From: Marinicella sp.
Lineage (GTDB): Bacteria > Pseudomonadota > Gammaproteobacteria > Xanthomonadales > Marinicellaceae
Assembly (NCBI GenBank): GCA_028284365.1
Contig: JANQRW010000029.1
Location: 1-54,708, forward strand
Length of the DNA stretch: 54,708 nucleotides
Direction: 5' to 3'
Shown here in pieces: positions 1 through 54,708 of the stretch. The position numbers were made by a program, and so were the translations under genes. The notes beneath the pieces are model-generated. The model made no database searches. It had not been told where the DNA came from and worked only from the letters and a program-made list of their open reading frames with translations. The first letter of the stretch is position 1, and the number at the start of each line of letters is the position of its first letter.

Positions 1-2262
1 AGCCAGTGGCTCACTGAAACGGTAATAACCATCAGCCAAAATAACATCAAAACCACCACCAGCATAGACCAGGTCAGCTCCGTTACCCATGGTGATAAAG
101 TCCTGATTGCCAGTACCGTAAGCCACATCATTACCTTCATCGGCTACAATCCAATCACCTTGGTCAGACGTATTGGTGGCATTGATATCCTCACCTTCTT
201 CACCAGCTATGATCAGATCATCGCCCACTCCTGTATTGATCAAGTCAACATCAGGGCCACCGATTACGGTGTCTTTATCATTTGGTCCGTTAACAGGGTT
301 ATTAAACCCGACACCTGCCAGGATGTAGTCATTACCTTCTTCTCCGTAAATGGTGTCATTACCAGAAGCTGTTGATGCTCGGTCAGAAAACCCGTCATCA
401 CTGCCGAGCAAAACAACATCATCGCCTCCTTGGAAATCTGAAACCACATCATACAAATTGCCAGCATCATAAAAATCATTGCCGCTTGAACCTTGCGTGT
501 AGTTATCATACGTGCCAACCGCAGCAGTATCTTCTGGTGCAAAGGTGTCAATGGGTGGTAATGGATCATTACTGTTTTCCAAATCAATGCCCAAATCACC
601 GCTACTAAAACCATTGATCACGACCATACCTGTGGTATCTGTTGAGTCAATAACAACCAATTGGTTTCCTTGGAATGTGCTGATTAACTGATATCTGAAA
701 CGACCGTCAGTGCTATCCCAAACATTACCGCCAATTCGATCACCGCCAATTAAAACTTCTCCATTTAGCTGAACAGAACCTTGTCCATCTGAGTCGTAAA
801 TAATGTCTCTGCCATCATCGACAACATAGGAGTCAACGCCAGTGCCTCCTGATAAGAAGTCATCGCCCAACCCTCCATTCAATGAATCTGCTCCATCAAG
901 GCCGTACAAACTATCATCTTTGACACCACCAGTTGCCACATCGGATCCAGCTGAGCCAAATTGAACTTCAACAGCTGAAGCTGGTGCAACGGGGCGAAAA
1001 GTGCTTGCGACCCTGAGTACAGCAGCTGACTCTAGATCGGTGAATTTATAGGTATCATCAAATTCTGGGCTAAGGACAAAACCACCTTGATTGAGCAGAG
1101 TACCGTTTTGTTGAAAAACAGCATCATAGGTTAGTCTTGCTTTAGTCATTTGGCCTCGATCAATCCAGTATTGTGGTGACACATCTAAGCTCGGATTGGT
1201 ACCATTAACAATTTTAAAAATAGATAAACCTTGTAAAGATTTTTGAGCGACTAAATCACCAGATTGAGCTTCAAACACTAAATCATTGACTCGATGGACA
1301 GTAGCTCCTATCGATTGATTTTGCGGTCCTGGAGCGCCAAACAAGCTGCGAGCGTTGCTTTTAAAAAATTCATCAAAATCACTGGGTTGTTGATTTAATA
1401 CAGGGTTTGAAAACTGTCCCGATGAAGCTCCACTTAATTGGCTGACTATACTGTGATCACCATAAAGAAGCACCGGTTGGAAGGCTGTTTCTGCTACTTG
1501 GTCATCGACTGCGGTAGCTACAGAACTACCACAACGCCCAGATAACAAGCATATCTCAAAAAATATTTGAGCATTTTCAGCCAGCTCGCCTAATTCTTCA
1601 ATGGATAGAAATGCAGCTCCAACGTCATATATGGACTCGGTGACTCCATGGTTATAAGCATGATAAGCATAAACCACATTGCGCCAATCATCCAATGTGT
1701 CTACAACTGCACTTTCGTCTTGGCCAATTAATCTGTAAGTTTGGTCTACTTCAACTAGACCATTAGGATCATCAAATGAGGAAAATAGTAAAGTACCTGC
1801 CCATGCAGCATTTTGACCTTCTGGCGCAACGCTATTAATGGTGTCATTTGGGGCGAAATCAAAGAGTACTTCTCCTATTCCTGTTGCATCTTGTTCAGCT
1901 AATTCCTGGATGGTTTGTAATCTCCAATTATTCTGTGCTGGGTCAACTAGATCGCCGTAAATTTTTCTGGCAATTTCGTTAGAAGCTTCTTGAATCTCGG
2001 AAACGGTAGTTTCACTCTGAAAGTCTGAAAAGCGTCTTAGCCAATGCAATTCACCTTGCTTATTTGTATATTCACGAATCAATGTTGAAAATACCCCTAT
2101 ATCTAATGAAGCAATTGAAAATTCCTGATAACTCCTTTGTCCCAAATCATTTAACCTATGAAGCGAGTGGGATTGACCATAGGCATAAATCAATTCAAAT
2201 GGCTTTTTGGATACTTTTTGACTTAGATAAACGAATTGAAATGCTTTGCAATCAAAAAGCAT
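1..2262 (-). CDS. RTX (hemolysin-type calcium-binding repeat) protein, 3' end outside window
   Basis: Reading the minus strand, one frame stays open from an ATG at 2262 to base 1 and runs off the window, giving at least 754 residues; an in-frame TGA lies just upstream at 2290-2292. Residues 1 to about 440 match no family I recognise. Calcium-binding nonapeptide repeats follow in two clusters: around residue 455-475 (GGLGDDFLSGG) and from about 590 to the edge (for example GNDTIYGEEGND and VGDDLIIAGEEG). Between them is a linker with LNGEVLIGGDRIGG, a form common in RTX proteins. Such repeats fold when they bind calcium outside the cell, and the proteins usually leave through type I secretion without an N-terminal signal; none is visible here. 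The start has no clear ribosome binding site, so the true N-terminus is uncertain. The enzymatic role, if any, is unknown. Confidence 0.8.
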   Translation of the reverse strand, partial: MLFDCKAFQFVYLSQKVSKKPFELIYAYGQSHSLHRLNDLGQRSYQEFSIASLDIGVFSTLIREYTNKQGELHWLRRFSDFQSETTVSEIQEASNEIARKIYGDLVDPAQNNWRLQTIQELAEQDATGIGEVLFDFAPNDTINSVAPEGQNAAWAGTLLFSSFDDPNGLVEVDQTYRLIGQDESAVVDTLDDWRNVVYAYHAYNHGVTESIYDVGAAFLSIEELGELAENAQIFFEICLLSGRCGSSVATAVDDQVAETAFQPVLLYGDHSIVSQLSGASSGQFSNPVLNQQPSDFDEFFKSNARSLFGAPGPQNQSIGATVHRVNDLVFEAQSGDLVAQKSLQGLSIFKIVNGTNPSLDVSPQYWIDRGQMTKARLTYDAVFQQNGTLLNQGGFVLSPEFDDTYKFTDLESAAVLRVASTFRPVAPASAVEVQFGSAGSDVATGGVKDDSLYGLDGADSLNGGLGDDFLSGGTGVDSYVVDDGRDIIYDSDGQGSVQLNGEVLIGGDRIGGNVWDSTDGRFRYQLISTFQGNQLVVIDSTDTTGMVVINGFSSGDLGIDLENSNDPLPPIDTFAPEDTAAVGTYDNYTQGSSGNDFYDAGNLYDVVSDFQGGDDVVLLGSDDGFSDRASTASGNDTIYGEEGNDYILAGVGFNNPVNGPNDKDTVIGGPDVDLINTGVGDDLIIAGEEGEDINATNTSDQGDWIVADEGNDVAYGTGNQDFITMGNGADLVYAGGGFDVILADGYYRFSEPLA

Positions 2263-2420
2263 TAAGGTACAACTATTTAATTAAGGACTTCAAGCAAATT
2301 CCAGTTTGGTATTTTGATTACGCTCAAGTTCATAACAAAAGAAAGTGAAAATATCCCTGGTTATTTTTTTTTGTTTTAGGTAGTATCTTGTTAACTACTT
2401 GACACGCATTAATCCATGTT
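2263..2420. other. Intergenic region between divergent genes
   Basis: This 158-base AT-rich gap separates the leftward RTX gene from the rightward methyltransferase operon. A TTGACA hexamer at 2400-2405 could be a -35 element, but no well-spaced -10 is evident. An apparent rightward ORF from 2064 overlaps the RTX frame and this gap; it has no family features and is not called. Confidence 0.4.
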
Positions 2421-3770
2421 ATGAGCTTAGCTAAACCAGCAATTAAAAATAGATTCAAAGTAGGTTCGCTTGATCATTTTTTAAATCAAAAGGACGAACA
2501 TTATTGGTCATTCAGAGGAAGAGCAAAAAGAGATCATTGCCATAGTTTAATCAAGTACCCTGCAATGATGGTGCCTCAAATGCAAGGCGAATTGATTGAT
2601 TTTTTTTTAGAACAAGACCAAAACATTAAATCAGTATTTGACCCTTTTGTTGGATCGGGTACAGTTTTAGTTGAAAGTATGACAAGAGGGATGGATTTTT
2701 TAGGAATAGATATTAACCCTTTAGCGATTATGGCCTGTGAAGCTAAAGCAGGTCCATTTTTTTTAAACGCACTGAGCTTAAAATGGGCATCCTTAGAGGG
2801 GAAAATTAATTCTGACAAATCCAGGAAAATAGACTATACATTTGATGAAGCTGATAAGTGGTTCCTGCTTGATGTGCAAATTGAGCTGTGTAAAATTCGT
2901 AGAAATATAAAAAAAATAAAGCCAAAATGGGCAAGGCGTTTTTTTTGGGTCGCATTCAGTGATGTTGTAAGAATGACATGCAACTCACGACCAACTACTT
3001 ACAAACTTCATATAAAAGATGAATTAAACATTGAGGAAGTAGATTCTCCTGTGAAGCTGTTCGTTGAAAAATGTGTTAAGAATTTAACAGCATTGCAAAG
3101 TCACAGTAAGATTTTAGATGAACAAAATTGTATCAAGAGAGGTAAATATCAGAGAAGAATTGATTTGCTAAATGTAGATGTAATTAACTCAAAAAATATG
3201 CTTAAAAAGCATAAACTTGATCTGTTGGTTTCTTCTCCGCCTTATGGAGATAATGGAACAACAGTAACTTATGGACAGTATTCTTACTTGCCGTTGAAAT
3301 GGATTGATGCAAATGATTTGCCCGTTTCTGTTGAAAACAAAATTTTAGATAACTCAAATAGGATAGATTTTTTAAGTTTGGGAGGTAGTAAAAAAGGCTG
3401 GGCTGAAAGGGCAGAAACAATATCAGGACATTCAAACTCATTTCAAAAAATCTATGATGAAATACCCACCGAGTCAACAGGTCGAGAAAGGTTAACAAGT
3501 TTTTTTGCTGATTTGAATTTAGCACTTGATGTTATTCTAGAGAGGCTTCAAAATAATGCATATATGATTTGGACATTAGGGAACAGAAGTGTGTCAGGGG
3601 TAGAAGTTCAATTAGATTTGATTTTTCAAGAATTGCTTGAGTCTAAGGGGTGTGCTTTTGAAAAAATCATACATAGAGATATTCCCTCAAAAAGGATGCC
3701 TGGAAGAAATAAGACATCAAAAACCATGACAAAAGAAACTGTTTTAATAATGAAAAATAGATCTTCATGA
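2421..3770 (+). CDS. Site-specific DNA methyltransferase (SPPY class, amino-MTase)
   Basis: This 449-residue protein carries the two hallmark motifs of amino-group DNA methyltransferases. The AdoMet-binding motif I is FDPFVGSGT at about residues 73-81, followed by the acidic loop GIDINP. The catalytic motif IV is SPPY at about residue 270. SPPY is typical of N4-cytosine enzymes and also occurs in some N6-adenine enzymes. Motif I precedes motif IV by about 190 residues, so a target-recognition region may lie between them. No restriction nuclease follows. Instead the stop overlaps the start of a GHKL ATPase gene by four bases (ATGA), so the three genes here are probably one operon. Its likely job is to mark host DNA or create a modification the partner proteins read; that role is inferred. 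The coding sequence is AT-rich compared with the lip/mre block, which fits an acquired module. Confidence 0.85.
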   Translation: MSLAKPAIKNRFKVGSLDHFLNQKDEHYWSFRGRAKRDHCHSLIKYPAMMVPQMQGELIDFFLEQDQNIKSVFDPFVGSGTVLVESMTRGMDFLGIDINPLAIMACEAKAGPFFLNALSLKWASLEGKINSDKSRKIDYTFDEADKWFLLDVQIELCKIRRNIKKIKPKWARRFFWVAFSDVVRMTCNSRPTTYKLHIKDELNIEEVDSPVKLFVEKCVKNLTALQSHSKILDEQNCIKRGKYQRRIDLLNVDVINSKNMLKKHKLDLLVSSPPYGDNGTTVTYGQYSYLPLKWIDANDLPVSVENKILDNSNRIDFLSLGGSKKGWAERAETISGHSNSFQKIYDEIPTESTGRERLTSFFADLNLALDVILERLQNNAYMIWTLGNRSVSGVEVQLDLIFQELLESKGCAFEKIIHRDIPSKRMPGRNKTSKTMTKETVLIMKNRSS

Positions 3771-6346
3771 TTGATTCTGAGTTAGATAACGTCCAAGAAG
3801 ATTTCAAGTTTAAAGTTAATCCCTATTTGTTGATTCAACTAGGCGAAGAATTGATTACGAATAAGAATCAAGCAATCCTAGAACTCATTAAAAACTCATA
3901 TGATGCTGACGCGAATTGGTGCAATGTAGAGGTTGATACTAATTACGAAGGTTTTTTTTCTTTTAAAACAAATACTTTTACTGAAGATAAAAAATTAATA
4001 GAGGATTTTCAGCATTGTATTAAACTGAAAAAAGAAAACGAACTCATATATGATCAGCCGCAAATTATTTTTAAAGTAAAAGGAAAAATAACTTTTTCAG
4101 ATGATGGAACTGGAATGGGCATGGATGATATTCGTGATGGTTGGTTAAATATCAGCGGTTCTTCAAAAAGAAAGCTAAAAAAGTTAAAGAAAAAAACGCC
4201 AATATTTAAAAGAGAATATATTGGAGACAAAGGATTAGGAAGAGTTAGTTCCATGAAGTTAGGTTCAATTCTAAAAATTCAATCATGGAAAGATACTCAA
4301 GAAGGTATTGAGGCAACAATAAACTGGTCTCAAGCTAGATATATTGATTCACTTGATAACTTTAAGGTAGATATTAATGCACTTAGTGCTAGTACAGTAA
4401 ATGGAACTACTTTAGAAATATACAACCTGTCTGATTTTTCTCAATGGCAGGAAAGTTTGTATCAAACAAAAGTACAATTATCACTTTCGTCAATGCTGGC
4501 GTTACAAAACAATAATAACTTTTCTGTTGCTTTTTCTATAGATGGTGATTCTGTTGACCTAAGAAAACTAAATAAAGAACTACTTAATACAGCGGTTTGT
4601 AAGTTCAGTTACAAATTTTGTAAAGATCACCTGTTTTGTATTGGCAAGGTCAAGCTCAACTTTTATAAAGGAACTAAGTTGTTAGAAAAAGAAAGATTTA
4701 AAAAATATATAGAATCTGATAATGCCGAGAGGTTTAAACAATACTTAAAGAATTATAAATTAATTTCAGATTATAGACTTATATTTCCCAAAAGAGGAGA
4801 TTGGTACATAATATTTAAAATGAGAGTGCCGATTGATGAAATTTTCTCATCTCAGGCATTAGATGAAGAAAAAATTGATCACCCTGGCAATTTTGATGCG
4901 TATATTAACTATTTCTTTTTTAATACGAAAACTGAAATAAACCCTGAAAATTCTTCCACTATTAATGTTAACGCCTTTCTGAAGGAGATGATAGGGGTGG
5001 GAGTGTATCGAGATATGTTTCGAATTGTTTCCGGAAAATATGATTGGATGGGTATTGGTAAAGAACAACTTGCTGGAAAAGGGTTTTATTCACTAAGAGC
5101 CAGTAACGTTGTTGGTAGAATTAATCTTGATGTTTATGAAAATTTAGGTTTAAAAGAGAAGTCTGATCGTGAAGGTTTGATTGAAAATGAAGCATTAAAT
5201 GGATTTTTACTAATTACTAAAAGAATGCTTAAATTTGCGAATGATTTTTTGAACAATACAAGAAGGGCTGCAAGTTCATTTAAATCTGATCAAGAAAAAT
5301 TTAATCAGGGAAAGAAACTTGATTACGATGCACAAAACGCACTAAGTGAAATTTCAGATTTATTTAATAAAACTATTGATAGTTCGCCTCAAATACTAGA
5401 GTCATTTAAATCGGTAAACCTAAATATTAGTAAAAGCATTGAAACAGGCAGTGTGCTATCAAACTCCTCAAACATTATGGAGGTAAAAACTTTAGCAAGC
5501 AAGTCACTTAATAACCTTAAAAAAGTAAAGGTATCAATTGAGGATCTGGCTTCTAAACAACAAGACATCTTAGATGACTTTGTTGAGAACAAGTATTCTG
5601 TAAACAAAGTGGTTGAGGATTTTGAAATGATAGAAAGACAAATATCTGAAATGTATGACCACATTGCAATAGGAATTTCCGCACAAAGTTTAGCGCATGA
5701 GATTAACTCAATCACTAGTTACATAATTCGCCGGATCAATCAATTAAATAAAAGGCTGGAGTTGTTTGATAATTCCGAAAAACTTGTAGAGATAATTTGG
5801 GATGTAAAATCAAATGTTAACTCAATTCAAAAGCAAGTCTCTTTACTTAGCCCAATGTTGAGATCACACAGGGAGTTAAAAGGCGTAATTTCAGTGAAGA
5901 AGGCAATAGAAGACTATTTTTTCACTATGCAAAGAAAATTTGATAAAGAAAAAATCAGCTTTGTAATTGATATTGTAGAGGATATTAATATTAGGTTCAA
6001 CAAAGGCAAGCTTTTGCAAATTTTTGAGAACTTGGCTAACAATTCCATCTATTGGTTAGGCCATTATCAAAAAAAGATTAAAAAGAAAGAAATTCATATT
6101 AAATTGAATAGAAACATATTGGTGTTTTCTGACAATGGGCATGGAATAGAGCCAAACAAGGCTAAAAAAATATTTGAATTATTTGTGACCTATCGAACAA
6201 ATGGAGGTGTCGGTTTAGGGTTGTTTATTGTAAACCAAATTTTAACTGATTATGGATGTAGTATTCGTCTTTTAAATACAAAAAATAAATTTGGGAATTA
6301 TTATTGTTTTGAAATAGATTTAGGGGGTGCATTTGTCACACAATAA
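3767..6346 (+). CDS. Double-GHKL ATPase / histidine kinase-like protein
   Basis: This 859-residue protein has two separate GHKL ATP-binding modules. The first, at about residues 20-260, is Hsp90/MORC-like: N-box ELIKNSYDADA, G1 box DDGTGM, and a GDKGLGR glycine loop. A long helical, probably coiled-coil region follows at about 480-660 and contains LAHEINS with His644, which resembles the phosphoacceptor H-box of histidine kinases. The second GHKL module ends the protein: N-box ENLANNS, FSDNGHGI and GVGLGLFIV. There is no transmembrane segment, so it should act in the cytoplasm. It overlaps the methyltransferase by 4 bases and the receiver-like gene by 20 bases. The layout suggests an ATP-driven sensor that passes phosphate to the next protein. 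MORC-type GHKL ATPases are known partners of methyltransferases in restriction-type systems (Iyer and Aravind's comparative work), but I do not recognise this exact architecture. Confidence 0.8.
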   Translation: MIDSELDNVQEDFKFKVNPYLLIQLGEELITNKNQAILELIKNSYDADANWCNVEVDTNYEGFFSFKTNTFTEDKKLIEDFQHCIKLKKENELIYDQPQIIFKVKGKITFSDDGTGMGMDDIRDGWLNISGSSKRKLKKLKKKTPIFKREYIGDKGLGRVSSMKLGSILKIQSWKDTQEGIEATINWSQARYIDSLDNFKVDINALSASTVNGTTLEIYNLSDFSQWQESLYQTKVQLSLSSMLALQNNNNFSVAFSIDGDSVDLRKLNKELLNTAVCKFSYKFCKDHLFCIGKVKLNFYKGTKLLEKERFKKYIESDNAERFKQYLKNYKLISDYRLIFPKRGDWYIIFKMRVPIDEIFSSQALDEEKIDHPGNFDAYINYFFFNTKTEINPENSSTINVNAFLKEMIGVGVYRDMFRIVSGKYDWMGIGKEQLAGKGFYSLRASNVVGRINLDVYENLGLKEKSDREGLIENEALNGFLLITKRMLKFANDFLNNTRRAASSFKSDQEKFNQGKKLDYDAQNALSEISDLFNKTIDSSPQILESFKSVNLNISKSIETGSVLSNSSNIMEVKTLASKSLNNLKKVKVSIEDLASKQQDILDDFVENKYSVNKVVEDFEMIERQISEMYDHIAIGISAQSLAHEINSITSYIIRRINQLNKRLELFDNSEKLVEIIWDVKSNVNSIQKQVSLLSPMLRSHRELKGVISVKKAIEDYFFTMQRKFDKEKISFVIDIVEDINIRFNKGKLLQIFENLANNSIYWLGHYQKKIKKKEIHIKLNRNILVFSDNGHGIEPNKAKKIFELFVTYRTNGGVGLGLFIVNQILTDYGCSIRLLNTKNKFGNYYCFEIDLGGAFVTQ

Positions 6347-8018
6347 CGATATTCTGGCATCGATTCAAGATGTTATGAAGTTTGAATCAGTGGTTTGGGT
6401 TGATGATATATTTTCAGATAGTGAAAGTATAGACTTGAATGAAGTTGTAAATGGACTTGAACGATTAATCGATATCGATAAAAAAGAACAGCTCGCAAAA
6501 TATGCATCATTAAGTGAATTAGATTTAACCAAGCCCAACCAAATACTAAAAACAGATGTAAAAAAAATAGTTGAAAGATGTGCCAATTTGGATGAATTTT
6601 CTGACATTATAAGTTCTTCAGATGATCTGTCACCTTTACAAGCCGAATGTTTAAAGAGGGCTTTTAGTAAATTTGGTTCTCTATCAACTTTAAGCTTTGA
6701 AGATATAGATATAAATTCAATTGACTCAAATGTTTTATGTCTTCTGGATATAGAGAATACAAAATCAGGGGGTGAATTTGCAGGGGTAGATATTCTTCAA
6801 AAAATATTAGATGAAAATAAAACTAATTTCACTGTCATTTTGTTCTCTCATTCCGCAATTGAAGAAAATGAGGAAGAGAAAAGACAAGAGATCTTTGGGC
6901 AATTAACGTGGAAAGGTGACTCAAACCAAGGTGATAAAAGTTCGTTCTCAGTTATGTCTAAATCAAGAATATTGCAAAATGATGATGAGAGTGAAATTCA
7001 AAATATTGTCACAAGTAAACTAACGAGTGTTTTTTCAAGAAGAACTATGTTGAAGATAGCAGAGAGACTTCGAATGGAGATAGTTCATAAAACTGAGGAT
7101 GTTATTAATGCATTAGCAAGTGAAGATATATATTCATGTGAAAATTCAGTCTTTAAGTCCTCTTTTAAAGAAGGAACATCAGAAATAGCATTATTGCATA
7201 GAATATTTAATTTATCCCAGTCAGATGCAGTTGAGGCTATTTTAAGAACAGATCAAAAGATTTTAGAAAATATTTCAGTATTGAGAGGTCTTAGAAATAA
7301 TTTCAGTGAAAGTAACAATACAAGCCTAAACTACTTTAAAACTTTAAGGAAAAAAGAATTTCTCATCGATGCTCAGTTAATCAATAAAAACCATACCCCA
7401 TTAATTGGTGGTGATACTTTTAATATTAACGAAAAAAAATTCATTTTACTTTCTCAAGCATGCGACACCATGCTAAGGCCAGATGGGTTTCGAAAAAAAG
7501 CAGTTGGTTATTTAGTACCATTTGAGTTAAAAAGTGACAGCAGTTCCAATTATACAAAATTGAATAAAAATTACTCTAAACCTCATTTTCTAACATTAAA
7601 ACAGATTGCATCTGATCATTCATACTGGGTCTTCAAAATGAATGAATTTGAAACCGTTAATTTAAATTTGCTAGATATGGTCGTTTATAACCAGGATGGC
7701 AAATGTGATGTGAACTTTTCAGATGACTGCCCAAGCATGATTTTCCTGGAAGGTTGGAAGAAGAGATACGAAATGCTTAAACAAAAAATCGAAAGTGAAG
7801 GAATGCCAAGAGAATTGAAACATTTTTGTTTAGACTTTAACTTTGAGAGTGATACTGAGCTTGATATGAATCCCGAACTTTTAGCAAGTAACACCTTTGT
7901 TTGTAATAATATTCAAAGAGCAGAACGTTTTAGATCTAAATTTGCTGATTACATATTCGCAAGGTTTTTACGTTATAGAATGCGTTTTGCACTTGACCAT
8001 GACTTCACAGTTAATTAG
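6327..8018 (+). CDS. Receiver-like (response regulator-related) protein, putative output of the GHKL kinase
   Basis: The 563-residue product begins like a response regulator: VVWVDD places an acidic pair at Asp26/Asp27, and LLDIE gives a candidate phospho-acceptor Asp141. In ordinary receivers these lie about 40 residues apart; here the distance is 115, so an insertion of about 70 residues splits the fold. Asp141 is followed by a GVDIL helix and then a VILFSHS strand as in receivers. The rest has no DNA-binding domain that I recognise. A segment near residues 345-400 containing FILLSQACDTMLR looks conserved but I cannot name it. The gene starts inside the kinase gene (GTG at 6327; TTG at 6333 is an alternative behind AGGGGG), indicating translational coupling. 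It may be the effector or switch of the module; this is inference. Confidence 0.65.
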   Translation: MHLSHNNDILASIQDVMKFESVVWVDDIFSDSESIDLNEVVNGLERLIDIDKKEQLAKYASLSELDLTKPNQILKTDVKKIVERCANLDEFSDIISSSDDLSPLQAECLKRAFSKFGSLSTLSFEDIDINSIDSNVLCLLDIENTKSGGEFAGVDILQKILDENKTNFTVILFSHSAIEENEEEKRQEIFGQLTWKGDSNQGDKSSFSVMSKSRILQNDDESEIQNIVTSKLTSVFSRRTMLKIAERLRMEIVHKTEDVINALASEDIYSCENSVFKSSFKEGTSEIALLHRIFNLSQSDAVEAILRTDQKILENISVLRGLRNNFSESNNTSLNYFKTLRKKEFLIDAQLINKNHTPLIGGDTFNINEKKFILLSQACDTMLRPDGFRKKAVGYLVPFELKSDSSSNYTKLNKNYSKPHFLTLKQIASDHSYWVFKMNEFETVNLNLLDMVVYNQDGKCDVNFSDDCPSMIFLEGWKKRYEMLKQKIESEGMPRELKHFCLDFNFESDTELDMNPELLASNTFVCNNIQRAERFRSKFADYIFARFLRYRMRFALDHDFTVN

Positions 8019-8048
8019 CTAGTTTGAAATTTTCCCGATCATCATATA

Positions 8049-9785
8049 TTAACCGATTTTTTGAATAATATTTTTCACAAAAGCATCTATACTAGGAGCA
8101 CTGTGCTTCATAGTGTTAGTATCAGATAGCAGTTCATTGGGGAAGCTAATGTTTCCCCAAATACCTCTTGCCTTTGCAAGCTTAATAATTGTTTCATAGA
8201 TTATTTGGTTGCTAATCGGCAATCCATCAATTCTGCAAAGTAATCCTCTGGCGTAACTTTCGTTTTTTCTGAATTTAAAATCAATTAGACAAAAGTGTTT
8301 GGAGTTGTGCTCTATGTCAGCAATGATGATTGCTCTTCGTGATTTTAAGCTGGAGTCGTAATATGACCATTGGCGACGTTTGCTTGGTTTAATTAATGGA
8401 ATAACTTGTGTTTGATCTGTGGGTGGTCTGATTGATGCAATGAAGTCTTCGTGTTTATTCAGTTCAGCGATGGCTTCAACGAATGTATCGAATGATGCAT
8501 CTAATGCTTCTCTTTTTGTGTTTATTGTACCTCTGCTGGTATCAGATGGGCCCCATGTTCCTTGACCTGTTCCTTGTTGTTTGGTGTTAATCTCTTTGAG
8601 TTTTTTTGCTTTGGTGCTTTTGTACAAGCATTGATCTTTGAGTGGCTTTTCGATGGGTTTGTCTTCAGTGAAGCCGAAACGGTTACTGGGTTTATCTATG
8701 GCATTGTTTTGTGAGAGGTTTGATGGCTCTTGTGAGCTGGCCATTGGTGTATTCTGTGGTTGTTTATTCTTGTTAGGGGCCTGGAATGGCTTTTTCTGTT
8801 CCTCGGGTATATCGGTTCCTTTATCAGCAGTTGTTGCATCTCTGATGACTTGGATTCTTTTATATGGGAAAGGTGCTGTGCAGTGGTAAATTGAGTAGAC
8901 CAGCTTTTTGAATGATTCTGTTTCTTTGCAGTAAATTGGTTTATAGCAAAGTGTGAGATTAGTGGGGCCTGTAAATGGAAAAACTGTTTTAGGGAATAGG
9001 TATTTATTGTTGGCTACATTCTGAACCATCAGTGAGTCATGAACCAGTCGAGCAGCTTGTAGGCCTTCTCGCCTTCGGTAGGCTCTTGATAATACCCATG
9101 CATCTTCATCATGCATTTGCATTCTTAAATGAATAGAGAAAATACTGGCTTCTTCGCTGTATCTTGTTTTTTCTGGTTTGTAGATTTTTGTTGTTCTTTC
9201 ATTGATGATTGAGCCATCATAAACGGCATGTGCCAGGCTGGTGCTGGTGCATAAATAGAAATTAATCAGCACATGCGCTGGAATGATGAAATGGTAGGGA
9301 TCGTCTTTATATTGGACATAAGCACAGTTGACGACTCTGCCTTTTTTTTCCATGAGTTGTTTTCCATATGGAAACGCATAGAATTCTTCATTGCTGAGCT
9401 CGTATTTATGGTAACCAGGATGATATTGAACATGGGCATCATCAATAACCAAATTGAATGTTTCTTTGGTGCCTACATTTGAGTTTATCAATAAGCCATT
9501 TTTCCAAAGGGATCCAATATCTATAAGTGGAGATTGTCCGACTCCTACAAATATCTCCTTTGCTTGTTTCTTATCAATGTCACCCACCATGTAAAAATGT
9601 CTTTTTTCATCATAAGCTCCAGTTTCATATTCTTTTTGAGCTTCAGGTGTGAATGGAGCAATGAGGGCTACAAAAACTGATTCGGATGGTACTGCCAGGT
9701 TGTATTGGATGTCGTAAACCCACTCAACCCTCCATATGCGCCCATCATCGGGAAAGTAGGAGAGTTTGAGTCGTTCTGCGCTCAT
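8049..9785 (-). CDS. Hypothetical protein, weakly TnsE-like
   Basis: This 578-residue soluble protein has no clear catalytic motif. The overall plan (N-terminal beta-rich half, a low-complexity linker rich in K, P, Q and S near residues 330-400, and a basic C-terminal domain containing RAIIIADIEHN and a WGN..FPNELL end) recalls Tn7 TnsE, the targeting protein of about 540 residues for mobile replicating DNA. I judged this by eye from remembered TnsE features, so it is tentative. No tnsA, tnsB or tnsC gene lies in the window. Its start codon directly abuts four tandem repeats (9786-9866) that resemble TnsB-binding sites, which strengthens a Tn7-like origin. It converges with the receiver-like gene, leaving 30 bases between them. 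It could also be an unrelated island protein that regulates itself through those repeats. Confidence 0.4.
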   Translation of the reverse strand: MSAERLKLSYFPDDGRIWRVEWVYDIQYNLAVPSESVFVALIAPFTPEAQKEYETGAYDEKRHFYMVGDIDKKQAKEIFVGVGQSPLIDIGSLWKNGLLINSNVGTKETFNLVIDDAHVQYHPGYHKYELSNEEFYAFPYGKQLMEKKGRVVNCAYVQYKDDPYHFIIPAHVLINFYLCTSTSLAHAVYDGSIINERTTKIYKPEKTRYSEEASIFSIHLRMQMHDEDAWVLSRAYRRREGLQAARLVHDSLMVQNVANNKYLFPKTVFPFTGPTNLTLCYKPIYCKETESFKKLVYSIYHCTAPFPYKRIQVIRDATTADKGTDIPEEQKKPFQAPNKNKQPQNTPMASSQEPSNLSQNNAIDKPSNRFGFTEDKPIEKPLKDQCLYKSTKAKKLKEINTKQQGTGQGTWGPSDTSRGTINTKREALDASFDTFVEAIAELNKHEDFIASIRPPTDQTQVIPLIKPSKRRQWSYYDSSLKSRRAIIIADIEHNSKHFCLIDFKFRKNESYARGLLCRIDGLPISNQIIYETIIKLAKARGIWGNISFPNELLSDTNTMKHSAPSIDAFVKNIIQKIG

Positions 9786-9866
9786 CAGTCCAAGATAGCG
9801 CTGTACAGTACAAAATAGCGATGTTCAGTACAAATTATCACTGTATCAGTCCAATTTATCATTGGA
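9786..9866. repeat. Four tandem ~20-bp repeats, TnsB-site-like, abutting lipA
   Basis: Units begin at 9786, 9806, 9826 and 9847. Each starts CAGT(A/C)CAA and continues with a TA(G/T)C-type centre and TGT or TTG near the end. The clearest unit contains ACAAAATAG, which also occurs in the TnsB-binding repeats of Tn7 ends. The fourth unit covers the stop codon and last codons of lipA. The array lies between lipA and the start of the TnsE-like gene, so it could be a transposon end remnant or an operator array for that gene. Confidence 0.6.
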
Positions 9867-10880
9867 ATTGACAACAACGCCGGCTTCATGGGCTTGTATA
9901 TCTGCATGGTAACTTGAGCGAACCAGTGGGCCGGCTGCAATGTGTTTAAAGCCCAGTGTATAGCCGTATTCTTCAATGGCTTTGAACTCTTCTGGTGTCC
10001 AATAATTCAATACCGGGTGATGGCCTTGAGTGGGTTGTAGGTATTGACCGATGGTGATCATTTCTACATCGTGGTCGGCCAGGTGCCGTAGTGTTTCTTG
10101 TACTTGTTCAAAAGTTTCGCCTAAGCCAACCATGATGCCAGATTTGGTTGGAATTTCTGGGTGTTGGGCTTTGAATTTTTTCAATAAATCCAATGACCAC
10201 TGATAATCAGCGCCTGGCCTGACTGTTTTGTACAGTGTGTAGGCTGTTTCTAAATTATGGTTAAATACATCTGGTGGGCTTTGGGCCAAAATTTCTAAAG
10301 CCTTGTCCATCCGACCTTTACCACGAAAATCCGGGGTCAGGATTTCAATTTGAATGTTTGGGCTTTTAGCGCGTACAGCCGCAATGCAATCAACAAAATG
10401 TTGTGCCCCACCATCTTTTAAATCATCGCGATCAACAGATGTGATGACCACATATTTCAAACCCATATCAGCAATGGTTTGAGCAAGGTTTTCAGCTTCT
10501 TTGGTGTCAGGTGGTAAAGGGCGCCCATGAGCCACGTCACAGAAAGAGCAACGGCGGGTACAAACTTCACCTAAAATCATAAAAGTTGCTGTCCCTTTGC
10601 CAAAACATTCATGGATGTTAGGGCATGAGGCTTCTTCACACACAGTGACCAATGAGTTATCGCGTAGCTTGCTCTTTAATTTTTGAACAGCATTACCAGT
10701 TGGGATTCGAACACGGATCCAGTCAGGTTTGCGTATGCGTGGTGCATTGGTATCGAAACCTGCGCGGTTGCGATTGGTTTTATTTTCACCCAGTTCTTTT
10801 GCGCCTGCGACTTTACGAGCTAACTTGTCGGCGCTGGCTTGGTTGGGCATTTCAATGTTCAGTGGTATTTTATCGGTCAT
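9846..10880 (-). CDS. lipA: Lipoyl synthase
   Basis: LipA is a radical-SAM enzyme that inserts two sulfur atoms into protein-bound octanoyl groups to make lipoyl cofactors for pyruvate and 2-oxoglutarate dehydrogenases and the glycine cleavage system. The 344-residue product has both iron-sulfur cysteine sets: [12 protein letters not shown] for the auxiliary sacrificial cluster and CTRRCSFC (the CX3CX2C form) for the radical-SAM cluster. It also has the conserved VRSSYHA segment near the C-terminus. It lies 28 bases downstream of lipB, which supplies its octanoylated substrate. The last residues (NSNDKLD) are encoded within the tandem repeat array at 9786-9866, so the original C-terminal tail may have been replaced when a mobile element inserted; the catalytic core is intact. 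Confidence 0.97.
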
Positions 10881-10908
10881 TGTTATTCTTTGTCAGGTCT
10901 TTTCCGGC

Positions 10909-11550
10909 TCAAGCGGCCTGAGCAAACGCTGCAGTGAAATTGAGTTGTTCACAAAAGGCTTTGATGAGTTGTTGTTCTACAATGGAAATCTTTACATCAT
11001 TGGCCAAGTCAGCCAATTGTATGACTTCCAAGCCTGAAAAGCCACAAGGATTGATTCTTTGGAATGGTTCTAAATCCATGTCTATATTAAAAGCCAAGCC
11101 ATGAAAAGAACAGGCTTTACGGATGCGTAAGCCCAATGAGGCAATTTTTGCCCCTGCCACATAAACCCCGGGTGCATTGTCTTTACGTTTGGCAGTCACA
11201 TCGTATTGAGCCACTGTATCAATGATGGCTTGTTCAATGCCGTATACCAAAGATTTAACGCCGATACCATGACGACGCAGATTTATCATAGGGTAGGCCA
11301 CAATTTGTCCAGGCCCATGATAAGTTACTTGGCCGCCTCGATCGACTTGAATCACAGGAATGTCTCCAGCCGCTAACACATGTTCAGCTTTACCTGCCAA
11401 GCCTTGAGTAAATACTGGTGGGTGCTCTACCAACCACAATTCATCAGCTGTTTCTATACCTCGTTCATCAGTAAACTTTTGCATCTCGCGCCATACAGGT
11501 TCATAATCGCGGAGACCTAAGTGTTTGATGATGATGGTTTGCTTAGACAT
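10909..11550 (-). CDS. lipB: Octanoyl-[acyl carrier protein]:protein octanoyltransferase
   Basis: LipB moves octanoate from acyl carrier protein to the lipoyl domains of 2-oxoacid dehydrogenases, the first step of lipoate synthesis. The 213-residue length is normal. Conserved signatures are visible: [10 protein letters not shown], the [12 protein letters not shown] loop, [15 protein letters not shown] with the catalytic lysine, and [13 protein letters not shown] followed by the CG(F/Y)SGLEV segment with the catalytic cysteine (here INPCGFSG). It sits three bases downstream of the ybeD stop and just before lipA, the standard gammaproteobacterial order. Confidence 0.97.
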
Positions 11551-11553
11551 GAT

Positions 11554-11835
11554 TTAGAGAGTCCACATGACATCTTTGATGGCCCTGAGATCCTGGTAAA
11601 TGCTAATCAGGTGATCTTTGGATTGGGCATAAACCAAAACAGTGACCGAACGGTATTTGCCAGTTGAGCTGGTTTTGGTGTTCACTGAGTTGCTTGAAAC
11701 TTCAGGGGCATGTTGTTTGATTGTGGTGATAATTTTCTGCTCGAACTCATTGGTGTTTGGTCCCATGGCTTTGACCGGATATTCGGTAGGGAATTCAAAT
11801 CCTTTGCCTTCCAGTTCGTCCAAGTTCTGCATCAC
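11554..11835 (-). CDS. ybeD: YbeD/DUF493 family protein
   Basis: This 93-residue protein belongs to the DUF493 (YbeD) family of small ACT-like alpha-beta proteins found between dacA and lipB in many gammaproteobacteria. Family-typical segments are FPTEYPVKAMG near the start, SSTGKYRSVTV in the middle, and a VMWTL end. Its start overlaps the dacA stop by four bases and it is followed after three bases by lipB, so it is translated as part of the same operon. The biochemical role is not established; a link to lipoate metabolism is suggested only by gene order. Confidence 0.9.
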   Translation of the reverse strand: MMQNLDELEGKGFEFPTEYPVKAMGPNTNEFEQKIITTIKQHAPEVSSNSVNTKTSSTGKYRSVTVLVYAQSKDHLISIYQDLRAIKDVMWTL

Positions 11836-13007
11836 TCATCATCCCCAAACGACTTAAACCACAAACCGATACCATCCATACTTCGTGACCACCAACCAGC
11901 TTGTTCTGCTGTTTCCAATGCCACCAACGGTTTTTGGGTGAATGGTTGGCCATTCAGTGTGATGTTCAATACACCCAATTGAGTGCCTTGTTGTATGGGA
12001 GCTGTTAATAAGCCAGGAATATCAGCATTCGCATTTAATTGATCGTAAGAACCTTTGGGTATGGTAATGAACAAATCACTGGCTAAGCCCAGTGAGATAT
12101 TTTCTTCTTTACCTTTCCATAACTCTGCACGGATTTGTTCATCACCAGCGTTGTAGAGTTTATGGGTTTCAAAAAATCGAAAACCATAGTTAATCAGTTT
12201 TTGAGTTTCATCAGCTCGGGCTTTTTCTGATTCGGTGCCCATGATGACGTTGATTATGCGCATACCATTACGCATGGCCGATGTGGCCAGACAGTATCCA
12301 GCGGCTTCGGTGTGTCCGGTTTTAAATCCATCTACAGTGGGATCTCGATACAGTAATGTGTTGCGGTTGTGTTGTTTGATTTTATTGTAAGTGAATTCTT
12401 TTTCTGAATAATAATGATACAGGTTTGGAAAGTCAGTGATCAAAGCCCTGCCTAATAAGGCAACATCGTGCGCAGTAACCAAATGTCCTTCGGCTGGTAA
12501 GCCAGTGGCGTTGAGAAAGTTGGAATGGGTCATGCCCAGTTTTTTGGCATGTTGATTCATCATGCTAGCGAATACTTCTTCGCTGCCTGCAATGTGCTCG
12601 GCCAAAGCCACACAGGCATCATTACCTGATTGGATAATCATGCCGCGAATCAAATCTTCAACCTGGACTTGTTTATCTACTTCGATGAACATTTTTGAGC
12701 CACCAGTTCGCCATGCCTTTTCACTGACAGTAATCATATCGTCCAATGATAAGTTGCCAGCTTTTATTTCAGAGAACACCACATATGCGGTCATCATTTT
12801 AGTGATGCTGGCGGGTTCTACTTGGAGGTGCGGGTTTTCTGATGCCAAAACATGTCCGCTGTGATAATCCATCAGTATGTAACTACTGGCATTGACTTGG
12901 GGTGGTTGCGGGGTGGTGGTCACTGCATTTTGGGCTTGAGCTAATCCCAACCCTGTCAGTAATAAAAGTATTGATAATATGGTTGTTGTTTTTTGCATTG
13001 AGTTCAC
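11832..13007 (-). CDS. dacA: D-alanyl-D-alanine carboxypeptidase (PBP5/6 family)
   Basis: This penicillin-binding protein trims the terminal D-alanine from peptidoglycan pentapeptides in the periplasm. The 391-residue product has a signal peptide ending near AQAQ (about residue 26). The active-site motifs are SITK (Ser67-Lys70), SGN in QSGNDACVAL, and KTG in GFKTGHTEAAGY. After the catalytic domain comes the beta-rich C-terminal PBP5 domain, and the end (WWSRSMDGIGLWFKSFG) is a plausible amphipathic membrane anchor as in E. coli PBP5. The start overlaps the rlpA stop by four bases and the stop overlaps ybeD. Confidence 0.96.
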   Translation of the reverse strand: MNSMQKTTTILSILLLLTGLGLAQAQNAVTTTPQPPQVNASSYILMDYHSGHVLASENPHLQVEPASITKMMTAYVVFSEIKAGNLSLDDMITVSEKAWRTGGSKMFIEVDKQVQVEDLIRGMIIQSGNDACVALAEHIAGSEEVFASMMNQHAKKLGMTHSNFLNATGLPAEGHLVTAHDVALLGRALITDFPNLYHYYSEKEFTYNKIKQHNRNTLLYRDPTVDGFKTGHTEAAGYCLATSAMRNGMRIINVIMGTESEKARADETQKLINYGFRFFETHKLYNAGDEQIRAELWKGKEENISLGLASDLFITIPKGSYDQLNANADIPGLLTAPIQQGTQLGVLNITLNGQPFTQKPLVALETAEQAGWWSRSMDGIGLWFKSFGDDE

Positions 13008-13759
13008 TCGGTAATGACTTTGGCATTTGGGATGCCGTTGGCAGTAATTTGATTCATAAGTTGGTTCACTTTGTTTTCAGATTGGACTGGTCCAATCCTG
13101 ACGCGGTGTAAAGCACCGCGCTGGGTAGACAATATGGTGACAAAGGTTTCAATTCCAAGTAGTTGACTGACCTTTCTGGCTAAGTTATATGCCGAATTTT
13201 TATCAGCAAATGCGCCCAGCTGGAGGTAAGTTAGCCCTTGTTTGATTGGCACATTAACGAGGTCTTTGGGCGAATTTACAACACGAATGTGAACATCAGC
13301 AATGCCATCATTAACGAAATCAAGGGCTTTGGCTGCTGCATAGGATAAATCGATGATGCGGTTATTAACAAAGGGCCCGCGGTCATTAACTCTGACAATC
13401 ACTTTCTTATTGTTTTTTAAGTTAGTGACTTCAACATAACTGGGTAATGGTAAGGTTTTATGTGCTGCAGTCAGTTTATACATGTCAAAAACTTCTTGAT
13501 TTGAAGTTTGGCGTCCATGAAATTTTTTGCCATACCAGGAAGCTTTGCCAGTTTCGGTGTAACCACTGGTTTGTGCCATAACTTGATAAACTTTGCCATG
13601 AACTCGGTAAGGGCTATGATTCCCATAACGACTTAACGGCTCTGCTTTTGGCACCCAGGGTTTGATTTTGTCTGTATCAATATCACGGTAGCTGTCTTTT
13701 TTGCCACAGCCAGTGATAATTAGGCTAACCAGAATAAGTAATACAAAAGTTTTATTCAT
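13004..13759 (-). CDS. rlpA: RlpA septal-ring lytic transglycosylase (lipoprotein)
   Basis: RlpA is an outer-membrane lipoprotein that cleaves peptidoglycan strands lacking stem peptides. The 251-residue product has a lipobox ITGC with Cys18, a double-psi beta-barrel domain (GKASWYGKKFHGRQTSNQE at about 75-95, and VNDRGPF..NRIIDLS with the family aspartate), and a C-terminal SPOR domain (YLQLGAFADKNSAYNLA to the end) that binds denuded glycan at division sites. It is two bases downstream of mltB, another transglycosylase, and overlaps dacA. The cell-wall cluster is thus contiguous from mreB to dacA. Confidence 0.95.
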   Translation of the reverse strand: MNKTFVLLILVSLIITGCGKKDSYRDIDTDKIKPWVPKAEPLSRYGNHSPYRVHGKVYQVMAQTSGYTETGKASWYGKKFHGRQTSNQEVFDMYKLTAAHKTLPLPSYVEVTNLKNNKKVIVRVNDRGPFVNNRIIDLSYAAAKALDFVNDGIADVHIRVVNSPKDLVNVPIKQGLTYLQLGAFADKNSAYNLARKVSQLLGIETFVTILSTQRGALHRVRIGPVQSENKVNQLMNQITANGIPNAKVITE

Positions 13760-13761
13760 GA

Positions 13762-14724
13762 TTATTCTGTGGTTTTAGTGGTTGTTAAGGTGCCAGCTTT
13801 AGCCTTTTTGAGTGCTTCTGAAAGCTGAAACACAACACTGGCGTACATGTGAGAGTGGTTGTAGCGTGATATCACATAAAAGTTATGGTGGCCTTGCCAA
13901 TAGGCTTTAGAGCCATCAGCCAAGTCTAATTCAAGCACGGTGTATTTTTGTTGTGTTTTGGTATCAGTCAAATGTGGTTTTAATTGGTTGAATTTAAGTT
14001 TCTGTTCAGGTTTATTGATTGGATTTAAGACTTTTCCATCTGATTGCCACTTGTGAGCCTTGAGGTAATTAGCGACACTGGCAATGGCATCTTGTGGGTT
14101 ATTTAACAAGTCAATTTTGTTGTCGTTTTCAAAATCAACTGCATAGCTGCGGTAACTGGAAGGCATGAATTGGCCATAACCCATGGCACCGGCGTAGGAA
14201 CCTCTAGCGGCCAATGGATCAATATGACTTTCTTGTGCCAAGGCCAAAAAGTGTTTCAATTCGCTGGTGAAAAATTTTGAGCGTTTGGGGTAGTCGAAAG
14301 CCAGGGTGTATAGTGCATCCAGAACCTTGTGGTTACCCATGATGCGACCATAAAATGTTTCTACCCCGATAATGGCTACGATGATTTCAGCTGGTACACC
14401 GCTTTCGGCCGATACTTTATCTAAAACGGCTTGGTGTTTTTGCCAAAATGCAACACCCTCTGCGGTGCGTTTATCAGTCATGAAAATTTTTCGATATTCA
14501 TACCATTTAAGTACTTTTTCGGCTGGTTTGTTCATGGCATCAATGATGCCTTGTTGGTGATTTGCTTGGCTGATTACACTGCGAATCCATTGAGCATCTA
14601 ATTTTTTTTCAATTGCTGTGTCTCGGATAAAGGCATCGACTGTTTTTAAATCGACTTTGGCTGTGCTGATGGTACTGCTCATGATCAAAGCCGTTAAGAT
14701 GAAGGTTGTAAGTTTTGTTTTCAT
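13762..14724 (-). CDS. mltB: Membrane-bound lytic murein transglycosylase B
   Basis: MltB cleaves the glycan backbone of peptidoglycan, releasing 1,6-anhydromuropeptides. The 320-residue product has the family core: an AIIGVETFYGRIMG segment containing the catalytic glutamate, RGSYAGAMGYGQFMPSSY, and VDFENDNKIDLL. Its N-terminus is a signal peptide (LTTFILTALIMSSTIS) but lacks a clear lipobox cysteine, so this version may be soluble in the periplasm rather than lipid-anchored. The start overlaps the mrdB stop by four bases, and rlpA follows after two bases. Confidence 0.94.
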   Translation of the reverse strand: MKTKLTTFILTALIMSSTISTAKVDLKTVDAFIRDTAIEKKLDAQWIRSVISQANHQQGIIDAMNKPAEKVLKWYEYRKIFMTDKRTAEGVAFWQKHQAVLDKVSAESGVPAEIIVAIIGVETFYGRIMGNHKVLDALYTLAFDYPKRSKFFTSELKHFLALAQESHIDPLAARGSYAGAMGYGQFMPSSYRSYAVDFENDNKIDLLNNPQDAIASVANYLKAHKWQSDGKVLNPINKPEQKLKFNQLKPHLTDTKTQQKYTVLELDLADGSKAYWQGHHNFYVISRYNHSHMYASVVFQLSEALKKAKAGTLTTTKTTE

Positions 14725-15797
14725 TGTTGGATTAGTTTTTTATGTGAGTGAACAGATGTAATGATACCAAAGGATGCCAATAAAGTAAGCACCGATGTAC
14801 CGCCATAGCTGACTAAAGGCAATGGTACACCCACCACCGGTAAAACACCTGAGATCATGCCAGCATTGATGGTGATATAGACAAAGAAAATTAAGGTTAG
14901 TGCCCCACAAAGTAATCGATTGTAGGTGGTCTTTGCTTGTTGTGCGATAAAAAAACAGCGCAGAATGATTAAGGTGTACAAGAAAAACAACACCAAAACC
15001 CCAAAAAATCCAAACTCTTCTGACAGCACTGACAAAATAAAGTCAGTGGAGTGTTCGGGTAAAAAATCTAATTGGGTCTGGCTACCTTCGGTCCATCCTT
15101 TACCCCAAAACCCACCAGAGCCAATGGCAATTTTGGATTGAATGATGTTCCAGCCATAGTTCAGTGGATCAGCCTCAGGGTTCAAAAACATCAAAACGCG
15201 TTGGCGTTGGTATTCATGTAAAAACTGCCAGAGCACGGGTAGCGACAGTGCACCCATAACCAGACCACCAAGAATAAATTTCCATGAGATACCTGCCAAA
15301 AAGATAACAAAAATGCCACTGGCGGAAACCAATATAGAAGTTCCAAGATCTGGTTGTTTATAGATCAGGCCTGCACCAATGCCTATGGCTACAGCCGCGG
15401 CCAATAAATATTTCCAATTGGGTGGTAGTGCCGTGTGTCGGAAGATCCATGCCACCATCATGGGTAAAGAGATTTTACAAAGCTCTGATGGTTGAATACT
15501 GATTCCCAAATCTAACCAGCGTTGAGCGCCTTTGACTGAAATACCAAAAAAGAACACGGCCACCAGCAACATGATTGAACCTACATAAATGATGGGGGTG
15601 AATTGTTCAAATCGCTCAGGACGGATCTGGGTGATGAAGTACAGTGCGGATAAACCCAGGGCGATTCTAACTGCTTGTCGCTCGACCAATACCATACCGC
15701 CAGCACTGTAGAGTACCACCAGGCCATAACCCATTAAGAGCATCAGCAATACCAATAAAACTGGATCGGGTATGTAGGTGAAAAAGCGTTTATTCAT
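14721..15797 (-). CDS. mrdB: RodA peptidoglycan glycosyltransferase
   Basis: RodA is the SEDS-family polymerase that makes new glycan strands for cell elongation, working with PBP2 and MreBCD. The 358-residue product is a polytopic membrane protein with about ten hydrophobic segments. SEDS signatures include KGAQRWLDLG, IQPSELCKI, QPDLGTSILV, the loop EHSTDFILSVLSEEFGFFG with the essential acidic residue, and GVPLPLVSYGGTS near the C-terminus. It overlaps mrdA by eight bases upstream and mltB by four bases downstream. Confidence 0.97.
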   Translation of the reverse strand: MNKRFFTYIPDPVLLVLLMLLMGYGLVVLYSAGGMVLVERQAVRIALGLSALYFITQIRPERFEQFTPIIYVGSIMLLVAVFFFGISVKGAQRWLDLGISIQPSELCKISLPMMVAWIFRHTALPPNWKYLLAAAVAIGIGAGLIYKQPDLGTSILVSASGIFVIFLAGISWKFILGGLVMGALSLPVLWQFLHEYQRQRVLMFLNPEADPLNYGWNIIQSKIAIGSGGFWGKGWTEGSQTQLDFLPEHSTDFILSVLSEEFGFFGVLVLFFLYTLIILRCFFIAQQAKTTYNRLLCGALTLIFFVYITINAGMISGVLPVVGVPLPLVSYGGTSVLTLLASFGIITSVHSHKKLIQQ

Positions 15798-17619
15798 TGT
15801 TTGTTGCGGTTAAGGTAGGGTGTTCTTGCATGAAAGCAGTAATGATGCTTTTAGCAATGGGTGCTGCTGCCTTGGTGCCACTGGCTCCGTGCTCTGCCAC
15901 CACCACCACTGCAATTTCAGGCTGTTCAATGGGTGCAAAAGCAATAAACAAGGCATGGTTGCGCAGGTGTTTAGGTAACTCTTCGTTTTTTTTGTAAATG
16001 TCTTCTTCACTTTTGCCAAAGACTTGTGAAGTGCCACTTTTCCCAGCAATCAGGTAATCATCTTCTTTGATGGCTCTTGCAGTACCATTAGGTGCATTGA
16101 TTACCGCTGTCAGACCATCATGAACCACTTGCCAATGATGTGGTTGAATAGCAAAAGGTAAGGCACTGGTTGTGTGTTCTTTTTTTACCAAGTGCAAGGG
16201 ATTAATTTGTCCTTTTGAAGCCAATATGGACAGTGCTTGTGCCATTTGTACGGGTGTAATCACAAAATAACCTTGGCCAATACCGGTGATCACTGTTTCA
16301 CCAGGAAACCATATCATATCGCGATTGGCTTGTTTCCAGGTGCGTGAGGGTAAAATACCTTGTTTTTCACCAGCCACATCAATGTTCGTGAGTTGCCCGA
16401 ACTTAAATGGTTTTAAAAAATCATGAATATTATCAATACCCAAGCGGTAGGCGAGGTCATAAAAAAAGACATTAACTGATTCAGCCAGCGAGTTGATTAA
16501 ATCAACCTGGCCATGGCCACCTTGCTTCCAGTCATGGTAACGTCTTGCTTGGTTTGGGATTTGAAAATAACCATTAGAAAACATGGTGCTTTCCGGAGTG
16601 ATTAATTGGTGGTATAAGCCAGCAAGGGCAATATAGGGTTTGATGGTGGAGCCGGGCTCATAGCCGCCTTTAATACTGCGATCGAACAATGGCTTTTCAG
16701 TTGAATTGGCGAGTTCATTATAATTGGTTTGACTGATGCCATTGATAAACTCATTGGTGTCATAGCCTGGTTTTGAAACCATGGCAAGAATTTCACCAGT
16801 ATTCGGGTTGACAGCTATGGCGGCGCCAGTTTCTTCACCAAAAGCGCGGTAAGCAGCTTTTTGCAACTGCATATCGATGGTGAGGTCCAGGTGGGTACCG
16901 TTAACAGGAGGTGTGTTTATTGTTTCAGATAGTTGTTTACCTTGGGCGTTGATCTCAGTAACCAACTGCCCTGGGATGCCATGTAGTTGGTGTTCATAGT
17001 ATTTTTCCAGGCCGGTTTTTCCAAAATAGTCATCTTTGGCATAAATACTGTGGTCTTGTCGGTCATATTCGGCTTCACTGATTTTTCCTACATAGCCAAT
17101 TAAATGTGAGAGTTCTATTGGGTACAGGTATTTTCTAATCAGGTAAGGCTTGATTTCAAATCCAGGGAATTGGTGCTTTTGCACCACAAACTGTGACACT
17201 TCTTGTTCGGTTAATTTAGGTTTGATCGTGAGGGGTTTAAAAACGGGGTTGTACTTGAGTTGTTCGTTGATTTCACTTATTGCTTCATCGTCTATTCCGA
17301 TCAGGTTTTTTAGCGCCAACAATTTTTTGCTGAGGTTTTTGGCTTGTTCAGGGATAACTTCCAGTCGGTAGGTGGTGATGTTTTCGGCCAACAACAAGCC
17401 ATTGCGGTCATAAATCAAGCCACGGGTTGGGTTGATGCGAGAGTATTTTATCCTGTTTTGATCAGCTTCAGCTGCGTATTTGTCGTGTTGTAGCACTTGC
17501 AGGTAAAAATAGCGACCTAACAACAATGTAAAAGTGACCAAAACTGCAATCAAAGACACAATGATTCTTTCTGTAAACAGCTTCTTTTCCTGGAAAGGTT
17601 GTTTGAGTACACGCCCCAT
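15790..17619 (-). CDS. mrdA: Penicillin-binding protein 2, elongation transpeptidase
   Basis: PBP2 cross-links peptidoglycan during side-wall growth and activates RodA. The 609-residue product has an N-terminal membrane anchor (residues 17-38), the pedestal domain with the NRIKYSRINPTRGLIYDRNG start typical of class B PBPs, and a transpeptidase domain with STIK (in EPGSTIKPYIA), SVN (in LAESVNVFF) and KSGT (in AGKSGTSQV). The length is normal for the family. The stop overlaps mrdB by eight bases, and mreD ends two bases upstream, so mreBCD, mrdA and mrdB form one transcription unit. Confidence 0.97.
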   Translation of the reverse strand: MGRVLKQPFQEKKLFTERIIVSLIAVLVTFTLLLGRYFYLQVLQHDKYAAEADQNRIKYSRINPTRGLIYDRNGLLLAENITTYRLEVIPEQAKNLSKKLLALKNLIGIDDEAISEINEQLKYNPVFKPLTIKPKLTEQEVSQFVVQKHQFPGFEIKPYLIRKYLYPIELSHLIGYVGKISEAEYDRQDHSIYAKDDYFGKTGLEKYYEHQLHGIPGQLVTEINAQGKQLSETINTPPVNGTHLDLTIDMQLQKAAYRAFGEETGAAIAVNPNTGEILAMVSKPGYDTNEFINGISQTNYNELANSTEKPLFDRSIKGGYEPGSTIKPYIALAGLYHQLITPESTMFSNGYFQIPNQARRYHDWKQGGHGQVDLINSLAESVNVFFYDLAYRLGIDNIHDFLKPFKFGQLTNIDVAGEKQGILPSRTWKQANRDMIWFPGETVITGIGQGYFVITPVQMAQALSILASKGQINPLHLVKKEHTTSALPFAIQPHHWQVVHDGLTAVINAPNGTARAIKEDDYLIAGKSGTSQVFGKSEEDIYKKNEELPKHLRNHALFIAFAPIEQPEIAVVVVAEHGASGTKAAAPIAKSIITAFMQEHPTLTATNNE

Positions 17620-17621
17620 CG

Positions 17622-18110
17622 TTAACTGTTACGAATTGAGGTTTGTAATCGATCCATCAAATACTTAAGCCATGGCCAGATCAGTGCCGCAGTGATCAAC
17701 GGTAAGAGGTCGCTTAATTGAGGTTGGTAACGATAACTGAGCCAGTCAATCGCTGCTCTAATCACGATGTCATTGAACAGCCAAACCAAGACCATCATCA
17801 ACAATTGCCAAAATGAGGTCATGCGTAACTTCTTGGCTGACTTGGTCACTAAAAATGACAGGGCAACCAGTGACATTCCGTGCTTTCCTAACAACGAGCC
17901 CATCAACACATCCAATATCAGCCCGTAGACAAAAGCCACATACATCACGCGACTGTTGGCGGCATTCAGTGACCAATAAGCAATCATCAAAGCAGCCCAA
18001 TGAGGTTGGAATAAGGCAACAGCAGGCGGCCAGGGAATGAGAGTTAACAATATTCCACACAAGATTGATAGGTGTAAAAACAAACTGTTGCTATGAACTT
18101 GCTTACTCAT
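17622..18110 (-). CDS. mreD: Rod shape-determining protein MreD
   Basis: MreD is an inner-membrane component of the elongasome. The 162-residue product is strongly hydrophobic with about five membrane spans. It carries family features such as WPPAVALFQPHW near the N-terminus, YGLILDVLMGSLLGKHG in the centre and a C-terminal WPWLKYLMDRL. It overlaps mreC by eight bases and precedes mrdA by two. Confidence 0.95.
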   Translation of the reverse strand: MSKQVHSNSLFLHLSILCGILLTLIPWPPAVALFQPHWAALMIAYWSLNAANSRVMYVAFVYGLILDVLMGSLLGKHGMSLVALSFLVTKSAKKLRMTSFWQLLMMVLVWLFNDIVIRAAIDWLSYRYQPQLSDLLPLITAALIWPWLKYLMDRLQTSIRNS

Positions 18111-19056
18111 TTTCTGCTGTACTCTGGTTTAATACAGTGGCATCACCACTTGGTCCGCTTGAGTCATTTTCTTGTAAGTTCTGTGGTGAGACTTCTGGTT
18201 GATTGTCGTCATTGAGGGTGGGAAAGGTGGTGGTGTCACTGGGCCAGACCAAAAAGACTTCAGTTAATCTGCTTAGCTCAGCAAAAGGTTCTGCTTCAGC
18301 AGTTTTGAAAGTGCGTTCGGGACTGACTGACATGGCTTTGATCTCAGCCAATTTAAGCCCACGTGGAAAACGGTTGCCAAAACCTGAAGTCACCAACACA
18401 TCACCCACTTGAATATTGGCACTGGTTGGTATTTCAGCCAGATAAATATGGTCACCACGTCCATAGGCAATTGTGCGTAAACCAGTACGCAGTACCTCAA
18501 CTGGAATGGCGTGGTTGGTATCGGTAACCAAAATAACATGAGCGAAATGGCGACTCAGAACATCTACCTGACCAATAACGCCAGCCAGGTTGAGCACTGC
18601 CTGGCCAACAAACAAACCGTCGGCACTGCCTTGGTCAATGATGATTTGTTGTTTATTCTGGGTTTGGGTGATGTTTGAGACAAAAGCCACGCTGGTACTT
18701 AATGGAGAATTTTGGCTGGCACTCAACAAGCTGCGAAGACGCTGATTTTCAGCCGAGAGAGATAAATTTTGTTGTACTTGTAACTCCGCGTCCAACAGCC
18801 TTTCTTTGAGTTGGTTGTTTTCTTCAATCAAGTGAGCTTGTCTGGATACGGCAATTTCTGCAATTTGATAAACTTCTTGTGGCCACTCAACAATTTTGAG
18901 CAAAGGTATTGCTGCCAGTGATAAAGTATCGCGGATGGGTTGGGTTAATTGATTGTTTTTATCAGAAATCATCAGCACCATGCAGATGAATTCCAAAATC
19001 AAAAATTTAAACAGGGGTGAATGGGTTATCTTCTGGTTGCTTTGCAGGTTTTCCAT
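18103..19056 (-). CDS. mreC: Rod shape-determining protein MreC
   Basis: MreC is the bitopic periplasmic scaffold that links MreB filaments to PBP2. The 317-residue product has one N-terminal membrane span (residues 14-30), a coiled coil at about 65-105 (LIEENNQLKERLLDAELQVQ), and the beta-rich MreC core with VFVGQAVLNLAGVIGQV-type and VLVTSGFGNRFPRGL segments. The C-terminal 40 residues are an acidic, S/T/N-rich tail, longer than in E. coli. It lies 22 bases after mreB. Confidence 0.96.
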   Translation of the reverse strand: MENLQSNQKITHSPLFKFLILEFICMVLMISDKNNQLTQPIRDTLSLAAIPLLKIVEWPQEVYQIAEIAVSRQAHLIEENNQLKERLLDAELQVQQNLSLSAENQRLRSLLSASQNSPLSTSVAFVSNITQTQNKQQIIIDQGSADGLFVGQAVLNLAGVIGQVDVLSRHFAHVILVTDTNHAIPVEVLRTGLRTIAYGRGDHIYLAEIPTSANIQVGDVLVTSGFGNRFPRGLKLAEIKAMSVSPERTFKTAEAEPFAELSRLTEVFLVWPSDTTTFPTLNDDNQPEVSPQNLQENDSSGPSGDATVLNQSTAENE

Positions 19057-19078
19057 TGAAAATAATCAAATCATGGGT

Positions 19079-20182
<1,104 letters not shown>

Positions 20183-20187
20183 TTACT

Positions 20188-20216
20188 TTGCTGTAAGCCA
20201 ATCTGCGAATTATATA
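20188..20216 (+). promoter_or_regulatory. Candidate gatC promoter
   Basis: TTGCTG at 20188-20193 and TATATA at 20211-20216 are 17 bases apart, a sigma-70 layout, with a start expected near 20223, shortly before the gatC ATG at 20234. This is by sequence reading only. Confidence 0.45.
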
Positions 20217-20233
20217 TGAATCCGGCTACTTAA

Positions 20234-20521
20234 ATGTCAATTAATCGTAAAGAATTAGAAGAAATTGCCACCTTGGCACAACTGAATATTCCTGAAGACC
20301 AAACTGAGGAAATTACTGCTTCGTTGAATCAGGTGATGGGTATGATCGAACACATCAACGATGCCAATACCGATGCGGTGGAACCGATGGCGAACCCCAT
20401 TGGTGGTCAACAGCAGATTAGAGCGGATGAGGTCACCGATCAATCACATAAAGATGAACTGCTGAAATTGGCCACACATGCCGATGAGGATCATTATTTA
20501 GTGCCTAAAGTAATTGAGTGA
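20234..20521 (+). CDS. gatC: Asp/Glu-tRNA amidotransferase subunit C
   Basis: GatC is the small linker subunit that stabilises the GatA-GatB contact in the complex that converts Glu-tRNA(Gln), and Asp-tRNA(Asn) where needed, to the amide form. The 95-residue product has the family pattern: LEEIATLAQLNIPEDQ at the N-terminus, a central MIEHINDANTDAVEPMANP, and RADEVTDQSHKDELL near the C-terminus. It is the first gene of the gatCAB operon and diverges from mreB. Confidence 0.96.
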   Translation: MSINRKELEEIATLAQLNIPEDQTEEITASLNQVMGMIEHINDANTDAVEPMANPIGGQQQIRADEVTDQSHKDELLKLATHADEDHYLVPKVIE

Positions 20522-20543
20522 ACAACAAAAGGAATTTGACCCA

Positions 20544-21989
20544 ATGATTAATCTTAGTATCAGACAATTATCTGAGATGTTACAGGAGCAACAAATCAGT
20601 GCACAAGAGCTGTGTGCTGTTTATTATGATCGATGTGTTGCACATAATGAGACAACCCATGCCTTGATAACCCAGCGCCAGGAATTGTGCGCTGCTGAAA
20701 TGCTGCAAGCTGAAAAAGGCATTGAAACTGGACAGTTACTGGCGGGTATTCCGTTGGCACATAAAGATTTGTTTTGTACCCGGGGTATTAAAACCACTTG
20801 TGGCTCAAAAATGTTGGCTGAATTTATACCACCCTATGATGCCACAGCAGTGGCTAGGCTCAAGCATGCTGGTATGATAAATCTGGCCAAAACCAACATG
20901 GATGAATTTGCTATGGGCTCGTCCAATGAGCATTCAGCTTTCAATCCAGTCAACAATCCATGGGACTTAAGTAGAGTTCCGGGTGGTTCATCAGGGGGCT
21001 CAGCAGCGGCAGTGGCTGCGCGCATGGTGCCCGTTGCCACGGGTTCTGATACGGGTGGTTCAATCAGACAACCAGCTGCCTTTTGTGGCATCACCGGCAT
21101 CAAACCCAGTTACGGTCGAGTTTCGAGATATGGCATGGTGGCCTTTGCCTCTTCTCTGGATCAGGGTGGCGTAATGGCTGTCTCAGCTGATGATTGTGGT
21201 TTGGTCTTGGCAGCCATGACCGGACATGATCCTTTGGATTCAACTTCAGCACCAGAAAAACCTTTGCAATGGAAAAAACCAAATGATACCAGCCTCAAAG
21301 GATTAAAGGTTGGTGTTACTCAAGTCTGGATTGATTCTTTGCAAGATGGGGGTGTCAAAAAGAGGACATTGGAAGCCATTGAATACTTCAAGCAACAAGG
21401 TGCTGAAATTATTGATATTAACTTGCCTCATGCTGATTTAGCAGTGTCTGCTTACTATGTTTTGGCGCCGGCAGAGTGTTCCTCAAATTTATCTCGTTTT
21501 GATGGTGTTCGATTTGGTCATCAAGCCAATGACGCCCATAATTTAGAAAGTTTGTATCGTCAAAGTCGCAGTGAAGGTTTTGGTTCCGAAGTTAAAAAAC
21601 GTATCATGATTGGCGCTTGGGCATTATCAGCTGGTTACTATGATGCTTACTACCTCAAAGCCCAGAAAGTGCGGCGTTTAATCAGTGAAGATTTCAAACA
21701 GGCTTTTGCTGAAGTTGATGTCATTGCTTGCCCTGTTTCACCGGAATTACCGTTCAAACATGGTGAAAAAGCTGATGGTGTGAGTATGTATCAAGCAGAT
21801 AAATTCACCATTCCGGCATCCTTGGCTGGGCTGCCTTGCCTGTCAATGCCAATCGGTTTTTCTGAAGGATTACCAGTGGGATTACAATTAATTGGTGGTT
21901 ACTTTGATGAACAATCGATTTTATCAGTAGCTGATAAATACCAACAAGACCATGATCATCATTTACGGATACCGGAGGCTTTTGTATGA
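20544..21989 (+). CDS. gatA: Glu-tRNA(Gln)/Asp-tRNA(Asn) amidotransferase subunit A
   Basis: GatA releases ammonia from glutamine for the transamidation done by GatB. The amidase-signature catalytic triad is present: Lys in IPLAHKDLF, the cis-Ser in GSDTGGSIRQPA and the nucleophilic Ser region GGSSGGSAAAVA. I prefer the ATG at 20544, which follows AAAGGAA by nine bases, giving 481 residues; a longer frame from TTG at 20514 would overlap gatC. The stop overlaps the gatB start by four bases. Confidence 0.96.
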   Translation: MINLSIRQLSEMLQEQQISAQELCAVYYDRCVAHNETTHALITQRQELCAAEMLQAEKGIETGQLLAGIPLAHKDLFCTRGIKTTCGSKMLAEFIPPYDATAVARLKHAGMINLAKTNMDEFAMGSSNEHSAFNPVNNPWDLSRVPGGSSGGSAAAVAARMVPVATGSDTGGSIRQPAAFCGITGIKPSYGRVSRYGMVAFASSLDQGGVMAVSADDCGLVLAAMTGHDPLDSTSAPEKPLQWKKPNDTSLKGLKVGVTQVWIDSLQDGGVKKRTLEAIEYFKQQGAEIIDINLPHADLAVSAYYVLAPAECSSNLSRFDGVRFGHQANDAHNLESLYRQSRSEGFGSEVKKRIMIGAWALSAGYYDAYYLKAQKVRRLISEDFKQAFAEVDVIACPVSPELPFKHGEKADGVSMYQADKFTIPASLAGLPCLSMPIGFSEGLPVGLQLIGGYFDEQSILSVADKYQQDHDHHLRIPEAFV

Positions 21990-23446
21990 ACGCTTTGCCT
22001 AAAAACCTGGGGGATCGATGGGAAATGGTGATTGGTTTGGAAATCCATGTGCGTTTGGATACGAACAGTAAACTGTTTTCGGGCATGAAAGCCAGTTATG
22101 GTGCGTCACCTAATTCACAAGTCAGTTTTTTAGATGCAGGATTACCTGGCACCTTACCGGTTATTAATCAAAAAGCTTTGGCGTACGCAATTCGATTCGG
22201 TTTGGCTGTTGATGCAGAAATTCCACCAGTAACGATTTTTGCCAGGAAGAATTATTTTTATCCTGATTTGCCTAAAGGATACCAAATCAGTCAGATGGAT
22301 GATCCGATTGTAGGAAAAGGGCACATTGAAATCACAACAGAAGCTGGTGAAAAAGTCATCGAAATCACCCGCGCACATTTAGAAGAAGATGCCGGCAAGT
22401 CTATTCATGACAAATATGACCGTTATTCCGCCATTGATTTGAACCGAGCTGGTACCCCCTTGATTGAAGTGGTTTCCGAGCCACAAATGTCGAATGCCAA
22501 AGAAGCAGTGGCATACATGCGTGAGATCTACACTCGTGTTACTCACTTAGGTATTTGTGATGGCAATCTACAAGAAGGTTCGTTCCGCTGTGATGCCAAC
22601 GTTTCGGTTAGACCCAAGGGCGAAAAAGAATTAGGAACCCGGGCGGAAATTAAAAACCTTAACTCATTTAGATTCATTGAAAAAGCCATTAATTTTGAGG
22701 CCAAGCGTCAAATTAAGCTGCTTGAAGCAGGTGATAAAGTGATTCAGGAAACGCGCCTTTATGACGCAGATAAGGACCAAACTCGTTCGATGCGCAGCAA
22801 AGAAAATGCCAATGATTACCGTTATTTTCCTGATCCTGACCAGCTGCCTATCCGAATTACAGAGGAAATGATTGAAGCACAACGACAATGTTTGCCTGAG
22901 TTTCCTGCACAAAAAATTCAACGTTATGTGGATGAATTGGGTTTAAAAGCGGATGATGCCATGATCATCGCTAATGACATCAACATGTCCACTTTTTTTG
23001 AAGCTTCAGGTAAACAATCAAAAGCACAAGCTGATTTAAATGCCAAATTTTTGCTGGGTGAGTTCAGTGCGTTGTTGAATACTCAAGGACAATCAATCGA
23101 AGATTCCAGGATAGATGTGGTATCGTATGCAGGGTTGTTGGATGAGATTGAGTCAGGTGCTATTTCTCGAAAAGTAGCTAAACAAGTACTTGATGAGATG
23201 TGGGAAAGTGGCAAAAGTGCCAGCGAAATTATCACAAGCAAGGGGCTGGGGCAGATTTCAGATGTATCTGCTTTGAATGAATTGATTGCGCAAGTGATTG
23301 CCGATAATCCGAGTCAGGTGGCAGATTACAGAAGTGGTAATACGAAAATGTTTAATTACTTCATCGGCCAAATCATGAAACAAACCAAAGGGCAGGCCAA
23401 TCCTGTCCAAACCAAACAACTTTTAGAGGAATTATTAAATGAGTAG
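21986..23446 (+). CDS. gatB: Asp/Glu-tRNA amidotransferase subunit B
   Basis: GatB binds the mischarged tRNA, activates the side-chain carboxyl with ATP and amidates it with ammonia from GatA. The 486-residue product begins with the family core WEMVIGLEIHVRLDTNSKLFS, has FYPDLPKGYQISQ and LNRAGTPLIEVVSEP, RADANVS-type FRCDANVSVRPKG, and ends in the helical YqeY-like tail (KMFNYFIGQIMKQTKGQANP). It overlaps gatA by 4 bases and the kinase gene by 8, so all four are likely cotranscribed. Confidence 0.97.
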   Translation: MNALPKNLGDRWEMVIGLEIHVRLDTNSKLFSGMKASYGASPNSQVSFLDAGLPGTLPVINQKALAYAIRFGLAVDAEIPPVTIFARKNYFYPDLPKGYQISQMDDPIVGKGHIEITTEAGEKVIEITRAHLEEDAGKSIHDKYDRYSAIDLNRAGTPLIEVVSEPQMSNAKEAVAYMREIYTRVTHLGICDGNLQEGSFRCDANVSVRPKGEKELGTRAEIKNLNSFRFIEKAINFEAKRQIKLLEAGDKVIQETRLYDADKDQTRSMRSKENANDYRYFPDPDQLPIRITEEMIEAQRQCLPEFPAQKIQRYVDELGLKADDAMIIANDINMSTFFEASGKQSKAQADLNAKFLLGEFSALLNTQGQSIEDSRIDVVSYAGLLDEIESGAISRKVAKQVLDEMWESGKSASEIITSKGLGQISDVSALNELIAQVIADNPSQVADYRSGNTKMFNYFIGQIMKQTKGQANPVQTKQLLEELLNE

Positions 23447-24374
23447 AGCGTTAATTTGTGGGTCATTGGCCTTTGATAACATCATGGTCTTTGAAGACGA
23501 GTTTGCTAACCATATCTTGCCAGAACAAATTCATAAGCTGAACATTTCTTTCATGGTTCCTAGTTTAAGTCGCGTCTTTGGTGGTGTGGCGGGTAACATT
23601 GCATATAACTTAAAAATGATTGGTGGAACTCCGGTTCCCATGGGTGTGGTTGGTAGTGATTTTGATGTCTATTATCAGCGCTTGAAAAGCTTAGGTATTT
23701 CAGTGGAAGCTGTGAAAACCAAAGAAGGACATTTTACCCCACAAGCTTATATCACCACTGACATGAAGAACAACCAGATCACAGCATTCCATCCTGGTGC
23801 CATGAATTTCTCACATGAAAACCATGTCAAAGATTACCAGGACATTGAGATTGGCATTGTTGGACCGGATGGTCGTGATGGCATGCTCCAACACGCACAA
23901 GAATTCGCCGATTCAAACATTCCGTTCATTTTTGACCCCGGTCAGGCGATGCCCTTGTTTGATGGTGATGATTTAAAACAATTCATCAATCAAGCCACCT
24001 GGATGGCAGTTAATGATTATGAATATGAATTGGTCCATGATCGCACTGGCATGGACGCGCGAGAAATTTCAAATCACTTGGATGCCTTGATTGTGACTCG
24101 TGGAGAAAAAGGTTCAGAAGTTTATGCAGATGGAACCATGTACCACATTCCAGTGGTTAAAGCTGAGAAAATTGTCGACCCGACAGGTTGTGGTGACGCT
24201 TATCGCGCTGGATTGCTCTATGGTTTAACCAATGGTTTAGACTTCCAGACCACTGGCAGAATTGCATCGTTGTTGGGCAGCATCAAGATTGCTACTGCTG
24301 GTACCCAAAACCACTATATTTCCAAAAAGGATTTCCGCGCCAGATTTTTAGAGGAGTTTGGATACGCTTATTGA
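23439..24374 (+). CDS. PfkB-family carbohydrate/adenosine kinase
   Basis: This 311-residue enzyme is a ribokinase-fold (PfkB) kinase. The N-terminal substrate region contains GGVAGNIAYNLKMIGG, the first family signature, and the C-terminal signature is VDPTGCGDAYRAGLLYGL with the catalytic base aspartate in the GCGDA loop. Similar proteins are often annotated adenosine kinase or nucleoside/sugar kinase. The substrate cannot be fixed from sequence alone. It overlaps gatB by eight bases, so it is the distal gene of the gatCAB operon. It is the last core gene before the CRISPR island. Confidence 0.85.
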   Translation: MSRALICGSLAFDNIMVFEDEFANHILPEQIHKLNISFMVPSLSRVFGGVAGNIAYNLKMIGGTPVPMGVVGSDFDVYYQRLKSLGISVEAVKTKEGHFTPQAYITTDMKNNQITAFHPGAMNFSHENHVKDYQDIEIGIVGPDGRDGMLQHAQEFADSNIPFIFDPGQAMPLFDGDDLKQFINQATWMAVNDYEYELVHDRTGMDAREISNHLDALIVTRGEKGSEVYADGTMYHIPVVKAEKIVDPTGCGDAYRAGLLYGLTNGLDFQTTGRIASLLGSIKIATAGTQNHYISKKDFRARFLEEFGYAY

Positions 24375-24580
24375 TATCCAATAGATGATTTGAAAAAAGC
24401 AAAGCATAAGTAATCCAGAAAAATTCACCCCAGATGAACACAGGGTATGTTTATTCATTGTTTTATTTGCTCTTAGTTAGCTGAAAAGAAGGTATTATTC
24501 GCTTATTAATTAAAATGTTGGGCTGATCGGAGAGAAGTCCAACCCGCCTTGCTCATCGCGGAATTGAATGAGCATATCAC
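24375..24580. other. Intergenic, 5' flank of the type II-C array
   Basis: This AT-rich stretch of 206 bases precedes the first repeat in the direction of crRNA transcription. It contains two short inverted repeats: GTTGG 24517-24521 with CCAAC 24539-24543, and GCTCAT 24551-24556 with ATGAGC near 24568-24573, seven bases before the first repeat. They could act in adaptation or transcription, or be chance. No gene is visible. Confidence 0.4.
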
Positions 24581-25603
24581 GTTGCGGTTTTAAGCCGAGT
24601 TCTTTTGAAGTAAAATTCCGGGGTTGATTGTAAAATACAGGCCATAGTTGCGGTTTTAAGCCGAGTTCTTTTGAAGTAAAATAACACCGTATTTTTTTGC
24701 TAATTCAATGCTGTTGCGGTTTTAAGCCGAGTTCTTTTGAAGTAAAATCTCCATTCAGTTTATTAATAAAGATAAAGCGTTGCGGTTTTAAGCCGAGTTC
24801 TTTTGAAGTAAAATAAATGAACGTTTATTATTAAAGGTATCTAAGTTGCGGTTTTAAGCCGAGTTCTTTTGAAGTAAAATAATTAATACTTGTACTATTA
24901 GTACATCATAGTTGCGGTTTTAAGCCGAGTTCTTTTGAAGTAAAATATTATTTACTTAACTTGGAATATATTATAAGTTGCGGTTTTAAGCCGAGTTCTT
25001 TTGAAGTAAAATTGTTTCAAGTGTCGCCCATGCTGAGAAGTGTTGCGGTTTTAAGCCGAGTTCTTTTGAAGTAAAATACTCATTGATGATGCGAACACAT
25101 GTAAAGGTTGCGGTTTTAAGCCGAGTTCTTTTGAAGTAAAATCTACAACCGCTACAACCGCGACAACCGCTAGTTGCGGTTTTAAGCCGAGTTCTTTTGA
25201 AGTAAAATGACATAACGCATTAAATCAAGCATCCTATAGTTGCGGTTTTAAGCCGAGTTCTTTTGAAGTAAAATTTCGTGCAGTATGGTATGCAACCCCG
25301 TTATGTTGCGGTTTTAAGCCGAGTTCTTTTGAAGTAAAATGGTGGCGGAATTAGACGCTAACTATGGCAGTTGCGGTTTTAAGCCGAGTTCTTTTGAAGT
25401 AAAATCGAACAGGTCATCAAAGGCACCACCAGAAAGTTGCGGTTTTAAGCCGAGTTCTTTTGAAGTAAAATCTTCCCTCTGTATGGGTCTAATCCATAGT
25501 AGTTGCGGTTTTAAGCCGAGTTCTTTTGAAGTAAAATAGCTTCTTTCAACGGAAATGTTCAAACTTTGTTGCGGTTTTAAGCCGAGTTCTTTTGAAGTAA
25601 AAT
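24581..25603 (+). CRISPR. Type II-C CRISPR array, 16 repeats, 15 spacers
   Basis: Sixteen identical 36-base repeats start at 24581 and end at 25603. The repeat begins GTTGCGGTTTTAAGC and ends TTTTGAAGTAAAAT. Spacers are 29 or 30 bases. The plus strand is the crRNA strand, because the tracrRNA anti-repeat at 30322-30355 is complementary to it. The array is therefore transcribed towards cas2, opposite to the cas genes, as in Neisseria type II-C loci. Each repeat ends in TAAAAT, a good -10 element, so each spacer may have its own promoter as known in Neisseria. No repeat at either end is visibly degenerate. The spacer at 25143-25172 is a nine-base tandem repeat. Confidence 0.98.
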
Positions 25604-25686
25604 AGGAGGCAGTATCTTGTTGATATACAAACAAATGCTGTCTCTTTGTCTTAACAGGTTTTATTGTTGTGATTGTTTTTTTGCGA

Positions 25687-26013
25687 TTAAAACAGCAGTA
25701 ATTGTTCCACTTGATCAGTAAACTTTTCAATTTCATTATTTTTTATGCTAATGATTTGAGCAAATTGTTTATCAGTAAAAAACAAAATACTGACGTTGCC
25801 TGGCGGTGTATTTGATTTGATTTTTCTGACCATTCTATTGGCTTTTTCTCTTACACCAACAAATTTGAAATAAACTGATAACTGTGACATTTCAAAACCA
25901 TTGTCTTTGAGAAAATTTCTGAAGCCATTGGCACGTCGTCGATCTCTATCTGTTATGGTTGGCAGGTCGAACATCACAATCATCCACATCAGTCTATATC
26001 CTGATACTTTCAT
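25687..26013 (-). CDS. cas2: CRISPR-associated endonuclease Cas2 (type II)
   Basis: Cas2 is the dimeric core on which Cas1 assembles to integrate new spacers. The 108-residue product has the family start YRLMWMIVMFDLPT with the metal-binding aspartate, then RRRANGFRNFLKDNGFEMSQ and a VSILFFTDKQF strand, which is typical of type II-C Cas2. It overlaps cas1 by four bases and ends 83 bases from the last repeat. Confidence 0.96.
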   Translation of the reverse strand: MKVSGYRLMWMIVMFDLPTITDRDRRRANGFRNFLKDNGFEMSQLSVYFKFVGVREKANRMVRKIKSNTPPGNVSILFFTDKQFAQIISIKNNEIEKFTDQVEQLLLF

Positions 26014-26912
26014 GTTTTTATTTTTAGCTTTTTATAATTGGCCTTGGGTATTTGTAGCTTGTCTTTTGCTTCCAAATAACTGACTGCAAGTGATTGGGCC
26101 ATCATTTTCATGCTGTTTTGCACGATGGTCCATCGAGTTTTGTGTCGAATCAAAAGCTTCAGTTGAGCAGTTAATAAACTTTTGCTTTGCCGGTTGATTT
26201 CTTCAAAACCATTTTGTAGGCAATGAATAACAGTTAAGTCTGTGATTGGCCTGAATGGCTCAATCAAGTCATCAATCACACAAAAAGCATTACGTTGGTT
26301 GCTGTGATGAATACCCAAAGATGGTAACAAACCAGCAGCTACTACATATCTGGCCAAAGCCGAACGCAGAATGATGTAACCGTAGTTAAGCAGTGCGTTT
26401 GGCTCATCACCAAAACGTGTACGCCTGAATTGATCGCCAAACAGGCTTTGCCAGTAGTGTTTTGCTGCTTGAGCCTCGATGTTGTGTCGGTCTCCTGCTG
26501 TTACTCGCTCCACCAATGGTTCAATTGCCTCAGTGGTTTTACCACAGTATTTCAGGGCGGCAATTTGATGTTTGATTTTGGCTTTTATTATTCTTTGCCA
26601 CAGTTTGTTGTTTAAGCCTTTACTTGCATTAGCCTGTGCACTGGCGATTTTGCTCCCTTGGAAGTGGGAAGATAATGGTGTGACACAGGAAACAGGCATA
26701 AAGCTTTGGTCAGTAATCACTAATGGGATATTGTGTTGTGCCAATCTGACCAACAGGTTCTGTGTAAAAGTGATACCATGGGCCTTGGTGATGATGCTGG
26801 TGAGGTAGTCAAAGGGAATTTGTTTGACAACTTCACCTTTGTTTGAGATTTTAATAAAACCTCTATTACAAGACAAATGACAAGCCAGTTCACTGATCTC
26901 TAAAATACTCAT
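26010..26912 (-). CDS. cas1: CRISPR-associated endonuclease Cas1 (type II-C)
   Basis: Cas1 is the integrase that inserts spacers. The 300-residue product has the type II layout: an N-terminal beta domain with ISNKGEVVKQIPFDYLTSII, then the helical catalytic domain with RVTAGDRHNIEAQAAKHYW (containing the metal-binding glutamate), GDEPNALLNYGYIILRSALARYVV, GLLPSLGIHHSNQRNAFCVIDDLIEPFRP. The conserved E, H and D residues are all present. It begins within the cas9 stop (TGATG) and ends overlapping cas2. Confidence 0.96.
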   Translation of the reverse strand: MSILEISELACHLSCNRGFIKISNKGEVVKQIPFDYLTSIITKAHGITFTQNLLVRLAQHNIPLVITDQSFMPVSCVTPLSSHFQGSKIASAQANASKGLNNKLWQRIIKAKIKHQIAALKYCGKTTEAIEPLVERVTAGDRHNIEAQAAKHYWQSLFGDQFRRTRFGDEPNALLNYGYIILRSALARYVVAAGLLPSLGIHHSNQRNAFCVIDDLIEPFRPITDLTVIHCLQNGFEEINRQSKSLLTAQLKLLIRHKTRWTIVQNSMKMMAQSLAVSYLEAKDKLQIPKANYKKLKIKT

Positions 26913-29900
26913 CAGTGTTTTTTGGCATGGCCGGGGTCATAAATCTTACCAATGGGTGAAACAAACAGTTTTCTGGCATTGTATTTTTGTAATGATGATG
27001 ACGATGTGTTCGTTTGTGTTTTTTGTTTGGTTGTGGCGTCATTATGATGTCTTAAAACAATTTGCCCCTTAGCAGATAACTTTTGAACTCGACAAATTTG
27101 TCTTTCATTATTTTTGTCTATGGCTACCATATCATTAATTTGTAACCTCATCACCTTGTAGGCTGTGGGATTATCCTTGCGCCATTGTGGTAAGAATTCT
27201 TTTTGGTTGGCATAAAATGTTTGGACCACTTCACATTGCCACTTGCCTGCTTTTTTGCCCTTGGTTGGGCACCAGATTTCAACACAGAAATTATTGCCAC
27301 CAATCACATGACGGTAGGCCTTGTTATTTCTGTCTTTGATCGGTATTAAACTGTCTTTTTTAACGTGGACTCTGACTTTTTTAAGTCTTTGGTAAGGATT
27401 GTTGTGACTGTTTTCCTTGTATTGCTCAATGGCGCTCTCGTATTCTTTTTTGGTATCGCCAAAGTTTTCAAATATCCTGCTGATGTCTTCACGAATTCTT
27501 TTGCTGGCGATTTCTTTGATATCTTGTAACTTTTTAAAATTATCAGCAGTTAAATCTTTACGAATGGCGTAAACAGAGCCATCAATCTGACCGTAGTTGG
27601 TGTCCTCATGCAAAGAACCTGTGGTTGCTCCTTTGGCAATGGCTTTTTGTGCGCCTTTGTGATCCAGTTTATGAGAAATAATCATATTCTGTAGTTTGAG
27701 TTTGATTTTTTCAAGGTCAAACCCCTGAAATGGTGGCTCCAAATCAAGCATTAATTTGTGGCTTTCCTGTTTCCGTGCTCGCTGGTTGGCTCTGGCCAGT
27801 TTTCGCATCGCACTGGTATCTGTTAATGCCACAACTATAGCATCTATGGCATGATGATGGTGTTGTGTTCTGTCTTTGGTGAATTTCCCGCCAATCATGT
27901 TATGCGTGAACTGTTCCAGTCCCCAGTGGTGCCGCAGGTCGCTGGTAAACTTACCTTTAATTGCTTTAACCGTATGCGGCCCTGACACAAATTCAGCATA
28001 TTGGTGTGCCAATTTAGACATATAGCGTGTGTCGTTTAATTGCCGTTGAATGTATTGCCCTTCCTTGCTGTCTTTGAACCTTTCTATGGCATCAGGTAAA
28101 AAACGCCAGAATTTACGTTCCATATTTTTGGCTCTGGCAATGATGTCATCCCAGTTGTATTCATCAGGGCTGTGACCGAATGCTTCGTAAGGTGTTTTAT
28201 TGCCTTTAAATCTGTTGGCGCGCTGAAAACACAGCATTTTGTTGTTCCTTGAATCGTCGAATGATCGAGAGAAAGGAATGATGTGTTCGATTTCCACCAG
28301 TGGTGAGAATAAATACTCGTCGTTAATGGTGTCACCAGTGAGCGGACAGCAACGTTGTTCAGGTTGTTTTGCCAAATCCTCCCACAGTTTGTATTTCATG
28401 CGGTTGTTGTAGCTGGGAAAGTGTCCGTGTTCTGTAAGAAAAGCATTGATTCTTTGATTTTCTTTTTGGTTTGCGGCTTGATTTTTTTTTAGCTCACTGA
28501 GCTGTTTAGTGCCCAAAGTGACATTTCTTGCCAGTTCAATATGAATTTGTTTGGGAGGCTCACCATATTTTTTCACCAGTTCGTTAATAATGATTTTGAA
28601 TTGATTCAATGCCATGTGGACGGTGGGGTTATTGATTTTTCCAAAGTACTCTTCAGGCTTGTTTTTGTCCTTAAAAGTTCCGCCAATGACTGCTTTAGGC
28701 AGGGCTTCACCATAGTACGGCAAATTACCAAAAGGAAAGAGTTCACCAGTCCTCTGATCACTGTGATTGATGCCAGCAGCAGTACAGGCATCGCTATAAA
28801 TTATACCTGTTTTCAGGTGCGGCATGATTTTTTGGATTGCTTTCAGAGAAACATGACCAAAGCCTGGGGCTAATCGTGATTTGGTCTGTATCAATTGGTT
28901 AATTTGATCATCAGAAAGGGTTTTGCTTACTTCTGAAAAGAATTTGTTTAGTTTTTGGTTCAATTCAGAGTTGTTTTGCCCCGTAACGATGATATCCACC
29001 AACTTACGAAGATTGGCTAATGATAAATCTGCCCAAATTTCTGACAAAATTGGTTGCAAAAGTGCCGAGGTGGTATCTGCCTTAAGGCCATCTCTGGACT
29101 CTTCCATGTTGAATTTCAAGTTGATACCACTGCCCAATAGTTTTCTGATTTTAGTCCAACTAAGTATTTTATCTTTACGCAACTCACTGAAATTTTTGGT
29201 TAAGTGATTGATAATTTTTTGTTTTTGGTCTTGTGTCATTGATAGGACAGATTGATTTTCTTTGACAAAATCAAGGTGGTTGACTTCTTGAAAGATTCGG
29301 AAATGCTGGACCTCTACATATGCAGAACGTGCGCGTTTTTCACCGTTAATTAAACTGCAAAAACCGGGCTCAGGAAGTTTTAATGGTCGCTGGAAGAAAA
29401 TGATGTCTTTTAGTTTTTGTATAGCATCATTTGTTAAAACACCAGGGTGAAATTTTTTTTGAACAGCCAAAATTTGATCAACTTCCTGCTGATACATCGT
29501 TCTGTTTGTATAAATTTCGTATTCATTGTTGTTAGCTTTCATGCGAGTGGGCTTTCCTGATTGTAAACGAAGATAGAGGAATTGTCCCAATGTCATTTCT
29601 GTGTCTTCAAGCATTTTTTCTAAATCATCGATTCCTTTTTTTAAGCCTTTTTGTTCACTTTTATCTGCTCTTTGATCGGCTACCAGGTTGCTTTTGAATC
29701 CACGTCTTTGGTTAATGTGAAACAGCACTCTGCCAATTTCATATAAACTTATTTGCTTTTTAACAGCTTTATCCCTGAGCTCATAAGGATTGGTTTTGGC
29801 TAGTTCAGAACGTTCTGTTCTGGTTTGTGGTTGAAGCCCTATCAAAATCATGTATTTTAGTAATGTTTTTCGACGCATGATATAACGATCATGGTTTCTG

Positions 29901-30082
29901 CTGGCACCACGCTTTTCTCTGCGATTTACTGAAGTTGGTTTATTTGTCTTTGCTTCTCGACCTGATGGAAAAATTCTGACCCCAAAATCTTCTATTTTGG
30001 TGGGCATCAAGTTTTCGTCAAGAATAATGATGGCCCAGCCAATTGATGTAAATCCCAAATCAAACCCGACTCTATAGTGCAT
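26912..30082 (-). CDS. cas9: Cas9 RNA-guided endonuclease, type II-C
   Basis: Cas9 cuts both strands of DNA matching the crRNA. I start it at ATG 30082 (MHYRVGFDLGFTS), preceded by GGA at eight bases, giving 1056 residues, a compact II-C size. RuvC-I has Asp8 in GFDLG, followed by an arginine-rich bridge helix (VNRREKRGASRNHDRYIMRR, about 50-70). RuvC-II has Glu516 in IELARNV. The HNH domain has EIEH with His600 and FDDSRNNK. RuvC-III has HHHHAIDAIVV with Asp747. The C-terminal third should recognise the PAM. All catalytic residues are intact, so the protein should be active. The upstream TTG at 30097 would add five unconserved residues. The gene is followed directly by cas1 and cas2 with no csn2 or cas4, which defines II-C. 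Confidence 0.98.
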   Translation of the reverse strand: MHYRVGFDLGFTSIGWAIIILDENLMPTKIEDFGVRIFPSGREAKTNKPTSVNRREKRGASRNHDRYIMRRKTLLKYMILIGLQPQTRTERSELAKTNPYELRDKAVKKQISLYEIGRVLFHINQRRGFKSNLVADQRADKSEQKGLKKGIDDLEKMLEDTEMTLGQFLYLRLQSGKPTRMKANNNEYEIYTNRTMYQQEVDQILAVQKKFHPGVLTNDAIQKLKDIIFFQRPLKLPEPGFCSLINGEKRARSAYVEVQHFRIFQEVNHLDFVKENQSVLSMTQDQKQKIINHLTKNFSELRKDKILSWTKIRKLLGSGINLKFNMEESRDGLKADTTSALLQPILSEIWADLSLANLRKLVDIIVTGQNNSELNQKLNKFFSEVSKTLSDDQINQLIQTKSRLAPGFGHVSLKAIQKIMPHLKTGIIYSDACTAAGINHSDQRTGELFPFGNLPYYGEALPKAVIGGTFKDKNKPEEYFGKINNPTVHMALNQFKIIINELVKKYGEPPKQIHIELARNVTLGTKQLSELKKNQAANQKENQRINAFLTEHGHFPSYNNRMKYKLWEDLAKQPEQRCCPLTGDTINDEYLFSPLVEIEHIIPFSRSFDDSRNNKMLCFQRANRFKGNKTPYEAFGHSPDEYNWDDIIARAKNMERKFWRFLPDAIERFKDSKEGQYIQRQLNDTRYMSKLAHQYAEFVSGPHTVKAIKGKFTSDLRHHWGLEQFTHNMIGGKFTKDRTQHHHHAIDAIVVALTDTSAMRKLARANQRARKQESHKLMLDLEPPFQGFDLEKIKLKLQNMIISHKLDHKGAQKAIAKGATTGSLHEDTNYGQIDGSVYAIRKDLTADNFKKLQDIKEIASKRIREDISRIFENFGDTKKEYESAIEQYKENSHNNPYQRLKKVRVHVKKDSLIPIKDRNNKAYRHVIGGNNFCVEIWCPTKGKKAGKWQCEVVQTFYANQKEFLPQWRKDNPTAYKVMRLQINDMVAIDKNNERQICRVQKLSAKGQIVLRHHNDATTKQKTQTNTSSSSLQKYNARKLFVSPIGKIYDPGHAKKH

Positions 30083-30106
30083 TGCTAAATTCCACAATAA
30101 AAGTAT

Positions 30107-30134
30107 ATTTTATATGAAACGTAAAAAATATCAA
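30107..30134 (-). promoter_or_regulatory. Predicted cas9 operon promoter
   Basis: On the minus strand TTGATA (30134-30129) and TAAAAT (30112-30107) are separated by 16 bases, upstream of the cas9 ATG at 30082. The 11-base segment 30121-30111, lying between and touching the -10, is identical to the guide-like bases just before the degenerate repeat at 30245. Binding of Cas9 there would block RNA polymerase. Confidence 0.6.
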
Positions 30135-30148
30135 TAATTTTCTGCCTC

Positions 30149-30177
30149 TTGCGTGTTTTGTGTCTTTCAAATAAAAT
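30149..30177 (+). promoter_or_regulatory. Predicted promoter of a long tracrRNA form
   Basis: TTGCGT (30149-30154) and TAAAAT (30172-30177) are exactly 17 bases apart on the plus strand, so transcription would start near 30184. This would produce an RNA covering the guide-like segment, the degenerate repeat and the tracrRNA. Confidence 0.45.
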
Positions 30178-30178
30178 G

Positions 30179-30206
30179 ATTTGCTATGACTTTGAAATTA
30201 GCAAAT
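30179..30206. repeat. Inverted repeat at the presumed start of the long tracr form
   Basis: ATTTGCTA (30179-30186) and TAGCAAAT (30199-30206) are perfect 8-base inverted arms around a 12-base centre. It overlaps the expected transcription start of the long RNA, so it may be an operator or a 5' RNA hairpin. Confidence 0.5.
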
Positions 30207-30244
30207 AGAGAAGTTTGATTGTGTGTTTCGTCGCGTTTCATATA

Positions 30245-30278
30245 GTTGCGGTTTAAAATAGATTATTTTGAAATAATG
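30245..30278 (+). repeat. Degenerate type II-C CRISPR repeat upstream of tracrRNA
   Basis: The segment begins GTTGCGGTTT exactly as the array repeat and keeps TTTTGAA further on. About 27 of 36 positions match the array repeat with one gap. It is 5.6 kb from the array and in the same orientation, between the cas9 promoter and the tracrRNA. Confidence 0.8.
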
Positions 30279-30286
30279 TTAAATAC

Positions 30287-30315
30287 TTGAATTGCAAAAT
30301 GCTTAGTTATAAAAT
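30287..30315 (+). promoter_or_regulatory. Predicted tracrRNA promoter (short form)
   Basis: TTGAAT (30287-30292) and TAAAAT (30310-30315) are 17 bases apart, placing the start near 30322, at the first base of the anti-repeat. Confidence 0.6.
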
Positions 30316-30321
30316 AATGGC

Positions 30322-30410
30322 AGTACTTCAAAAGAATCGGTTTACTACCGTTAATAAGGACTGATAGTCCACCAAATTAGATAGCACGCTCTGGCGTGCT
30401 ATCTCATTTC
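30322..30410 (+). ncRNA. tracrRNA of the type II-C system
   Basis: The anti-repeat starts AGTACTTCAAAAGAA (30322) and stays complementary to the array repeat, with one bulge and a few mismatches, through TACCG at 30350. After it come a small hairpin GGACT (30358-30362) / AGTCC (30366-30370) and a strong terminal hairpin (30379-30404). This matches the II-C pattern of duplex, short stem and terminator stem. The predicted length is about 89 bases. It lies upstream of and divergent from cas9. Confidence 0.88.
30379..30404 (+). terminator. tracrRNA terminal hairpin
   Basis: AGATAGCACGC (30379-30389) and GCGTGCTATCT (30394-30404) form a perfect 11-base stem with a TCTG loop. The following sequence is T-rich but not a clean T run. 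It likely serves as both structural tail and terminator. Confidence 0.75.
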
Positions 30411-30513
30411 TCTGTTCTATATAATTTAATCCTCAGGAAAAATGGCTGTTTCTTGATTCCACTAAATAAAGAACTGAGTCATCTTTTTACGTCGCACAAC
30501 AATACTCAAGGTA

Positions 30514-30649
30514 ATTGTTTACATAAACCGAATAAACTTCTTCGTCTCCTATAGTTCCTCCACCATGGTTTTTTAGAAACCATAAATATGACTCTGAAAA
30601 TCGAAATCCAATTTTATTTTGAGTCTCTTGGGTAACTTGATCTGACACT
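30514..30649 (-). pseudogene. Fragment of a SMI1/KNR4 immunity gene
   Basis: About 136 bases are nearly identical (around six differences) to 32501-32636, the first half of the intact SMI1/KNR4-family gene at 32255-32731. The fragment lacks both the start and the C-terminal half. It is probably left over from duplication or recombination of toxin-immunity cassettes. Confidence 0.85.
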
Positions 30650-30707
30650 GTAAGCTTCCACATGAGTGCTACATCTTGAAAGTATATTTTTAGGGCAAAG
30701 GTCAGTA

Positions 30708-31661
30708 TTAACCATTTGGGTCTTCAAAATGATAGTAGTTTACTCTCTTTGCCTTTATTGTTAGGCCATTATAGTCTTCATCATCAGGATTAATATATTC
30801 AGCTGTGAAATCATTAACGCCTATATTGGGAAGAGGTACAATCATTTTTTCTTCAATATCAACAGAAGAAATGAACCACCATGGAAAATTTCGCATTTCG
30901 CAAACTACTTCGCGTTGTTGATTTTCAGGATTCATAGGGTTGCTACAGCGTATTGAACTAACACCAAGTATTTCTGAAGAAAATAAGAAATATTTATGAA
31001 TAAAGTAGTCTACAATTTTCATTCCATTGGTTTCTGATGTGACGCCAGGCCCAATATAAAAAATATCATTTAAATACAGATACTGTTGAGAAATCACATC
31101 AGGTCTATTGACATATGCAGTAATGTTCCACATTCCTTCCAAATCCGGGAATAAATGTTCAGATGAATCGAAATGCTGAGTTAGACCTACACCATATGTA
31201 AATGCCGCCATGTTCTGTACTTCACCATCATTAACAGAGACTCGAGCGTAATTAATTGACGTGAACTCTATTTTTATTGAGTCTCCAGAAGGTACATTGG
31301 ATGGAAGAGTATACGGTTCATTGAAAGAGTTCCCATCTCGAAACGAAGTAAATGGCGCTTCAACTTTCCAAATAACATCTGGGTCGTCTTCCACAGCTTG
31401 TAACTCACCTTGGAAAATCAACCATTGTTGGTCGCCAGCTTCATCATATCCAAAAAAGTACCCTAATAACCTGCCGTTTTGAACCTCTAATACATATCCG
31501 GTTCCCGGTTGTTCTGGATTAAACCAGGAGCCTGTAACTGGAATTGGTTGATGAATTGAACCATCACAATTATTACATGTAACTGTAGGCCCTTGTTGAG
31601 CATACAGCGAGAATGAGGTTAGAATTAATAGTAAATAACAAGATTTTTTCATAATATTCAT
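30708..31661 (-). CDS. Secreted hypothetical protein with a GSWFNPEQPGTGY domain
   Basis: The 317-residue product starts with a signal peptide (MKKSCYLLLILTSFSLYAQ). A CNNC pair follows, then GSWFNPEQPGTGYVLEVQNG and LLGYFFGYDEAGDQQWLIFQG. This motif (tryptophan, N-P, G-x-G-Y, then Y-D-x-x-G-x-x-x-W) recurs in many secreted proteins of gammaproteobacteria, where the domain's function is not known to me. The C-terminal half (from about 175) has no recognisable fold. It lies at the edge of the Rhs toxin locus on the same strand; its stop side faces the immunity-gene fragment. It may be unrelated to the toxin. Confidence 0.7.
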   Translation of the reverse strand: MNIMKKSCYLLLILTSFSLYAQQGPTVTCNNCDGSIHQPIPVTGSWFNPEQPGTGYVLEVQNGRLLGYFFGYDEAGDQQWLIFQGELQAVEDDPDVIWKVEAPFTSFRDGNSFNEPYTLPSNVPSGDSIKIEFTSINYARVSVNDGEVQNMAAFTYGVGLTQHFDSSEHLFPDLEGMWNITAYVNRPDVISQQYLYLNDIFYIGPGVTSETNGMKIVDYFIHKYFLFSSEILGVSSIRCSNPMNPENQQREVVCEMRNFPWWFISSVDIEEKMIVPLPNIGVNDFTAEYINPDDEDYNGLTIKAKRVNYYHFEDPNG

Positions 31662-32029
31662 AAGCAGTAATTTAATCTGGTGGCTGAAGTCATAGCGCTG
31701 AAGTTACTACAACCGCCTGCGTTGCAAGCCTTCACCTTTAGATACCATGTTCCTGATGTGACATTGATTTGTGAACTTGTGCCTGACGTCGTTGAAATAA
31801 TAGATGCACCGGAAAAACTCGAATTATTGGATTTCCATAATTCATAAAATGTTGCCCCACTTACGGTATTCCAGTATACACCGTTAAACCCATAACAAGA
31901 ATCAGAAATCACGCTAACTCCTGAAGGCGGGGTCGAAGGTGGAGGCAATCGGACGGGAGGACAGGCTGTCTTATGTGTTTGCATAGCCCTCAATAAGCCA
32001 TAAAAGTGAAGCTGCATCAGAACCGCCAA
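31658..32029 (-). pseudogene. Fibronectin III-like domain fragment, probably decayed
   Basis: The 123-residue frame contains one FN3-like unit: GVYWNTVSGATFYELWKS, then GTWYLKVKACNAGGCSNFS, ending in a SATRL strand. Its first 35 residues look unlike protein and are rich in proline. In the neighbouring frame, 31971-32099 encodes 42 residues that look more natural (MSFTGLQLPRGLGVLL, then EIGGSDAASLLWL). This suggests a frameshifted or spliced remnant of a larger secreted protein. No signal peptide is present. It ends overlapping the start of the next gene downstream by four bases. Confidence 0.5.
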
Positions 32030-32126
32030 TTTCTAGTATTTTGGCTCCATGTAATAGCACTCCTAAGCCGCGCGGCAGTTGTAACCCAGTAAAACTCATC
32101 CCATACAAAACTATTGGCACTGAATT

Positions 32127-32255
32127 TCAATTTTCCTCAATCCAAACTTCTTTGACCCAAGTTGCTAAATCACTCCATCTTTCATCAGTAGCGCCATCAT
32201 GAGACCAAAACCTGATTTCACCACTTTCATCCAATATCTTTTGTATTTTGAACAT
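32127..32255 (-). CDS. Small ORF coupled to the SMI1/KNR4 gene
   Basis: A 42-residue frame starts with MFKIQKILDESGEIRFW and ends with VKEVWIEEN. Its ATG overlaps the TAA stop of the SMI1/KNR4 gene by one base (TAATG), the classic geometry for translational coupling. It is acidic and tryptophan-rich with no family I recognise. It could be a small second immunity protein or the remnant of one. It is too short for usual ORF cut-offs. Confidence 0.45.
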   Translation of the reverse strand: MFKIQKILDESGEIRFWSHDGATDERWSDLATWVKEVWIEEN

Positions 32256-32731
32256 TAACTTACCCAAAAACTTTCTATTCTTTTAGCCAAGAATTCATAG
32301 AAATTATTAGCATATAAAACAGGTTCTTCACCGACACTCGCTGTGAAAATAGGACATTCAGCTCCATCAAACTTTGAATTTTCAAAATAAAAAAGCTCAC
32401 CATAATCAGTGAACATTACAACTAATGCAGTGCTAGAAATGTCTCCCTCGTCTTGATTAATGATGTGTTGTTGAGCAATATCATCAGAGGCTGGATGAGG
32501 ATTGTTTACATAAACCGAATAAACTTCTTCGCCTCCTATAGTTCCTCCGCCAAAGTTTTTTAGAAACCATAAATATGACTCTGAAAATCGAAATCCAATT
32601 TTATTTTGAGTCTCTTGGATAACTTGATCTGATACAGCAGATTCTACTGTTCCAAAATCAACTAAATCACTGTGTTTTTGTATCAGCTGAAATACATAGT
32701 CTTTTGTATATTTAGTAATTATTTGTTTCAT
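32255..32731 (-). CDS. SMI1/KNR4-family immunity protein
   Basis: This 158-residue protein shows the SMI1/KNR4 (SUKH) pattern: an N-terminal helix, IQETQNKIGFRFSESYLWFLKNFGGG with the family's tryptophan and F..GG turn, GGEEVYSVY, then VMFTDYGELFYFE. SUKH proteins are the most common immunity proteins of contact-dependent and Rhs toxins. It begins 20 bases inside the end of the Rhs toxin gene, so toxin and immunity are translated together. It should neutralise the LHH nuclease encoded by that gene. Confidence 0.88.
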   Translation of the reverse strand: MKQIITKYTKDYVFQLIQKHSDLVDFGTVESAVSDQVIQETQNKIGFRFSESYLWFLKNFGGGTIGGEEVYSVYVNNPHPASDDIAQQHIINQDEGDISSTALVVMFTDYGELFYFENSKFDGAECPIFTASVGEEPVLYANNFYEFLAKRIESFWVS

Positions 32732-34457
32732 ATGTTTTTGCTCTTTCTATCCAGTATTTTTCTCGCCACTTATTAAATTCTGCTCTGTTGATTCCAGATG
32801 GAATAGTGTTTGGGTTTATGTGAATGACTTTTTTATTTTTACTATGAAACCGTTGAGTTACTTCTGTAATTGATCCTTCATGACGCTGGGTCATGTGATG
32901 TAAGTTAACAGATTTCCCTGTTGGGTCTATAGGTGCTCGTCCAGCAGCCATTCTTTCCAGGTTAGTTCCCTTATGAACAACATTATTTTGTTTCCATGTT
33001 GTCATCATATCAGGATCAAACAAGTCATCCCTAGGAAATACTTTATTACCCTGAAAAACAATGGGTTCTTGTGTCCAATATTGGTAATAGTTTCTTTGGA
33101 CATCAACATCTTCGAAACTTCTGAAGTGAACTTTATTATCTGCACCTTCTGTAATTATGCCAGTAAAACTGTTTTGTGTTGCCATTATCGGCGGTTCAGG
33201 TAAATGGCTCTGAATAAAGTTTTTTCCTTTATTGTAAGTAATCTGCCCACCTTTACCTGCACCTATAGCTGTCAGTAAGCCGGTGGTTGCAAATCGTGCC
33301 CGTTCCTGTATCGGTCCTTCAAAATCACCTCTGGACTCCATTTCAGCAACAACCATCTTGTGGTTGTTGATGGCCGTTTGGACACTTTTAACAGGATGTT
33401 TTACAAATTCATAAGTGGCATCAACCTGTCCCCTTAACCTCAGCATCGAACCCCTGGCATACTTGCCACCTGTCGCTGCTTCAACATAAGTACCACCTAT
33501 GTCTTTGGCTGTCTGGATTGTTCCTGTTACAACATCACCAACAGCTTGGCCAATACCTGCATAGGCTGCTGCTTCGTTCTTGATGTCCTGGGTGTTTTGG
33601 GCAAGAATTTTAGAATCAGTCAATCCTGCTGTATGGCGATCACAGGCATAAGGGTCTATTTGATTGACCACACTTGAACAGCGACCGTCTTTGTCTAGGT
33701 ATTTGGTTGGATTGGCTCTGGCGTATAAATACCTGTGTTGCGTGGGTGGGTCATTTGCCACACCTTCAAGTGGGTCTTCTGAGATAAAAGCCCCAAGTTC
33801 TGAATCATAATAGCGTTGTTGTGCATAATAGAGACCAGTTTCATCATCGGCATAAAAGCCAGTAAAGCCAAACAAGCCGGCATGTGAGCCGTGTGTTCTG
33901 GTGATGTTACCGAAGGCATCATATTCAATGCGAGCGACCACCGAACCATCTTGTGCCGTGACTGCCACAACAGAACCCATGGCATCCAGCATATAATAGT
34001 AATTCTCTCCGTTTCTGGTTTCACCAATGGGTTCACCCTGTGCCCAATGATAACGAACCAGAACATTACTTAACACATTGGTTTCATACAAAAGATGGTT
34101 GCCATCATAATGGTAGCGTGTTTCCTGAATGTTTTTTCCAATGGGGCGGACTTGCTTGCTGATTCTCAATCCTTGAAAATCATACAGATATCTGGCAAGC
34201 CAAATTCCATTACGGCTCACTTCTCTTAAGTCGCCCCTCGCACTCCATTTGTATTCAGTTGTGACTCCGTTTTGAGTCTTGGTCCTTCTGTTGCCGTTTT
34301 CATCGTAAGTAAAAGTAACAGGATTGTTTGGGTCATCATCAGAAACAATTGATATGACTTGATCGCGAAGGTTATAGGTGAATGTTTTGGTGGAAGCCGA
34401 GAACCCACCGAATGAAAATAACAAAAACAAAAATGCTGTAACGAATTTCCTGTTCAT
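32712..34457 (-). CDS. Short Rhs-repeat toxin with C-terminal LHH (HNH-like) nuclease
   Basis: The 581-residue protein starts with a Sec signal (LFLLFSFGGFSAS). Residues about 25-255 are Rhs/YD repeats (for example YDENGNRRTKTQNG and YDAFGNITRTHG), ending in the conserved core junction GLYYAQQRYYDSELGAFISEDPL and YLYARANPTKYLDKDG. Residues after about 260 are the variable toxin part. Near residue 520 is SVNLHHMTQRHEG, the LHH signature of HNH/endonuclease VII toxins. The Rhs part is far shorter than the roughly 1000-residue cage of typical Rhs proteins, so this may be a recombined cassette carrying its own signal. A strong ribosome binding site (AAGGAGG) precedes the ATG. Its immunity gene overlaps its end. 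Confidence 0.88.
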   Translation of the reverse strand: MNRKFVTAFLFLLFSFGGFSASTKTFTYNLRDQVISIVSDDDPNNPVTFTYDENGNRRTKTQNGVTTEYKWSARGDLREVSRNGIWLARYLYDFQGLRISKQVRPIGKNIQETRYHYDGNHLLYETNVLSNVLVRYHWAQGEPIGETRNGENYYYMLDAMGSVVAVTAQDGSVVARIEYDAFGNITRTHGSHAGLFGFTGFYADDETGLYYAQQRYYDSELGAFISEDPLEGVANDPPTQHRYLYARANPTKYLDKDGRCSSVVNQIDPYACDRHTAGLTDSKILAQNTQDIKNEAAAYAGIGQAVGDVVTGTIQTAKDIGGTYVEAATGGKYARGSMLRLRGQVDATYEFVKHPVKSVQTAINNHKMVVAEMESRGDFEGPIQERARFATTGLLTAIGAGKGGQITYNKGKNFIQSHLPEPPIMATQNSFTGIITEGADNKVHFRSFEDVDVQRNYYQYWTQEPIVFQGNKVFPRDDLFDPDMMTTWKQNNVVHKGTNLERMAAGRAPIDPTGKSVNLHHMTQRHEGSITEVTQRFHSKNKKVIHINPNTIPSGINRAEFNKWREKYWIERAKTYETNNY

Positions 34458-34531
34458 AGAACCTCCTTTATATTTTTATCTGTAAAACCATACCACCGTC
34501 ATTACCCGGCTTAAATTATTATCGGTCCAAA

Positions 34532-34564
34532 TGTCTCACATTTCGAGACATTGTATCTTGTCTC
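34532..34564. promoter_or_regulatory. TGTCTC/GAGACA operator-like repeats
   Basis: Half-sites TGTCTC occur at 34532-34537 and 34559-34564, with the inverted half-site GAGACA at 34545-34550. The first two form a palindrome with a seven-base centre. A further TGTCTC lies at 34871-34876. They flank the start region of an HTH gene and lie in the divergent gap with the Rhs gene, so autoregulation by the HTH protein is plausible. Confidence 0.5.
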
Positions 34565-34577
34565 TAATATAGGGGCA

Positions 34578-34835
34578 GTGCTAAAATCTATTTACACAAA
34601 AGAAAGTGATGCCTTACGGGCTTGGTTGAAAACCAAACGCAAAGAAAAAGGTTGGTCACAAAGAAAGCTGGCAAGCCAGCTGGGCATCCATCATTCGATC
34701 ATAGGTAAAATTGAAACAGGCGAAAGACAAGTTAATGTCGTTGAGCTCATCAGGCTTTGTAAAGAGCTAGATGCGAATCCAGTTAAAATCATCGAAGAAC
34801 TTATGTCCGAATCTTACATATCTGAACCCAGTTGA
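34578..34835 (+). CDS. XRE-family HTH transcriptional regulator
   Basis: This small protein is essentially one helix-turn-helix domain: LKTKRKEKGWSQRKLASQLG, then HHSIIGKIETGERQVNVVELIRLC. The frame has no ATG before the domain. I use GTG at 34578, which gives 85 residues; TTG at 34551 would give 94. TAATAT at 34565-34570 is seven bases upstream, so a leaderless start is possible. It is divergent from the Rhs toxin gene and is preceded by TGTCTC-type operator repeats, so it may control itself or the toxin locus. Confidence 0.75.
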   Translation: MLKSIYTKESDALRAWLKTKRKEKGWSQRKLASQLGIHHSIIGKIETGERQVNVVELIRLCKELDANPVKIIEELMSESYISEPS

Positions 34836-34956
34836 ATAAATTTCAAAGCAAACCCAATCGATACGATGCCTGTCTCTTATTACTTGTATAGACCTCCTTT
34901 ATTAAAAGTATTCGTGCCTTTGTTATTGGTAATTGCTTTTAAGCAAAAACCAAAAG

Positions 34957-34988
34957 ACACCTATAGTGTGTAGACTTATAGTAGTCTA
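34957..34988 (+). promoter_or_regulatory. C-box-like operator upstream of the controller gene
   Basis: Two adjacent dyads: ACAC-CTATA-GTGT at 34957-34969 and TAGACT-TATAGT-AGTCTA at 34971-34988. GACT/AGTC arms around a TATA-type centre, in two boxes joined by a TGTA spacer, match the known operator layout of restriction-modification controller (C) proteins. The site is 18 bases upstream of the ATG at 35007. Confidence 0.6.
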
Positions 34989-35006
34989 AAAGCGAAATTG
35001 TGTCAA

Positions 35007-35225
35007 ATGGGTAAACGACGCAAATCAGCCAGACTTCAATTCGCTAAGAACCTCAAACACTTTAGGTTGCAGCAACAACTCTCACAAGAGAAACTCGCCG
35101 AACTGGCAGGTTTACACAGAAATTATGTCGGCTCAGTAGAAAGAGGCGAACGCAACATCGCCATAGACAACATCGAAAAACTGGCCAAAGCTTTAAAAGT
35201 TAGAGTCGTGGATTTTTTTCAGTAA
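35007..35225 (+). CDS. Small XRE/C-protein-like regulator (orphan controller)
   Basis: The 72-residue product from ATG 35007 is a single HTH domain (FAKNLKHFRLQQQLSQEKLA, GLHRNYVGSVERGERN, then IEKLAKALKVRVVDFF). Its size and the RGERN and VVDFF features match restriction-modification controller proteins such as C.AhdI and C.PvuII. The C-box-like dyads just upstream support this. Those proteins activate and later repress their own promoter to time restriction after methylation. No restriction or methylase gene lies next to it, so it would be an orphan or a repurposed CRISPR-island regulator. It precedes the I-F2 array by 141 bases. Confidence 0.75.
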   Translation: MGKRRKSARLQFAKNLKHFRLQQQLSQEKLAELAGLHRNYVGSVERGERNIAIDNIEKLAKALKVRVVDFFQ

Positions 35226-35366
35226 TATTGATTTGGCTTTGTATCAAAGGGTCATCTACAACAGTACAAATTTGTAAGGCCTTTTAGACGGGCATTTGAT
35301 TGATCTTTTTCAGGGAGAAGGTCATTTTATGCTGCTTGTTCAACAAAGGCTTATAGATGTAAATTA
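35226..35366. other. Intergenic, trailer end of the I-F2 array
   Basis: No gene is visible. A weak 5-base hairpin (CTTTG 35237-35241, CAAAG 35245-35249) follows the controller gene without a T run. Because the array is transcribed leftwards, this is the distal (oldest) flank. Confidence 0.35.
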
Positions 35367-37614
35367 TTTCTAAGCCGCCTTTGCGGCGGTTAACTTGTAG
35401 AAACTTATGCTAATTTCCAGTGGGTTTTTCTAAGCCGCCTTTGCGGCGGTTAACGGGCATGTACCCTGCATCAGGCGCAATGATTATTTCTAAGCCGCCT
35501 TTGCGGCGGTTAACAAATCACAGCTTGAAGCAACAAATTATTTATTTTTCTAAGCCGCCTTTGCGGCGGTTAACCCTTGATTTCACAGATAAACATATCT
35601 TCTTGATTTCTAAGCCGCCTTTGCGGCGGTTAACAGTTACGGAAACGACTCACTCGATGACATTGTTTTCTAAGCCGCCTTTGCGGCGGTTAACGATCAA
35701 ATGTAGGAACCGCAATCAATATGAATTTTCTAAGCCGCCTTTGCGGCGGTTAACTGATAAACTTGTAACCGTCAACTATTTAACAATTTCTAAGCCGCCT
35801 TTGCGGCGGTTAACCTTTAACCAAAACCGCTTCAATCACACCACCTTTTCTAAGCCGCCTTTGCGGCGGTTAACATGTTGCTTGAAGGGTCTCAGTTTTT
35901 GTTGGTTTTCTAAGCCGCCTTTGCGGCGGTTAACACCAAGTTTTAAGTCTTATTGACCAGCTTTATTTTCTAAGCCGCCTTTGCGGCGGTTAACCTATTG
36001 ACATAATTAATGCCGCTGGTGGCGTTTTTCTAAGCCGCCTTTGCGGCGGTTAACTTCACCAACATGGACATTCAATATGAAAAACATTTCTAAGCCGCCT
36101 TTGCGGCGGTTAACCAGTAACTCTGGTAACTGGAACTCTGGTAACATTTCTAAGCCGCCTTTGCGGCGGTTAACTTACTGCTTTGGGGCGCATTCAACCT
36201 GAAGAATTTCTAAGCCGCCTTTGCGGCGGTTAACTTCGCATTTACGAATGGTATGGCTGCAAGAAATTTCTAAGCCGCCTTTGCGGCGGTTAACGTCTAT
36301 AAACGTTTCTTTATCTATCCCTGCAATTTCTAAGCCGCCTTTGCGGCGGTTAACTACAATTTTGATCACGCATGCGACATTTTGGTTTTCTAAGCCGCCT
36401 TTGCGGCGGTTAACCACCAGTTACTTTGTCAACTTCAACAACGTATTTTCTAAGCCGCCTTTGCGGCGGTTAACAACCCTGACCTGGAGACACCAGCCAT
36501 ATTTTTTTTCTAAGCCGCCTTTGCGGCGGTTAACTATGAGTGATGATAGGTATAGATTTAGGGCTTTTTCTAAGCCGCCTTTGCGGCGGTTAACTGGTGT
36601 TTTTCTCAAGACTTGCTGAGATAGCCTTTCTAAGCCGCCTTTGCGGCGGTTAACGTATACCATAAATAGTCCTTGTAAACTAATTATTTCTAAGCCGCCT
36701 TTGCGGCGGTTAACATGCACTGAAGGACTCACTGAATGTGACCCAATTTCTAAGCCGCCTTTGCGGCGGTTAACGGAACAGGTTAACCAAACTAACAAAG
36801 GGTGTTTTTCTAAGCCGCCTTTGCGGCGGTTAACCCATAAAACTGGAAGTGATAAGAAAATAGATTTTTCTAAGCCGCCTTTGCGGCGGTTAACATTATT
36901 CCGTCCCCCAGTATGGCAACATCTGATTTCTAAGCCGCCTTTGCGGCGGTTAACTATTGTCTGTTTTGTATACAGCATCATGATCTTTTCTAAGCCGCCT
37001 TTGCGGCGGTTAACGTCCAAAATATGTTTTGATTCTCTGGTCTTATTTTCTAAGCCGCCTTTGCGGCGGTTAACTTAGGTATAGTCAGTGCCACCGGTCG
37101 TCAAGGTTTCTAAGCCGCCTTTGCGGCGGTTAACACTACATCCCTAAAGGGAAACAGAAACTTAAATTTCTAAGCCGCCTTTGCGGCGGTTAACTTTCAT
37201 CTGAGCGAATTGAAGCTTCACCATTTTTTCTAAGCCGCCTTTGCGGCGGTTAACACTGAAAAATCAAATTCAGAACCGTCAATCCATTTCTAAGCCGCCT
37301 TTGCGGCGGTTAACCCATCGCTCAAGGCAAGATGACACAACAACAATTTCTAAGCCGCCTTTGCGGCGGTTAACGCCTACTTGACCCCAATGCTGTCAGT
37401 CCTGTTTTTCTAAGCCGCCTTTGCGGCGGTTAACTTTCAACGTCATTGCCATAAAGCCATATTTTTTTTCTAAGCCGCCTTTGCGGCGGTTAACAACTAC
37501 AGTAAAACCCATTTGTTAGACTATGATTTCTAAGCCGCCTTTGCGGCGGTTAACCAGTAACTCTGGTGACAGGAACTCTGGTGACATTTCTAAGCCGCCT
37601 TTGCGGCGGTTAAC
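35367..37614 (-). CRISPR. Type I-F2 CRISPR array, 38 repeats, 37 spacers
   Basis: Thirty-eight identical 28-base repeats occur at an exact 60-base period, so all 37 spacers are 32 bases. On the minus (crRNA) strand the repeat starts GTTAACCGCCGC and ends GGCGGCTTAGAAA. It can form a CCGCC/GGCGG hairpin for Cas6f, the I-F pattern. The leader is at the right end, next to cas6f, so spacer 37555-37586 is the newest. That spacer and the one at 36115-36146 differ at only 3 of 32 bases. The perfect repeats and uniform spacers suggest an active locus. The 60-base period makes long but meaningless reading frames across the array. Confidence 0.98.
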
Positions 37615-37754
37615 AGCAATTTTAAGCGAAAAAAACAAGCTGTGATAAGGTTTTGTGGTGAATTTGCTGTTTTTACCCAATAAATTAGCCTTGGTCATAA
37701 CTTGTTGATATATAACAAATTGTTAATTTACTCTGGAAAAAGGGTAATTAGCCT
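37615..37754 (-). promoter_or_regulatory. I-F2 array leader with IHF-like site
   Basis: This AT-rich stretch lies between the cas6f stop and the first repeat. On the minus strand, 37710-37698 reads TATCAACAAGTTA, a perfect match to the IHF consensus WATCAANNNNTTR, 84 bases from the first repeat. IHF bending of the leader is known to direct integration in I-E and I-F systems. Confidence 0.6.
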
Positions 37755-38417
37755 TTACCAGTTCGGTACCGTTGTTTTTGCACTCATGCCGTAAGTGTTA
37801 AAAAGACCTTCATGTGAGCGATCTGTAACACATTGTGCAATTTCCAGTGAAAATTTATTATTGCTACTCAAACTGTCCATGATGATGTATGGAAGTTTTT
37901 TCTGGTGTGGACTTTCATAGCTTGCCATAGCCTTTTCAAAGCTGATGTTGTTCTTTTCAGCATAGTTAGAGACTTGTTTACTCTTTGCTTCCTCAAAAGA
38001 AATGTTTTTCCTTTTGGCGTACCTTCGCGTCAGCCGTTCCATGTTTCTATCTTGCCGATAGCGGTTTACCGTCAAATGGCCTTTGATTTGTTTTGGAATG
38101 ATGCTGACACTTTTGATGTGTACATAATCATTCAGTTGTGACAGCTTCTGTTGTAAGTCCAGATGTTCCAGTTCTGTTTTTTGTTTGGTAAAAACACGTA
38201 ACTTTGATCCCAAAATAGAAAATTTTCTACCATTTTTTTCGAATTGTTGGTATTCAGGGAAACTAACTCCAATGCCTGAAACCTTTGCATCATCGCCATA
38301 AGTCTTTTTGGCCTGTTCGACCAAAGCGAGGTGAACCTGCATGAAGACTTTTGACCACAGTTTAAACAAAGATCCTTTAAATGAATTTATGAGTGTAATT
38401 TCTTGATAATATTCCAT
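37755..38417 (-). CDS. cas6f: Cas6f (Csy4) crRNA-processing endoribonuclease
   Basis: Cas6f cuts the repeat hairpin and stays bound to the crRNA 3' end. I start at ATG 38417 (MEYYQEITLI) after a strong AAGGAGG, giving 220 residues; the longer frame to 38507 is not supported. The catalytic histidine equivalent to Csy4 His29 is His29 here (FMQVHLALVEQ). GIGVSFP and the C-terminal YGMS..TVP block match Csy4, and the arginine-rich RNA-binding helix is RQDRNMERLTRRYAKRK. The protein is about 30 residues longer than Pseudomonas Csy4 partly because residues 133-144 and 152-163 are near-copies of each other. Confidence 0.95.
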   Translation of the reverse strand: MEYYQEITLINSFKGSLFKLWSKVFMQVHLALVEQAKKTYGDDAKVSGIGVSFPEYQQFEKNGRKFSILGSKLRVFTKQKTELEHLDLQQKLSQLNDYVHIKSVSIIPKQIKGHLTVNRYRQDRNMERLTRRYAKRKNISFEEAKSKQVSNYAEKNNISFEKAMASYESPHQKKLPYIIMDSLSSNNKFSLEIAQCVTDRSHEGLFNTYGMSAKTTVPNW

Positions 38418-38430
38418 GATACATACCTCC

Positions 38431-39438
38431 TTATCGAACACTGATTTCAGACACATAAGCCAAACCCTTTTTTCCCAGATAAAAAGAGGATACACCTGCA
38501 TAATCAATCATATTTTTGAGTTCTTTTGCTTTGGCGAAGTCAATGTTTAAGTTGATCACAAGTTGACCGTTGGCCTTAGTAAGAGTATGTTTGATTTTTC
38601 CTTCGCCTTTGACATACTCTTCACGTACATAGGGGTTTCCAAAGATACACTTTTTAGCCCCTGTTGTGTATTTGTCCATAAAGTCTTTAGGAGTGAACCC
38701 ATTGTTTGAGATGCCACTGATACCACCTCTTTTTGATTTAGCTGTGCTCATATCATAGTGAGACTCAAGCCGCTTCATTTGCAAATAAAGTGCTGAGCAA
38801 TACATTGGCAACATCAATTGCTGACCTTTTTTATTTAGTGGTTTATATCTTTCAAAGGATGTTGCTAGCCTGTCAGAAGCTTTTTTGATTAAGCCATTAT
38901 AGTCAACAGGTTTGATTTTCTTGATGGTTTCGAGTCTATTCAGTATAGATATAGGGTCTAGCGGTTTTCTTTTGACTACTTTGGTGTTATTTACAATGAA
39001 ATTACAAAGTTCATTCAGGTCTAAAGACAAAATGTCCCAAAATTCCTGTGAGTAATCAGATTGAAATATTGGATCATTTACTTTGATCATGCCTGTAAAA
39101 GAGTTTTGATCTGTGCTGCCTTTCATATTACGGATGTATGTAATTTCATGATTGAGAGTCTTAGGTTTGTTTTCAAATGAAATGACATGTTCCAAGTCAG
39201 TAAAATAGTAATTATTACTTGCTCTGGCTTGATAAAGTTTGCGCTGATCACCGATCAAACGACTCAATACACCCATTACCGTATTTTTAGAGATATTCCT
39301 TTGCTGGTAACTTTCTTTCTTTCTTAATTCTGTCATGGAAGCGACAAAGTTTCTTCCTTTCTTGGGTAGTTTTTGATCATTACTGCCATCCAAAAAGGAA
39401 TTCTGCCAAGAAGCTTCATAGCTTATGATAATCCTCAT
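38431..39438 (-). CDS. cas5fv: Cas5fv, PAM-side Cascade subunit of type I-F2
   Basis: The 335-residue protein lies between cas7fv and cas6f, the place of Cas5fv in the I-F variant of Shewanella putrefaciens CN-32. The C-terminal part (DYAGVSSFYLGKKGLAYVSE) looks like a RAMP strand-and-loop end. In the known I-Fv complex Cas5fv caps the 5' end of the crRNA and takes over PAM recognition from the missing Cas8f large subunit; the same is expected here since no cas8f is present. A good ribosome binding site (AGGAGA) precedes the ATG. It ends 13 bases upstream of the cas6f start. Confidence 0.85.
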   Translation of the reverse strand: MRIIISYEASWQNSFLDGSNDQKLPKKGRNFVASMTELRKKESYQQRNISKNTVMGVLSRLIGDQRKLYQARASNNYYFTDLEHVISFENKPKTLNHEITYIRNMKGSTDQNSFTGMIKVNDPIFQSDYSQEFWDILSLDLNELCNFIVNNTKVVKRKPLDPISILNRLETIKKIKPVDYNGLIKKASDRLATSFERYKPLNKKGQQLMLPMYCSALYLQMKRLESHYDMSTAKSKRGGISGISNNGFTPKDFMDKYTTGAKKCIFGNPYVREEYVKGEGKIKHTLTKANGQLVINLNIDFAKAKELKNMIDYAGVSSFYLGKKGLAYVSEISVR

Positions 39439-39446
39439 ATGATCTC

Positions 39447-40391
39447 CTATTCTGCTTCAAAATATACGGCATATTTTGTTTGAGGTTGTGGTGAGACTTC
39501 TTCTGGGCTGCGTTTGATGCGCATCATTTTGTTGCTGTCATTATAATCAACTTCAATGCCATCTATGTACATATATCCTTTTGCTTGGCGAATAGATAAT
39601 TCTTGAATCATCTCTAATGCTGTTTCTATTAAAATTGAGATGGCTTCTTGATTTAGTAAAACACCAATTTCACCCTCTTTATAAATTGTTCCCTTGCGAA
39701 CGAAATTCTCATGAAAAGTTGCTTTGGGGGAGCGTTCTGGTTTTAGAGATTGAATAAAATCTTGCACATCTTGAGCAACTTGCTCGCCTTGGTTGTCTTT
39801 AACTACCATTGCGCAACGGTCGAATTTGTTATCCAGAGAAATAAACTGTAATTGCTCGATACTGATAGAGCCATAGGAAATGTATTCAGTATCACCAAAT
39901 GTTGTTTTTGAAAAAAATGAAGAACTATCTCGCTCACCAGCTTGTCCAAATTGTTCAAAATTACCATTGCCCAATTGATCCACAAAGTCTTCAATCAATA
40001 AAGGACTGGTTCGTTTGCATTGACTAGCAGGAACAACGTAGCCACGAATAAGCCCAGTGATTGAGGCCAGCACTTTTGCTAAACTTTTTTCAGCGGCAAA
40101 GTGCAGATCATAGGCTTGTTCTTTGAACAGGTGGTGACGAATACAGTTTTGGCTGATATAAAGAGGTGTTTCTTTGAAATTTATATCAGTTGCTTCTTTT
40201 TTATATTTGTAGCCTGTTTCATCTTTTATCTTTCCTGTTAAATTGGTATAGCCGCGTAGTTTTGGGAGTGTGTGGTTGTCAACTGTCTTCCCCTCGCTAC
40301 TTAATGTGGTTGGACCATTCCAGTTAACGACACCGTGACCATAAGCTTTGATTTTAAAATCGACGCTTTTAATGCCTTCTATTTTTTGCAT
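39447..40391 (-). CDS. cas7fv: Cas7fv, backbone subunit of type I-F2 Cascade
   Basis: The 314-residue product begins [20 protein letters not shown], a start I associate with Cas7fv proteins, and is in the cas7fv position after cas3. In the I-Fv complex several Cas7fv copies wrap the crRNA spacer. The central part has [15 protein letters not shown] and a RAMP-like [15 protein letters not shown] near the end. AGGAGA six bases before the ATG is a good ribosome binding site. It lies 23 bases after cas3 and 8 bases before cas5fv. Confidence 0.88.
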
Positions 40392-40414
40392 TTCTATTCT
40401 CCTGAATTAAAAGT

Positions 40415-43400
40415 TCAGTCTTGGACTGAGGGTTTGATTAATTTGTTAATGCTCATTGCACCTACAGGTTGTTTCTTACTGAGGATGTAATAAATTGCAT
40501 ATCTATGCCGTTCTCTTTCACCTCCAATGGGTTCTAAGTCTTTGGGTGTATAACTTAGATATATGGGATATTCAGGTGAGCGAGCTTCCAAGAGTAGTAA
40601 AAAATCCTTGTAAGGTTTTTTGGCTTCTTCTTTGATGTTGTGGTGTTTGGCTTGCATAAAGGCAAGTAAGTCTTTTGAACTGTCACCATATCCTCTGATT
40701 TTTTCAGTTGATTCGGTGAGTCCGACTATTTCTACTGCATGGTTCGTATCTTCACTATAGGTATATTCATTAATAAACTTAGGGTTTAGATTTTCATCCA
40801 CTTTACAAACAGCCATTTGTACGAATCGGTTATCTCCCCTGAGAGAGTTTTTTGATATCTTTACAACACCATCTTTTCTCTTTGATTTAGGTGATATTGA
40901 TATTGGATCAATTACTTTGTTGTTGATTATTTCTACACTTTTTCGCAAGGCCAACTTAAGGTCTTCTTCGATCATTTGCTGACAACTTTCGTCATTGTAA
41001 AAATCATGATAGACCTGATATAAATCATTCAATTTGATGGTGCCATTATCATCTGCATTTAGATTGCTTTGTAGATAATCTAACCAAGCCACAGTGCCTC
41101 TCCAGGAAAACAAGTGTTTTAAAAATTTTGCAGTTGAGCTGTTTTGTTTTCCAGTGGTGCAACTTTTTGGCATGACTGTGGTGTATATGTTGATGGTATC
41201 ATTCACGCCAAACCGGTCTAAACGTCCTAAACGTTGTAACCAGTTTTCAGCGTTTGTGAGCTCTGTAAACATGCGATCAGAACTGATGTTGAGGGAGGCT
41301 TGCACAATTGGGCCGCTTCTGAGTACATCATATTTACTATTTCCACCTTGCTTAAAGCATTCAAATACTTCATCAAACCATTTTGTCTTATCTGACTTTG
41401 TATATTTCGAGTGAAGCAGTATGTTATTTTCTTGATTTTGATGTATCAAAAAGCCCAACTGTGCGCCTTGGGCAGTGTTGGTGATTACAAAAGTTTTTAC
41501 GCCATCATTGTGATGTTGGGTGATTAAAGGGTTTGTTACTTCTTTTTCATCATAGGTTTGAAACTCAATACGGTATTGGGATTGGTTAAAGCTAGCTATC
41601 CTTATGATGTAGTTTCTATCAATCTTTAGAAATTCAGTCACAAAGTAATTATGTGGAGTAGCGGACACCAAGAGTGTATTTGCATGATGTTTAAGCAACT
41701 TTTTGGCTTCCAACAATTCAGCGAACAGCAAGTTGAAAGCTGGCATTGGAATTAATTCATGAAATTCATCAAAAACCACATGGGATTGCATGAAATCAAA
41801 CATTGCGGTGACTTTGCTGTGAGATATGATATTGTTGATGATTTGGTCTATCGTGGTAATCACAATATCACCATTAAAGTACTCATCTTCTGGCGTATCT
41901 GATGCACCTTCTAAGCTGACACCATCAGTTAATGTTTTTTTGAATTCACTTGTAAATATTTCAATTTTACTGTTTGGTAAATATTCAGTTTGAGTCAGAT
42001 CATGTGCAAGTCCTAAACAGACTTGCACTCGTGGGCATACCCACATGATTTTTTTTGCTTTGGTTTTGGCTGCCCATTCAAGGGTTATTTTGGTTTTTCC
42101 GCAACCAGCTGGGCCCTGAAGCACTCCTATGTTAGCAACGTCATCACATTTGGCATATTCTTTTAACTTGGTAATCTCTGATGCTGCATTTGTTTGGGAC
42201 TGATTGCGTTCACTGTTTGGATGTCTGTTTTCAAAGCCTTGTATGCAGCGTTCTATTTCAGCAATCAAAGAGTTATTTTCAGGCATAACTTCATCAAGAG
42301 CAGACTCCAAAGTCCCTTCCGAAAGGTATGCTGTTAAATCATCAGCAGGCATGGCTGATACAATGCGGTCAGCACTGATGACGGCAGTACGGATGATGTT
42401 ATTAAGAGCATTTACTCTCACATCATTTTTATATTCATCGAGTTCATCTGAAATATCACTGTAGATTTTATATTCCGGCAAATCTTGTTTGTTAAGGTTA
42501 AAACGGGTTGTCCATTTAGGGAAGAGATCTTTAAGGTCACCAGCTTTATCAAACATAGTTGCAATGGCCTCAACATCTTTCAATACAATGTTCAAGTTCT
42601 CAAAAAGTTGATCAACTGTGTCGTTATCCAATGATTTTTTAAGTAGTTTATAGATTCCTTCTGGTTTATTGAAAAAGTTTTGGTTCTCTTTCCGGAAAGG
42701 GCGTGTGTGATGCCAATATATGCCATGGAAAATTTGTTCGAGTTGACTCGAGTTCAATGTTTCTTCATTCTGAAGTAAAACTGCTGATAAAAGCCACGAA
42801 ACTTCATGGTGGCGCGGATGTTTATCAAATGAAAACTTGGTATGACCTCTGACTGAGTTGTCTATATGAAAACCATCATCAGGTAAGGATGCTTCATCTT
42901 TTAACTTGTTAGATAATTTGCCAAGTTTTTTTAGTAACCATTGTTGAAATTGTGAATCAATCTTGCCAATATCATGCAAAATGCCCGAAATAAAAGCGGC
43001 ATGAGCTAATCGAGGATTTTTAATGTCTATTCTCTTTATCAATGAAAAGGCGAGAAACCCAACGGCAAATAAGTGTTCACTGAGAGTTTGTCCTTTAGTA
43101 TTTGCATAAATATGTTTTGTTTCTAATGGTGTTTTATCCATAATAATTTCTTTTGATGTGTGGTTCACAGGCACATATCCCATTTCATTAAATTCATATC
43201 GTTTCCCAACTATCCATAGTAACTCTGAGCGAGAGCGGGATCGAATCCAGTGGCAGCTGACGGCGGTGCTTTTGCTGGCGGTTTTCTTAAGTAATTTGTG
43301 GACGGCCTGTAGGCCTTCTTGGGTGATGACAGTTTGCCAGGTGTTGTCGCCAATACGATTGGCAAAAGCATCGAGTACCCTTCGGGTTTTCTTTAGTGCT

Positions 43401-43435
43401 TTTTTCTCGCATTGGCTGACGAAGGTGACCATCAT
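40415..43435 (-). CDS. cas3: Cas2-Cas3 fusion helicase-nuclease (type I-F)
   Basis: In type I-F, Cas2 is fused to Cas3, giving one protein for adaptation and target destruction. The 1006-residue product has an N-terminal Cas2-like domain (about 1-95; VTFVSQCEKKALKKTRRVLD). Next is an HD nuclease (SEHLFAVGFLAF, then GILHDIGKIDSQFQQW with His-Asp). An SF2 helicase follows, with Walker A GPAGCGKTK, motif II FDEFHEL, motif III VSATPH and motif VI QRLGRLDRFG. All key residues are present. It overlaps cas1 by four bases at its start. Confidence 0.96.
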   Translation of the reverse strand: MMVTFVSQCEKKALKKTRRVLDAFANRIGDNTWQTVITQEGLQAVHKLLKKTASKSTAVSCHWIRSRSRSELLWIVGKRYEFNEMGYVPVNHTSKEIIMDKTPLETKHIYANTKGQTLSEHLFAVGFLAFSLIKRIDIKNPRLAHAAFISGILHDIGKIDSQFQQWLLKKLGKLSNKLKDEASLPDDGFHIDNSVRGHTKFSFDKHPRHHEVSWLLSAVLLQNEETLNSSQLEQIFHGIYWHHTRPFRKENQNFFNKPEGIYKLLKKSLDNDTVDQLFENLNIVLKDVEAIATMFDKAGDLKDLFPKWTTRFNLNKQDLPEYKIYSDISDELDEYKNDVRVNALNNIIRTAVISADRIVSAMPADDLTAYLSEGTLESALDEVMPENNSLIAEIERCIQGFENRHPNSERNQSQTNAASEITKLKEYAKCDDVANIGVLQGPAGCGKTKITLEWAAKTKAKKIMWVCPRVQVCLGLAHDLTQTEYLPNSKIEIFTSEFKKTLTDGVSLEGASDTPEDEYFNGDIVITTIDQIINNIISHSKVTAMFDFMQSHVVFDEFHELIPMPAFNLLFAELLEAKKLLKHHANTLLVSATPHNYFVTEFLKIDRNYIIRIASFNQSQYRIEFQTYDEKEVTNPLITQHHNDGVKTFVITNTAQGAQLGFLIHQNQENNILLHSKYTKSDKTKWFDEVFECFKQGGNSKYDVLRSGPIVQASLNISSDRMFTELTNAENWLQRLGRLDRFGVNDTINIYTTVMPKSCTTGKQNSSTAKFLKHLFSWRGTVAWLDYLQSNLNADDNGTIKLNDLYQVYHDFYNDESCQQMIEEDLKLALRKSVEIINNKVIDPISISPKSKRKDGVVKISKNSLRGDNRFVQMAVCKVDENLNPKFINEYTYSEDTNHAVEIVGLTESTEKIRGYGDSSKDLLAFMQAKHHNIKEEAKKPYKDFLLLLEARSPEYPIYLSYTPKDLEPIGGERERHRYAIYYILSKKQPVGAMSINKLIKPSVQD

Positions 43436-44388
43436 AGGAATTCACCTTTGGCTATTTGTTTGTTAAGGGCTGCTGCTTTAACTTGATCGAACATGAAGTC
43501 GAGGGCTTTGTGGTCGGTAAAGGCTTGCAGGCATTGTTGTCGAAATTGTTGTTCTGTTGCGTTTTCCTTGGCACAGATAAAGGCCCACGGTAGGATGATG
43601 GCATCTTTGATGAGGTCGGCAACATCGAAGACCAGTGCTCCCCTTCGGGTTTTGCCGTGCATGACAGCAAAACCGTGAGGGATGCCAAGTACCCAAAGGG
43701 TGGTGGCACCAAGGCCGTAGGCAAGGTAGTTACCGTGGTTGAGGAAGGCGTTGGCTTGGTCAGCGTCATCTCTCCTTCTTTTGAATCCTTCTCTGCAAAC
43801 GGCATTGGCTACGAATTTGTAGAGTTTTTTGGTCAGGTCTGCTTCTATCTGGAGCAGTTTAGGGACTTTGGGAGCGTTCTGGATGGCTAGTTTGGCGTGC
43901 TCAATTTGTGTTTGGAATAGATTGAGTTTAATGCTTTCTGCTTGTAAATCTTTATCTTTGTGCCAAACTTTCTCTATGTAAGCCAGGCGTTGTAGTTGGA
44001 AAAACTTGGCAGTGTTGAGGCGGCTATTTTCCGAAAACCAGAATTGCATCCAGTTCTGAATATATTCTGTGGGCCGATATTCACTTTGTGGTGTAAGCCA
44101 CTCAATTTCACTGGCCATAAATAAAGGTGTTCCACCACCGCCACAAAAGCCAACCAATACACCGGCTGTTGCTAACATACGCATAGCAGCTTGCGTAATT
44201 GAAGTGCCGGTACCAAGCATGATAACTGTGGTGTTGGCGATGGGTATATTCCAGTATTGGTTTTCTTTTTTAGCTTCGGTCAAGTATAAAACACGGCCAT
44301 CTTTTTGCATCACACGACAATGTTCCAGATAAAAGAGGTTGGCCCTTTTGGAGTGTAGTATGTGTTTTAAGTTAGTCAGTTGTTCCAT
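43432..44388 (-). CDS. cas1: CRISPR-associated endonuclease Cas1 (type I-F)
   Basis: I place the start at 44388 (MEQLTNLKHILHSKRANLFYL), giving 318 residues, close to Pseudomonas I-F Cas1 at about 324; the open frame extends upstream to 44535 but that part is not family-like. Hallmarks are ILHSKRANLFYLEHCRV, NIPIANTTVIMLGTGTS, VLVGFCGGGGTPLF, the catalytic-region FVANAVCREGFKRRRDDADQ, and NHGNYLAYGLGATTLW, GIPHGFAVMHGKTRRGALVFD. It is the first gene of cas1-cas3-cas7fv-cas5fv-cas6f. Confidence 0.95.
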   Translation of the reverse strand: MEQLTNLKHILHSKRANLFYLEHCRVMQKDGRVLYLTEAKKENQYWNIPIANTTVIMLGTGTSITQAAMRMLATAGVLVGFCGGGGTPLFMASEIEWLTPQSEYRPTEYIQNWMQFWFSENSRLNTAKFFQLQRLAYIEKVWHKDKDLQAESIKLNLFQTQIEHAKLAIQNAPKVPKLLQIEADLTKKLYKFVANAVCREGFKRRRDDADQANAFLNHGNYLAYGLGATTLWVLGIPHGFAVMHGKTRRGALVFDVADLIKDAIILPWAFICAKENATEQQFRQQCLQAFTDHKALDFMFDQVKAAALNKQIAKGEFL

Positions 44389-44760
44389 CTGCAAAACATA
44401 GTTTAAGTTATTTGTGCGATTTATTGTATTTTTTAAGTGCACAATAGCATTGTGATTTCGCATTATTTGAGAACGATACTTTTTTTGGAAGAAATTTATT
44501 ATTTTATTTTTGACTTCTTTAGAGCTTGTTGGCAACCATTCACAGCCATATGTTGATTATTGTTGAGCTGTAAAATTTCAGTTTGCGAGGGCGACAATTT
44601 AATAAGAGTAGTTAAGGTCTGTGTAACACTTTGATAGGCGCAGTATGCCTTTGCTTTTTTATAGAATGATGGGTTTTAGAATTATTCAGGAAGTTGAAAA
44701 AGCTTGCTCAAATTCTGTTTTTTTGAAACAATAGAGACAGTTTAAAAATTTTATGTCATC
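44389..44760. other. Intergenic between cas1 (I-F2) and rppH
   Basis: This 372-base AT-rich region marks the right edge of the CRISPR island. It should contain the promoter of the leftward cas operon and the rightward rppH promoter, but I see no well-spaced pair for either with confidence. The left 147 bases are an open frame in phase with cas1 without conserved residues. No other gene is seen. Confidence 0.4.
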
Positions 44761-45237
44761 ATGATCGACCGAGATGGTTTTAGGCCCAATGTGGGTATCA
44801 TCTTGCTCGACAATGAAGGTCAAGTGTTTTGGGCCAAGCGAACCAGAGGCAATGGTTGGCAGTTTCCACAAGGCGGAATAAATAAAAATGAAACCGCGGA
44901 AGAGGCCATGTTCAGGGAATTATATGAAGAAGTGGGGTTAAAACCTCACCATGTGGATGTGTTGGGTTCAACACCCGGTTGGCTGAAATATCAGCTGCCG
45001 AAAAAATTCCACAAACGAGACTCAGATCCATCATTTGTTGGGCAGAAGCAGGTGTATTACCTGTTGAAATTGTTAGAAGACGAATCCAAAGTGGATTTCA
45101 ACAAAACCCAAAAACCCGAATTTGAAGATTATCGTTGGGTTAATTTTTGGTATCCGGCTGAAAATGTCATTCATTTCAAGAAAAATGTTTATAAGCGTGC
45201 CTTGAAGCACTTAGAGTTTCTGACCAAACAAACATGA
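44761..45237 (+). CDS. rppH: RNA pyrophosphohydrolase
   Basis: RppH removes pyrophosphate from the 5' end of transcripts, starting RNase E decay. The 158-residue product begins IDRDGFRPNVGIILLDN, has the GNGWQFPQGGI segment, and the full Nudix box GGINKNETAEEAMFRELYEEVGL in the GX5EX7REUXEEXGU pattern. PGWLKYQLPKKF is also family-specific. It overlaps the next gene by four bases. It is the first core gene right of the CRISPR island. Confidence 0.97.
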   Translation: MIDRDGFRPNVGIILLDNEGQVFWAKRTRGNGWQFPQGGINKNETAEEAMFRELYEEVGLKPHHVDVLGSTPGWLKYQLPKKFHKRDSDPSFVGQKQVYYLLKLLEDESKVDFNKTQKPEFEDYRWVNFWYPAENVIHFKKNVYKRALKHLEFLTKQT

Positions 45238-46121
45238 GTATTGCGGTCATCATCACAGACCGCAATACCGATGCATTGTGTCAAAGCCTCAAAGCACAAT
45301 TGCCCGAAGTTAGCATTCAACAATGGCCGAACATCCATGCACCAGATGCAGTTGAACTGGCGGTTTTGTGGAACCACCCCAAAGGCATCACCAATGAGCT
45401 GCCAAATTTGAAAGCTGTGGTATCTATGGGTGCTGGTGTCGATCACATCGATAATGATGATTGCATCGCTTCACACGTCAGTCGTGACCGCATTGTCACA
45501 TTGGCTTTGCAGCAGAACATGGCACAGTACGTCCTGCAACATATATTAGCGGAACACCGCCATGCCGCTGCCTACTGCAAACAACAAGCTGTAAAACACT
45601 GGCAAGTATTAGAGGCTGATGAATCCATGCCAGTGGTTGGTTTTTTGGGTTTGGGCTCGCTTGGAACGTTTGTGGCTGATAGGTGTGGTGACTTGGGTTT
45701 TGAAATCCTGGCTTGGACGTTGCATCAAAAACATCCAGAACATACTTGTTATCATGGTAAGTCAGGTTTGAAATTTGTTTGTGAAAACAGTGATTATTTA
45801 GTGGTTTTATTACCCTTGAATGAAAACACTCATCACATCATTGATACACAAGTTTTATCCTGGTGTCGAAGCAATTTGATGCTTATTAATGTTGGTCGAG
45901 GTGCCCATGTTGATGATGAAGCTTTACTCAATGCTTTGGACAATGGCCAAATCAGGAAAGCCATTCTGGACGTGTTCCAAACAGAACCTTTGCCAAGTAC
46001 CCATCCGTATTGGTCACACCCAAAAGTTACCCTAACGCCTCACAGCTCCTCGCGTTCTGATGTGGCTCAAACGGCACAGCAAATAGTTGAAAAGTATCGA
46101 AGATTAGCCGATAAAGGCTGA
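45234..46121 (+). CDS. D-isomer-specific 2-hydroxyacid dehydrogenase, GhrA-like
   Basis: This 295-residue enzyme resembles glyoxylate/hydroxypyruvate reductase A. It has a Rossmann NAD(P)-binding loop VGFLGLGSLGTFVAD, the substrate region SMGAGVDHID, the catalytic-arginine loop LINVGRGAHVDDEALL, the glutamate in VFQTEPLP and the catalytic histidine in LTPHSSS. It probably reduces glyoxylate or hydroxypyruvate in the cytoplasm; the exact substrate is not determined. It overlaps rppH by four bases, so they may be cotranscribed. Confidence 0.87.
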   Translation: MSIAVIITDRNTDALCQSLKAQLPEVSIQQWPNIHAPDAVELAVLWNHPKGITNELPNLKAVVSMGAGVDHIDNDDCIASHVSRDRIVTLALQQNMAQYVLQHILAEHRHAAAYCKQQAVKHWQVLEADESMPVVGFLGLGSLGTFVADRCGDLGFEILAWTLHQKHPEHTCYHGKSGLKFVCENSDYLVVLLPLNENTHHIIDTQVLSWCRSNLMLINVGRGAHVDDEALLNALDNGQIRKAILDVFQTEPLPSTHPYWSHPKVTLTPHSSSRSDVAQTAQQIVEKYRRLADKG

Positions 46122-46140
46122 GTTTTGAGGCTGGTTGGCT

Positions 46141-46941
46141 TCAACGGTTATTGGGGAAGTGTTGTAATAACTGAGCAAGGGGTTGGTCGGTTGACCATTT
46201 ATTGGAATGGTTTTTCCATAAAATTTCACCGCTGTCTTTGTCTATCCAAAAGATACTGGCTTGTTTGTGGCTACCCAGATCTAAACCTACATGTGTGTAA
46301 TCTGCTTGGCTGGCAATGGCTCCAGTTAAAAGTAATGAGCCCAATTGTTTCATAATACCCGGTGCAGACTGGTTGATGTGGATATACATGATGGCTGTGT
46401 CAGGTGCCATTTGCATGTTCTCAAAATGATAGCCCATTTGCATGCCGCGTAAACTCACTGGATCGCTCTTATCATGTCGCCGTTGTGCCAGGTATTTAAC
46501 CATAATGGTCAGAAACTCTTGATGTTGAGCCACCTGTTCATCTTTGATTTTACTTTGGGCCATGAGATAGGGTGGATAAAGCAGTTCATCTTGTGCTTGA
46601 TCTTGCCAATAGTGCTCCACGGCTAAATCACTTTTAATCAGTAACCCACTGCTCAGCAGATGTGATTTAACTTCAGGGTAACCGGCAGCATTCAATGCTG
46701 TTTTAACTTGAGCAAACAAATGTCCCAGGGTTTGTTGGTGGTAATAACTGTCGAAATCCCAGTATCGCCCAATGTCATCACGCAGGTTTAAATAATCAAT
46801 CACCACCACGACATGTTTAATGGGGTAGGCATCTGGGTTTGGATGTTGATAAATTAAACTGCCTTTGGGCTGGCAGGCAGCCAGCCCAAAGCAACAAATC
46901 AACAGCAGCTTATGGCATTGTATTCTTATAAACTTTACCAT
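46141..46941 (-). CDS. Hypothetical lipoprotein
   Basis: The 266-residue product has a lipoprotein signal with lipobox LAAC (Cys23), so it should be anchored in the outer membrane. No conserved domain is recognised. Segments such as KHVVVVIDYLNLRDDIGRYW and DPVSLRGMQMGYHFENMQM give no clear match. Its start overlaps the end of the amidohydrolase gene by 32 bases, suggesting coupling with that secreted enzyme. It converges with the reductase gene. Confidence 0.7.
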   Translation of the reverse strand: MVKFIRIQCHKLLLICCFGLAACQPKGSLIYQHPNPDAYPIKHVVVVIDYLNLRDDIGRYWDFDSYYHQQTLGHLFAQVKTALNAAGYPEVKSHLLSSGLLIKSDLAVEHYWQDQAQDELLYPPYLMAQSKIKDEQVAQHQEFLTIMVKYLAQRRHDKSDPVSLRGMQMGYHFENMQMAPDTAIMYIHINQSAPGIMKQLGSLLLTGAIASQADYTHVGLDLGSHKQASIFWIDKDSGEILWKNHSNKWSTDQPLAQLLQHFPNNR

Positions 46942-48199
46942 CCTTCATCACAAAATCAACATCCAATAGTTCTTTGATGTCTTCCAAGGGAGAGCCATCA
47001 GTGGCTATGATGTCAGCATATTTACCCACTTCTAAAGTTCCCAATTGTTCCGACATGTCAATCAAATCGGCTGCGTTGATGGTGGCAGTGACCAAAATGT
47101 CACCGTTTGGCATACCAGCCTCACTCATCAATACTGCTTCATCTGCATTGGTTCCATGTTTTGAAATACCACTGTCTGTTCCAAAAGCAATTTTTACGCC
47201 AGCTTTGATGGCTTTCCCAAAATTGCCTTGCATATCAGCACCTACTTTAATTGCTTTGGCTGCCACAGCAGGTGGTAATATGTCTGTCTCTTTAGCAATC
47301 CTCACCACTGTATCGCCAGCCAATAAAGTGGGGACTAAATAGGCTCCGGTTTCTTTGAATAATTTGATGGCTGCTTTGCCGGTATAAGTACCATGTTCAA
47401 TGCTGTGAACTCCAGCCTTAAGTGCTGCCACAATGCCATCTTCCTGATGGGCGTGTGAGGCCACTTTCTTGCCCATGCGCTTGGCAGCCAGCACCACTTC
47501 TTTCAACTCATCCATCTCCATCTGTTGTCCAGTGCCTGTGGCGCGATCCGTCATGACACCGCCTGTGGAAGTGATCTTAATCAAGTCGGCACCATACTTA
47601 ATGGCATCGCGCGTGGCACGACGACAGTCATAAGGGCCATCACAAATACTGCGATCAGTATAAAACTCCATCAGATCAGGCTTGATGCCGCTGACATCAG
47701 CATGGCCACCGGTAATACCCACGCCACCGGCAGCGATGACTCTGGGGCCATCTACCCAACCTTTATTCACTGCATCACGGTATGCATACATGTATTGAGA
47801 GTCAGAACCCACATCGCGAACGGTGGTGAAGCCTGCCATTAAAGTTTTCTTGCCATGGTGAATGGTGCGCATGCCTTTCAATTGGTCTGACATTTTCAAT
47901 GAATCGCGATCGTTGGTTGGCCCTAATTCACCTTGAAGGTGAACATGCATGTCCATCAGTCCTGGCATCACAAATGAATCATGCAAATCAATGATCTTCA
48001 TGTCATCGGTTTGCTCAAAGCGAGTAAATCCAGCTTCAACTGCAGTGATCTTGCCACCTTCAATGATCAAGGTGTGGTTTGTCAGCGGCTTTTCACCTGG
48101 AATCGCCAACAACTCCCCGGCATAAATAACAGTTTTGGCTGTTGCTGGCTGAATCATGTAAGTTAACATCAACAAAGCGGTCATTAATAATCTATTCAT
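46910..48199 (-). CDS. Secreted amidohydrolase family metalloenzyme
   Basis: I start at ATG 48199 (MNRLLMTALLMLTYMIQPATA), which gives a signal peptide and 429 residues. The TIM-barrel amidohydrolase metal site is complete: HVH in MDMHVHLQGE, the carboxylated-lysine region DLIKITSTGG, histidines in SHAHQEDG and HSIEHGTYTG, and the aspartate in AFGTDSGISKHG. It resembles imidazolonepropionase-like and Xaa-Pro dipeptidase-type members that cleave dipeptides or cyclic amides. The export signal suggests a periplasmic or cell-surface role. The substrate is unknown. Confidence 0.87.
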   Translation of the reverse strand: MNRLLMTALLMLTYMIQPATAKTVIYAGELLAIPGEKPLTNHTLIIEGGKITAVEAGFTRFEQTDDMKIIDLHDSFVMPGLMDMHVHLQGELGPTNDRDSLKMSDQLKGMRTIHHGKKTLMAGFTTVRDVGSDSQYMYAYRDAVNKGWVDGPRVIAAGGVGITGGHADVSGIKPDLMEFYTDRSICDGPYDCRRATRDAIKYGADLIKITSTGGVMTDRATGTGQQMEMDELKEVVLAAKRMGKKVASHAHQEDGIVAALKAGVHSIEHGTYTGKAAIKLFKETGAYLVPTLLAGDTVVRIAKETDILPPAVAAKAIKVGADMQGNFGKAIKAGVKIAFGTDSGISKHGTNADEAVLMSEAGMPNGDILVTATINAADLIDMSEQLGTLEVGKYADIIATDGSPLEDIKELLDVDFVMKDGKVYKNTMP

Positions 48200-48324
48200 G
48201 GTTTTGTTCCAAAAAATATGAAGCAATAATCTTAACAGAACAGCATCATGTTTTGAGAATTTACCTTTGCGATTGTGTTGAGGTGATAGAATGTTTTACA
48301 GAATTTTTGTAGGTGATAAACAAT

Positions 48325-49275
48325 ATGACAAATAAACTTAAAATCGGTCTGATTCAGATTGCTCCGATCTGGTTAAATCGCATCAAAACAACGGAAAAAA
48401 TTATCGATTATCTGCACCAGGCTGGTAAACAAGGTTGTGAATTGGTGGCATTGGGTGAAGGTTTATTACCTGGTTATCCCTTTTGGATTGAGTTGACTCA
48501 TGGCGCTCGTTTTAATGCGCAGGATCAAAAAGAGTTTCATGCCCACTATTGTCAACAGGCGGTACAAATTGAGCGGGGGGATTTGGATGACATCTGTGCC
48601 GTCTTGAAACAACACCAAATGGCTTGTTATCTGGGTGTTATTGAACGCCCTGTGGATCGTGGTGGTCATAGTTTATATTGTTCGATTGTATATATTAATG
48701 AACAGGGTGTTATCCAATCCGTACACCGCAAATTACAGCCCACTTATGAAGAACGATTGACTTGGTCGCCTGGTGATGCCAATGGCTTGCAAACTCACAA
48801 ACTGGGTGCGTTCACACTGGGTGGTTTGAATTGTTGGGAAAACTGGATGCCGTTGGCACGAACGGCTTTGTATGCGCAGGGCGAAGATTTACATGTTGCC
48901 AACTGGCCAGGCAGCATCAGAAATACACATGACATCACTCCAATGATGGCTAAGGAAGGTCGTTCATTTGTGATTTCGGTCAGCGGCTTGATGCGACCTG
49001 AGGATTTTCCAAAAAACACGCCGCATTATGAAGCCTTGTTTAAAGATTGTCCGGGTGACTTTTTGGCTGATGGTGGATCGTGTCTGTGTGCACCCGATGG
49101 CTCATTTATCATTGAGCCACAAGTGGGTGAAGAAGGGATTTATACAGCCACCATTAACCACACAAAGGTCTTTGAAGAGCGTCAGAATTTTGACCCCGTT
49201 GGGCATTATTCCAGACCGGATGTGTTGCAGTTAAAGGTTAACAAAAAAAGGCTGAATCACTTAGATGAGATATGA
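48325..49275 (+). CDS. Carbon-nitrogen hydrolase (nitrilase family)
   Basis: This 316-residue cytoplasmic enzyme starts at ATG 48325 (TAGGTG nine bases upstream; GTG at 48313 is possible). The catalytic triad is visible: Glu in ALGEGLLPGYP, Lys in VHRKLQPTYEERLTW and Cys in GGLNCWENWMPL. These local sequences are typical of true nitrilases (branch 1), which convert nitriles to acids and ammonia, rather than of amidases. It diverges from the amidohydrolase gene. Substrate is not predicted. Confidence 0.9.
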   Translation: MTNKLKIGLIQIAPIWLNRIKTTEKIIDYLHQAGKQGCELVALGEGLLPGYPFWIELTHGARFNAQDQKEFHAHYCQQAVQIERGDLDDICAVLKQHQMACYLGVIERPVDRGGHSLYCSIVYINEQGVIQSVHRKLQPTYEERLTWSPGDANGLQTHKLGAFTLGGLNCWENWMPLARTALYAQGEDLHVANWPGSIRNTHDITPMMAKEGRSFVISVSGLMRPEDFPKNTPHYEALFKDCPGDFLADGGSCLCAPDGSFIIEPQVGEEGIYTATINHTKVFEERQNFDPVGHYSRPDVLQLKVNKKRLNHLDEI

Positions 49276-49332
49276 ACTAAGTCTAGGCTTGTTTGTTAAT
49301 TTACTTTCATGCTGAGGTTTTATCTGGTTATG

Positions 49333-49402
49333 TTAACCAGCCAACGCCAAATGTCCGGTCTTGACCCAAATGATGGTTTCTTCATTGACATAGGGGTGGT
49401 GT
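49333..49402 (-). pseudogene. Duplicated 3' end of the cupin gene
   Basis: On the minus strand this reads HHPYVNEETIIWVKTGHL followed by ALAG and a stop. Its first 18 residues equal the end of the intact cupin protein at 51578-52243 except for N in place of D. The 55-base identical core (one difference) also encodes the last residues of the IPTL-CTERM gene in another frame. It is a remnant of a duplicated or displaced gene end. Confidence 0.8.
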
Positions 49403-50005
49403 TGAATTTTTGAATTTACTGCGAGTCCAATACATAAGTAAAAGTATTAATAGCCCCAAGGCCCAAAAAGACAAAGCAGGCACCATCGGTGGCCTGACGC
49501 CTAAAGTTAGTGTGATGCTGTTATTGCTTTGGTCTGGATCGGTGTCAAGAAAAGCGGGTAGATTAAACCATTCGATCGATAAAGTACCTGAGGTGAGAAA
49601 AGACTGCATCAGCCCATGACATGTGATCGATTCATTAGGTGCAATAGGCGGGGAAAAAAAAGTATAGATGAATAGTAAAGGATTCGGGGGTATCGGTTTG
49701 CCAAAGCCGGAGATAAAAAAGCAAGGATGCTCAATATTTGGATTGTTAGTAATCAATAGTGGGGTATTTTGTTCAAGGACTAAATCTACTGAGAGTGGTA
49801 ATGCTATGGTGGAGTTTGTCCCCGCTTCTTCTGGACCGTTGTTGGTTATGGTAATACTGAATGGAATGACTTGGCCCAAGGCCAGATCATCCAGTGGTTC
49901 GTGCTCAATGCTAAGCGCCAGATCAGCCACACCAGCTAGGGTCTTTGTGGCGATACACAACAGCCCCACGCAAATTTTCCATTGCTTTATTTGAACGTGT
50001 TTCAT
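49382..50005 (-). CDS. Exported DUF11-like protein with IPTL-CTERM-like anchor
   Basis: The 207-residue protein has an N-terminal hydrophobic signal (ICVGLLCIATKTLAG). A DUF11-like beta-sandwich follows: ADLALSIEHEPLDDLALGQV, then ITNNGPEEAG, and DTDPDQSNNSITLTL. The C-terminus VPALSFWALGLLILLLMYWT then RSKFK has the IPTL-CTERM layout (short P-x-L-S-x-W motif, membrane helix, basic end), a predicted sorting signal. The final residues (TPPLCQ) are read out of frame from the duplicated cupin end, so the tail is not ancestral. It overlaps the metalloprotease stop by four bases. Confidence 0.75.
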   Translation of the reverse strand: MKHVQIKQWKICVGLLCIATKTLAGVADLALSIEHEPLDDLALGQVIPFSITITNNGPEEAGTNSTIALPLSVDLVLEQNTPLLITNNPNIEHPCFFISGFGKPIPPNPLLFIYTFFSPPIAPNESITCHGLMQSFLTSGTLSIEWFNLPAFLDTDPDQSNNSITLTLGVRPPMVPALSFWALGLLILLLMYWTRSKFKNSTPPLCQ

Positions 50006-51448
50006 TCAAAATCACCCATGAAGATTAAATCAGGGCGATCCCGAAACACTGACATCGTTGGGGAAAGATCATCAATGATTTTGGCGTTGTAGCGGGTGTT
50101 GGGGTCGCCAGTGGCGACGCCGTTAACAATGATATTGGGGTTGGAAAAATACAGTCGCCTGGGAGTGTTTGCATCAATACTCATGATTGAAGCGAAGGTG
50201 CTTGGAATCAGGGTGGCAAAGGCCTCAGGGTAGCCGTTACCAGAGACGTCAGCGACCCAACCGCCAGGTAACTGTCCTCCTGGCGCTGGCACCTCTGTCG
50301 CTACATGGTTGGCACCCATCATATGGCCCACTTCATGGGTAAATGTGTCATCGGCAATGGCACAAAGTTGGTTAACTATGGCGTATGAATAGTTATTAAA
50401 AGCCGAACCGATGCCACAACTGCCCTGAAGTGTGCTGTCACAGCCTGGTTTTGTCTGGACGAAAGTGATCCCGCATAAAGAGAAATTGTCCTTGACCACT
50501 GCCACCACCAAATCTGCCCCGACTGAGTCGCGTAGGTTATTGACTGATGTGAAATTGATAAGCCTATTCCTGGCTGAAACTGCTCCAGCAAATCCCGATG
50601 CAATAATAAAACCACTTAATTTAGCGGTATGAAAGCGGCTGACACGGGTGTTGGTGAGGCTGTTATCCAAGGCCAAATTATTGTGATCAATCGCGGCTGT
50701 GATCAGCGTGTCGATGCCCAGAGTATCATTGGGGTCGATGGGGCTGCCGCCCGCACCGATACGGGCATCTTCCGTCCAAACGATGAGTATGTCAAGCACT
50801 GTGGGATTTTGTAGGCGGTTAAATGTTTGGTTCTGTTTGGCATCGATTTTTTTGTAATGTGAAATATAAACTTCATCATCAGGCACGTCGAAATCATTGG
50901 GTGCTACTTCGATCGAGTAATTGGCCAACGTTTCAAGAGCGACATCACTGGGTGGAAAGCCTGCTGATCTGACATCAATCAGGGTGTAGTCATCGCTGCC
51001 ACTGCCGGCACTTTCTATACTCCAGCGTTTGGTGTTACCGGTTATCAGTCCAATTAATTGACCCTGGTTAACCGTCAGTAACACATCGTATTCATCAGTG
51101 ATGCCTTGCCAACTGTAACTGAATTCGCTATTATCAAGTTCAGGGTTAGGCCAAAAATCCGGAGCACTTGGTGGGTCTGCATCTTCATCACGATAAAAAT
51201 AACCTTCTCTGGCGGCAAAATATTTCAGAGGTATTGTTGAAGTGGTTGAATCAGGCAGGTTCAAAGTCAGCAACTCAGGAGCAGATTTCAACTCATCAAA
51301 ATTGATGTTTACATCATAAAGAGCAAAGGCTGTTGGGGGGGGGGGAGATGCCGCCGCCTGCAGGTTGGATAGAAATAAATAAATCAGTTTCTGCTTGTAT
51401 TGAAAGAGATGCCAGGGTGAGCAGTGTAAGTAGGTTTGGCTTTATCAT
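50002..51448 (-). CDS. Secreted zincin metalloprotease, frame-shifted at a poly-C tract
   Basis: The catalytic region contains HEVGHMMGANH, the extended zinc motif HExxHxxGxxH of metzincin/reprolysin-like proteases. The uninterrupted frame runs only from 51291 (429 residues). A strong ribosome binding site (AAGGAG, seven bases before ATG 51448) starts a different frame with a clear signal peptide (MIKPNLLTLLTLASLSIQA). The two frames meet at a run of 11 C (51335-51345). Ten or thirteen C would join signal peptide and protease; with 11 the protein ends soon after the tract. Either the gene is phase-variable and OFF here, or the run is miscounted. The C-terminus DLIFMGDFE resembles the short IF..GFE tails of secreted proteins in this group. 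Confidence 0.8.
51335..51345. repeat. Homopolymer of 11 G (C on the coding strand)
   Basis: The run lies between the signal peptide and mature protease codons. Homopolymers this long slip during replication and are classic contingency loci. See the protease entry for the frame logic. Confidence 0.9.
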
Positions 51449-51577
51449 GTAAATACTCCTTGTTTACTGAGACACTGATATTATGCATTTGTTGCTCTGA
51501 TTTCAAGGTATTCATAATTAATCACTGTGCTTTAAAGCGTTCATGAATTGGTGGAAAATACAAAATAAAGAAAGTGA

Positions 51578-52243
51578 TTAAACTGGTATTAAATGTCCGG
51601 TCTTGACCCAAATGATGGTTTCTTCATCGACATAGGGGTGGTGTGAACTGAGGTGGGGGCTGCGAATCCAGGTGCCTTTTGGATAGTGACCGTGTTCGTC
51701 TTTGAACATCCCTGAAAGTACGAAAATTTCTTCACCGCCAAAGTGGGTGTGCGGTTGAAAGGTTTCATCTTTGGGCCACTTAACCAGGGCTGTGTTTTCA
51801 TGGATGTGGCTGTGCAAGGGCATGACTTGCAAGCCGCCTATGCCAGGTCGCCAGGGAGTGCTGTTGGTGTCGATGCGAATTTGGGTGGTATCTGTTTCTT
51901 GGAATTGGCACAGTTTGACCAGTATTGTGCAGCCTTCTTTGCTGTAGGGTGCATGTGATGTGCCATCAGGGTTGCGCAAATAAGTGCCGGCTGGATAATC
52001 ACCGTGTTCATCCGAAAAAACCCGATCCAGAACCAAAATTTCCTCACCTTTGGGATGTTGATGTGTCTTGAAGGTCGCCCCAGCTTGGTACTTAACCACG
52101 CTGGTGGCATGGCCGTGCTCCGCACCTGCTCTGGCCAGCCGTTTCCTGAACACCATGGGCGATGGACTGGACGACCAGTCCATGTGTTCAGTTTCAATAA
52201 CCACACGCCGTGTGAAGTCCATATTTAAGTGATTTTTTTGCAT
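51578..52243 (-). CDS. Double-cupin (ChrR-like cupin) protein
   Basis: The 221-residue protein has two tandem cupin folds. The first has HQHPKGEEILVLDRVFSDE and AGTYLRNPDGTSHAPY; the second has HTHFGGEEIFVLSGMFKDE and KGTWIRSPHLSSHHPY. Both retain the metal-binding HxH, E and H. This arrangement resembles the cupin half of ChrR-type anti-sigma proteins, but the zinc-binding N-terminal half of ChrR is absent, so a stand-alone metal-binding or dioxygenase-like role is possible. It is nine bases downstream of the SDR gene. Its last codons are duplicated at 49333-49402. Confidence 0.85.
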   Translation of the reverse strand: MQKNHLNMDFTRRVVIETEHMDWSSSPSPMVFRKRLARAGAEHGHATSVVKYQAGATFKTHQHPKGEEILVLDRVFSDEHGDYPAGTYLRNPDGTSHAPYSKEGCTILVKLCQFQETDTTQIRIDTNSTPWRPGIGGLQVMPLHSHIHENTALVKWPKDETFQPHTHFGGEEIFVLSGMFKDEHGHYPKGTWIRSPHLSSHHPYVDEETIIWVKTGHLIPV

Positions 52244-52252
52244 TGTTTGTTG

Positions 52253-53017
52253 TTAGTTTCTGCCAGCCATAACACCACCATCAACATCCCAAATTGCCCC
52301 AGTGACCCAATCAGCTTCTTCTGATAGCAGGAATGTGATGGTATGTGCCACATCTTGTACTTGGCCTATTCTACCGATTGGATGAAAAGAATCAAAACCA
52401 GTTAAAGTTTCATCCATCACATCATCTGCTATAAAGGCACCATAAATGGGAGTTTTAACAACCGCTGGTGCTACTGCATTGACCCTGATATTATCATCAC
52501 CTAATTCCATGGCTAAGTGCTGGGTTAAGGCATGCAATCCAGCTTTGGCCATAGAATAGGCAGAGGACGGTGTGGCTTTGATGGCTTGTTTGGCCCACAT
52601 CGAACCGATGTTGACAATGGCTCCGAATTGTTGTTTTTGCATGTTTTTGACCACTGTTTGAGTGATCAAAAAGGTGGCTTTATTCAAATCTGCATAACGG
52701 TCATATTCAGCCGCACTGTGATTGATAAAGGCATTGGGGTTGAATGTGCCAGCGGCATTGATCAGATAATCGTAAGTATCATCTTGTATGCCCTGTGTAA
52801 ATTCGATCATGGCTTGTTGATCGAGTAAATTGACTTGATGGGTTTGTACTTGACCCAGCTGATTCAATTGATTCTCCGCAGCTGTGAGCTTGTTTGGGTT
52901 GTTGCCGACCACATCAACAGCCAGGCCAGAACGTAATAATTGTTGAGCTGTGGCCAGACCCATGCCACTGCTGCCACCAACAATAAGGGCTCTGCTGTTG
53001 GGTTTGAATGTTGTCAT
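52253..53017 (-). CDS. Short-chain dehydrogenase/reductase
   Basis: This 254-residue enzyme is a classical SDR: cofactor loop GGSSGMGLA near the N-terminus, NAAG, the serine in NIGSMW, the YSMAK catalytic Tyr-Lys pair, and the [11 protein letters not shown] end. Asn after the beta-2 strand (VVGNNPNK) is compatible with NADP binding. The substrate is unknown. It is divergent from an HxlR-type regulator, which probably controls it and the downstream cupin gene. Confidence 0.92.
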
Positions 53018-53076
53018 GTTGGTCCCTCCAATTGTGATTAATGTGGCTCATGATATGATGTAAATCCTTAGAAAAA

Positions 53077-53114
53077 CAGTAAGTACCAATTGGTGCAGTA
53101 AGTACCTAATGGTG
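53077..53114 (+). promoter_or_regulatory. Tandem 19-bp direct repeats, candidate HxlR operator
   Basis: CAGTAAGTACCAATTGGTG (53077-53095) is followed directly by CAGTAAGTACCTAATGGTG (53096-53114), with two differences. The second copy ends seven bases before the regulator's ATG and both lie in the divergent gap with the SDR gene. The ACCAATTGGT part of the first copy is palindromic. Confidence 0.65.
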
Positions 53115-53121
53115 TAAGTTT

Positions 53122-53469
53122 ATGAATTCAAAAGAAAAAAAATTTATTCAAAAAACAGCCCCTGTTGAGGGTGCGAGGATGGTTGAAACCATCTTTGGCT
53201 GTAAATGGTCTTTAACGGTTTATCAGTTACTGGCTAATGGCATCAATCGACCAGGAGAAATGGTGCGTTCAGTGGATGGTTTGAGCACCAAAGTGTTGAA
53301 TGAGTGTCTTAGGCGTAACATGCAATTTGGTATACTTGAGAAAGTGAGTTATGCAGAAATCCCTCCCAGGGTTGAATATGTGGTTACCGATTTTGGCAAA
53401 CAATTTATGACCACTGTTGAACAAATTGAATCACTACAACTATTGATTGACCAACAAGGTGCTTGTTGA
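53122..53469 (+). CDS. HxlR-family transcriptional regulator
   Basis: The 115-residue winged-helix protein has family features: MVETIFGCKWSLTVYQLLANG, then RPGEMVRSVDGLSTKVLNE and a wing EIPPRVEYVVTDFGKQF. HxlR regulators typically respond to aldehydes, oxidants or quinones and sense through a cysteine near the N-terminus; Cys27 or so (in FGCKW) is in that position. It is divergent from the SDR gene with two tandem repeats in between. Confidence 0.9.
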   Translation: MNSKEKKFIQKTAPVEGARMVETIFGCKWSLTVYQLLANGINRPGEMVRSVDGLSTKVLNECLRRNMQFGILEKVSYAEIPPRVEYVVTDFGKQFMTTVEQIESLQLLIDQQGAC

Positions 53470-53674
53470 AAAAGGAAAGCGGCCGCGGCAAGCACAGCTA
53501 GCAGCTTCGGGCTCGCTCTTTCTGATTTGCCTACATGGATGTAGGTCTGCCGCGTAGCTTAAGTAGTCAGTAGATTAGCACTTCGGCTCCGCTCAGTGCA
53601 CGATATAACGTTGGCTGAGCGGAGCCGAAGCCTTGGTTAATATCAGGCTTTTTTATCTCCGATAAAACTGTGAA
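53470..53674. other. Intergenic with palindromic elements
   Basis: No gene is visible. It contains CCTACATGGATGTAGG (53530-53545), a near-perfect palindrome, and the long inverted repeat at 53581-53630. This sits between convergent genes, so the long hairpin may also end transcription from both sides. Confidence 0.6.
53581..53630. repeat. Perfect 16-bp inverted repeat, REP-like element
   Basis: CTTCGGCTCCGCTCAG (53581-53596) and CTGAGCGGAGCCGAAG (53615-53630) are exact reverse complements around an 18-base loop. A related half (CACTTCGACTGAGCTCAGTG) occurs at 54653-54672. This suggests a dispersed palindromic repeat family in the genome. Confidence 0.75.
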
Positions 53675-54388
53675 TCAATCGGCCAGATAATATTCAATGG
53701 TTGATACCACTCGGATTTTTTTAATGTGCGGGTTGTTTTGATCACGAGGGCTGACACTGAACTGGCCTTGTCTTGCTTGTTTGATTTTGCCCAATCGACT
53801 GCTTGAATCAGCTGCAAATTTCAGCGCCACTTCTCTGGCATTTTGTGTCGCTTCTTCAATCATTGCGGGTTTAATCTCATTTAAACTGGTGAACAAATAA
53901 TCAGTTCGATTCTCATAATTGTCACCCTTGAATACAATGCCTTGTTTGCCCAAGTCGGATAATTTGGTCATGGCTTGTCTGACGGTATCGATTTGATGAG
54001 AGTAAACCGTCACCGTCTGGGTCGCCACGAAACGAAAGGTTGTGTTGCTTTCACCATAGTTTTGCGCCTGTTTGTCTATCACGGCAGGCGGTGCGAAGCT
54101 GATTGCATCATCCAGAATTGCGTTGCTGTTTAAAAACTCACTGATCAGTTGGTTATTGTTATCTATGGTGAGGTAAAGGTTGTTTAAGTTGTTATCTGCT
54201 ATCGAGTAGGAGATCGGCCAAATAACCACATCGGCTGGTAACTCTCTTTCCGATAAACCCTTTACTGTGACGCTGCGATCCAGCTTCTTGAAATCGATGA
54301 TGGCTTGAGAAAGTAGATAACCCATCACGCCCAGACCCAGAAAAATAAAGGTGCCCAAGAAAAAGAAGTGTTGTTTTGATTGACGCAT
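53675..54388 (-). CDS. SIMPL-domain (DUF541) protein
   Basis: The 237-residue protein has one N-terminal membrane anchor (FFFLGTFIFLGLGVMGYLLS) and a SIMPL domain: VTVKGLSERELPADVVIWP at its start and IKKIRVVSTIEYYLAD at its end. These proteins sit in the periplasm or inner membrane and form large ring-like assemblies in some members; their function is unclear, with links to oxidative stress. It converges with the HxlR gene. Confidence 0.87.
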   Translation of the reverse strand: MRQSKQHFFFLGTFIFLGLGVMGYLLSQAIIDFKKLDRSVTVKGLSERELPADVVIWPISYSIADNNLNNLYLTIDNNNQLISEFLNSNAILDDAISFAPPAVIDKQAQNYGESNTTFRFVATQTVTVYSHQIDTVRQAMTKLSDLGKQGIVFKGDNYENRTDYLFTSLNEIKPAMIEEATQNAREVALKFAADSSSRLGKIKQARQGQFSVSPRDQNNPHIKKIRVVSTIEYYLAD

Positions 54389-54708
54389 TGTGGTTCTGAA
54401 GCCATTAAAAAGAACATTGTATGCGAAAAAGAATTAAACCATTGTTAAAAGCAATAAAATTCTGACATGCTTAAAAGGTTTCCAATAAAAAATTAATGTT
54501 CGTTCAGTGGAAAGCTGCTGAGCAGCTTGACCAGCATAAGCAATGAAAGCATGACGGTTTGGCAGTATGCCAAGAAGTCTTGCTTGAATGCCGTAGCTCG
54601 TCCGAGGTAGTAAGACATGCTCGCTGTGGTCGCTTTCACTTTTGTCAGGAACACTTCGACTGAGCTCAGTGCAACGCAAAAGTGAATAAAGACCCAAGAG
54701 TATTCCTT
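54389..54708. other. Right-end intergenic region with nested palindromes
   Basis: I see no real gene here; an 87-residue leftward frame (54434-54697) is low-quality and lies over palindromes. AGCTGCTGAGCAGCT occurs near 54509. A nested element spans 54636-54685: TCACTTTTG and CAAAAGTGA form the outer arms and ACTGAGCTCAGT (54659-54670) is an inner 12-base palindrome. Confidence 0.55.

Follow-up and report, generated by a model that had tools for sequence, protein, structure and literature searches.

Introduction

In Streptococcus pyogenes, whose CRISPR-Cas9 system is of type II-A, the tracrRNA exists in a short form and a long form, the latter called tracr-L (Workman et al. 2021, Cell; PMC11417352, PMC8616872, PMC12216829). 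The passages on tracr-L in these sources describe a single RNA that unites guide and tracrRNA, carries 11 nt of complementarity beside a PAM at the cas promoter, and directs Cas9 to repress without cutting. According to the corresponding section of a 2021 review, 11 paired bases beside an accepted PAM suffice for repression without cutting, and extended or long tracrRNAs were not found outside subtype II-A (PMC8616872). Further, an 11-nucleotide match is described as giving repression, and a change of the promoter PAM was used to abolish it (PMC11417352). Loss of tracr-L repression in II-A is described as raising immunity and costing fitness when phage is absent (PMC12216829). The literature matches listed for tracr-L concerned II-A only, and an earlier mention of II-C is possible in Workman et al. 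2021, two related 2024 papers and a 2023 survey of CRISPR-derived regulatory elements. A word search did not find the term tracr-L in the text of a study of over 650 II-C systems (PMC12080349).

Other regulatory guides are described in the relevant parts of further reports. In Francisella novicida, the scaRNA belongs to a small RNA hybrid through which Cas9 binds DNA and represses without a cut, as proposed here, but this scaRNA is an RNA of its own, paired to the tracrRNA, and it represses genes other than cas9 (PMC8616872, PMC13431127). The II-C scaRNA of Neisseria meningitidis shares the single-guide-like fold of the RNA studied here, whereas its reported action is on the efeO mRNA and not on the cas9 promoter (PMC13431127). 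CreR RNAs of types I-B, I-E, and V-A use a guide with partial promoter complementarity for autorepression, which resembles our proposal in CRISPR types other than II-C (PMC13131331).

Here, we analyzed the type II-C locus of a 54,708-base stretch of DNA (hereafter the window). As with tracr-L, long and short tracrRNA forms are predicted for the window, one RNA would comprise both guide and tracrRNA with 11 nt of complementarity at the cas promoter, and repression by Cas9 without cutting is the predicted function. Unlike the S. pyogenes locus, the window system is of type II-C (cas9-cas1-cas2, no csn2) with cas9 divergent from the tracrRNA gene; the II-C sequences are unrelated, and several separate changes are found on the Cas9 tree. 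It is quite likely that the window makes two tracrRNA forms and that the long one is a natural single guide by which Cas9 represses its own promoter without cutting.

Results

Anatomy of the locus

The type II genes of the window, with the tracrRNA gene divergent to cas9, are as follows.

26912..30097, minus strand: cas9, 1061 aa from the TTG at 30097, with the ATG at 30082 being the likelier start; HNH and RuvC parts matched
26010..26912, minus strand: cas1 (type II), Cas1 model match
25687..26013, minus strand: cas2, Cas2 model match
24581..25603, plus strand: CRISPR array of 16 identical 36-base repeats and 15 spacers
30324..30350, plus strand: tracrRNA anti-repeat, read from the sequence
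30379..30404, plus strand: predicted tracrRNA terminator, a hairpin with a T-rich tail after it

The system was assigned to type II-C because the Cas9, Cas1, and Cas2 models matched and the array lies directly after cas2. In keeping with the definition of this subtype, cas9, cas1, and cas2 are its only cas genes, and csn2 and cas4 are absent. Comparison with relatives indicated that the window Cas9 keeps D13, H605, H749, and D752, which we take to be nuclease residues. Their conservation suggests that the nuclease is intact, in which case the short match, and not a dead enzyme, would prevent cutting. An RNA family search at the locus returned no match that reached its gathering score.

The window also contains a second CRISPR system, a variant type I-F (35366-37614 and 37755-44535), whose 28-base repeat TTTCTAAGCCGCCTTTGCGGCGGTTAAC is present in 38 copies and lies beside genes matching Cas6f, Cas5fv, Cas7f/Cas7fv, Cas3fv, and Cas1fv. 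In addition, a 135-base direct repeat occurs at 30514-30648 and 32501-32635 (96% identical, 1987 bases apart), and the translation of an open frame at 32712-34457 resembles, by inspection, an RHS/YD-repeat protein.

A guide-like segment matching the predicted cas9 promoter

Between cas9 and the anti-repeat, we located the following elements.

30234..30244, plus strand: guide segment CGTTTCATATA of 11 bases, immediately upstream of the degenerate repeat, read from the sequence
30245..30280, plus strand: degenerate CRISPR repeat GTTGCGGTTTAAAATAGATTATTTTGAAATAATGTT, for which pairing with the anti-repeat of the same RNA is predicted
30111..30121, minus strand: target site, whose cas9-sense strand has the guide sequence; the guide RNA would pair with the plus strand
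30107..30134, minus strand: best predicted cas9 promoter, -35 TTGATA at 30134-30129, 16-base spacer, -10 TAAAAT at 30112-30107
30103..30110, minus strand: PAM side of the target, AAATATAC, read from the sequence
30149..30177, plus strand: TTGCGT-17-TAAAAT, a weak candidate for the long-form promoter, giving a leader of about 50 nt before the guide
30287..30315, plus strand: candidate promoter of the short tracrRNA, TTGAAT-17-TAAAAT, consensus match

A preliminary description of this DNA had reported that the guide at 30234-30244 equals the minus strand at 30121-30111. The sequence bears this out, with no third copy in the window: CGTTTCATATA occurs there twice, as the guide itself and at 30111-30121 on the minus strand, against 0.01 expected in shuffles. 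The length given for the match, 11 bases ending at the repeat boundary, is also correct, base 30233 being a mismatch. The arrangement is that of a natural single guide, with a guide of about 11 nt directly 5' of a degenerate repeat and matching a predicted cas promoter. The target, which had been placed between the -35 and the -10, does lie in the promoter spacer but is not strictly confined to it, as it also covers the first two bases of the cas9 -10.

One alternative is a chance match beside a copy of the repeat that has no function and is decaying, such as an array repeat that strayed to the tracrRNA gene or was left there from an ancestral state. Compared with the array repeat GTTGCGGTTTTAAGCCGAGTTCTTTTGAAGTAAAAT, the degenerate repeat is identical at 22 of 36 positions without gaps, and its predicted pairing with the anti-repeat is weaker (-18.4 vs -34.7 kcal/mol), which fits such decay and counts against autorepression. 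For the window alone, however, a match of the same length appeared in only 0.00025 of 20,000 shuffles, in which the guide was kept and the 140-base upstream region was shuffled with dinucleotides preserved; the chance of about 1 in 10,000 estimated in the preliminary description is of similar order.

Two promoter-like sites had been proposed to yield RNAs of about 227 and 89 nt. The site for the shorter RNA is a consensus match and can be retained, whereas that for the longer one (30149-30177) is weak: it is absent from the consensus promoter matches and ranks third among the tracr-strand candidates by weighted scores, the weights of which are approximate; this weakness counts against autorepression. 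Two other plus-strand promoter matches upstream of the guide (30082-30109 and 30109-30138) would give longer RNAs. The consensus promoter scan yielded 5 matches in all, compared with 2.0 expected in shuffles.

Relatives of the window Cas9

Searches of the genus (18 genomes) and the family (33 genomes) each returned a single Cas9 match, the window's own genome. No Cas9 above 48% identity was found in the order (12 of 299 genomes with a match), the class (29 of 369), or the phylum (41 of 398), with the window itself included in these counts, nor in the family of the nearest order matches (3 of 39) or in the genome contigs (11 loci). Viral contigs gave 0 matches to the window Cas9; 56 plasmid records matched it, all below 60% identity, with the top one at 33.8%.

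The nearest Cas9s, 44-48% identical, belong to loci L004 and L014 (both from Kangiella MAGs), L015/L064, and L016. No degenerate repeat was seen by eye in L004, L014, L064, or L016, nor by script in the first three. In the nearest relatives, a promoter-like hexamer pair lies directly before the anti-repeat, close to cas9 (by eye). As the nearest relatives lack the degenerate repeat, the comparison for covariation described below covers distant loci, those of family f120.

Recurrence of the arrangement across type II loci

We gathered 88 cas9 loci, namely the window, 11 loci from genome contigs, and 76 stretches from the order, class, phylum, and family searches. Stretches were taken from 9 of 11 other matched genomes in the order, 26 of 28 in the class, 33 of 40 in the phylum, 7 of 11 in f120, and 4 of 6 in another family search; two genomes in each of these two families had already come from the class search, and one further family search gave only a genome already in the set. 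Of the 88, 20 in which no array was found and 3 that had no anti-repeat were left out, and the remaining 65 were analyzed. Repeat-like starts were sought within 320 bases 5' of the anti-repeat, which gave 40 candidates in the 65 loci. The cut for a degenerate repeat, which allowed no more than one mismatch among its first 10 bases, was chosen after inspecting the candidate list.

Eight of the 65 loci carry a degenerate repeat by this cut (the window, L082, L088, L090, L096, L169, L197, and L198). In seven of them, all but L082, a 10-11-base match to the region upstream of cas9 ends exactly at the repeat boundary. By comparison, elsewhere in these eight loci 10 of 1635 positions have matches of at least 10 bases, as do 11 of 3512 in all 65 loci, and the former contrast argues against a chance origin. 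The remaining 32, weaker candidates comprised 8 intergenic ones with matches of at most 7 bases and 24 in or at the edge of cas9, so that these 24 are no real control. L197 and L198 were taken because their family was already positive (L088 and L090); without these two and the window, the boundary match was present in 4 of the 5 loci left, or 3 of 4 lineages. Further, the spacing from cas9 to the anti-repeat is 238-419 bases in the eight loci vs a median of 61 for the other 57, one of which reaches 270 bases.

The exception, L082, counts against autorepression and is the kind of case that a chance origin would lead one to expect, being a repeat copy without a cas9 match. Its repeat upstream of the anti-repeat is near-perfect, is followed by its own terminator, and has no boundary match. 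The element as a whole (11915-11982), with a guide-like segment 5' of the repeat and the terminator just upstream of the anti-repeat, may be a stand-alone small regulatory guide with another target.

Co-changing guides and targets in family f120

In family f120, 11 of 83 genomes matched the query Cas9: seven with a Cas9 at least 68% identical, two with broken pieces only, and two with only a 33%-identical Cas9. The whole region is present in L090, L198, L088, and L197. Of the other three high-identity loci, L101 and L104 were left out of the comparison, their sequence ending before the region. The third, L105 (G729), lacks the cas9 promoter, the guide, and the degenerate repeat altogether, and its anti-repeat adjoins cas9 (by eye). 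Only broken cas9 pieces were found in G702 and G699 (L107, L110, L112, L114, and L116-L121).

The four guides are TCTTATAGTT (L090), CCTAATAGTT (L198), CTTCCTAGTA (L088), and CTCAATAGTT (L197). Each agrees with its own promoter site at 10 of 10 bases, vs 5-8 of 10 for the sites of the other loci, and the tree requires at least seven guide changes, all mirrored in the target. The PAM sides read, in the same order, GAAAATGT, GAAAACAT, TAAAATGT, and GAAAATTA. Bases 11-13 mismatch in all four loci (guide TAC, TAC, TAT, and TAC vs target ATA), as would be expected if pairing stays below the length needed for cutting. In L090, L197, and L198, the target overlaps two -35 bases of the top-scoring cas9 promoter. 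For L088, the best-scoring cas9 promoter lies elsewhere and the promoter overlapping the target ranks fourth, which counts against autorepression.

The preliminary description had suggested looking for covariation of guide and promoter site in related genomes, and such co-change is what these four loci display, at a distance from the window. Its reading of the region as a tracr-L-like single guide gains support from this and from the seven boundary matches in eight loci, as a prediction and not as a function. Since guides and targets of f120 change together, a chance match next to a decaying repeat also becomes harder to sustain, and we regard that account as quite unlikely. The divergent orientation of the predicted RNA might point to antisense control of the cas9 mRNA, but in the window and in f120 the guide has the sequence of the cas9 strand itself and not of its complement; we give this idea practically no credence.

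Other lineages and the Cas9 tree

By their kinship labels, L096 belongs to another family of the same class, and L169 to the same phylum outside the class. Their matches are 10 and 11 bases long (11 and 12 counting the first repeat base) and lie on the other cas9-upstream strand. In L096, the target on this strand is downstream of the top promoter, and in L169, where the target is again on the other strand, the promoter calls are weak; both observations count against autorepression. By inspection, the operons of L090, L096, and L169 consist of cas9, cas1- and cas2-like open frames (judged by size and look), and an array.

These loci also bear on a protein-based alternative, in which the two copies form an inverted repeat bound by a repressor of both cas9 and the long tracrRNA promoter. 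The copies are indeed inverted between divergent genes in the window and f120. In L096 and L169, however, they are direct repeats, and an operator would leave unexplained why, in all seven loci, the match stops where a CRISPR-like repeat begins or at the first base of that repeat. Given also that the sequences are unrelated between lineages, an operator of this kind is very unlikely, and autorepression by a guide remains our preferred reading.

On a Cas9 tree of 65 sequences (a quick search with a branch test only and a root for drawing only), five changes are required for the long form, and strongly supported branches force each of them. L082 is among the five, which leaves four lineages with a cas9 match.

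Predicted fold of the proposed long transcript

The RNA from guide to terminator is predicted to fold with the degenerate repeat on the anti-repeat (-43.4 kcal/mol, z -4.1; 0 of 200 shuffles as stable), the outcome expected of the pairing that the preliminary description had proposed to check by folding. The corresponding RNAs of L090 and L096 fold like that of the window (z -6.0 and z -6.3). In S. pyogenes tracr-L, too, a repeat-like segment is folded on the anti-repeat. By this prediction, the degenerate repeat lies 5' of the anti-repeat on the tracrRNA strand within one RNA, as in a natural single guide.

Alternatively, the guide-repeat part might be a small RNA of its own, paired to the short tracrRNA in the manner of the Francisella scaRNA, or might also regulate other genes. 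The F. novicida system is of type II-B. The terminator between repeat and anti-repeat in L082 would suit a separate RNA, as would a predicted hairpin followed by nine T in the same interval of L090, which the terminator scan did not report. In the window, by contrast, no terminator was found between 30280 and 30324, and the two halves fold together; the arrangement seen there is not that of a separate guide RNA with its own terminator that pairs in trans. Overall, a separate RNA has a small probability in our judgment, and a natural single guide is the reading we retain. The hairpin and nine T of L090 (6697-6728) imply that part of the long RNA may stop early in that locus.

PAM side and spacer matches

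The PAM side AAATATAC fits N4RYAC, the PAM of Campylobacter jejuni Cas9. Searches with the window spacers gave nothing usable among phages (11 records, best E 0.3) or plasmids (3 records, E 4). Among the 299 genomes of the order, they returned, beside the window itself, two weak matches and none usable, one from a low-complexity spacer and one in a feoB-like open frame (judged from its translation). Exact cores of 5 of the 15 spacers were each found in 0 viral contigs. The arrays of L090 and L088 had no phage match, those of L064 and L014 had only weak ones (E 0.8 and 0.07), and the L004 array had no plasmid match.

Searching the L004 array against phages yielded 61 records at E up to 1. Among the matches listed (30), the spacer at 12149-12179 of this Kangiella MAG, whose Cas9 is 48% identical to that of the window, has a perfect 30-base protospacer in Yuavirus phages, with the PAM side GGAAGCGC in two phage records. 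A PAM derived from GGAAGCGC and AAATATAC was rejected, as their common part is only N4-R-Y-R-C, too little to claim a PAM.

Discussion

We propose that the short tracrRNA, starting at about 30322, would serve the array crRNAs in immunity, and that a longer RNA through 30234-30280 would join the 11-base guide, the degenerate repeat, and the anti-repeat in one molecule. This long RNA would fold as a natural single guide and load Cas9. The loaded enzyme would sit on the cas9 promoter (30111-30121), where 11 paired bases would not permit a cut, and by blocking RNA polymerase it would limit its own expression. The block would be lifted when Cas9 is scarce or occupied. For the window, we infer that the long RNA is transcribed, that a PAM is present, that Cas9 binds and does not cut, that it represses, and that this serves as feedback. 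To our knowledge, type I CreR involves no tracrRNA fusion.

Autorepression is suggested by the sequence anatomy of the locus, by the predicted fold, by a target that sits at the best predicted promoter, and by other loci in which this geometry recurs with different sequences that change together. The guide-target design is probably a self-made dimmer switch for Cas9, since the same design recurs with different matching sequences in several unrelated bacteria. The comparisons are best read as several origins of a tracr-L-like autorepression of Cas9 within type II-C. More specifically, we consider it likely that autorepression of Cas9 by a natural single guide is a convergent II-C trait with at least four origins in one phylum, each by way of a degenerate repeat that was placed, together with a guide of 10-11 bases, next to the tracrRNA gene, and that guide and promoter co-evolve under selection for a match that binds and is too short to cut.

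Such natural II-C single guides would be ready as templates, and the locus would supply PAM-side sequence for Cas9s without a spacer-derived PAM. Paired changes of guide and promoter would make autorepression testable by sequence swaps alone. If type II-C systems did acquire this switch on several occasions, a general need of type II immunity would be that Cas9 is restrained by its own guide.
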